This document shows, piece by piece, positions 1 to 27,205 of a DNA stretch of 27,205 nucleotides. Under the pieces are notes generated by a model. The model had not been told where the DNA came from. It worked only from the letters and a program-made list of their open reading frames with translations, and did no database searches. Both the position numbers and the translations under genes were made by a program. Every line of letters begins with the position of its first letter. Within the stretch, counting starts at the first letter, position 1. The DNA comes from a virus: positions 1 to 27,205 of IMG/VR virus record IMGVR_UViG_3300022934_000142; one strand, given 5' to 3'.

Positions 1-267
1 TCGGACAAGGAGATCGCTTACATTACGTCGGTACGTCGGCGGGGGGAGCGATTACTATCTGGCAGTCCGAGGATCCGGATATCGACGATACACAAAGCCA
101 AAGGTGGCGAGGCGGATAACGTCGCCCTTTTCTTAGACTCTACAAAAGCATGCACAGAAAACCTTGACCAAGATAGTGAGGTCAGGGTTTTCTATGTTGG
201 TGCCACGCGCACAAAAAAACATCTTCACTTAATCGAATCAACAGGACAATACGGGTTTGCAATATGA
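1..267 (+). CDS. UvrD/Rep-like SF1 DNA helicase, C-terminal fragment (5' partial)
   Basis: The reading frame is open from the first base and ends at a TGA whose bases overlap the ATG of the next gene (ATGA). The 88 visible residues carry two hallmarks of superfamily 1 UvrD/Rep helicases. The first is a motif V-like segment, STIHKAKGGEADNV. About 30 residues later comes a motif VI-like segment, VFYVGATRTKKHLHLI, with the Arg expected to act as the arginine finger. These motifs belong to the second RecA-like domain, so this is the extreme C-terminal part of an ATP-dependent 3'-5' DNA translocase. The Walker A domain would lie left of the window. Its position just before a family A polymerase supports a role in phage DNA replication or recombination. 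The family call is firm; the exact subfamily is not. Confidence 0.9.
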   Translation, partial: SDKEIAYITSVRRRGERLLSGSPRIRISTIHKAKGGEADNVALFLDSTKACTENLDQDSEVRVFYVGATRTKKHLHLIESTGQYGFAI

Positions 268-539
268 AAAGAGCAGAGATACTAGACACCGCCAAAGGTT
301 ATGTAACACAAGATCGTGCCTCGCAGCATGGTGAGATGGAGAACAACTTCAAAAACATAGAAACTGTGTGGTACTGGTGGGATAGCATCAAGCCTGATGA
401 TCTACCTATCGGTATGGACTGCGCTGTCAAGATGACATTATTAAAGGTTGCCCGTATAGCATCCAACCCAAACCACATTGACAACTGGGTAGATGCTTGT
501 GGGTACATGGCATGTGGCGGGGAGCTAGCTGATGACTGA
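264..539 (+). CDS. DUF6378-like conserved phage protein
   Basis: This 91-aa protein starts at an ATG overlapping the helicase stop and itself overlaps the polymerase start by 8 bases, so the three genes are probably translationally coupled. Its pattern matches the small phage family I know as DUF6378: an N-terminal helix (AEILDTAKGYVTQDRASQHG), a central K/M-rich helix with KVARI, then an Asn-rich segment ending SNPNHIDNWVDACGYMACGG. Function is not established for this family. It often sits among nucleotide-metabolism or replication genes, which fits here. I see no signal peptide, membrane segment or cysteine cluster that would bind metal; the two Cys near the C-terminus are isolated. No clear Shine-Dalgarno sequence precedes the start, which suggests re-initiation after the helicase. 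Confidence 0.8.
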   Translation: MKRAEILDTAKGYVTQDRASQHGEMENNFKNIETVWYWWDSIKPDDLPIGMDCAVKMTLLKVARIASNPNHIDNWVDACGYMACGGELADD

Positions 540-2445
540 TTCGTATCAATATCACCTGCTTGCACAAGACATCAAAGATGTGGCTTGGGGCAAGACAGAC
601 AGTGACTGGTCCCCACCTGCTTCGCTGCCTGATCTTACACAGTACGATAGAATAGCTGTTGACCTTGAGACACGAGACCCAAACCTGACCAAGCTTGGAC
701 CGGGGTGGTGTCGTAAGGATGGGTACATCATTGGGATAGCTGTAGCAGCAGGAGATAGTTCTTGGTATCTGCCAATCAAACACGATGCAGGCAACCTGCC
801 GCGTTCATCTGTGATGGCGTGGATGAAGAAGATGATGGCTACACCCAACATCGAAAAGGTAATGCACAATGCGCTGTATGATCTTGGATGGCTCCGAGCA
901 GAGGGCATAGAAGTTCAGGGTAAGATCATTGATACAATGGTTGCAGCGCCGTTGCTGAATGAGAATCGCCGCTGGTACAACTTGGATTCACTGGCCCGTG
1001 ATTATCTGTCTGAGCGCAAGGATGAAAAGATACTACGCTCGGCTGCTGAAGAGTTTGGCGTCAATGCCAAAAGTGATATGTATCGTTTACCATCCAGATA
1101 TGTCGGCCCATACGCAGAGCAGGATGCGGCTGTTACTCTCCGTCTGTGGGATCGGCTACGCACCGACTTGGTTAAGGACGAATGCACATCTATCTTTGAG
1201 CTAGAGTCAAGTCTGGTTCCTGTACTGCTTGACATGAAGACACGCGGTGTCCGTGTGGACATGGACAGGGCGGAGCAGGTAAAGAAAGAACTATCAGGCC
1301 GTGAACAGGTATTACTTAAAGAAGTAAAGGAAGAGACTGGGGTCGCCATTGAGCCGTGGGTTGCGACATCTGTTGCAAAAGCCTTCGACTCTGTCGGGAT
1401 CAAGTACGCGACAACACCAAACACGGGAGCGCCGTCTTTTACCAAACAGTTTCTTGCCAACCACGAGCACCCGCTTGCCAAAAAGATTGTGAAAATTCGT
1501 GAACTCAACAAGGCCAATACGACATTTGTTGAGACAATTCTTGAACATTCGCATAATGGACGTATTCATTGTGACTTCAATGCCCTTCGTTCTGATGATG
1601 GCGGTACTGTAACGGGACGCTTTTCTTCAAGCAACCCCAACCTGCAACAGATCCCGGCTCGTGATCCAGAGATCAAGAAGATGATCCGTGGTCTATTTAT
1701 ACCAGAGGATGGATGCAAGTGGGGATCATTTGATTATGCATCTCAAGAGCCTCGGTGGCTAGCCCACTACTGTGCCACCTTGACAGGTGTGGATCGTCAT
1801 CCACAGATTGACGACGTTGTTAAAATGTACCACGAAGGTGATGCTGACTTCCACCAGATGGTGGCGGACATGGCAGAGATTCCTCGTAAGGAAGCCAAGA
1901 CTGTAAACCTTGGCATCATGTATGGTATGGGCAAGAAGAAGCTAGCCAATGTGCTTGACATCACAGAGGATGAGGCAACGTCACTACTCAACAAATACTA
2001 CGAGCGCGTTCCTTTTGTAAAAGGTCTGGCAGACATGACATCCAGATATGCATCAGAGCGCGGTGTTATTAGGACGTGGCTTGGGCGTAAATGTCGCTTT
2101 GACATGTGGGAACCTGTATCCTACAGTTACAATAAGCCGCTGCCCATGGAACAAGCCATAAAAGAATATGGTGGTAAGGGCCGGATCCGCAGAGCCTTTA
2201 CATACAAAGCCCTGAACAGGCTGATTCAGGGGTCTAGCGCGGACCAAACTAAGAAAGCCATGGCTGAATGTTACAGCGAGGGGTTGTGTCCCATGCTTAC
2301 CGTTCATGATGAACTTTGCTTTAACATTGAGTCACAAGATCAGGCTGACCGCGTAGTCGAAATCATGTCTACCTGTGTACCTGATTTAAAGGTTCCGTTT
2401 GATGTTGATGCGGAGCTAGGTAACAACTGGGGTGAAGTAGGATGA
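532..2445 (+). CDS. polA: Family A DNA polymerase (DNA polymerase I type) with 3'-5' exonuclease
   Basis: This 637-aa replicative polymerase is the size usual for phage PolA proteins that lack the 5'-3' exonuclease. The proofreading domain has ExoI D44/E46 (AVDLETRDP), ExoII N113...D117 (HNALYDLGW) and ExoIII Y194...D198 (YAEQDAA). The polymerase domain has TGRFSSSNPNLQQIPARDPE (residues 361-380), motif A with D401 (FDYASQEPR), motif B R452...K456...Y464 (RKEAKTVNLGIMYG) and motif C H592-D593-E594. All catalytic carboxylates are present, so it should be active. The position equivalent to E. coli Phe762 is Leu460. GGGGAG lies 9 bases before the ATG and supports this start. I see no cysteine-rich DnaJ-like insert such as that reported for HMO-2011-type phages. 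Together with the upstream helicase it forms the replication module. Confidence 0.97.
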   Translation: MTDSYQYHLLAQDIKDVAWGKTDSDWSPPASLPDLTQYDRIAVDLETRDPNLTKLGPGWCRKDGYIIGIAVAAGDSSWYLPIKHDAGNLPRSSVMAWMKKMMATPNIEKVMHNALYDLGWLRAEGIEVQGKIIDTMVAAPLLNENRRWYNLDSLARDYLSERKDEKILRSAAEEFGVNAKSDMYRLPSRYVGPYAEQDAAVTLRLWDRLRTDLVKDECTSIFELESSLVPVLLDMKTRGVRVDMDRAEQVKKELSGREQVLLKEVKEETGVAIEPWVATSVAKAFDSVGIKYATTPNTGAPSFTKQFLANHEHPLAKKIVKIRELNKANTTFVETILEHSHNGRIHCDFNALRSDDGGTVTGRFSSSNPNLQQIPARDPEIKKMIRGLFIPEDGCKWGSFDYASQEPRWLAHYCATLTGVDRHPQIDDVVKMYHEGDADFHQMVADMAEIPRKEAKTVNLGIMYGMGKKKLANVLDITEDEATSLLNKYYERVPFVKGLADMTSRYASERGVIRTWLGRKCRFDMWEPVSYSYNKPLPMEQAIKEYGGKGRIRRAFTYKALNRLIQGSSADQTKKAMAECYSEGLCPMLTVHDELCFNIESQDQADRVVEIMSTCVPDLKVPFDVDAELGNNWGEVG

Positions 2446-2630
2446 ATTGTTGGCATTGTAAAACTGAGCTTATCTGGGGCGGCGATTTCGATTGCGAAGA
2501 ATCAGATGAATGGCTCATCGTTAGCAACCTTCATTGTCCTAACTGTGAGTCACATGTAGATGTGTACTACCCAAGGCACAAGGAAGAAGAAGATGTTCGA
2601 GGCGATGGTACTGGTTTGTCTAGCGGGTGA
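2442..2630 (+). CDS. Small zinc-ribbon protein
   Basis: This 62-aa protein begins at an ATGA overlap with the polymerase stop. Two CxxC knuckles are visible, CWHC at residues 3-6 and CPNC near residues 32-35, separated by an acidic linker (GGDFDCEESDEW). This spacing fits a zinc ribbon. The order CWHC-x-TELIWGGD ... CPNCES is one I recognise from small unannotated proteins of marine phages. The function is unknown; zinc ribbons of this size may bind nucleic acid or a partner protein. The C-terminus is highly acidic and then Gly/Ser-rich, probably disordered, and this tail overlaps the next gene in another frame. It is encoded directly after the polymerase, so a role in replication or host takeover is plausible but unproven. 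Confidence 0.8.
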   Translation: MNCWHCKTELIWGGDFDCEESDEWLIVSNLHCPNCESHVDVYYPRHKEEEDVRGDGTGLSSG

Positions 2631-2802
2631 TTTAAATAATTGTTTTGCGGCGAATGATACACGAGGTCCATATAAAACTATCAATGAGTGTATTGACAGA
2701 ACCACTGAGATGGCGGCGCAGCTACTTACGATAAATAAAGATCACATTGTAATGGGTGTGCGCTGCGACCCTGTTAAACCATCGGAAGGGTTAGAAACCT
2801 GA
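2593..2802 (+). CDS. Conserved small phage protein with hydrophobic N-terminus
   Basis: This 69-aa protein is in a different frame and overlaps the end of the zinc-ribbon gene by 38 bases. An in-frame ATG 33 bases upstream exists, but I chose the ATG at 2593 because AGGAAG lies just before it. That start also puts a hydrophobic run (MFEAMVLVCLAGDLNNCF) at the N-terminus, which could be a short signal-like or membrane-associating segment. The body carries DTRGPYKT, then an EC..R..EM helix and a final RCDP. Several cysteines could form disulphides outside the cytoplasm. The DTRGPY motif looks familiar from small marine-phage proteins, but no function is known to me. It is the last + strand gene before the convergent late operon. 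Confidence 0.7.
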   Translation: MFEAMVLVCLAGDLNNCFAANDTRGPYKTINECIDRTTEMAAQLLTINKDHIVMGVRCDPVKPSEGLET

Positions 2803-2945
2803 CAGGTTTCACCCTGACAACAATCATCAATCACAGCTTTACAGTAGTGACACTGCCCGTGTCCGTGCACTTGAACCACTTTTAGGGGTGATTGACAGCG
2901 CGGACAGCGATTCTCAGGGACTTGAGGGTGTAATGATACGGTCAT
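2742..2945 (-). CDS. Small zinc-ribbon protein at the end of the late operon
   Basis: This 67-aa protein has CPRC (residues 14-17) and CHYC (residues 32-35), linked by a basic/His stretch (KVVQVHGHGQ), followed by CC...C. This gives a clear zinc-ribbon layout, and I recognise the arrangement CPRCQSPL ... HGHGQC ... CC.G from marine phages. It is read from the - strand, 43 bases after the lysozyme stop, and its 3' end overlaps the convergent + strand gene by 61 bases. The Shine-Dalgarno signal before its ATG is weak. The C-terminal part, after the last Cys, is encoded inside the overlap and is probably non-essential. The function is unknown; a structural metal site or nucleic-acid binding is the most that can be said. 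Confidence 0.75.
   Translation of the reverse strand: MTVSLHPQVPENRCPRCQSPLKVVQVHGHGQCHYCKAVIDDCCQGETCQVSNPSDGLTGSQRTPITM
2787..2815. repeat. Inverted repeat at the convergent operon junction
   Basis: GAAACCT-GAC-AGGTTTC forms a perfect 7-bp stem with a 3-base loop. Beyond a 2-base bulge it is extended by AGGGT pairing with ACCCT. It covers the stop codon of the + strand gene and lies inside the 3' part of the - strand zinc-ribbon gene. A strong hairpin between converging operons suggests a bidirectional terminator or RNA-end-protecting structure, but neither strand shows a T-run after the stem, so it is not a typical intrinsic terminator. Confidence 0.5.
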
Positions 2946-2988
2946 TGTAAATTAGCTCGACGAGAATCGATGTTTTTATTTAATGTTT

Positions 2989-3438
2989 TCAGTCATTTGC
3001 TAAATCACGGATTCGCTTGACTAAACGCTTTGCGCGGTTCGGGACCTGATCATGCCACCTCGAATCGACCATTTCGTCTGCTGCACGGTGCCAATCCCGG
3101 TCATCAATGCCAGACTTCATGCCCTTGAACTTGGACAGGCGTGGATATCCGAGGTTGAAGCACATGTTGGCTATGACCAACTGAGCTTCCTCTGGTAAAT
3201 CGTCGAAGTCTTCATACAGTCTGTGGCAGTCCTCAATGGTCACAAGGATGTCCAGATCAAATGCCTGCCGCACACGTTCTTCTGATACAGGTGTGCCGAC
3301 GGGCTGACCGTGTTCTGGATCAGCGTCTCTAATTAAATGACCGATTCCGAAAGTTGGTAGAGCTAAATGATCTAGGTATATCTCGTACTTACAACCTTCA
3401 TCATCTGCAAGCTGTTCTCTTAGTATGTCTTTGTTCAT
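2989..3438 (-). CDS. T4-type lysozyme (glycoside hydrolase 24 endolysin)
   Basis: This 149-aa enzyme should cleave the beta-1,4 bond between N-acetylmuramic acid and N-acetylglucosamine in peptidoglycan. The catalytic triad of T4 lysozyme (E11, D20, T26) is reproduced with exact spacing as E14, D23 and T29 in EGCKYEIYLDHLALPTFGIG. The C-terminal helical lobe follows (MCFNLGYPRLSKFKGM, then WHRAADEMVDSRW and a basic NRAKRL end), which is also typical. There is no N-terminal signal peptide, so release would need a holin or another route; no holin is evident in this window. The ATG overlaps the stop of the upstream giant virion gene (ATGA) and is preceded by GGAGAAT. This coupling leaves open a second role as a virion-associated lysozyme used during entry. 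Confidence 0.93.
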   Translation of the reverse strand: MNKDILREQLADDEGCKYEIYLDHLALPTFGIGHLIRDADPEHGQPVGTPVSEERVRQAFDLDILVTIEDCHRLYEDFDDLPEEAQLVIANMCFNLGYPRLSKFKGMKSGIDDRDWHRAADEMVDSRWHDQVPNRAKRLVKRIRDLAND

Positions 3439-6400
3439 GCTATTCTCCGCTGCCTTGCGGCTAATGCTTGGGCTAACGCCTGATCCCTTGGATCAGGGTT
3501 GACTATGGGGTTTAATGCACTTGGTGTAACAGCCTGTGGAGCCATGGATTGTGGACCGGGGACCGGGGGCTGTGGTGCAGGAACTGGCTGAGACTGCATC
3601 ATAAATGTGTCAGTGTTTATCTGTGGCACCTGCTGTTGCAACCTCTTTCCTAAAGATGGGGTAGCTTCAAACGCATCTGCTGGTGTTTCTTCTGGGAAAT
3701 CTGGGTCAATAGATATATTTTTAAGATCAGCTTCCAATATACCCAACAGACCATAAGGAATCTCGTGGCCTTTTTCTTGACCTTCTTCCAACTTGGCCTC
3801 GTTAGGTGAGTATGGAATATACCTACCGTTCATGATTGCGCGTATTTCTTCTTTACCTAAACGCTCCTTACGCAAGATATCTTCAAGCTCATTTCTTGAA
3901 ATGCCTAAATTTTCTAGAGCACGGGCCTGAACTGCGAAGTCCCTAAACACACGCAGTCTTGCCTCATTGGCTGCGAGATACCCTCTTACATAGGCATCTT
4001 CGTCTGCAAATTCCATGTTTACCACATCATTAAATAATGTAGCTGCTTGAGAGCGGCGCTCTTTAAATTCATTTGCTTTAAACTTAGCGACACGTCTTGA
4101 ATCGACAGTCTGTGTTTGCAGGCCCGACAATGCGCGGAATATTTCAGATGGCGCAGAGTATGTTCTTCCTGTGCTTGGCTCAACTTCACTGACCCCAAAC
4201 TCAGTTTTTGAAAACAAGCTGCGTGGCAAACGTGATAATTCTACTTCAGAAAAGTCTGCGCCCACAGGTACGCGGAAAGGCGTGATGTTGGCTGGACCCA
4301 TTTGGTTTAGAAGATGAACCAATGACCGTTCAATCTTTTTACCCATCGGCTCAATCTCACGGTACACTTTTGCACCTGTCACTGTTTCACCACCCCGGCC
4401 CACTATTGGAAGACCTTTAGGTAACACGTCGTTCAATGCACCGAATGCAATAGACTCAGTCGTGAATGGGTCTGCGAAATCTTTAAATGCAGCCCACGAC
4501 GCGGCAGCAAACTTTGCAGGGCCGTCCTTGGACAGCTTATTACTTTCATCCAGACTGTTAAGAATAGCTTCTGCTGGGCGGATCAGCATGTCGTATGGGT
4601 TAAAGTGACTGTAATCCATAACCACGAGGTCACCATTTTCATCCCGGCCCATAGGTATGAAGGTGGCGTTTCTTTGATATGGTGCTGCTAACACATTAAC
4701 AGATTCCATCTCTTCTTCGCTGACGCCAGCAAGAGTCATAGCAGTATCTCTTATAATAGGACCTGCTACATAGAATGTAGACAAAGAAGCCATCAAGCGG
4801 CGCATGCCTATCTCACGGATAGCTGCATCATCACTGCTCAACTCTTTCATCGATGTCTCAAGCGTATTAAATCCTGTACGCATAATCTCAGCAGGGAACG
4901 CTATGAAGTTACCGAATGGCATGCCGCGTATATCTTTAATAATCTGTGGCACAAGTTCGTAGTTTGGAACGAGATTACGAACATTGTCGGCAGCTTTATT
5001 TTTAATAGCCTCTTCCACAGTCGCAGCTTCTTCGTCGCCTAAGAACCTTTTAAATCTGTTGGTGGCAGTATCAATCCGGAATTGATAATCTCTGTCACTC
5101 ATTCCCCCGCGATTCCTGCGGACATTTTCTATGATATTTGTATAGGCTTCCCTTAGTTTTGATGCCTCGAATTCGTAGTTATATATCTTCCAGACATCGT
5201 CACCTGCGCGATATAGATCTGCGGCTTTACCCATGAACTGCATGAACATGTTGCGGCGGTTCAATCTCTCAAGAGACGAACCACTAAGCCTCGGCCCTGT
5301 TTCCGCCACATCAGAGACCAAAGCATGCTCACCTAAAACGGCATTGTTCCGTGGATCGGTGCCCTTGCGTAAGTTATCTTGAATCTCTCTAAGCTCGGCG
5401 CTGCTGCCAATAACACCGCGCCGCTGTAGGTCAACCAGATAATCAAGACCCTGATCTGTAAGTTCATAGTCCGCTGTAAGGAGCTTGCGATTTATTAAGT
5501 CACGAAGAACAATGTCCACGGACTGCCCGAGGCTGGCCCCCGCTCCAACATTACCTTGAGCCGCAGCAAACAAAGAAGCTGATGTGAAGTTCCTGACCTG
5601 TGTAATAGGTGACAAAATTGTCTTGTTGAACTGTGTGATGCCTTTTAGCTTCAACATACCAGCGTATACGTTGCGGAGAATATTTGTTAAACCATATTCA
5701 TCATCAACAACAGTCCTAGAAAGTGACCGCCACATAGCATCTGGAATAGCTATGTTGTGCATAGCACCAAAAGCGCTTTCGGCTTGGCCCGGATCTTTCT
5801 TGATCATATTGCCGCCCGGATCTGTGCGCCCGATAATGTGATAGCCTTTTGTTCTTAGGTCAGCCATCACGGTTTCTTCTGCATTGTCAATTGCCTGCTG
5901 CAACTGGCGAAGTCTACCTTCTGACGCGCCTTGTGCTGCCGCCGCATCAAGCTCCAACTGTAGCTGTTCTTTGCGTTCTGCTACACGATCCATGACGTTA
6001 ATGTAACGTGCGTTACGTTTAGGGCCTATATCCGCGATTGTAGCCGCTGGGTTTTGCTGTCTTAGTTCAGCCAAGGCAAGACGCTCGGACTCAGAGGCAA
6101 ACTCCTCACCGTACCTGCCTCTCCGGAAAGTAGCATCTGCCATATCATTGTCAGCTATCTGGCGCAGTCTTGTGTAGAATGAATCGTTTGCGATAAACGT
6201 GGACAGATCTGACACTGTGGAGATATACGCCTCGGTTGGGTTTTTTGTCTGCCCAAGAATCTCTTTAAGAACTGGACTCTCAACCTTACGCCTGTTTAAA
6301 AGCTGGGTGTTCAATTTACGTCTTGCCACTCGACCCATAAAGTTGCCACGTTTGCCCATACCTGACGGTGTCTTTTGAAGAACAAGACGAATGTACTCGC

Positions 6401-8162
6401 GCATCTGACGCTCTGTTATTGTGTTTAAGGTCTGTTCGTCTGTTATCTTTAGTGCGTTGTCGTCCATCAGTGTTTCTTTGATGTGGTTAAACACTGTGCG
6501 GTCCTGAGTGCCGCCATTCATGCTGCGGATCAAATCAAATATCTCACGCTCCCGAGTAGAACCCGCAGCTATTTCATAGGCCGGGTTTTCATAAGCAGCA
6601 TAACGCTGTCGTAAATAACCGCCAGCTTCAATGTTTTCTCTGATGACCTGCATTAACTGCTGACGGCTCATCTTCCCCGGCGCGGCTGTCTCAGGTAGCG
6701 CCCGTACTGCGCCTGTGTCCAAAAGCTTTTCTGACAAGTCATCAATGACTTTTCTTGCAGACCTGTATGCGGCATACAATTCGTCGGGCAGGCCATCTGG
6801 ACGACGACCTGTCTCAAGAACATCCATAAAACCATTCAGTAAAGACTGCTTTGTAATACTGGTTTGCTGGCGCATCTCTGGCGTATTCAGATATGCATCA
6901 ATCTTTTTTTCTATGTTCTTTAGTTTTCTCTCCGCGATCTTAACATCGCCTTCAACAGCAGCGTTGATTAACGAGTTTATGTTTGCCGCTTGTGGATCAA
7001 GATACCCACGATATCTAAGATTGGCGAACAGCCCGCCCAGCATTCTATCCATTGCGCCCAGTTCTACTTTGTCAAGTATTCTGGTCTCCTGCTTTAATAT
7101 TTGTTTGGTGGCGGCGTTTATCGCGGACCTCGCAGCAGGGATAGCTCCTGCTGTAACAACATCTGCGACAGTGACACCACGCGCCATGTCAACAAAGCGC
7201 TGCGGCAACAACTTGGATAAAGGAATGTTAAATCCTTTACCATATAAAAAATCTTCTGCTTTATTAAGCATAGCGTCTGCTGTTTGAACTGGCCTATTAG
7301 CTCCGACTTTTGACAAGCCCTTAAAAACTGCGCCAAGAACAGGTGGTAGCACAACAGTTCCGATCCCTGCTTCTGTTGCTAAAAGCATACGATCCAGAAG
7401 CTTCATCGAAACCCCTTCGTATGCAGACTCCCCAACAACCTTTTCTGGTGAACGGTCAGGGCCGAGTTCAAAGAAGTCGTGCAGCCCCTGAGTGTCATCG
7501 GTAGACACAACAAAATCAACTGCACCCGCAGCCGCCGCCTGCTGCCCAACAAGTGTGAGCTTTTGTCTTCTTGTCAGCTTAGACTTACCACTCCGTGCTA
7601 TGTCGATAAGTTTTTTACGACCAAGACGTGTAGTCTTTTCCATTGCACCCGCACCCTTGATGCCGGGTAAAACAAACTGCGTACCTATTTCTGCAATCTC
7701 ACCAGCTAATGTTTCTGGTTTTAAATTTAAATATTCTCTGGCCCCTTCAAACGCATCAGTAACTGTATCTGTTATAGGTGTGCTTGAAACAGGCGGGATC
7801 ATTTCGCCTTCTTTAACTTTGTCTTGAGTAGCAGCGGCTATGAGCGGGTTGCCCATGCCGTATTTTAAATCAGAGTACATACCGAAAAGCTCAAGTGTGC
7901 CTTGAAGAGCTTTGGTCGCACCGCTAGCCCCACCAACAAAAACGTCACCCAATAAGTCTCGACCACTTGTTTCTTTTACGTCAAGGGGGACAGTTGGGGT
8001 ACGGTCAACAGACTCATCAATTGTTTCATTACCGCTAGCACCTGTAGTGTTAGCGGTAATACGTCTGTCTTCAAGGATAGCTTGAATTTTTGAAGTTGCC
8101 TGTTCGGCTGAAAGATCTTCGTTAAACTCGAAGACCTCTCCGCCGTATTTCCACTTAGCCAT
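3435..8162 (-). CDS. Giant internal virion / ejection-type structural protein
   Basis: At 1575 aa this is the largest gene. It sits just upstream of the lysozyme and just downstream of three other probable internal virion proteins, the position of gp14-gp16-like ejection proteins in podoviruses. The first 35 residues (GGEVFEFNEDLSAEQATSKI) resemble a short N-terminal module found on many large phage proteins. The middle is mostly charged helix and predicted coiled coil (for example around residues 410-440 and 720-770). A conserved-looking block near residue 850 (KTILSPITQVRNF) is followed by long amphipathic helices. The C-terminal 50 residues or so are Pro/Gln-rich and then basic (DQALAQALAARQRRIA). 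I see no transglycosylase or protease motif. The domain at about 850 resembles segments of polyvalent phage proteins, but I cannot confirm that. The role is inferred from context. Confidence 0.75.
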   Translation of the reverse strand: MAKWKYGGEVFEFNEDLSAEQATSKIQAILEDRRITANTTGASGNETIDESVDRTPTVPLDVKETSGRDLLGDVFVGGASGATKALQGTLELFGMYSDLKYGMGNPLIAAATQDKVKEGEMIPPVSSTPITDTVTDAFEGAREYLNLKPETLAGEIAEIGTQFVLPGIKGAGAMEKTTRLGRKKLIDIARSGKSKLTRRQKLTLVGQQAAAAGAVDFVVSTDDTQGLHDFFELGPDRSPEKVVGESAYEGVSMKLLDRMLLATEAGIGTVVLPPVLGAVFKGLSKVGANRPVQTADAMLNKAEDFLYGKGFNIPLSKLLPQRFVDMARGVTVADVVTAGAIPAARSAINAATKQILKQETRILDKVELGAMDRMLGGLFANLRYRGYLDPQAANINSLINAAVEGDVKIAERKLKNIEKKIDAYLNTPEMRQQTSITKQSLLNGFMDVLETGRRPDGLPDELYAAYRSARKVIDDLSEKLLDTGAVRALPETAAPGKMSRQQLMQVIRENIEAGGYLRQRYAAYENPAYEIAAGSTREREIFDLIRSMNGGTQDRTVFNHIKETLMDDNALKITDEQTLNTITERQMREYIRLVLQKTPSGMGKRGNFMGRVARRKLNTQLLNRRKVESPVLKEILGQTKNPTEAYISTVSDLSTFIANDSFYTRLRQIADNDMADATFRRGRYGEEFASESERLALAELRQQNPAATIADIGPKRNARYINVMDRVAERKEQLQLELDAAAAQGASEGRLRQLQQAIDNAEETVMADLRTKGYHIIGRTDPGGNMIKKDPGQAESAFGAMHNIAIPDAMWRSLSRTVVDDEYGLTNILRNVYAGMLKLKGITQFNKTILSPITQVRNFTSASLFAAAQGNVGAGASLGQSVDIVLRDLINRKLLTADYELTDQGLDYLVDLQRRGVIGSSAELREIQDNLRKGTDPRNNAVLGEHALVSDVAETGPRLSGSSLERLNRRNMFMQFMGKAADLYRAGDDVWKIYNYEFEASKLREAYTNIIENVRRNRGGMSDRDYQFRIDTATNRFKRFLGDEEAATVEEAIKNKAADNVRNLVPNYELVPQIIKDIRGMPFGNFIAFPAEIMRTGFNTLETSMKELSSDDAAIREIGMRRLMASLSTFYVAGPIIRDTAMTLAGVSEEEMESVNVLAAPYQRNATFIPMGRDENGDLVVMDYSHFNPYDMLIRPAEAILNSLDESNKLSKDGPAKFAAASWAAFKDFADPFTTESIAFGALNDVLPKGLPIVGRGGETVTGAKVYREIEPMGKKIERSLVHLLNQMGPANITPFRVPVGADFSEVELSRLPRSLFSKTEFGVSEVEPSTGRTYSAPSEIFRALSGLQTQTVDSRRVAKFKANEFKERRSQAATLFNDVVNMEFADEDAYVRGYLAANEARLRVFRDFAVQARALENLGISRNELEDILRKERLGKEEIRAIMNGRYIPYSPNEAKLEEGQEKGHEIPYGLLGILEADLKNISIDPDFPEETPADAFEATPSLGKRLQQQVPQINTDTFMMQSQPVPAPQPPVPGPQSMAPQAVTPSALNPIVNPDPRDQALAQALAARQRRIA

Positions 8163-8169
8163 TTAAAAC

Positions 8170-9930
8170 CTATCCTACTGGTTGAGCCAAGGTAGCATTT
8201 GGTCTGGCGAATTCTATAAAGGCCGTTTGTCCTTGTAATGCTTTTTGAGCTTCACGATTTAACCCGCCAGCAGGCACGTCTATTTTTGCGCCGTTCCTAT
8301 CATAGAATGTGACACCAGCCGTTACACTGTTTTGTATAACATAGTCTATCATTTCTTTAGATGAACTTTGTGCGCCGTATGCTCTAGCATAAGGTATAAG
8401 TACAGCGGGGCGATCTTTTGGATCAGACGGCAGATTAGCCTTGCCTATTTGGATGGCTGCGTTTTTAGCTATGCTGCCTGCGGAATCACCCAAATGCCCA
8501 AAGTCAAGCATGTCTACAACACCTGAATCTGAAGCGACATTAGCAGACTGCATTAGGTCTGTAATTTTTGTAGCGCCCTTGCCTGCTAGATATGATTCAT
8601 AAATGCCCCTACCCTCTTCAGTCATTGTCATACTGTCTGGGTTGGCAAAGTCTATAGCGTCAAATCCCTCTGCTGGTTTAATATAGTCACCTGCCGCTAG
8701 CTCACGAAGGATGTCAGGAGTCTGCGCTGCCAAAGTAGCTTGTAGTGTTTGATTGAATTTATCTTTATCGAACGCAAGTTTTTCCCAGTCCATGTTTGCT
8801 TTGTTCATTTCAGTTATGAACGTGTTCTCTAACGTAGCAAATTTTTCTTCTTGCGCTAACTTCAACTGCATCATTTGCAGTTCTTCGCCGCGCATAGCTT
8901 GTGCTGCCGTAGCCAAGGCTTGTGCTTTTTGAATTTTATTGGCACGTTTCATAAGATCAAGATCACGATCATCTTTCAAAAGCGTCAGCTTCATAGCAGC
9001 TACCTGCCTGTTGTCTTCACGCTCTTGATCAGTAATCTTTGAAATATCCTTGCCGTAGCTTTCCAACCCAAACGACAAACCTCTAGCAAGATTGGTGATT
9101 GTGTTTTGACTCTCACCCGCTGCTGTAGCAAGACCAGCCTTCATTAAAGACATCCAAAACGCTGTCTTGCGATCTTCGTCGGCAGTTTCCTTAACGCCTT
9201 TCTTGTCGAACCCAAGTGCCTCAAGTGCTGCATCTTCGTAGTCCGCCAAAGAATAATCACTGAATGCTTTAGGCTCCTCATCCATAGCGGTAAACAAATC
9301 ATCATACGCTTGATTAACAGACTTGCCTGCAATCATGACATCATCTTTTGTAGGTGCCCCCTTTATAATTCTTTCGGTAGACGCACGAAGGGTGTTGATA
9401 TTACTTCTTAGGTCTTCGCCTAGTTTTTTAGTACGATCTGCACCAAGAGCACCACTGTTTGATTCGTTTATTTCGTCGCCCGTAGTTTTCTTTTTTCTTT
9501 TTTCCGCCGCCGAATCGAAAGAAACATCCAGCGCAGCTTCTATCTCATCCGGGGACTGGGACATAAGCGCAGCATCTGTTTCTGTTATTTTAGGGTCTCT
9601 TCTAGTAAGAGGCGCTGGTGGGCGGGTGCCTGTTGTACCATAGAACTCAAGGTCAGGCCCAGTGATTCCAGCCATAGGGTCACCTATAGATGTCCGCACT
9701 GCGCGTACTGGATTAGGCCCTGTTGTCATAAAAGGACTTTGATTTCCATAGATAGCAGGATTTTGTAATACATTCACTGAACCGCCCCTGTTGAAACCCG
9801 GCAGTGGACCTTGGTTCATGTTCCGTCGTGCAGCTTCCATCATCTGAGGTGACGACGCCAAGATACCCATGGGTTGACGTGACATACCGGGCTGCTGTAG
9901 CCGGAACAATCTGCGCTGTAATGGGTTCAT
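8170..9930 (-). CDS. Probable internal virion structural protein
   Basis: This 586-aa protein has a basic, Met/Arg/Gln-rich N-terminus (MNPLQRRLFRLQQPGM, then a segment ending NRGGSV). Such short RGG/GGxV leaders occur on several internal proteins of marine podovirus-like phages. Residues of roughly 290-400 are strongly helical and Lys/Glu/Gln-rich (KITDQEREDNRQVAAMKL, then RANKIQKAQALATAAQAM), consistent with a long coiled coil. The C-terminal third has mixed alpha/beta composition and ends in ARPNATLAQPVG. There is no signal peptide or enzyme motif. Position between the 270-aa and 1575-aa genes, with gaps of only 9 and 7 bases, suggests a shared ejection or tail-core assembly. GGGGGT precedes the ATG as a Shine-Dalgarno sequence. 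The specific function is unknown. Confidence 0.7.
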   Translation of the reverse strand: MNPLQRRLFRLQQPGMSRQPMGILASSPQMMEAARRNMNQGPLPGFNRGGSVNVLQNPAIYGNQSPFMTTGPNPVRAVRTSIGDPMAGITGPDLEFYGTTGTRPPAPLTRRDPKITETDAALMSQSPDEIEAALDVSFDSAAEKRKKKTTGDEINESNSGALGADRTKKLGEDLRSNINTLRASTERIIKGAPTKDDVMIAGKSVNQAYDDLFTAMDEEPKAFSDYSLADYEDAALEALGFDKKGVKETADEDRKTAFWMSLMKAGLATAAGESQNTITNLARGLSFGLESYGKDISKITDQEREDNRQVAAMKLTLLKDDRDLDLMKRANKIQKAQALATAAQAMRGEELQMMQLKLAQEEKFATLENTFITEMNKANMDWEKLAFDKDKFNQTLQATLAAQTPDILRELAAGDYIKPAEGFDAIDFANPDSMTMTEEGRGIYESYLAGKGATKITDLMQSANVASDSGVVDMLDFGHLGDSAGSIAKNAAIQIGKANLPSDPKDRPAVLIPYARAYGAQSSSKEMIDYVIQNSVTAGVTFYDRNGAKIDVPAGGLNREAQKALQGQTAFIEFARPNATLAQPVG

Positions 9931-9939
9931 GATACCCCC

Positions 9940-10752
9940 TTAACTAAAGAATTTCCCGAAGCCGCCAGCCTGACCGACTGCGCCGATACCCGCCATACCA
10001 AGACCAAGCAACTGTGATGTTGTGCTTGGCGGTGGTGTTGTCGAGGTCTGGTATGTGGACTGCAATGCTGGAACACCCCGGAAGATATCTGACATAAACC
10101 CGACCTGCTGGAATGGCAGAGCCTGTTGTGCCAGCAAGTTGCGCCGTGCTACATCTAGCTCTGCTTGTGACTGCTGTTGTGTCATGCCGCCGAGGCCAAG
10201 CAGTGTGTTGATGTCCTGAGTACCAAGCTGTTGACCCAACTGTCCGAGGCCCGAGAACAAAGCTGAACGCTGCCCTGCCAGTTGTTGTGCTTGCTGGAAC
10301 CCTGACTCTCGAAGCTGGGCTGATGTACGAGCCTGCTGCTCTAATGTACCACGAGCCAACTCACCGGATGCTACGGCTGCACGAGAACCACCAAAGGCCC
10401 CTGCGCCAGTGGCCTGACCAGCCAACTGACCTTGCTGCATGGCACCGCCACGAGCGATGTCTTTCATAGATTGATCAATCACGTCCTGTGTATAAGGACT
10501 CATAAACTGCTGATAACCTTCTGGCGCTGCCAGTGCTGCGGCTTGCTGCATATAAGGCTGATAGGCACCAATACCTTGCAGACCCAACTGTATAGCCTGC
10601 TGTTGTTCTGGGGATAGACCAGCTAGCTGTTCTGGTGCATAAGGCTGTGACACATCTTGTAGTGCTTTAGCCGACGCAAAAATATCCTTCAGGAAGGTTT
10701 CCTGAAAAGGTGCTAGTCCTTGAATCTGTGTTACGGTTTGTGTCTCTGCCAT
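9940..10752 (-). CDS. Gln/Ala/Gly-rich virion structural protein
   Basis: This 270-aa protein has low-complexity helical composition. Repeated Q and A clusters (LSPEQQQAIQLGLQGI, YMQQAAALAAPEGY) are followed by a Gly/Ala segment (GQATGAGAFGGSRAAVASG) and more Gln-rich helix. It ends in a short hydrophobic Gly-rich stretch (LLGLGMAGIGAVGQAGG) that could insert into or associate with membrane. Proteins of this type, with the QLAGQATGAGAFGGSR-like centre, are familiar from virion modules of marine podoviruses. By analogy with internal ejection proteins it may help build a conduit for DNA entry, but that is inference. It starts at a TAATG overlap with the stop of the 280-aa gene, which implies coupled translation and fixed stoichiometry. 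Confidence 0.75.
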   Translation of the reverse strand: MAETQTVTQIQGLAPFQETFLKDIFASAKALQDVSQPYAPEQLAGLSPEQQQAIQLGLQGIGAYQPYMQQAAALAAPEGYQQFMSPYTQDVIDQSMKDIARGGAMQQGQLAGQATGAGAFGGSRAAVASGELARGTLEQQARTSAQLRESGFQQAQQLAGQRSALFSGLGQLGQQLGTQDINTLLGLGGMTQQQSQAELDVARRNLLAQQALPFQQVGFMSDIFRGVPALQSTYQTSTTPPPSTTSQLLGLGMAGIGAVGQAGGFGKFFS

Positions 10753-11594
10753 TATGCCATACTCTCTAGTTCAGCCATCATATCATACATTCGTGCTGCT
10801 CCGATATCTCTATCTCCATTTCCTGCACCACGAACTGCTCTGGCTGTTAATACAAATTCGCCGTCAGAAAGTCTGGCTGGTACAGAGTCCGAAGTTCCAG
10901 TGCCGGGACCCGTGACTTCACCACCCACCTCATACTTGAAGCTTTTATCGCGTAGCTGTAACAACTCTTCATTGTACTGTTCACGGTCTTCTTTTTCTGC
11001 GAGGTTGTAAGTCGTCCCGGTAATCGGACCTTTAACCTTGGTTTCATAGGGACGGCCCTCGCGTGTCTGTGGAATACTAAACGCTTCCTGTTCTGGCTCT
11101 CCGGCTGCCAACAAACCAAGAACACCTGTGCCTAATGCGGCAGTTGTAAGTGGATTCTCTTTCATAAAACCACCAATGCTACCAAGAATATTAGGTGAAG
11201 AGGCTGAAGCCTCGCCTGCTATCTTTACCGCTTCAGGGCTAATTGAAGAACCAAAAGTCTGTGGTGCAATGGCTTCTGCGGCAGCGGCTTGTTGCGCTGC
11301 TGTATTAGCTGCCACTCCGCTAGCGGTTTGAGCCGTCGCACCCGTTGATGCAGCCGCACCGCCAGCCATGCCAATACCTGCACTTGATGCTAAAGAACCA
11401 GCGCCATATCCTAAAGCCCCAGCAAGAAGAGCATCTTCAATGTCCCCACCACCAGCAAGTGTACCAATACCTGCGCCTAATGCTGTTCCGAGTTGAGCAC
11501 CCATCAAGGGGCCACCAAAATAGTAGCCAATACCCGCACCAATAAGTGGCGCAGCCTTCTTTAGTGTCTTGCCTAAGTTCTTAAATATCGACAT
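10752..11594 (-). CDS. Glycine-zipper virion protein with SDSVPARLSDGEF C-terminal motif
   Basis: In this 280-aa protein, residues 15-80 are Gly/Ala-rich with repeated small-xxx-small spacing (GAGIGYYFGGPLMGAQLGTA), typical of membrane-inserting glycine zippers. Residues 80-165 are Ala-rich and end in a second hydrophobic patch (TTAALGTGVLGLLAAG). The C-terminal region, residues 223-258, reads GGEVTGPGTGTSDSVPARLS followed by DGEFVLTARAVRGAG. I know this motif from tape-measure and internal proteins of many phages, where it is a conserved terminal module of unknown role. These features suggest an ejected pore-forming or tail-core protein. Both ends overlap neighbouring genes by one base (TAATG), linking it to the 75-aa and 270-aa proteins. 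Confidence 0.75.
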   Translation of the reverse strand: MSIFKNLGKTLKKAAPLIGAGIGYYFGGPLMGAQLGTALGAGIGTLAGGGDIEDALLAGALGYGAGSLASSAGIGMAGGAAASTGATAQTASGVAANTAAQQAAAAEAIAPQTFGSSISPEAVKIAGEASASSPNILGSIGGFMKENPLTTAALGTGVLGLLAAGEPEQEAFSIPQTREGRPYETKVKGPITGTTYNLAEKEDREQYNEELLQLRDKSFKYEVGGEVTGPGTGTSDSVPARLSDGEFVLTARAVRGAGNGDRDIGAARMYDMMAELESMA

Positions 11595-11821
11595 TATGCT
11601 ACCTTTACCGTACCACTGTCATTATACAGTGCTCCTGTCTCAAGTCCAGTGGCGCTTGTAGGCAGGTCAGTTAGTGTTATTTTTGTGCCGCGCAACTCAC
11701 CGGGATTGCGTTCTTGTTCAATAAATACTTCCAGCGCACGAACCAAGTCTTGCATATACTGCTGACTATACTCTGGTGTGGCCTCTGGTAGCCTTGGTGG
11801 TGCAATTTCATTACCAGACAT
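11594..11821 (-). CDS. Small conserved virion-module protein
   Basis: This 75-aa protein lies between the nozzle-like gene and the glycine-zipper gene, with one-base TAATG overlaps on both sides. The N-terminal half is Pro-rich and then helical (SQQYMQDLVRALEVFIEQER). The C-terminal half, ELRGTKITLTDLPTSATGLE and then TGALYNDSGTVKVA, is a compact beta-rich module I recognise from small proteins and fibre ends of marine phages, in forms such as LPTSxTGLxxGxxxNDxGTxKV. A tail-attachment or fibre-like role is plausible. No function is established. The full length and the recognisable motif make it a real gene rather than a spacer. Confidence 0.75.
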   Translation of the reverse strand: MSGNEIAPPRLPEATPEYSQQYMQDLVRALEVFIEQERNPGELRGTKITLTDLPTSATGLETGALYNDSGTVKVA

Positions 11822-14800
11822 TAGCGTCTACCATCCTGACGTATATCAACACGCGGACTACCAAGTTTCCACTTTGATTCTAGCGCCTCAGACTCTACAC
11901 GAAGCGCGAAAGAGCGGCCACGAATACGCAAGTCAAGTTGATTGGTAAACTCTTCTACTGGACTTACCGATGTCCTAGATGCTGCACCAGCCGCCGTGTT
12001 TCCAAAGTCCTCACCCGGAAAGTTACGCGCTTTGATAGTAAATGTAGCTTGCGGCGAACTAATGTTTGTTGACCCAGTAAATGTCAGGTCAGGTATCACA
12101 CGGCGTATATATGTAAAGTGATCTCCATCACCGATGTCCATAGCGGCGGACTCAATAAACGAGTCCATAGCTTGACCATCTGCATCATAACCAAACTCGT
12201 GGTTATACAAGTAACCATCTTCGGCGGCAATCGGGAAGTCTCTTGTACCACGATCCAACCACGCTGTTCTGTCTAATGTTCCAAAGTACCAAATTTTATC
12301 CATGTAGTTGTAAACAACATATCTGTTGTTTTCAGTTGAGTCAGCAGATGGATACAACCAAAACACCTCACCAAACTCACTGTTAACTGCACCATAGACT
12401 TTATCAAATTCAGCTAAGTTTATGTCAGCAAAAACCTTGTCTTTTACGGTGCAGGGTAGCTGGGCTGTTTGACCAGCATATACATAAAAGTTATCCAGAC
12501 CCATCCAGAACACAAAGTCTTCTGTTGCTATAGCAGCATTTGGTCCGATGATCGTGATGTTGTTTGCAAGCTGTTGCAGGCCAAACGTAAATGGCGGACC
12601 AATAAACCGCAAAGACGAAAGCGCTGTGTCTGTCCACACCAGTATCTCACGCTTGGTTTCTAGCGCTTTTACAAACGTAGACCCAGAACCGAGGCGCAAG
12701 TCCCCAGCAGTATTGGTTGCGGCTGGATACCAAACAAGCGGGTCTTCTTGATTAGAAAAACGAATAAGTAACGGGTCTTGTATGCCATTACCTTGTGCAG
12801 CAGATAAATCATCATTTAGCCCATCACATCCAAAGGCCAAAACATGACGGTCTCGGTCAGATACCATAATCTGCTTACATATAGTAGGCACAGATGTTTT
12901 TGTTCCCGACCGCGTGGACAACTCCACGGCTCTAGAACCCAACCCATTTGATTTATCCCAGTAATAAATAAATTCATCTCGTGGGTTTATCAGCAAATCT
13001 TCGCCAAAGTTATCATGCGACCACAAACGTATTTGAGTGGTGGTATTCAAAGATGATGGCATACCCCAACCATAGGTGGCTTCGGTAACGGTAGCGCCGC
13101 TTGAATGGACGGCAGCGGGTGTACCAAACAAACCCCTAGAACAGCCTGTTAAGTCGTTTGAAGATATGCCTGTGTACTGAACTATTTCGCTAACTCCGGG
13201 CAACGCTACAGAAATAACAACATACCCAGATGTTGGGAAGCCACTAGTGCTGGTCAAAGGAATGGTAGTATCAGCAGCAGAAATATTTGCAGATAGTGTT
13301 GTACTCGCAGGTGTGTGACCAGAAACGCCACCGTAGCTACCAGCGCCCCAACCTGTGCCGCCAACGGTGGTGTTTAGACCCACGTTTATTTGATACTCAG
13401 CTATTGTTGGGTAAGTAATTGCGGTAATCGTTAGAGTTAAATCATTAGCAGGGGTTGCTCCGCCAAGACTGGTCCCGGCTATTGTTATTGTGTCACTTGC
13501 CGCATAACCTGTGCCTATATTACTAACTTCATCTACAGTGTAAACACCAGACCCGTCTGTGACTATCGTAAACTTAGCGCCTGATCCAGACCCGCTTGTG
13601 CTGGCTTGCGCTACATTTGTGTAACTTACAGAAGTTAAAGTTGCGACAGTTAGAACCAAATCGTTAGCAGGGCTGGTGCCGCCTAAATCTGTACCAGCTA
13701 TTGTGATCGTATCACTGACAGCGTAACCAGAACCAATATCTGTAATTTCATCTACTGTATAAGCTCCAGCGCCATCAGTTGATATGGTAAATTCAGCGCT
13801 TGTGCCACTGCCACTTGTACTGGTTTGAGTTATACCCGTAAAAGTACCAGTACCAATCGAAGAGCCGGAAAGCTGAGTAACAGTTAGCACCAAATCATTA
13901 GCAGGCGTAGCGCCACCAATACTTGTGCCAGCAATAGTGATGGTATCATTTACGGCATAACTAGAGCCAACCGTTGTAATAGCAACACTATACCCACCGT
14001 CACCATCTGTAGTTACGCTAAACTCTGCGCTTGTACCGCTACCACTTGTGCTAGTTTGTGTTACGCCTGTGTGTGTGGTGTTGCCAACAGAAGAGCCAGC
14101 AAGGTCAGTGATCGTAAGCGTTAGATCATGTGTTCCTTTTGTGCCGCCAAGGTTCTGACCTTCAATTAAGATCTCTTCCCCAACAGCGTATCCAGAACCA
14201 ACAGAAGTCACAGATACTGTATAATTACCAGAACTGGCAGTCACACTGAAAACTGCACCCACACCTGTGCCATTTGTGCTTGTCTGAACCACATTTGTAG
14301 TTGTAGCGCTTCCTGTAGATGCGCCGGAAATAGTTACATTACCAACACCTGTGCTACTTGGCGAAGAAAAGGTGGCCGCACCCACACCTGTGCCAGATGT
14401 CCCTACAGTTACTGTGTCAACACTTGTGCCGCCCACACCTGTGCCAGACAATGTAACTGTGCCTACACCAGCGCCGCCCACACCTGTATCACTAGCGTTT
14501 GCTGTTCGTGATGTGCCAGCAGAAGTGACGGTTGAAATTGCGCCGCCAGTTACAGTACCAACTGTTATTGTTAAATTATTTGCTGTGGTGGTTCCGCCAA
14601 GATTTGCACCGTTCACAGTTATAGTATCGCTAGCCGCGTATCCAGTGCCAGCTACAGTAATTGCTGCGACAGTGTATCCCCCATTGCCGTCTGTAGTAAT
14701 AGTAAATTCAGCACCAGTCCCTGTGCCACTAGTAGCATCCTGCGTAACCCCAGTGAATGTTTTTACAAAATCATCAATAAATATTTCATAGCTACTAGCG

Positions 14801-15267
14801 TTTACAACCCTAGATACCTGATGTTCAGCGTTTAGTATTGTAGCCGTTACATTTCCGCCTAAACCTTCAGCATTAGAGAAAATTACAAAGTCGTTTTGAT
14901 TAGCGCCATGATTGGTGTGGTTTACAGTTAGTGTGCTACTGCCGTTGGTAGCCGAAAATGTTACATCGCCTTGAGATGTTGTGGTGCGAATTGGTGTTAC
15001 ATCATTAAATGACGTGCCTTCTTCAACGTAATACTTGAGGTGTGTGCCAACGCCTAGAAAGTTTGACCCATCAAGTGCGATCCAGTTGTGAAGCGCACGG
15101 GCAGCGCCTTGGTAAGTGGAGTCAGAAAACTTTTGCCAGCCGCCAATTTTTTCAGGATAGCCAAGACGGAATCTTATTTTATCACCATCACGCCAGCCGC
15201 CTTCATTAGAGTACGAAGTAATATCGCGGTTGATGCCGGGGCGAAACTGTAGTTTTGTTAGCGGCAT
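11821..15267 (-). CDS. Tail nozzle / tail-tubular-B-like protein with a repeat insertion
   Basis: This 1148-aa protein starts with PLTKLQFRPGINRDITSYSN, a characteristic opening of large podovirus-type tail proteins in marine phages. The C-terminal 510 residues look like a beta-propeller nozzle, with repeated blades such as DPLLIRFSNQEDPLVWYPAA, TKREILVWTDTALSSLRFIG, EDFVFWMGLDNFYVYAGQTA and NRYVVYNYMDKIWYFG. By analogy with P22 gp10 or T7 gp12 it would form the distal tail tube. Residues of about 169-617 appear to interrupt this fold and hold five copies of a beta-rich domain plus a GTGVG-rich stretch. Residues flanking the insertion (SYEIFIDDF and AEYQINVGLNTTVGG) read as if once adjacent. 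AGGTGG lies 7 bases before the ATG. Adjacent genes encode the collar fibre and the 75-aa protein. The function is inferred from sequence pattern. Confidence 0.8.
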   Translation of the reverse strand: MPLTKLQFRPGINRDITSYSNEGGWRDGDKIRFRLGYPEKIGGWQKFSDSTYQGAARALHNWIALDGSNFLGVGTHLKYYVEEGTSFNDVTPIRTTTSQGDVTFSATNGSSTLTVNHTNHGANQNDFVIFSNAEGLGGNVTATILNAEHQVSRVVNASSYEIFIDDFVKTFTGVTQDATSGTGTGAEFTITTDGNGGYTVAAITVAGTGYAASDTITVNGANLGGTTTANNLTITVGTVTGGAISTVTSAGTSRTANASDTGVGGAGVGTVTLSGTGVGGTSVDTVTVGTSGTGVGAATFSSPSSTGVGNVTISGASTGSATTTNVVQTSTNGTGVGAVFSVTASSGNYTVSVTSVGSGYAVGEEILIEGQNLGGTKGTHDLTLTITDLAGSSVGNTTHTGVTQTSTSGSGTSAEFSVTTDGDGGYSVAITTVGSSYAVNDTITIAGTSIGGATPANDLVLTVTQLSGSSIGTGTFTGITQTSTSGSGTSAEFTISTDGAGAYTVDEITDIGSGYAVSDTITIAGTDLGGTSPANDLVLTVATLTSVSYTNVAQASTSGSGSGAKFTIVTDGSGVYTVDEVSNIGTGYAASDTITIAGTSLGGATPANDLTLTITAITYPTIAEYQINVGLNTTVGGTGWGAGSYGGVSGHTPASTTLSANISAADTTIPLTSTSGFPTSGYVVISVALPGVSEIVQYTGISSNDLTGCSRGLFGTPAAVHSSGATVTEATYGWGMPSSLNTTTQIRLWSHDNFGEDLLINPRDEFIYYWDKSNGLGSRAVELSTRSGTKTSVPTICKQIMVSDRDRHVLAFGCDGLNDDLSAAQGNGIQDPLLIRFSNQEDPLVWYPAATNTAGDLRLGSGSTFVKALETKREILVWTDTALSSLRFIGPPFTFGLQQLANNITIIGPNAAIATEDFVFWMGLDNFYVYAGQTAQLPCTVKDKVFADINLAEFDKVYGAVNSEFGEVFWLYPSADSTENNRYVVYNYMDKIWYFGTLDRTAWLDRGTRDFPIAAEDGYLYNHEFGYDADGQAMDSFIESAAMDIGDGDHFTYIRRVIPDLTFTGSTNISSPQATFTIKARNFPGEDFGNTAAGAASRTSVSPVEEFTNQLDLRIRGRSFALRVESEALESKWKLGSPRVDIRQDGRR
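13426..14748 (-). repeat. Five copies of a ~63-aa beta-rich domain inside the nozzle protein
   Basis: Copies lie at about 14560-14748, 14107-14292, 13876-14064, 13645-13833 and 13426-13614. Each follows the pattern TSxSGSGxxAxFxxxTDGxG, YxVxxIxxxGxGYAxxDTIT, IxGxxLGGxTPANDLxLTV. The four right-hand spacings in the protein are 152, 76, 77 and 73 residues, so the first gap equals two periods. The three copies nearest the C-terminus are most alike. Confidence 0.9.
14320..14490 (-). repeat. GTGVG-rich mini-repeats
   Basis: Between the first and second large domain copies, the protein is reduced to repeated TGVG-xx-x-V(T/S) units (residues of about 260-316, for example GGAGVGTVTLSGTGVGGTSV). In the DNA the + strand word acacctgtgcc and close variants recurs several times. 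This looks like slippage-prone low-complexity sequence lying where one more domain copy would be expected. Confidence 0.75.
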
Positions 15268-15275
15268 AAAACCAC

Positions 15276-16388
15276 CTATGTTTTAATAATATAGGTCAAA
15301 ATAAATGTAGGCTGGACGTTGTTGTGTGCCTGACCGTTACCTGTAGGGCTTGAAGTTCCACCTTGCACAGATGAAACATAGCCGGGGCTACCACCAGAAC
15401 CTGTGATACTGTAAAAGCCGCCACCAAAGTCAATGCCGTGAGTGTGTGATGGCAGTTGCGCAGTTGTCAGTGTGTGCGATTGCGAACCAGCCGCACCACC
15501 GAGAACGTCACCATTTAATGGGCTAGTAAGTCTATCAGCAGAAACCCCACCCATATCATCTTTACCAGCAACGACACGACCACGAAGATCAGGAACATTA
15601 AAGTTTTGACCGCTGCCGCCATAGGTATATCCAATAACAGCAAACAAATCGGCTTCTACATCTTTGTCTAAAGACTGACCATAGCAAAGCAGCCAACCTG
15701 TCGGCGCAGTTGCCCCCGCATACGGCATCAACATACCACTAGCAAAAGTATTAGAAGCTCCTAAAGCAGTAAAACCAAGCTGCCCAGACCCATCTGTTGT
15801 TAAAAACTCGTTTGCATTTCCATCAGCTTGCGGATATTTAATGCCATCAATAATAACATCGCCAGTACCGTTTGGTGTAATAGCAATGTCCCCGTTGCTA
15901 ACAGATACAATTGAGTTACCATTTACATCTAAGTTACCGCCAAGTTGTGGACTAGTATCGTCAACCAAATCCGCCGGGACTGCTCTTACTGCGGCACCAG
16001 CGCCAGCACCATCAGCATAAATCCAAGCAGTTTTGCCATTGGAAATAGTTGCGTTTGCGCCAGAGCCTTGTGTAAAGGTAGCTGAATAACCACCTGTAAT
16101 ATTGTTGTAAACTAGGTATACTTTATCCTGATCATTCGGACTAATTGTAATTGTACAATCCGCACCGGGAGTTCCGCCTAATATGAGTGTACGGTAATGA
16201 CCCTCCGACACAGCGCCGTCAGACGTAGTTAAAGTTTTTGTCGGACCCGTCAAGGTAATGTCGCCAACCCCATTGAGGCTGCGGTCAATGATATCAAAAT
16301 TTCTGTTGGTCGTAGTACCCCAAGTTCCAGACTGTTCGCCCGGTCCCGGCTGCTCTATACCTGTATTATCTGTGTAGGTAGATGCCAT
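15276..16388 (-). CDS. Tail fibre with C-terminal phage tail collar domain
   Basis: The N-terminus of this 370-aa protein (TYTDNTGIEQPGPGEQSGTW, then NRNFDIIDRSLNGVGDITL) is a common opening of marine-phage fibres. Residues of about 145-185 carry PQLGGNLDVNGNSIVS and ITPNGTGDVIIDGIKY, a typical shaft module. Residues 218-275 form a tail-collar domain (GMLMPYAGATAPTGWLLCYG, then NVPDLRGRVVAGKDDMGG). The tip has SHTLTTAQLPSHTHG near residues 304-318, whose His-x-His could bind a metal as in T4 short-fibre tips, and ends NNVQPTFILTYIIK. It is probably a trimeric receptor-binding or adsorption fibre. AGGTGG lies just before its ATG, which follows the upstream stop directly. It is next to the nozzle gene, its likely attachment point. 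Confidence 0.9.
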   Translation of the reverse strand: MASTYTDNTGIEQPGPGEQSGTWGTTTNRNFDIIDRSLNGVGDITLTGPTKTLTTSDGAVSEGHYRTLILGGTPGADCTITISPNDQDKVYLVYNNITGGYSATFTQGSGANATISNGKTAWIYADGAGAGAAVRAVPADLVDDTSPQLGGNLDVNGNSIVSVSNGDIAITPNGTGDVIIDGIKYPQADGNANEFLTTDGSGQLGFTALGASNTFASGMLMPYAGATAPTGWLLCYGQSLDKDVEADLFAVIGYTYGGSGQNFNVPDLRGRVVAGKDDMGGVSADRLTSPLNGDVLGGAAGSQSHTLTTAQLPSHTHGIDFGGGFYSITGSGGSPGYVSSVQGGTSSPTGNGQAHNNVQPTFILTYIIKT

Positions 16389-17114
16389 CTAAACCACCTT
16401 TTCTGTCCATATTTCTATTGTACCACCAGCGTTGATTTCTGTCCATGTTCCGCCTGTTGGTACGATTTCTACCCACGCCTCTTGCGTTGAACTATCTGGT
16501 CCATCTGGAAGAACATCCCAGTAAAACTGCCCTGCTGCTGTTTGTATAAATACAGCAGAGACTTCTGATTCAATAAGTTTAACAAAACCACCAGAAGCAA
16601 TTTGCGTAAACAAAGAAACGATATCTGCTTCAGCAAGCTGTATAATACCGCCAAGTGAGCTTTGCGTAAACTCTGCTGTTTGGTTAGACAGAAGAACACG
16701 CACAATGTTTTCAGATGTTGTTTGTGTAAAGTTAGCAGATTGTTCTGACACACCAGTAGCAAATCGCACACCTTCGGTGTCTTGCGTAAAGTTAGCCGAG
16801 TATGAAGATGATGCATCAAATATAGTAATCGGCGTTGTTGTTTGATCAAAGCTCGTTACACTTGCAGACACACCTGTGGCAAAGCGTGTAGGCACCGTGG
16901 TCTGTGTGAATACAGTCGATGACTCCATAATGCCAACGAGAATGCCAACACCAATAGTCGTCTTTGTTGCAATGGCCTCTAACGCTGCTTCACCAACCAT
17001 TGTTAAGTTGCCAGCATTTGATTTAGTAAAGTTCGCAGACGCGGTTTCAGAGGCGGTAAGAATTACCCCCTGATCCGATATAGCCTTTTCTGATATGGCA
17101 ACCGCGCCTAGCAT
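16389..17114 (-). CDS. Repeat-built structural protein with 20-residue FTQ units
   Basis: This 241-aa protein opens with MLGAVAISEKAISDQG, a start related to those of small virion proteins in marine phages. Residues 21-200 consist of nine units of exactly 20 residues, each centred on a motif like SANFTQ at unit positions 6-11 (Q at residues 71, 91, 111, 131, 151, 171 and 191; K at 31 and 51). The regular alternation of small and hydrophobic residues suggests stacked beta strands, a beta-solenoid or fibre shaft. The C-terminus changes to Trp-rich sequence (EAWVEIVPTGGTWTEINAGG), perhaps a cap or attachment point. It lies between a 56-aa gene (TAATG overlap) and the collar fibre. Function is unknown; a spacer or shaft in the tail is my inference. 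Confidence 0.8.
   Translation of the reverse strand: MLGAVAISEKAISDQGVILTASETASANFTKSNAGNLTMVGEAALEAIATKTTIGVGILVGIMESSTVFTQTTVPTRFATGVSASVTSFDQTTTPITIFDASSSYSANFTQDTEGVRFATGVSEQSANFTQTTSENIVRVLLSNQTAEFTQSSLGGIIQLAEADIVSLFTQIASGGFVKLIESEVSAVFIQTAAGQFYWDVLPDGPDSSTQEAWVEIVPTGGTWTEINAGGTIEIWTEKVV
16515..17054 (-). repeat. Nine tandem 60-bp coding repeats, no insertions or deletions
   Basis: The + strand words ttgcgtaaa, ttgtgtaaa, ttgatcaaa, ttgtataaa and related forms recur exactly 60 bases apart, at about 16542, 16602, 16662, 16722, 16782, 16842, 16902, 16962 and 17022. Each encodes F-T-Q or a variant (ATK, FDQ, FIQ, FTK). The sequence between them has diverged, but the spacing is constant, so length is under stronger constraint than sequence. 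Confidence 0.92.
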
Positions 17115-17284
17115 TAGTCAGCTTCCTGTATGGTTAGTTCACCCGCATCAACTTGGCGCAGGATTTCTGCGTAGTGGCGGTTGGCTGGGTCAAGGGGTAC
17201 AAACATTACGTTTTCATCAATCGTAATTTTGATAGTTTTGTTTACACCATCTTCAGCAACATATTGAGCAGACGTAATAATCAT
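17114..17284 (-). CDS. 56-aa conserved small phage protein
   Basis: This short gene fills the space between the fibre at 17281 and the repeat protein at 17114. Its ATG overlaps the upstream stop (ATGA) and its TAA overlaps the downstream start (TAATG). The protein starts MIITSAQYVAEDGVNKTIKI and ends ANRHYAEILRQVDAGELTIQ plus EAD. The C-terminal part is a Pro-Ala-Asn-Arg-His-Tyr helix followed by an acidic end. I recognise closely similar small proteins from the fibre regions of marine phages, so the gene is real. The function is unknown. Part of the pattern (short beta hairpin, then NRHYxEIxxxVxxG) resembles small tail-associated phage proteins, where it might help assembly. Confidence 0.8.
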   Translation of the reverse strand: MIITSAQYVAEDGVNKTIKITIDENVMFVPLDPANRHYAEILRQVDAGELTIQEAD

Positions 17285-18309
17285 AGTTCTGCATCTCCTG
17301 TATATTGAGCAATATTGTAAACTTGACCTGTGGAATTAGCAGTAACAGTAGACCTAAAACCACTTGCGGTTGTAGTGAGAGTGCTAACTGTGCCACCTGA
17401 GTTATCACTGGTAATAGCCGCTGTAGGAGAAGCCCTCATTTCAGGAGAAAATATAAGCGTTCCACGCCTTAATGTATCTGAATTACCAGTGTTTCTTACA
17501 ATGTGAAAATCTATTGTTGTGGTTATTTTTTGATAAAAACGTCTGCATTTCTCAAGCGTAGTGCCGTAGCCCTCGTGTTCAAACGGCGTGGCTGTCTGGC
17601 CTACTTCAAGCTGAACGCCTGTGAGATAAAACGTGCCTGTTTGCGCTATAAAGTTTACTTGGTCATCATGTGCAAAATCGTCAGTTGCAGTGTATGCACC
17701 CCATCCTGTGTGTGGTGTTCCTGCAACATCTGTTCCTGCGGCAAGAACCCAATTAATATTGATACCTGCGCCATTATCATCATTTATTGTACCGCCTGTA
17801 TCGCCGTCAATCGTAATAGTTTTATATTCCCAAGTATCTGCCGTAGATATTGTAAAGCTAGGCGTATTGCTTCTTACTGCATCATCTTGATAAAACAAAA
17901 CGCTATATTTGCCAGTAAGACTGCTACGAACCCAAAAAGACAATGTTAAAGATTTAGCAGAAGAATTCCCATAAGCAAGATGTTGAAGATTTTGTGCTTC
18001 TATTTTATATGTTATTCTAAAATTTTCATCAGCGGCTAAAGTAGTTTCTGCTGTAGTTACTTCTACTTTAAAACTATTTGCAAAGCCCTGTCCACTTGGC
18101 ACCGTTGTAGACTGAGATTGGGTAAAAGCAAGTTCGTCAGTATTTGCTGCATTAGTAGCAATCCTATCAACTGTCTGATAGCCAGATGATGTAGATGATG
18201 CACCACGCTGTGCCACCTGCATAGCCCCATTGATGATGAGGTTGCGTCCTGTCAGGCCACCCGCATCAGCGCTACCAGCTAAATCTGCTATGTCTCTTGC
18301 TCTGCTCAT
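17281..18309 (-). CDS. Tail fibre with carbohydrate-binding-like jelly-roll domain
   Basis: The first ten residues of this 342-aa protein (MSRARDIADL) are a common docking start in marine-phage fibres. From residue 20 on (TGRNLIINGAMQVAQRGASS, GYQTVDRIATN) the sequence follows a beta-sandwich domain well known from phage fibres. It continues through SLTLSFWVRSSLTGKYSVLF, WEYKTITIDGDTGGTINDDN and TGTFYLTGVQLEVGQTATPF, and ends the core at EHEGYGTTLEKCRRFYQK. This layout resembles carbohydrate-binding modules, so receptor or surface-glycan binding is likely. The last 80 residues are a variable Ser/Thr-rich beta region and probably the tip. The stop overlaps the start of the 56-aa gene. It is the largest fibre of the array and a good candidate for a main receptor binder. 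Confidence 0.85.
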   Translation of the reverse strand: MSRARDIADLAGSADAGGLTGRNLIINGAMQVAQRGASSTSSGYQTVDRIATNAANTDELAFTQSQSTTVPSGQGFANSFKVEVTTAETTLAADENFRITYKIEAQNLQHLAYGNSSAKSLTLSFWVRSSLTGKYSVLFYQDDAVRSNTPSFTISTADTWEYKTITIDGDTGGTINDDNGAGININWVLAAGTDVAGTPHTGWGAYTATDDFAHDDQVNFIAQTGTFYLTGVQLEVGQTATPFEHEGYGTTLEKCRRFYQKITTTIDFHIVRNTGNSDTLRRGTLIFSPEMRASPTAAITSDNSGGTVSTLTTTASGFRSTVTANSTGQVYNIAQYTGDAEL

Positions 18310-18322
18310 GTTTAATTACCCT

Positions 18323-18739
18323 TTACGCTACCATGAATGTTATAGCGAGAGATGTCCAACTTGCGTTGTTCGTCATAGTTTGTGCAATCACGTCACCGTC
18401 CGTATCGACATCAAGTCTTGTGATAGAGGTGTTTTGGTTTGCACAAGCAAATATAAGTCGAAGTGAGGGTCTATAACCAGACGGGAGTGTAAAGATTGTA
18501 CTTCCGTTAGACGCGCTGTTCCCGTTTACCAAACCTTGGACACTCACAATGTTGCCTATTTTTCTGTACTGAACATCTCCATAGGGACTGGAAAAGTGCG
18601 TGTATGGTGAGTTTAATGTTGGAGTTATCCAACCACTGTCATTTTGGGGCATTGTGACAATGCCACTACTATCAATCGTCAGCGCGGTGTTGCTGTTCGT
18701 TGGATCTTGGATCTCACTCACTTTCAAGATGCTGGTCAT
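18323..18739 (-). CDS. Small fibre-tip protein (YRKIGN type)
   Basis: The N-terminus of this 138-aa protein, MTSILKVSEIQDPTNSNTAL plus TIDSSGIVTMPQ, is the shared docking module of this array. The rest, from QYRKIGNIVSVQGLVNG through IFTLPSGYRPSLRLIFAC to a hydrophobic end, matches a fibre-head domain common in phages (pattern YRKxGNxVxxxGxV ... TLPxGYRPS). It probably forms a small trimeric beta knob. Spacing to the neighbours is 13 and 5 bases, and the Shine-Dalgarno signal is weak, so translation may depend on coupling. Its receptor is unknown. Confidence 0.8.
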   Translation of the reverse strand: MTSILKVSEIQDPTNSNTALTIDSSGIVTMPQNDSGWITPTLNSPYTHFSSPYGDVQYRKIGNIVSVQGLVNGNSASNGSTIFTLPSGYRPSLRLIFACANQNTSITRLDVDTDGDVIAQTMTNNASWTSLAITFMVA

Positions 18740-18744
18740 ATTTT

Positions 18745-19302
18745 TTACCCTGCGATTTCTGTTGCACTGATGAGAGAGATGAAACGCTCATACGCATCGT
18801 TATCTGTGTCAGTAACTGTTTTATTCAGATGAAACACAGGGTTACTGCCTGCACTCGTTTGAATACCTATCTTATATGTTATTTGACTAGTCGAGCTAGG
18901 TGTATCGTAAAACTGAAAAGTCCCAGTGCTTTCAGGTGTGCTGGCGGCATCTGATGTCCAGTAACTTAATTTAAACGGTGCAACTCCTGTTGTTCTGTTG
19001 CCAGCAGTTGGGTGTCCTAGTTTAGTCGTGTCTCTAAAAAAGAATACAGCGGAGTTGTATGTTGCACCCGCATTGCTCCATTCACCGTTCACCATACCTT
19101 CTAATTTAATTACACTGTTTGTTGATTGCGGCGTGATGTTAACAGTTAGATCAGTAAGCGCTATATTTGAACCTGTTGTAATCGTTATCGTATTAGTGCC
19201 AGTGAACATCGTGTATTGAGTTTGAATAATACCACCTTGAGGCATAATGATCTTGTTGCCAACAGTCTTCGCAGCAATGTTGTCTACATAAAGGGTACTC
19301 AT
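18745..19302 (-). CDS. Small fibre-tip protein ending in an EIAG motif
   Basis: I start this protein (185 aa) at the ATG at 19302 rather than 30 bases upstream, because GAGGAG lies 7 bases before it and the product then begins MSTLYVDNIAAKTVGNKIIM, matching the docking module of the neighbouring genes. The body follows a fibre-head family known from cyanophages: VNITPQSTNSVIKLEGMVN, then FYDTPSSTSQITYKIGIQT, and the end SLISATEIAG. It is probably a beta-sandwich trimer at a fibre end. The start overlaps the stop of an 18-codon reading frame (ATGA). Function in adsorption is inferred from family and context. Confidence 0.8.
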   Translation of the reverse strand: MSTLYVDNIAAKTVGNKIIMPQGGIIQTQYTMFTGTNTITITTGSNIALTDLTVNITPQSTNSVIKLEGMVNGEWSNAGATYNSAVFFFRDTTKLGHPTAGNRTTGVAPFKLSYWTSDAASTPESTGTFQFYDTPSSTSQITYKIGIQTSAGSNPVFHLNKTVTDTDNDAYERFISLISATEIAG

Positions 19303-19355
19303 AACCACTCCTCGCTGGGTACGTCGGGCCAAGTCGGGTTGTCTGGATTAGTCAT
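19299..19355 (-). CDS. Possible 18-aa micro-ORF between two fibre genes
   Basis: Between the C1q-like gene and the EIAG-type gene there is an in-frame ATG, two bases after the upstream TGA, that reads MTNPDNPTWPDVPSEEWL and stops at a TGA overlapping the next ATG. The peptide is acidic and rich in Pro and Trp. GTGGGGTG sits in front of it. It could be a translated micro-gene, a coupling leader that brings ribosomes to the next start, or simply the 50 bases separating two genes. Its clean ATGA junction, like those of the surrounding genes, is the reason for listing it. Confidence 0.4.
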   Translation of the reverse strand: MTNPDNPTWPDVPSEEWL

Positions 19356-19357
19356 AA

Positions 19358-19840
19358 TCACCCCACTAAATATCCACCGAAACTACTATACAACGGGAAA
19401 TACTCCCCACTGTTTCCACGCATGGCGACTACTTGATTAGCATTAAGTTGAAGTGTCTCGCTAAAAGTTACGCTATTGTCGCCAGAGGCATCTTCTTGAC
19501 TGGCAAAATAAGTGTTACTGTAAGCGGTGCCATCTATCATTATATAAAACGTGCCTAATGTAGAGGCGTTGTTTACATAAAAACGACCGTGAATATGATA
19601 AAGACCATCAATCGGAGCAGTAAATTCGCAATCCGTACTATCGTAATGACCACCAATGTTATAATCGACTGTGGTCATTGTGGTAACTTTACCAGTACCA
19701 AACGACACCCAAGATCCACCTGAACCATAAGCACGAAACGCTGGTCGCGCTGGTGTAGTCACACGCCCACTGCTATCAATCGTCAGCGCACTTGTACCAG
19801 CGGCATTGTTAATTGTATCTACATTCAATATCGAAGCCAT
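19358..19840 (-). CDS. C1q/TNF-like jelly-roll fibre-tip protein
   Basis: The N-terminal module of this 160-aa protein, MASILNVDTINNAAGTSALT and IDSSGRVTTP, is shared with the array. From ARPAFRAYGSGG onwards the pattern is that of C1q-like trimeric domains: an opening P-AF, a central F-APIDGLYHIHGRFYV, then LQLNANQVVAMRG and a final SSFGGYLVG. In C1q-like proteins the conserved G-Y-F positions build a ten-strand jelly roll, and the end motif packs the trimer. It may bind protein or glycan receptors. It ends two bases before the micro-ORF and begins 8 bases after the neighbouring gene. A second C1q-like gene is at 24534-25031. Confidence 0.8.
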   Translation of the reverse strand: MASILNVDTINNAAGTSALTIDSSGRVTTPARPAFRAYGSGGSWVSFGTGKVTTMTTVDYNIGGHYDSTDCEFTAPIDGLYHIHGRFYVNNASTLGTFYIMIDGTAYSNTYFASQEDASGDNSVTFSETLQLNANQVVAMRGNSGEYFPLYSSFGGYLVG

Positions 19841-19847
19841 CCGCGCC

Positions 19848-20576
19848 TCACAGTATCGTCAAGTTGCCATCAACCGTAATGCTGGTTGAGGAATCAATGG
19901 TTAGCGGCCCAATAGCCAAAGCATTTTTGGTTGAACCAATGGTGGTGTTTTCGTCAACCGTCTGGTTATTAGTACGGAAAACAGCCGTATCAACAGTAGT
20001 GTTGGTAGTCTGAAACTGCGGCGCGGTTATCTCGCCTACAAACGTACCGCCGCTGGCCTTGCTCACTGTGTCCGTCACGCTAAATGCGCGGAATGCACGA
20101 ATGACAACCTCATCATTCAGCGCCGCGCCACTGGCTAACGTAATCGTGGTGCCACTGCTTGGTGTGTAGTCTACCGTGTCCAGATGAATACCATTTAGGT
20201 ACACATCTACATCATTGCCACTAAACGCCAAAATAGCGCCTGCATTGTCCGCCCCAGTAAATGCTGTCTGACCTGCGGTTGCAATGTACTTATATACCTG
20301 CATTGCGTAAGATAGGGGCTGGTCAACGGCGCGACCAAAGAAGCGCACAACAATCTCATCAGTGTTGGCTGGTGCTTCGGAAAAGGTCAGTGTGTTCGCG
20401 TAGGCTGTGTATGAAGCGCTGGAACCCGGTTCCTGAACCACGTTACCAACAGTCACAAGTATAGCTTCACCGCTGGCTACATTTTGCGCCAGTGTGAAAG
20501 CTGTAGTAGACCCGTCCCCAGTGAACTTCTGGAACGTGATATCACCTACATTTGGATCTATACCTATGTAAGCCAT
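19848..20576 (-). CDS. Fibre protein with two GDGST-type beta domains and a GPLTI tip
   Basis: Residues of about 15-83 of this 242-aa protein form a beta domain with the signature FTGDGSTTAFTL ... VGNVVQEPGSSASYTAY ... LTFSEAP ... VVRFFG. Residues of about 95-165 repeat the same fold (GQTAFTG, DVYLNGIHLDTVDYTPSSGT, LNDEVVIRAFRAF). The end, NALAIGPLTIDSSTSITVDG plus NLTIL, is a tip motif shared with the proteins at 24047 and 21815. Such domains occur in fibre shafts of cyanophage-like fibres. It lacks the MASILKVD opening and instead starts MAYIGIDPNVGDITFQKF. Its start lies in the repeated junction block after the upstream HGDLA stop. It is probably a fibre shaft on which the smaller tips could assemble (inference). 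Confidence 0.8.
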   Translation of the reverse strand: MAYIGIDPNVGDITFQKFTGDGSTTAFTLAQNVASGEAILVTVGNVVQEPGSSASYTAYANTLTFSEAPANTDEIVVRFFGRAVDQPLSYAMQVYKYIATAGQTAFTGADNAGAILAFSGNDVDVYLNGIHLDTVDYTPSSGTTITLASGAALNDEVVIRAFRAFSVTDTVSKASGGTFVGEITAPQFQTTNTTVDTAVFRTNNQTVDENTTIGSTKNALAIGPLTIDSSTSITVDGNLTIL

Positions 20577-20593
20577 TACGCGAGGTCTCCGTG
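20574..20593. repeat. Junction block copy (exact)
   Basis: On the + strand this reads cattacgcgaggtctccgtg. On the coding strand it holds the codons for H-G-D-L-A, the TAA stop and the ATG of the gene at 19848, with GGAGA nine bases before that ATG. It is identical to the blocks at 21412 and 23240. Confidence 0.93.
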
Positions 20594-20986
20594 AATGACA
20601 ATTTGCAGATATGAATAATCAATAAAAGACGTTGCGCTATTATCTCCATAAGTGACAGCAAAATAAAATTTTGATGCTGTACGAGTTTTGCCCGGTATTG
20701 TACTATCATCATAAACACCGCCCATATACGCATTAGCTACAGAAAAATAACCAATATTAAATGCAGATGTGTAAGTGTTATTAGACATTCCATTAGTCCA
20801 ATTCAAATCACCCCGTCCTGTAGACGTGTCTGTAAGACTGCTTGTGTTAAAGCTGTCATCTAGTTGAGGCACAGTCTGGTCAAATAAAGCCCAAGCCTTC
20901 GCACTACCATTAACCACATAAGTAGTATCGACAGACTCGGTGCCTGCATTATTGGCAATGGTGGTGACTCTAAGTTCGCTTGCCAT
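20576..20986 (-). CDS. Array fibre paralogue 1 (KAW ... HGDLA type)
   Basis: This 136-aa protein opens MASELRVTTIANNAGTESVD, followed by YVVNGSAKAWALFDQ. Its core has DDSFNTSSLTDTSTGRGDLN and WTNGMSNNTYTSAFN, and a variable part rich in aromatic residues runs to YSYLQIVIHGDLA. The KAW-x-DSFNxSSxTDxxTG pattern is a known fibre-head domain of marine phages. It is one of six tandem paralogues. Both boundaries are TAATG overlaps within the conserved junction block. Among the six, its closest relative at the KAW segment is the gene at 22844, with a shared 21-base DNA stretch. Confidence 0.82.
   Translation of the reverse strand: MASELRVTTIANNAGTESVDTTYVVNGSAKAWALFDQTVPQLDDSFNTSSLTDTSTGRGDLNWTNGMSNNTYTSAFNIGYFSVANAYMGGVYDDSTIPGKTRTASKFYFAVTYGDNSATSFIDYSYLQIVIHGDLA
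20891..20910. repeat. Internal KAW DNA block, copy in paralogue 1
   Basis: The + strand word ccaagccttcgcactaccat (plus one further base) encodes NGSAKAW and is identical to the block at 23150. A shorter core, caagccttcg, also occurs in paralogues 2 and 3. Confidence 0.9.
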
Positions 20987-21003
20987 TATGCGAGGTCTCC
21001 GTG
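20984..21003. repeat. Junction block copy (one mismatch)
   Basis: The block between paralogues 2 and 1 differs from the exact copies at one base (cattatgcg for cattacgcg). It encodes the HGDLA end of paralogue 2, the stop, and the start of paralogue 1. Confidence 0.93.
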
Positions 21004-21414
21004 TGCATTTGTCATTTGAATGTGTGCATCATATTCGCCAGAGTTGGTTGCTAAGTTTCTTTGTACTTGTGTTGTATAGTTAGATGCAGTTGGTGCGGCA
21101 CCCCTGCGTATGCCTATAGCGACAACATACTGTGTATCAGTACCATCATTTAAACCTGCAATTCCTGAAACAGAATAATTAGCACTTGAGAATGATGACG
21201 ATAAATTTATTTGCGCCTCGCCAGTAGAAACATCACTAACACTTGAATTATTGAAACTGTCATCTACACCGGGAGTTGCTTGATTATATCTTACCCAAGC
21301 CTTCGACAGCCCCTGCTGAAGTGACTGCGTAGCCGCGCCGCCTTCGCTAGTAACAGTTATGTCACCAGCCGATGCAATCCCCCGCAGTTCATCTACCTTT
21401 AGGATACTAGCCAT
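20986..21414 (-). CDS. Array fibre paralogue 2 (KAW ... HGDLA type)
   Basis: The N-terminus of this 142-aa protein, MASILKVDELRGIASAGDIT, carries the shared docking motif. After QSLQQGLSKAWVRYNQ comes DDSFNNSSVSDVSTGEAQIN and SSSFSSANYSVSGIAGLN. A variable tip region (VVAIGIRRGAAPTASNYTTQ) follows, and the protein ends QMTNAHGDLA. The SLxQGL(S/A)K segment is shared with the paralogue at 23242 rather than with its direct neighbours, so adjacent genes are not simple recent duplicates. Both ends lie in junction blocks with one-base overlaps. A role as fibre tip is inferred from the domain. Confidence 0.82.
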   Translation of the reverse strand: MASILKVDELRGIASAGDITVTSEGGAATQSLQQGLSKAWVRYNQATPGVDDSFNNSSVSDVSTGEAQINLSSSFSSANYSVSGIAGLNDGTDTQYVVAIGIRRGAAPTASNYTTQVQRNLATNSGEYDAHIQMTNAHGDLA

Positions 21415-21431
21415 TACGCGAGGTCTCCGTG
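21412..21431. repeat. Junction block copy (exact)
   Basis: The block between paralogues 3 and 2 is identical over 20 bases to those at 20574 and 23240. It encodes HGDLA, the stop and the next start, with GGAGA in Shine-Dalgarno position. Confidence 0.93.
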
Positions 21432-21815
21432 TACTGTTACCTGCATCATTTGTGGGTCAGTTAAATTTAAAGCATTTTCAGAATAGTTAGTGCCTCTAAT
21501 TGCCGCAGTGCTGTGCAACCCATAAGTGTTATCCGCATCTCCTGTGGTAAAAATATTAGTGTAGGAGTTGGTGCTTCCCCTTACAGAAGAAGAACCATTA
21601 GCAGAATAATCACCGTTACCTAGTGTGTTGGTGAAATTACCTTCGTATATACCAGTTCCCTCATCCGTAAAACTAGCTATGTTAAAACTGTCCCGTAATG
21701 CTGGTGTTTGCGCGTTAAGATTGAACCAAGCCTTCGCAGCACTCTGCTTCGTTAGAGTAACTGGCCCAGTTCCTGCGGCATCGGTCAGAGTATCTACATT
21801 CAACACACTTGGCAT
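21414..21815 (-). CDS. Array fibre paralogue 3 (KAW ... HGDLA type)
   Basis: This 133-aa protein starts MPSVLNVDTLTDAAGTGPVT and LTKQSAAKAWFNLNAQTP, followed by ALRDSFNIASFTDEGTGIYE and GNFTNTLGNGDYSANGSSSV. It ends TDPQMMQVTVHGDLA. The PVTLTKQ-x-AAK segment is shared with the paralogue at 23631, and the ALRDSFNIAS segment with the one at 22844, so different parts of the gene have different nearest relatives. Its upstream boundary (TGATG) follows the 63-aa tip gene and lacks the junction block; its 3' end carries the block. It is a probable fibre-tip protein. Confidence 0.82.
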   Translation of the reverse strand: MPSVLNVDTLTDAAGTGPVTLTKQSAAKAWFNLNAQTPALRDSFNIASFTDEGTGIYEGNFTNTLGNGDYSANGSSSVRGSTNSYTNIFTTGDADNTYGLHSTAAIRGTNYSENALNLTDPQMMQVTVHGDLA

Positions 21816-22006
21816 CAGACAATACTCCAGTAACCATTAACGGTGACGGTGGCGTTCTGGGTAATCGGACCCGCGCTTAGACCATTTTGGTCAGCGTCAA
21901 TGGTAAAGTCAGTTGAGATCGTCTGACCATTACGGCGCACGACATTAATGTCAGTTGTTTCCTGACGATTGTCCACCATATTTGCTTCGGCTTTACTAAG
22001 GGCCAT
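21815..22006 (-). CDS. Stand-alone fibre tip module (GPIT type), 63 aa
   Basis: This 63-aa protein has an N-terminal helix (MALSKAEANMVDNRQE) and then VVRRNGQTISTDFTIDADQN and GLSAGPITQNATVTVNGYWS. The second half is homologous by pattern to the last 50 or so residues of the fibre proteins at 19848 (NALAIGPLTI...) and 24047 (NALCAGPLTL...). Here the module exists as its own gene without the GDGST domains. It could form a small trimeric knob or complete a longer fibre by non-covalent assembly. It overlaps the next gene start by TGATG and lies 9 bases after the 119-aa gene. Confidence 0.75.
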   Translation of the reverse strand: MALSKAEANMVDNRQETTDINVVRRNGQTISTDFTIDADQNGLSAGPITQNATVTVNGYWSIV

Positions 22007-22015
22007 TGTGTCCCC

Positions 22016-22375
22016 CTATGCGTAAGGGTTGTCCCCACAGCATGAAGGCCATGCGGCTTTAAGAGCAATGATGCTGTCTGCATCATCACCAGCGGTAGGT
22101 GCATCACGAAGAGCCTGCTTGTCAGCAACGATCTGAGTTGTGTCAGAGTTTGCTTCCAATGCCTTCATGTAATCAGTGTCCAGTGCGGCAAGCAAAGGTG
22201 TCCGCGCCTCGCGTACCTTGTCAGCAAAGATTTCTTTTGCTTTGTCTAAGTCTTCAGTGATTACGCTACCGGACAGTGTCCACGCACCACGAAAGTCACG
22301 ATTTGATGGGACGGTTGCAGTTGACGCCTCAATCTGATTACCGTCTTTGTCCACGATGTATGTTGTAACAGCCAT
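22016..22375 (-). CDS. Tail-fibre-assembly / chaperone-like small protein
   Basis: This 119-aa protein begins VTTYIVDKDGNQIEASTATV, then RDFRGAWTLSGSVITEDLDK. The rest is helical: AKEIFADKVREARTPLLAAL, KALEANSDTTQIVADKQALR, DAP, and LKAAWP near the end. The K-x-x-LRDxP ... AWP pattern resembles the C-terminal part of phage tail-assembly chaperones that act on fibres (Caudo_TAP-like), and this composition is common in marine phages. It is acidic and unlike its beta-rich neighbours, consistent with an assembly factor rather than a virion component. It is encoded in the middle of the fibre array. The chaperone role is inference. Confidence 0.65.
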   Translation of the reverse strand: MAVTTYIVDKDGNQIEASTATVPSNRDFRGAWTLSGSVITEDLDKAKEIFADKVREARTPLLAALDTDYMKALEANSDTTQIVADKQALRDAPTAGDDADSIIALKAAWPSCCGDNPYA

Positions 22376-22385
22376 TATAATACTC

Positions 22386-22844
22386 CTATGCGGCTAGTTC
22401 ATCAGATATGCGCCACGAATTGCGCCATTCTCTAGTATGCGGTAATTGTTGCTTTTTGCATATTACCATCTTCGGCTTATTGCCGCTATCCCAATTCTTC
22501 CAGACGTGCTGTGGCACATCTTTTTGAATTAGGTATTCAATTGCTTCTTCTTCAGTCATTGCTGGCATTGGCTCTGTCTGGTGCAACAGATAGCCCCGTG
22601 TATGCTTCTTGAAGTCGGGCTGTGCTTCGTCCTTTGCCAGTTCCCAGTAAACCCACACAGGTGGTAAAATGCCACCCTGCAAAGCGCAAGCCATCCAGTT
22701 GGGGTCAGGCACAAGTATCTTAGCGCACTCATCCACGCTGTCTTCGTAGACAACACGATAGTCTGACTGCACACCGTCTAGGTTTTCCTTTGCCCAGCAT
22801 AGGCGGTCAAACAAATGTGTCCCTTGAAACTCTGGTGTTTGCAT
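22386..22844 (-). CDS. Conserved marine-phage protein, possible fibre assembly factor
   Basis: This 152-aa protein is acidic, Trp-rich and mixed alpha/beta: MQTPEFQGTHLFDRLCWAKE, VDECAKILVPDPNWMACALQ, WVYWELAKDEAQPDFKKHTR. It ends MVICKKQQLPHTREWRNSWR followed by ISDELAA. The LPxTREWRNSWR end resembles a short motif seen in phage proteins encoded beside tail-assembly chaperones (LPxDRxFRNAW). No enzyme motif or membrane segment is visible. It starts in a diverged copy of the junction block, one base overlapping the upstream stop, and precedes the 119-aa chaperone-like gene by 10 bases. The two probably work together. Function is not established. Confidence 0.65.
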   Translation of the reverse strand: MQTPEFQGTHLFDRLCWAKENLDGVQSDYRVVYEDSVDECAKILVPDPNWMACALQGGILPPVWVYWELAKDEAQPDFKKHTRGYLLHQTEPMPAMTEEEAIEYLIQKDVPQHVWKNWDSGNKPKMVICKKQQLPHTREWRNSWRISDELAA

Positions 22845-22861
22845 TATGCTAAGTCTCCGTG
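22842..22861. repeat. Junction block copy (diverged)
   Basis: The block at the 3' end of paralogue 4 reads cattatgctaagtctccgtg, three mismatches from the exact form, but still encodes HGDLA, a TAA stop and the ATG of the 152-aa gene. GGAGA is kept. Confidence 0.88.
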
Positions 22862-23242
22862 AATTGTAGCAGTGTGGTCAATATCTCGGTCAACACTTGA
22901 GTCCGACCTACCACCGTGAATGATAAATGCGGTAGTTGTTGCCCCGCCATTAGCACCTCCACCCGTACCCAATAAAGAACTAATGCCCGAACTAGTCGCA
23001 TCGTGCGGTGGATTTGAATTAGGTTTAGAATAATTGGCGTTACTCATAGCAGAGGTGAAAGTGTGCGTATAAATGCCTGTTCCGCCATCAGTTAAACTAG
23101 CAATGTTAAATGAATCCCTTAATGCAGAGCCATCTGCTTGTCCGTTTGTCCAAGCCTTCGCACTACCATTCACAACATAGTTCGTGGCGATTGACCCAGC
23201 GGTGCTGTGTTCCAGCGTATCTGCTACAATTTTACCAGCCAT
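22844..23242 (-). CDS. Array fibre paralogue 4 (KAW ... HGDLA type)
   Basis: This 132-aa protein opens MAGKIVADTLEHSTAGSIAT, then NYVVNGSAKAWTNGQADG, ALRDSFNIASLTDGGTGIYT and HTFTSAMSNANYSKPNSNPP. A Gly/Ser-rich variable region (LLGTGGGANGGATTTAFIIH) leads to DIDHTATIHGDLA. It is the clearest example of the DSFNxxSxTDGGTGxY domain. The VVNGSAKAW part matches paralogue 1 at the DNA level over 21 bases, while the GTGIYTHTFTSAM part is closest to the paralogue at 23242. Both ends are TAATG overlaps, with the junction block better conserved at its start than at its end. Confidence 0.82.
   Translation of the reverse strand: MAGKIVADTLEHSTAGSIATNYVVNGSAKAWTNGQADGSALRDSFNIASLTDGGTGIYTHTFTSAMSNANYSKPNSNPPHDATSSGISSLLGTGGGANGGATTTAFIIHGGRSDSSVDRDIDHTATIHGDLA
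23150..23169. repeat. Internal KAW DNA block, copy in paralogue 4
   Basis: This block is identical to the one at 20891 over 21 bases. It marks the transition between the N-terminal docking part and the variable tip domain in both genes. Confidence 0.9.
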
Positions 23243-23259
23243 TACGCGAGGTCTCCGTG
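23240..23259. repeat. Junction block copy (exact)
   Basis: The block between paralogues 5 and 4 is identical over 20 bases to those at 20574 and 21412, about 2 kb away, although the genes between them have diverged strongly. Confidence 0.93.
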
Positions 23260-23631
23260 AATAATTGCATTGTGTAAACTATCTGTATTAGAGCCGGATG
23301 AAGTGTGTACTCTTATTTCAAGATTAGTAGTGGTTGTGTTAGTTGAGCCATAACGTGCAAATCTAGTCCCCCCACCAACAGTTAGTGACAAACCACTACT
23401 ATCCATCTGAACACTCATAGCATTAGTAAGTGTGTGAGTGTAAGTGCCAGTGCCATCATCACTTGAAGAACTAAAGTTTAGTGTGTCCTGTTGACCAGCG
23501 GCACTGTCTGCACCTAACCAGCCCTTCGCTAGCCCCTGTTCCAGAGACATAGTAGCAGTAGCGCCAACCGTCACGGTGATGTCGTTGGCGGTGGTCTTGC
23601 CAGTGAGGGTATCTACTTTGATTTCAGACAT
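23242..23631 (-). CDS. Array fibre paralogue 5 (KGW ... HGDLA type)
   Basis: This 129-aa protein starts MSEIKVDTLTGKTTANDITV and continues ATMSLEQGLAKGWLGADSAA, QDTLNFSSSSDDGTGTYTHT and LTNAMSVQMDSSGLSLTVGG. The variable tip ends TSSGSNTDSLHNAIIHGDLA. Its KAW is changed to KGW and the DSFN motif to DTLN, so it is among the more diverged copies. The start is a TGATG overlap and the end lies in an exact copy of the 20-base junction block. The fibre-tip assignment rests on paralogy with its neighbours. Confidence 0.8.
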   Translation of the reverse strand: MSEIKVDTLTGKTTANDITVTVGATATMSLEQGLAKGWLGADSAAGQQDTLNFSSSSDDGTGTYTHTLTNAMSVQMDSSGLSLTVGGGTRFARYGSTNTTTTNLEIRVHTSSGSNTDSLHNAIIHGDLA

Positions 23632-23649
23632 CAGGCTAGGTCTCCAATG
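23629..23649. repeat. Junction block copy (strongly diverged)
   Basis: At the 3' end of paralogue 6 the sequence encodes IGDLA, then a TGATG stop/start overlap. GGAGACCTAG is still recognisable. It marks the upstream edge of the block-containing region. Confidence 0.7.
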
Positions 23650-24050
23650 ATTGATGCAAAGCTGCCAAGAAGATCACTGTCTGCCCCTGCATTAGTTTGG
23701 TCTGAACCATAGCGTGTATTTATTTGCACCTGTGTTGTAGATGGTGCAACGCTACCTTCCATTTGCATACCAGATATTCCTCTTTCGCCCCCAGATGCTT
23801 CTGAAGAAGCCGTCCTATTATGCACCCCACCAAGAAAACATCTGTCAGTTGACGAAGAATATGCGTTAGTAAACGTGCTAGTAAAGTTTCCAGCAGAATC
23901 ATCTGTCAAACTGCTTTGATTTAGACTCCCTTCAACAGATTGGTTTCTAGCATCATAGTTTACCCAATACTTAGCCGCCTCTTGCTTAGTCAGCGTGACT
24001 GGACTGGTGCCATCGCTGGCTGTGATTGTGTCTGCGCGTAGTTCACTCAT
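23631..24050 (-). CDS. Array fibre paralogue 6 (KYW ... GDLA type)
   Basis: An ATG 72 bases upstream is possible, but it would add a Trp/Tyr-rich leader encoded over the end of the previous gene. The ATG at 24050 gives MSELRADTITASDGTSPVTL, matching the docking motif of the array, and forms an ATGA junction. The 139-aa product continues KQEAAKYWVNYDARN, EGSLNQSSLTDDSAGNFTST and FTNAYSSSTDRCFLGG. The tip includes ISGMQMEGSVAPSTTQVQIN and ends FASIIGDLA, so the His of HGDLA is replaced by Ile. This is the first of the six paralogues in transcription order and one of the most diverged. Confidence 0.8.
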   Translation of the reverse strand: MSELRADTITASDGTSPVTLTKQEAAKYWVNYDARNQSVEGSLNQSSLTDDSAGNFTSTFTNAYSSSTDRCFLGGVHNRTASSEASGGERGISGMQMEGSVAPSTTQVQINTRYGSDQTNAGADSDLLGSFASIIGDLA

Positions 24051-24529
24051 GCTATCACCAATGTACCACCAGTAGAAACTGTGATAACCACCCCTGTTGC
24101 TAACGTCAATGGCCCTGCACACAGAGCATTGTCTGTGCCAGCAATTGTCACGCTTGTGTTTAGCTCTTTTTCATGTACGCGGAAGATGTCACCTCTGCCG
24201 CTGGCTGTGTCGCCTGTCGCCCCATTTTCCCCCTGAAAGTAACCAGCAGATCTAAAGCTAATGGTACGTTCAGAAAACCCACGATACACGACATACACGT
24301 TGTTCGTCCCAGATGACGGCGCGGCGTCAAAGGTCAGTGAGGTGCCGTTGGCTGTATATGACTTGCCAACACCCGGCTCCTGCTGGACGTTGTTTACAAA
24401 TACCTCTAGCTCTTCAGATACGTTCACGGCTCGGTTTAGTGTGAACACGGTCGTTGAACCATCGCCACTGAAATACTGGCTGGTTGGAGACTCTAGCGAT
24501 TTTGCGGGTGCGCCGCCTACATAGCTCAT
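24047..24529 (-). CDS. Fibre protein with one GDGST-type domain and a GPLTL tip
   Basis: I start this protein (160 aa) at the ATG at 24529, five codons inside the longest frame, because it follows the repeated junction GGATAAAGACATG. The domain SQYFSGDGSTTVFTLNRAV ... VFVNNVQQEPGVGKSYTAN ... LTFDAAPSSGTNNVYVVYRG is the same type as in the protein at 19848. The end, NALCAGPLTLATGVVITVST and GGTLVIA, is the shared tip module. Between them lies GYFQGENGATGDTASGRGDI, a short collagen-like or linker stretch. It is a probable fibre shaft or tip, placed symmetrically to the 19848 gene on the other side of the array. Confidence 0.8.
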   Translation of the reverse strand: MSYVGGAPAKSLESPTSQYFSGDGSTTVFTLNRAVNVSEELEVFVNNVQQEPGVGKSYTANGTSLTFDAAPSSGTNNVYVVYRGFSERTISFRSAGYFQGENGATGDTASGRGDIFRVHEKELNTSVTIAGTDNALCAGPLTLATGVVITVSTGGTLVIA

Positions 24530-24539
24530 GTCTTTATCC
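24527..24539. repeat. Second junction word GGATAAAGACATG, copy 1
   Basis: On the coding strand it contains a Gly codon, the TAA stop of the C1q-like gene, AGAC and the ATG of the GDGST-type fibre gene. The identical 13 bases recur at 25358. Confidence 0.8.
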
Positions 24540-25031
24540 CACAAACATCATACTAAAGTTACTATACTCAGCAGGAGTATCCGGTACACCAAAACGGTCA
24601 TCCCAACCTGCATATAAAATGTCACCTTCGTTTAATGAGTAAAACAGTGTCGTTCCAGTGCTATATTTATCGTAATCATTGCCCCCAAACTGGTTAATGA
24701 TACGAGTGTAAGTTGACCCGTCATACAAATACACTTGTGCGCTGTGGTAATTTGCAGTTGTTGTATCACAAATAATATAAGTGATTTGGTATATGCCCCC
24801 AAACCCTGTTGGGACTTGTGCGTACCCACCAGCATTTAACAAGTTACCAACATCAACATCCGTAGATGTCCAAGAGGTTGTGTAATCAAAATTGGTATTT
24901 GCCGCAGTCAGAGATGTGCCAGTTGCCACACCTCGCACTGAAAAAACTGGGCGTTGAGGATGTGTAACCAGCCCATTACTGTCTATACTAAGACCAGTTA
25001 CGCCAGTATCTAAGATTTTAGAGATAGGCAT
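24534..25031 (-). CDS. C1q/TNF-like jelly-roll fibre-tip protein (second copy)
   Basis: The start of this 165-aa protein (MPISKILDTGVTGLSIDSNG, LVTHPQRPVFSVRG) combines the array docking module with the opening of a C1q-like domain. It continues FGGIYQITYIICDTTTANYH, VYLYDGSTYTRIINQ and LFYSLNEGDILYAGWDD, and ends EYSNFSMMFVG. The pattern F-GxY-I-Y ... L-xEGDxLYAG ... F-M-VG is what C1q-type domains show. It is only distantly similar to the C1q-like gene at 19358. The upstream junction is TGATG with GGAGA nine bases before the ATG. Role in receptor contact is inferred. Confidence 0.78.
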   Translation of the reverse strand: MPISKILDTGVTGLSIDSNGLVTHPQRPVFSVRGVATGTSLTAANTNFDYTTSWTSTDVDVGNLLNAGGYAQVPTGFGGIYQITYIICDTTTANYHSAQVYLYDGSTYTRIINQFGGNDYDKYSTGTTLFYSLNEGDILYAGWDDRFGVPDTPAEYSNFSMMFVG

Positions 25032-25360
25032 CAGGTGATCTCCAAAATTGACATTGTTACGTCCGCGCCGCTTGCCTGACTTGCCGTAACCTTCAGCACA
25101 TCTGATGCGTTCATAACAATTTTTTGATCACCCCCAACTGCAACGAGTGAAGATCCAACAGGAACGATTGCGTCCTTTACGATATACACATTGTCGCCAT
25201 CATTGTTTTCTAACTGCACATCCACAGTGATTGTAGATGTCAGGATGTTAGCTACATTCAGGCCGATGATGGTTGTTTCTGTGGAAGCTGGGCAGGTGTA
25301 GATTGTAGCCGGACTCGTACCTACCGCTGTGTCTGTAACTGTCTTAAACGAGTTCGCCAT
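25031..25360 (-). CDS. Small conserved phage structural protein
   Basis: This 109-aa protein, MANSFKTVTDTAVGTSPATI, YTCPASTETTIIGLNVANIL, then VDVQLENNDGDNVYIVKDAI, VPVGSSLVAVGGDQKIVMNA and VTMSILEIT, is an all-beta protein. I recognise it from marine phages in nearly this form (pattern PAST-TTxIGLxVAN ... VKxAxVPxGxSLxxxGGDQK ... SxLEIT). It probably forms a small virion decoration or fibre-associated subunit. Its function is not established. It begins after the repeated junction GGATAAAGACATG and ends in a TGATG overlap that also places GGAGA before the next gene. Confidence 0.78.
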   Translation of the reverse strand: MANSFKTVTDTAVGTSPATIYTCPASTETTIIGLNVANILTSTITVDVQLENNDGDNVYIVKDAIVPVGSSLVAVGGDQKIVMNASDVLKVTASQASGADVTMSILEIT

Positions 25361-25370
25361 GTCTTTATCC
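25358..25370. repeat. Second junction word GGATAAAGACATG, copy 2
   Basis: On the coding strand it contains the last Gly codon and TAA stop of the 194-aa gene, AGAC and the ATG of the 109-aa gene. It is identical to the word at 24527. Confidence 0.8.
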
Positions 25371-25949
25371 TAACGCAATTGCAAAAGCCAGCGCTTGCGG
25401 GTCCTGTTCTGTAAGGTTTACAGCAGTGCCGCTGGCATCATTATATATCATCTTCTCTGCTGGCATAGTACAGAACACCGTGCGTGTACCTGCGCCCCAG
25501 CTAATCTTACCATCGCCAAATGTAAGCACGGTATCGTCCGCGAGTGTAACAGCCGTATCCAACACCAAGTTGTTCTGGTCTGTAACAGTTGCTACCGTAA
25601 CAACACCAGATATGCCTGTGCCTCTTACACGCATACCAACAGCAATCGTACCGTTGTTACCGTCCACCGCCACACCCGTAGCTGCCGTTGTAGCACCATT
25701 GACATCAGCAGTAGCTGTAGCACCGCTGCTTTCAAATATGGTATCTCGTGACAAAGTTGTACCAGAAGCGGTGTATGTACCTATACCAACCTCAAAGTCC
25801 GTGCCGTCTGTGCAGGAATAATAGGTGGTGTTGCCATCACCTATTTCAGCGAACGAATCAAATCCACCAAAGGCACCAGCAAGTGTTAACGTGCCAGTGC
25901 CTGTTGTGGTTGTCGTTTCTTTTACACGGTCCTTGATTACTAGGGCCAT
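25365..25949 (-). CDS. Virion structural protein carrying one copy of the DQNN insertion module
   Basis: This 194-aa protein reads MALVIKDRVKETTTTTGTGT, GDGNTTYYSCTDGTDFEVGI and TTLSRDTIFESS in its first third and SWGAGTRTVFCTMPAEKMIY in its last third. Together these give a known small phage structural-protein pattern in which SRDTIxxSS normally runs straight into the WGAGT(K/R)xVFCxxPA segment. Here about 70 residues (76-147) are inserted between them, containing GTIAVGMRVRGTGISG and TVTDQNNLVLDTAVTLADD. The same module occurs twice in the upstream gene. The core function may be head or tail decoration; the insert is probably surface-exposed. The TAATG junction with the 354-aa gene implies coupling. 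Confidence 0.8.
   Translation of the reverse strand: MALVIKDRVKETTTTTGTGTLTLAGAFGGFDSFAEIGDGNTTYYSCTDGTDFEVGIGTYTASGTTLSRDTIFESSGATATADVNGATTAATGVAVDGNNGTIAVGMRVRGTGISGVVTVATVTDQNNLVLDTAVTLADDTVLTFGDGKISWGAGTRTVFCTMPAEKMIYNDASGTAVNLTEQDPQALAFAIALG
25509..25724 (-). repeat. DQNN insertion module, copy in the 194-aa protein
   Basis: This is about 72 residues from TATADVNGATTAATGVAVDG to DDTVLTFGDG, containing RGTGISG and TVTDQNNLVLDTA. Of the three copies it is closest to the one at 26450-26659 in its first half. DNA identity between copies is patchy, so the duplication is not recent. Confidence 0.88.
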
Positions 25950-27013
25950 TACTTCAACTCAATGCTTAGATTACCCGCGTTGATACGGAAGATGTCGCCA
26001 GCAGCAACAGACTTACTTGCGTCCAGTGCGCCAACAAACAGGATGTTCGTGCCATCAAATGTCAGTACAGCGTCATCAGACAATGTCACACTGGTGTCTA
26101 ACACAATGTTGTTTTGATCAGTTACCGTCTGCACTCTTACAACACCGCTTGTAGCACCTGTAATACCTGTGCCAGTAACAATGTCGCCAACTACAATTGT
26201 GCCGTCATTACCATCAACAGCCACATTAGCGGAAGATGTCACTGCACCATTTACGTTTGCATGAGCAATCTGACCATCAGCAACAAAAGCATGAGTTACC
26301 GTGTAGCTGGCGGCAGTACCTGCTGCGGCAGGAAACTCAATGTTGTTGTCGTTAATCACACGCTGTGCATCAGAGATAACTGTGTCCGCCGCTGAGTGTG
26401 CGTAGTCTGTTGTGCTTGAAGCGCCGCGTGTACAACCCGTCAACGTGCTAGTGCCATCAAAGGTTAGCGCCACATCATCCGAAACCGTAATTGCGGTGTC
26501 CACCACAAGGTTGTTTTGATCAGTTACAGTTGTTACATAAACTGTGCCACTAATACCTGTGCCTGTCACTTTCATGCCAACTGCAATCGTGCCAGAGTTA
26601 CCGTCTACAACTAACGCGGTAGAACCAGACAAAGCACCGTTTACATCGGCGGTAGCGGTGCTACCCTTGCCTGTATAGGTGATGATTTCGTCATCAATCG
26701 TAACTGTACCTGAAGCTGGAAAAGCTTCTGCGTCTGCGACATGAATTGATGTGTCGCCCTGTGCGGCTGCTAGACCAAGAGTTGAAACAGACTGCTTCCA
26801 GTTAGCCGCAGTTACTTGTTGACGTGTATAGTCAGCATCGTCTGTGTCAATCTGGACTTCTGTCAAATTGCCTTTTTCAGCGCTGCTGACTGCGGTTGCC
26901 AGCCCAACGTAAATGCTATTGCCGGGCGAAGCAAAAGAAAGAGAGTCGTTCTTAAATATGTAATCCAGAACCCTTCTTTCTAGGTAGGTGGTTGCTGCGT
27001 TTGATGTTGCCAT
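25949..27013 (-). CDS. Virion structural protein carrying two copies of the DQNN insertion module
   Basis: The core of this 354-aa protein is recognisable in three pieces: residues 1-117 (YLERRVLDYIFKNDSLSFAS, SIYVGLATAVSSAEKGNLTE, VTIDDEIITYTGK), residues 189-247 (STLTGCTRGASSTTDYAHSA, IEFPAAAGTAASYTVTHAFV) and the end (NILFVGALDASKSVAAGDIF plus RINAGNLSIEL). Joined together they give a familiar phage protein of about 210 aa. Residues of about 119-188 and 249-322 are two copies of a module with VTDQNN(L/I)V(V/L)DT at the centre. Both inserts fall where a beta-hairpin loop is expected. AGGAG lies before the ATG. It follows the adaptor gene by 16 bases, which suits a tail or connector-associated protein. 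The precise role is unknown. Confidence 0.8.
   Translation of the reverse strand: MATSNAATTYLERRVLDYIFKNDSLSFASPGNSIYVGLATAVSSAEKGNLTEVQIDTDDADYTRQQVTAANWKQSVSTLGLAAAQGDTSIHVADAEAFPASGTVTIDDEIITYTGKGSTATADVNGALSGSTALVVDGNSGTIAVGMKVTGTGISGTVYVTTVTDQNNLVVDTAITVSDDVALTFDGTSTLTGCTRGASSTTDYAHSAADTVISDAQRVINDNNIEFPAAAGTAASYTVTHAFVADGQIAHANVNGAVTSSANVAVDGNDGTIVVGDIVTGTGITGATSGVVRVQTVTDQNNIVLDTSVTLSDDAVLTFDGTNILFVGALDASKSVAAGDIFRINAGNLSIELK
26048..26269 (-). repeat. DQNN insertion module, second copy in the 354-aa protein
   Basis: Residues of about 249-322 run from AHANVNGAVTSSANVAVDGN to DDAVLTFDGT. This copy has three extra residues (ATS) after GTGITG compared with the other two and reads GTIVVGDIVTGTG in place of GTIAVGM. 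The core TVTDQNNIVLDTSVTLSDD is conserved. Confidence 0.88.
26450..26659 (-). repeat. DQNN insertion module, first copy in the 354-aa protein
   Basis: Residues of about 119-188 run from TATADVNGALSGSTALVVDG to DDVALTFDGT and interrupt the segment EIITYTGK / STLTGCTRG, which is contiguous in proteins of this type that I know. The centre reads TVTDQNNLVVDTAITVSDD. Confidence 0.88.
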
Positions 27014-27029
27014 CGTATTTTACTCCTAG

Positions 27030-27205
27030 TTAAGTGCGTGGCCTATCAGGTAGACCTCTCCTGTAGGCATCGCTATTCTCTCTAGCTTCAGCCAAATCCT
27101 TCAGTCTTTGTATTTCCTGTGCGAACCGCTGCTCATAAAGCTGCATCATATCCGCTTCGCCTTTCATGTAAGTATACGCTTCTACTAGCGAACCGTAAAG
27201 AAGAG
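27030..27205 (-). CDS. Probable head-tail adaptor, C-terminal fragment (5' partial)
   Basis: The last 57 codons of a gene entering from the right are visible on the - strand; the frame is open to the window edge. The residues LLYGSLVEAYTYMKGEADMM followed by QLYEQRFAQEIQRLKDLAEA are the helical C-terminal signature of a phage adaptor family that bridges portal and tail (SU10-adaptor-like). In that family the ending LYGxLxEAxxYxKxxxxxxxYExRFxxxLxxL is typical. The terminal residues are basic (YRRGLPDRPRT). Being the first gene of the visible late operon and directly before tail genes fits a connector role. The N-terminal beta domain lies outside the window, so the call depends on this short segment. 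Confidence 0.7.
   Translation of the reverse strand, partial: LLYGSLVEAYTYMKGEADMMQLYEQRFAQEIQRLKDLAEARENSDAYRRGLPDRPRT

Follow-up and report, generated by a model that had tools for sequence, protein, structure and literature searches.

A podovirus nozzle gene and its neighborhood

The window, by which we mean the whole 27,205-nucleotide stretch of DNA analyzed here, derives from an uncultured marine podovirus. Its minus strand carries a gene (11821-15267) for a nozzle (tail hub/tubular) protein of 1148 aa (Table 1). We classify the product as a podophage nozzle of the tail tubular B or gp10 type by core sequence, fold, and gene neighbors. With phmmer, the nozzle core matches the solved nozzles of Pa223 (9nwi_Y, 2.2e-11) and VP1 (8zkm_E, 0.002), and PHROG 3287, a virion structural family, matches the protein at 2.8e-69. 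The best Foldseek matches of the nozzle model are podophage nozzles (E 5e-16 to 1e-4). Fold matches of the core comprise Pa223, SU10, VP1, A4, Pan3, Pam1, P22 gp10, GP4, and Sf6, with VIA Z scores of 11-14 against phage nozzles over aa 735-1148; the C-terminal core, aa 736-1148, is the most conserved part of the protein. Immediately upstream lies the gene for a tail protein with a Collar domain (15276-16388), tail-fiber genes are also located upstream, and a DNA-ejection-protein homologue (phrog_4287) is encoded downstream. This gene order resembles that of phage DSL-LC04.

The nozzles of Pa223 (9nwi), VP1 (8zkk/8zkm), GP4, and P22 gp10 have homologous cores or the same fold. At 471-521 aa, these solved proteins are about the size of the window core alone (aa 1-95 plus 736-1148). 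By analogy with the T7, SU10, and P22-type nozzles, we assume that the window nozzle is a hexamer.

Table 1. Positions in the window of the nozzle protein segments and of a six-gene array
Feature	Residues (aa)	Position	Strand	Remarks
Nozzle core, N-terminal part	1-95	14983..15267	-	In all nozzles, including minimal ones of 492-502 aa
Small beta-barrel (nozzle-tip domain), first part	96-170	14758..14982	-	Absent from minimal nozzles; aligns with phi92/K1F endosialidase barrel
Repeat R1	171-245	14533..14757	-	Profile; in L002, not in near relative L083
Gly-rich spacer with TANASDTG(V/N)GG	246-321	14305..14532	-	Conserved; motif is a plain loop in repeat-free L008
Repeat R2	322-396	14080..14304	-	Profile
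Repeat R3	397-472	13852..14079	-	Profile
Repeat R4	473-543	13639..13851	-	Profile; predicted structure R4-R5
Repeat R5	544-615	13423..13638	-	Profile; predicted structure R4-R5
Last barrel strand and return to core (EYQINVG...GGTGWGAG)	616-655	13303..13422	-	Directly after barrel in repeat-free L008/L018
Second accessory domain ("TTL" domain)	656-735	13063..13302	-	Absent in 625-aa orthologues
Nozzle core, C-terminal part (propeller and platform region)	736-1148	11824..13062	-	VIA Z 14 to SU10 nozzle 7z4b 543-1005
Six-gene array		20576-20986, 20986-21414, 21414-21815, 22844-23242, 23242-23631, 23631-24122	-	phrog_11355 for three of six

Five repeats in a discontinuous array

Five beta-rich units of about 72 aa each (R1 to R5), 43-71% identical to one another in protein sequence, occupy 13423-14757. 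To avoid circularity, the profile used for detection was made solely from 21 repeats of non-nozzle proteins in other phages. In the window nozzle, this profile detects exactly five domains, at 63-83 bits, and thereby bears out the original observation of five beta-rich repeats at 13426-14748 (aa 174-614). Shuffling the insert 500 times gave a best domain score of 7.1 bits, a gap that rejects chance repetition. R1 and R2 are not contiguous; between them lies a conserved Gly-rich spacer of about 76 aa (aa 246-321) that is kept in the nozzles L002, L004, L005, L083, and L084.

Mis-assembly or assembly collapse is unlikely because exact DNA repeats in the array reach no more than 18 nt and the units are 54-70% identical in DNA; independent 5-unit orthologues from two other metagenomes (L002, L003) likewise argue against an artefact. 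Recent tandem amplification is rejected by the same low DNA identity and by the best matches of R1-R3, which are the same-position units of other nozzles.

A nested series of insertions

Nozzles of this kind form a nested series of added domains, from core to barrel to TTL domain to repeats. In the minimal nozzles (Octadecabacter DB virus 2, phiM5; 492-502 aa), the equivalent of aa 95 joins that of about aa 630 directly, and barrel and repeats are both absent; the window insertion begins after about 95 residues of nozzle core. Since nozzles exist without the whole barrel-plus-repeat region, the repeats do not belong to the tube core. This rejects the view of the repeats as tube wall and upholds the earlier claim of an insertion outside the core. 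The small barrel (the equivalent of aa 96-170 plus 616-628) is present in L018 and DSL-LC04, and L008 has the TTL domain (aa 656-735 equivalent) placed after the barrel.

The segments flanking the repeats had been predicted to be neighbors in the nozzle fold. Structurally, aa 92-628 of the model match the phi92 endosialidase (4hiz_A 255-342, rmsd 1.9, Z 11) over a single continuous barrel of 84 residues. This agrees with that prediction and means that the repeats split one small barrel, in whose last loop they lie. The loop reads TANASDTGNGG in repeat-free L008, and TANASDTGVGG is still seen after R1 in the window; thus, R1 was inserted before the motif and R2-R5 after it. L085-type nozzles have an extra repeat within the TTL domain, flanked by GVSS and NDLTGCTRG. 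The protein was also said to be otherwise of expected size, which is correct: its nearest orthologues that have all the other domains but no repeats measure 700-723 aa.

The nozzle of HTVC023P-type pelagiphages is orthologous and has the barrel together with a homologous TTL domain (47% identity, 4e-13), there located inside the barrel; no GxGY repeats, as we refer to the units described above, were found among 80 relatives of this type. These nozzles (L148:12001-14136, L231-L310) occur with and without the TTL domain in the barrel, at 711 vs about 640 aa. The MinM2 nozzle, used as a query, found no relatives.

Where the array would sit is suggested by solved relatives. The T7 nozzle tip domain arises from a blade-3 loop (PMC6702177), and the SU10 nozzle domains are inserted between propeller blades 2 and 3 (PMC9509320); in this established anatomy, such insertions lie distally on the nozzle, and by analogy the window barrel would occupy the same site. 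Because the core is poorly modeled in the prediction for the whole protein (pTM 0.32; pLDDT below 35 for aa 1-92; propeller blade count and assignment not readable), we infer this distal placement, and we deduce the direction of the array from the nested insertion rather than from structure prediction.

The barrel itself (14758-14982 plus 13384-13422, minus strand) has a look-alike in the endosialidase tailspikes of phi92 and K1F (Z 10-11, rmsd 1.9-2.7). This likeness, seen in a model, hints that nozzle tips and tailspikes may be connected.

Gain, loss, and exchange among relatives

Orthologues do not share one repeat count: 0, 2, 3, 4, and 5 units all occur, so that the constant count which would have refuted the original claim is not seen. 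Among 72 distinct full-length nozzles, 57 lack the repeat and 15 carry 2 to 5, a ratio that is biased because some carriers were fetched by the repeat itself. The commonest relatives carry no repeats. On a core tree from a quick search, presence and absence change 7 times, with at least 5 changes forced by supported branches; the window clusters with L008 and L018, both without repeats, and with L007, which has 3 units. The closest core is that of L008, 91% identical and with zero repeats (88-91% for L008/L018 together).

The barrel tells of a different kinship from the core. Over aa 96-165, the window is 80% identical to L002 vs about 57-63% to L008/L018, and barrel and cassette together resemble L002. 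Judged by these closest relatives, the window nozzle gene is a mosaic of core on the one hand and barrel plus cassette on the other. In L084, the cassette is 64-72% identical to that of the window and the core 53-65%, and R1 is present in L002 and missing in its near relative L083.

The near-identical phages L092 and L094, on which the evidence for a recombination trough mainly rests, capture one such exchange. Their DNA is mostly 96-100% identical around and in most of the nozzle gene, with a trough of 51-90% at nozzle aa ~200-700, and dS is 0.04 in the core vs 0.37 in the repeats. The three genes immediately upstream of the nozzle are 96-98% identical; the most divergent neighboring gene is a tail-fiber gene (38% aa identity), others being at 87-98%. 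Taken together, these sequence comparisons show that nozzles of otherwise close kinship have acquired, lost, and exchanged the cassette as a unit. Estimates of dN/dS are 0.09-0.26 for repeats vs 0.03-0.10 for cores, indicating that the repeats are under purifying selection, weaker than that on the core.

A repeat family on different virion proteins

The search for the repeat in other virion genes, which was originally proposed as a check, succeeds in other phages and fails in the window, where the GxGY repeat was not found in other genes. It occurs in the gp7 baseplate wedge of the T4-like cyanophages S-SSM7 and P-HM1 (38-42% identity, E to 3e-11), the same repeat family in a myovirus baseplate rather than a podovirus nozzle, and elsewhere in aquatic phages in tail fibers, a major tail protein, a tail sheath (L144), and an RCC1-like protein. 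By sequence likeness, the same repeat thus appears on different outer virion surfaces, with relatives in baseplate, fiber, tail tube, and sheath. The sheath gene (L144:3291-6908) encodes a myovirus protein of 1206 aa with one GxGY repeat at aa 571-645, which suggests that the domain can decorate a contractile sheath.

The predicted structure of R4-R5 (mean pLDDT 90.5) has short strands and one short helical turn per unit. BFVD yields unit-level matches in many aquatic-phage proteins (rmsd 1.4-2.1 A, 34-47% identity). Against the PDB, Foldseek returns nothing below E 3 (best E 3.0), VIA a single chain at Z 2.6, and a profile search a weak match to 3fo8 (E 0.03); the lack of a PDB match is not proof of a new fold. 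A Pfam search gave no confident family, and Pfam and Foldseek gave no confident lectin, carbohydrate-binding, or Ig domain match.

Two hints of kinship are weak and unproven. The motif GSxYAVGDxIT is suggestive of T4 gp18 domain I (PF22639), but the match is not significant (35% probability by hhalign, spanning 23 columns; best Pfam E 0.018; the 3fo8 profile match also belongs to this comparison). The VCBS repeat (TIGR01965) matches one window unit at 17.2 bits vs a cut-off of 15.5 (E 0.0042), with 3 of 37 units matching at all. A pattern scan of bacterial genomes gave one weak match, in a Bacteroidetes MAG, so that within the limits of such a scan there is no obvious cellular source. These observations suggest that the GxGY repeat represents a domain family, as yet unnamed, whose members occur in proteins of the tail sheath, tail tube, baseplate, and nozzle of aquatic phages.

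Phage Ig-like domains offer a partial parallel. As described by Fraser et al. 2006 (cited in PMC8718954), they too are promiscuous beta accessories on diverse virion proteins. The window repeats differ in belonging to another sequence family with no confident Ig match and in standing in tandem in a nozzle loop.

Function of the array

On balance, we lean towards reading the insert as an exchangeable decoration cassette, displayed at the nozzle tip outside the DNA tube, that serves host-surface contact and has diversified with the tail fiber. Five beta domains of about 72 aa and a spacer are, by sequence, inserted in the terminal loop of a small accessory barrel, itself inserted in the core. 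The array would hang outside the DNA tube, because the core of relatives assembles without barrel or repeats, and would do so at the host-facing end. A hexameric nozzle would give six arrays per virion; the spike-like projection and thirty domains around the tip that were originally proposed are, by this analogy, a hypothesis. During adsorption, the arrays could attach weakly and multivalently to polymers or particles of the host surface, and they would be diversified together with the tail fiber. The adhesion layer first suggested is thus a reasonable hypothesis, and the array probably acts, by analogy, in adhesion or host-surface recognition. Such a role would be in line with the proposal that Ig-like domains on phage tails bind carbohydrates weakly (PMC8718954) and with the reported binding of TTPB, a nozzle-type protein, to a Vibrio host receptor (PMC7241545). 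Against this reading count the repeat-free state of the commonest relatives, the searches that gave no confident lectin, carbohydrate-binding, or Ig match, the poorly modeled core, and the reliance of the recombination trough mainly on one genome pair.

The main mechanical rival is modeled on SU10 (Kuravirus): tip domains might rearrange on host contact, lengthen the tail, and carry the channel through the envelope. SU10 gp17 is, like the window protein, a podophage nozzle with accessory beta domains in the propeller region, and it is the best structural match to the core and one of the top structural matches. Its four Ig-like domains straighten out of an L-shaped arrangement, which lengthens the tail by 28 nm (PMC9509320). 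The window encodes a DNA-ejection-protein homologue downstream of the nozzle. Unlike SU10, however, the window has one barrel, within which are nested repeats that look unrelated and differ in number from one sister to the next. A copy number of 0-5, with near relatives of the same core lacking any repeat, would be unexpected for a required extension device, and the same domain is found on sheath, tail-tube, and baseplate proteins without such a role; we regard this mechanism as improbable. Docking is scarcely more probable: here the array would hold a different component of the virion, for instance a short fiber or the Collar-type protein at 15276-16388, and would not engage the host. SU10 nozzle domain 4 does touch the short tail fiber (PMC9509320), and the window nozzle adjoins a Collar-domain gene with tail-fiber genes upstream; yet the genes just upstream in L092/L094 are nearly identical though the array was swapped, and the repeats recur in virions of quite different build.

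A tip loop that merely takes up foreign domains, which then drift and are lost, mostly without function, is unlikely, if less so than either of these. Unrelated modules do share few loops (GxGY repeats, TTL in two places, and the VDGN module at 25949-27013 of the window), and presence and absence change often. Against this stand the repeat dN/dS of 0.09-0.26, the retention of an ordered cassette at 60-80% identity over diverged cores, and a swap pattern that parallels the tail fiber in the one pair examined (L092/L094).

If the reading as a host-contact cassette is true, the evolution of host contact in abundant marine short-tailed phages reaches beyond fibers and spikes, and the DNA-gating nozzle itself bears an exchangeable external module. 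More tentatively, and we hold this to be doubtful as a generality, the nozzle tip of many marine podoviruses may be a second fast-evolving host-contact organ, a nested docking site whose barrel, TTL, and GxGY modules are combined and exchanged among lineages along with the fiber; the GxGY repeat would then be an unnamed virion domain of aquatic phages whose fold is yet to be solved. What is new is the nested, exchangeable construction together with the unnamed domain, the system itself being of a known kind. Sisters with and without the repeats, whose cores are ~90% identical, provide natural pairs for asking what the repeats do.

Other loci of the window

Two further features of the window were observed outside the nozzle gene. 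At 20576-24122 (minus strand) are six small, overlapping, paralogous tail-fiber-like genes, all ending in GDLA and 29-48% identical in pairs; they are possibly alternative fiber-tip proteins. The genes at 25365-25949 and 25949-27013 (minus strand) share a second loop module of ~75 aa, ADVNGA..VDGNxGTIxVG..TVTDQNNLVLDTAVTLADD..LTF, which is 62-65% identical between them. In the gene at 25949-27013, this VDGN module splits a TTL-type domain just before TLTGCTRG, in the same loop as the GxGY repeat of L085-type nozzles.

Follow-up and report, generated by a model that had tools for sequence, protein, structure and literature searches.

The number of repeats is known to set the length of the shaft in viral fibres. 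In adenovirus, a eukaryotic virus, the fibre shaft is a triple beta-spiral of approximately 15-residue repeats and a proven trimer, and phage tail proteins of the short fibre type are usually trimers as well. For beta-solenoids the rise is approximately 4.8 Ångström per turn. We report on a gene for a 241-residue protein that consists largely of 20-residue repeats and that is present on a virus record from IMG/VR, 27205 bases long (the window, i.e. the whole stretch of DNA that was analysed). As in the adenovirus fibre, length in the shaft that we propose here would be given by the number of short beta repeats, but the repeat length differs (20 residues compared to approximately 15), and the adenovirus fibre was not among the matches in a PDB sequence search with the family. 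On balance, our data make it somewhat probable that the protein, built from repeats and rich in beta structure, belongs to the tail of a marine phage with a short tail (LUZ24/P22-like), where it is an appendage or spacer with a length that changes by whole units.

The repeat gene is located on the minus strand at positions 16389-17114, with its ATG at 17114 and the TAG stop ending at 16389, according to the list of open reading frames and their translations. Its N-terminal 20 residues (MLGAVAISEKAISDQGVILT; 17055-17114), which align with those of the relatives as M-F/L-G-x-x-A-x-S-E, are followed by nine contiguous 20-residue units (residues 21-200; 16515-17054), and the protein ends with 41 tryptophan-rich residues (GGTWTEI, WTEKVV; 16392-16514) that are strongly conserved across the family. 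The sequence-only reading, which had noted nine coding repeats with an exact period of 60 bases at 16515-17054, was borne out to the base: all nine units are in register from unit 1 (17054-16995) to unit 9 (16574-16515), each is 60 bases long and there are no indels. It had also described the recurring codons as "F-T-Q-like", which is the right wording since literal F-T-Q is present in just five of the nine units. Specifically, the anchor column, unit position 9, is F in eight of nine units, position 10 is T in seven and position 11 is Q in seven and K in the remaining two, and position 15 is G in six. Unit 2 (GEAALEAIATKTTIGVGILV; 16935-16994) is of an F-less GVGILV type that recurs in the relatives. 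Between the anchors the sequence has indeed diverged while unit length was held, the mean pairwise identity among the window units being 0.27. Autocorrelation of residues 21-200 (BLOSUM62) gave z = 11 at lag 20 relative to 2000 shuffles, and across lags 5 to 40 none of the shuffles reached the lag-20 score of the window protein. At the DNA level, identity was 0.43, 0.42 and 0.42 at lags of 60, 120 and 180 bases, compared to a mean of 0.28 for lags divisible by three.

Searches with the window protein returned no match over cut-off in Pfam-A or NCBIfam 20 and no credible one in PHROGs (version 4), and the relatives gave no credible match. Reprolysin_4 (E 0.013, below its own cut-off) and similar weak Pfam and PHROGs matches were rejected. 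PDB sequence searches using three alignments gave chance-level matches only (IgA1 protease, E 0.014; an S-layer protein, 0.44; ribosomal uL16, 0.23), and alignment A4 had no match among the PDB sequences. Likewise, tblastn with the window protein gave no match in 50,697 phage records, a scan of bacterial genomes with the family alignment gave no relative, and searches of open-licence PubMed Central papers listed none that visibly describes this 20-residue repeat family, which is weak evidence of absence. Judged by sequence, the family appears to be unlisted in Pfam-A, PHROGs, NCBIfam and the PDB. It is missing from the libraries searched, yet readily found in marine viral contigs, in nearly all cases beside one and the same fibre gene.

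To collect relatives the IMG/VR viral contigs were scanned with the window protein (5 loci), with alignment A1 (29 loci) and with three of the relatives as queries, which gave 79 (best 80 of 101), 8 and 80 (best 80 of 137) loci. A 20-column profile was then scanned over the plus-strand open reading frames of 200 collected loci. This found at least 198 proteins in which the units number three or more, at least 154 of them distinct and with the window protein included; one of the 154 (an open reading frame of L058) was a false positive that was later dropped. There are thus at least approximately 150 distinct relatives on marine viral contigs that share a short N-terminus, 20-residue units and a tryptophan-rich C-terminus, and the tryptophan-rich segment after the last unit is present in alignments A2 and A5. 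Among the matches listed, the spacing between units is exactly 20 residues in 1153 of 1257 cases (154 distinct proteins, with the L058 false positive), and over 36 representatives of loose clusters in 295 of 320. The window subfamily, with Phe at unit position 9, comprises at least 93 proteins (again including the one from L058), and 600 of its 693 spacings are 20; a second subfamily comprises at least 61 proteins, with 553 of 564 spacings exactly 20. Profile comparison with hhalign relates the two (probability 97.7%, E 1.5e-12; aligned over 216 columns, the tryptophan-rich end among them), where it should be kept in mind that shared repeats and composition can inflate profile scores between repeat proteins. 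That unit length is strict, as had been suggested from the window, holds exactly for the window itself, but in the family it is relaxed: among the matches listed 21-residue units account for 84 of the 693 spacings in the window subfamily and 9 of the 564 in the second, a single 26-residue unit occurs in five proteins, and in L054 the repeat run is broken by an interruption of 69 residues.

The number of units among the relatives listed varies from approximately 5 to at least 44, the larger values being 14, 18, 31, 40 and 44, and most of the proteins scored as having just 3 or 4 units either run off a contig end or have units below the threshold. The longest run, in L038, has 44 consecutive units in 967 residues without any indel. 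Pairwise comparison of relatives (849 pairs with at least 50% identity) revealed 72 pairs with internal gaps of at least 4 in the repeat region. In these, 98 of 150 gaps are multiples of 20, where one in twenty is expected by chance; the pairs share ancestry and are not independent, and the 98 gaps do not equal 98 events. Whole 20-residue blocks are also absent from some relatives in alignment A4. Repeat number hence varies, and mostly by whole units, as the sequence-only reading would have it. Its stronger expectation, that length differences among relatives would always be multiples of 20 in this region, fails for the other 52 gaps. With ends that are alike and a natural series from approximately 5 to 44 units, the relation between repeat number and appendage length, or host reach, is testable.

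The repeat gene is under purifying selection. Compared with four relatives, dN/dS for the whole gene is 0.18-0.26 and for the repeats 0.15, 0.17, 0.24 and 0.15 (gapless genes of equal length). Some long members have near-identical adjacent units, for example units 31 and 32 of L038 (0.95 identity). We also observed that the F-less GVGILV-type unit recurs irregularly in the long members L038, L041, L043 and L027; the motif is found in units 3, 6, 13, 19, 28 and 39 of L038 and in units 2, 13 and 26 of L041. This hints that many units were duplicated as a block or, alternatively, that a special turn is spaced along the array.

In the arrangement that we favour, the run of 20-residue units would be flanked by the short N-terminal and the tryptophan-rich C-terminal segments, and each unit would form a pair of short beta strands with two loops and stack on the next. 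Every unit would then add an equal step, and because of this gain or loss of whole units would alter the length and leave the fold intact. Structure prediction of the window protein as a monomer (AlphaFold2, 23 aligned sequences) gave a failed model, with strands and loops throughout (mean pLDDT 37.2, pTM 0.24). For an 18-unit relative, L027, the pLDDT was 47.7, with 223 of 442 residues at 50-70 and none reaching 70, and the block means were approximately 50-63 through much of residues 61-270. This low-confidence model has the shape of a coil, in which every 20 residues contribute two short strands that lie mostly at unit positions of approximately 5-9 and 16-20. In 538 Phe-type units an alternation of residues is seen along the unit, hydrophobicity is highest in columns F9 and I/V18, and among the loop positions G15 is the most conserved; the two hydrophobic columns together with the conserved Gly are in line with a pair of short strands that face each other. 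Taken as it is, the L027 model favours one 20-residue unit per coil. The earlier suggestion that one unit makes one turn in a beta stack is thus weakly supported by L027, and the failure of the window protein's own model, with a pLDDT of 37, counts against the favoured arrangement.

Foldseek searches of BFVD and the PDB with the L027 model gave no match at E ≤ 0.001. The top structures according to VIA-align, which merely re-ranks the Foldseek matches (all with E > 0.001) and hence indicates shape class and no relatives, are solenoids: CsgA (Z 19.4, rmsd 10.3), RsaA (17.8, 4.6) and the 9NA tailspike (16.0, 4.2). The ranking suggests a solenoid-like shape of the model, nothing further. CsgA of Pontibacter korlensis (PDB 8c50; 309 aligned residues, 8% identity, Foldseek E 0.46) and the L027 model are both stacked coils of short repeats; however, CsgA is a curli subunit and not a phage protein, and with RsaA and the 9NA tailspike close behind it represents a shape class rather than a relative. 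Moreover, the curlin family is absent from the Pfam matches of the window protein and five relatives at E ≤ 1.

The repeats could also be read as an interwoven homotrimeric shaft like the adenovirus triple beta-spiral, in which the 20-residue unit is a strand-turn-strand element, and the length is again set by unit number but with a larger rise per unit. That phage tail proteins of the short fibre type are usually trimers, the complete failure of the monomer prediction for the window protein, which fits an obligate oligomer, and the alternation of hydrophobic positions together with the conserved Gly all point in this direction. On the other hand, the low-confidence model of the 18-unit L027 is a coil of one chain that has solenoid-like matches, and the unit is longer than the approximately 15 residues of adenovirus shafts. 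We regard a trimeric shaft as possible but rather doubtful. If instead the favoured single-chain coil is a beta-solenoid with the usual rise, the shaft would be approximately 4 nm long with 9 units and approximately 21 nm with 44.

The genes surrounding the repeat gene are those of a tail module. Immediately upstream is a 56-residue open reading frame (17114-17284, minus strand), the stop of which overlaps the repeat-gene ATG by one base and which has a weak match to phrog_5784 (unknown function). Downstream, the ATG of a 370-residue short tail fibre with a Pfam Collar domain (15276-16388, minus strand; N-terminus MASTYT...GTWG) abuts the repeat-gene stop, and this is followed by a P22-gp10-like tail hub or nozzle protein of 1148 residues (11821-15267, minus strand; phrog_3287). 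As judged by phmmer, the short tail fibre comes next in 134 of the 135 relatives with at least 400 bases downstream (the miss is L094), and of the 81 with at least 3500 bases 78 have a nozzle further on (the misses are L041, L043 and L162). The position of the repeat gene in the tail module is fixed, with the fibre and then the nozzle after it. We would see the repeat protein as the shaft or spacer, possibly a rigid one, of a tail appendage to which the neighbouring Collar-domain fibre and the nozzle would also belong. A further-reaching reading is that we are dealing with an uncatalogued class of tail length-rulers, in which 20-residue beta coils, approximately 5 to at least 44 of them stacked, set the reach from the nozzle to the receptor-binding fibre, and marine phages tune this reach to the host surface by gain and loss of whole units; this we consider speculative and, as a whole, rather improbable.

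Two features of the neighbourhood are noted in addition. Upstream of the repeat gene, positions 17281-24544 (minus strand) carry approximately a dozen short tail-fibre-like genes with similar N-termini (MAS.LKVDTI...), several with C-termini ending in HGDLA; two tested genes of this array match phrog_11355 "tail fiber protein", and relatives have comparable arrays ahead of the repeat gene, with differing members. The nozzle-like protein of the window (11821-15267) has 1148 residues compared to 625 in the close relatives L001 and L004. The approximately 520 extra residues are largely tandem repeats of approximately 70 residues (SGSGTSAEFTI...GYA..DTITI.G..LGG), parts match cyanophage structural proteins annotated as gp7 or baseplate wedge, and other relatives have nozzle inserts of differing lengths.

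A different role, in which the repeat protein is not part of the virion but a repetitive, chaperone-like helper in folding or assembly, with a tryptophan-rich end that binds the adjoining fibre while it is assembled, has to be weighed against the appendage reading. The same fibre gene adjoins in 134 of 135 relatives, which would suit such a helper. Moreover, in the record of phage phiM5 gp16, gp17 and gp19 are marked "detected in phage particle proteome" and gp18 is not, and this is evidence against a virion role, at least for phiM5 gp18, a marginal and distant homologue (hhalign probability 89.5%, over N-terminal residues 2-84 only). However, arrays of up to 44 units in 967 residues would be unusual for a phage chaperone, the layout is like that of structural repeats, and other members are annotated, by annotation alone, as adhesins, and we find a helper role unlikely. 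Even less probable is an adhesin or decoration protein of low complexity and loose structure, with units that are regular through recent unequal duplication and not through a length constraint, as could be read from the near-identical neighbours in L038 and the low AlphaFold2 confidence, because the window units are highly diverged yet exact in length, dN/dS is low and the 20-residue spacing is kept across the cluster representatives.

Among the named phages, cultured examples carry members of the wider family. Methylophilales phage Venkman EXVC282S encodes gp51 (QLF88126.1), a protein of 238 residues with a period-20 z of 12.3 that matches the window family with an hhalign probability of 90.8%. 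As for the window protein, its C-terminus is tryptophan-rich and its gene is followed by tail collar and stabilization (nozzle) genes; its units differ in that they follow the pattern G-x-A-S-I-S-G-T-A-T-L-T and have no Phe column. According to its isolation paper, Venkman has a short tail as seen by TEM, although tail structures may have been lost (PMC8163748).

The window also encodes a protein with the Pfam Gp80 domain ("Podophage GP4 fiber I") over cut-off (25949-27013, minus strand), which marks the tail module as a neighbour and is not a homologue of the repeat protein. Using phmmer, a Gp80-type gene was found as the immediate upstream neighbour in 55 of the 137 relatives with at least 600 upstream bases and anywhere upstream in 28 of 73 with at least 3500, and Gp80 was over cut-off in the whole records of six of eight relatives. 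From 306 records with a Gp80-type gene 20 were examined, four of which (MW202879, MW202462, MW202481 and Venkman) had already been found via the repeat protein, and genes adjoining Gp80 or lying between Gp80 and the nozzle were scored. The period-20 z was at least 4 in nine of the 20: Venkman as above, MW202462 (11.1), MEP402 gp62 (10.3), MW202481 (10.1), MW202879 (9.9), MEP401 gp59 (9.4), C72C1 CDS0008 (5.7), Ochrobactrum phage OH gp46 (5.7) and DSL-LC06 (4.2). In the Methylophilales phages MEP401 and MEP402 and in C72C1 and OH the repeat gene is situated directly after the Gp80-type gene; they share the 20-residue period with the window protein but differ from it in unit sequence, and MEP401 and MEP402 are without the WTE-type tail. 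Values of 2.6 to 3.4 were obtained in four records (phiM5, CRP-4, CRP-5 and PVJ1) and values below 2 in six (Lietuvens, Megabear, CcrSC, ACP17, MW202496 and Mvi-JY20), and Octadecabacter DB virus 2 is the one record without a computed z. Other periods were stronger than 20 residues in some of these, i.e. 8 residues in CRP-4, CRP-5 and PVJ1, 10 residues, slightly, in OH (6.1) and phiM5 (3.8), and 40 residues in DSL-LC06 (6.3). The link between the repeat gene and Gp80 is frequent, not general.

In Psychrobacillus phage PVJ1 (L211 9402-10427) and Sporosarcina phage Lietuvens (L213 9403-10326), in which contractile-tail genes are present, the gene after Gp80 encodes N-terminal repeats of approximately 20 residues followed by DUF2313 (Lietuvens annotation), with z for the whole protein of 2.6 and 1.6, respectively; here a similar repeat may have been fused to a baseplate-type protein. 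Finally, our analysis corrects misleading public names in the wider family (L202 7974-8690, L214 15802-16578 and L203 7605-8435), such as the ubiquitin ligase name of Venkman gp51 ("putative E3 ubiquitin-protein ligase HERC6") and "serine-rich adhesin" in Manatee Spring MAGs.
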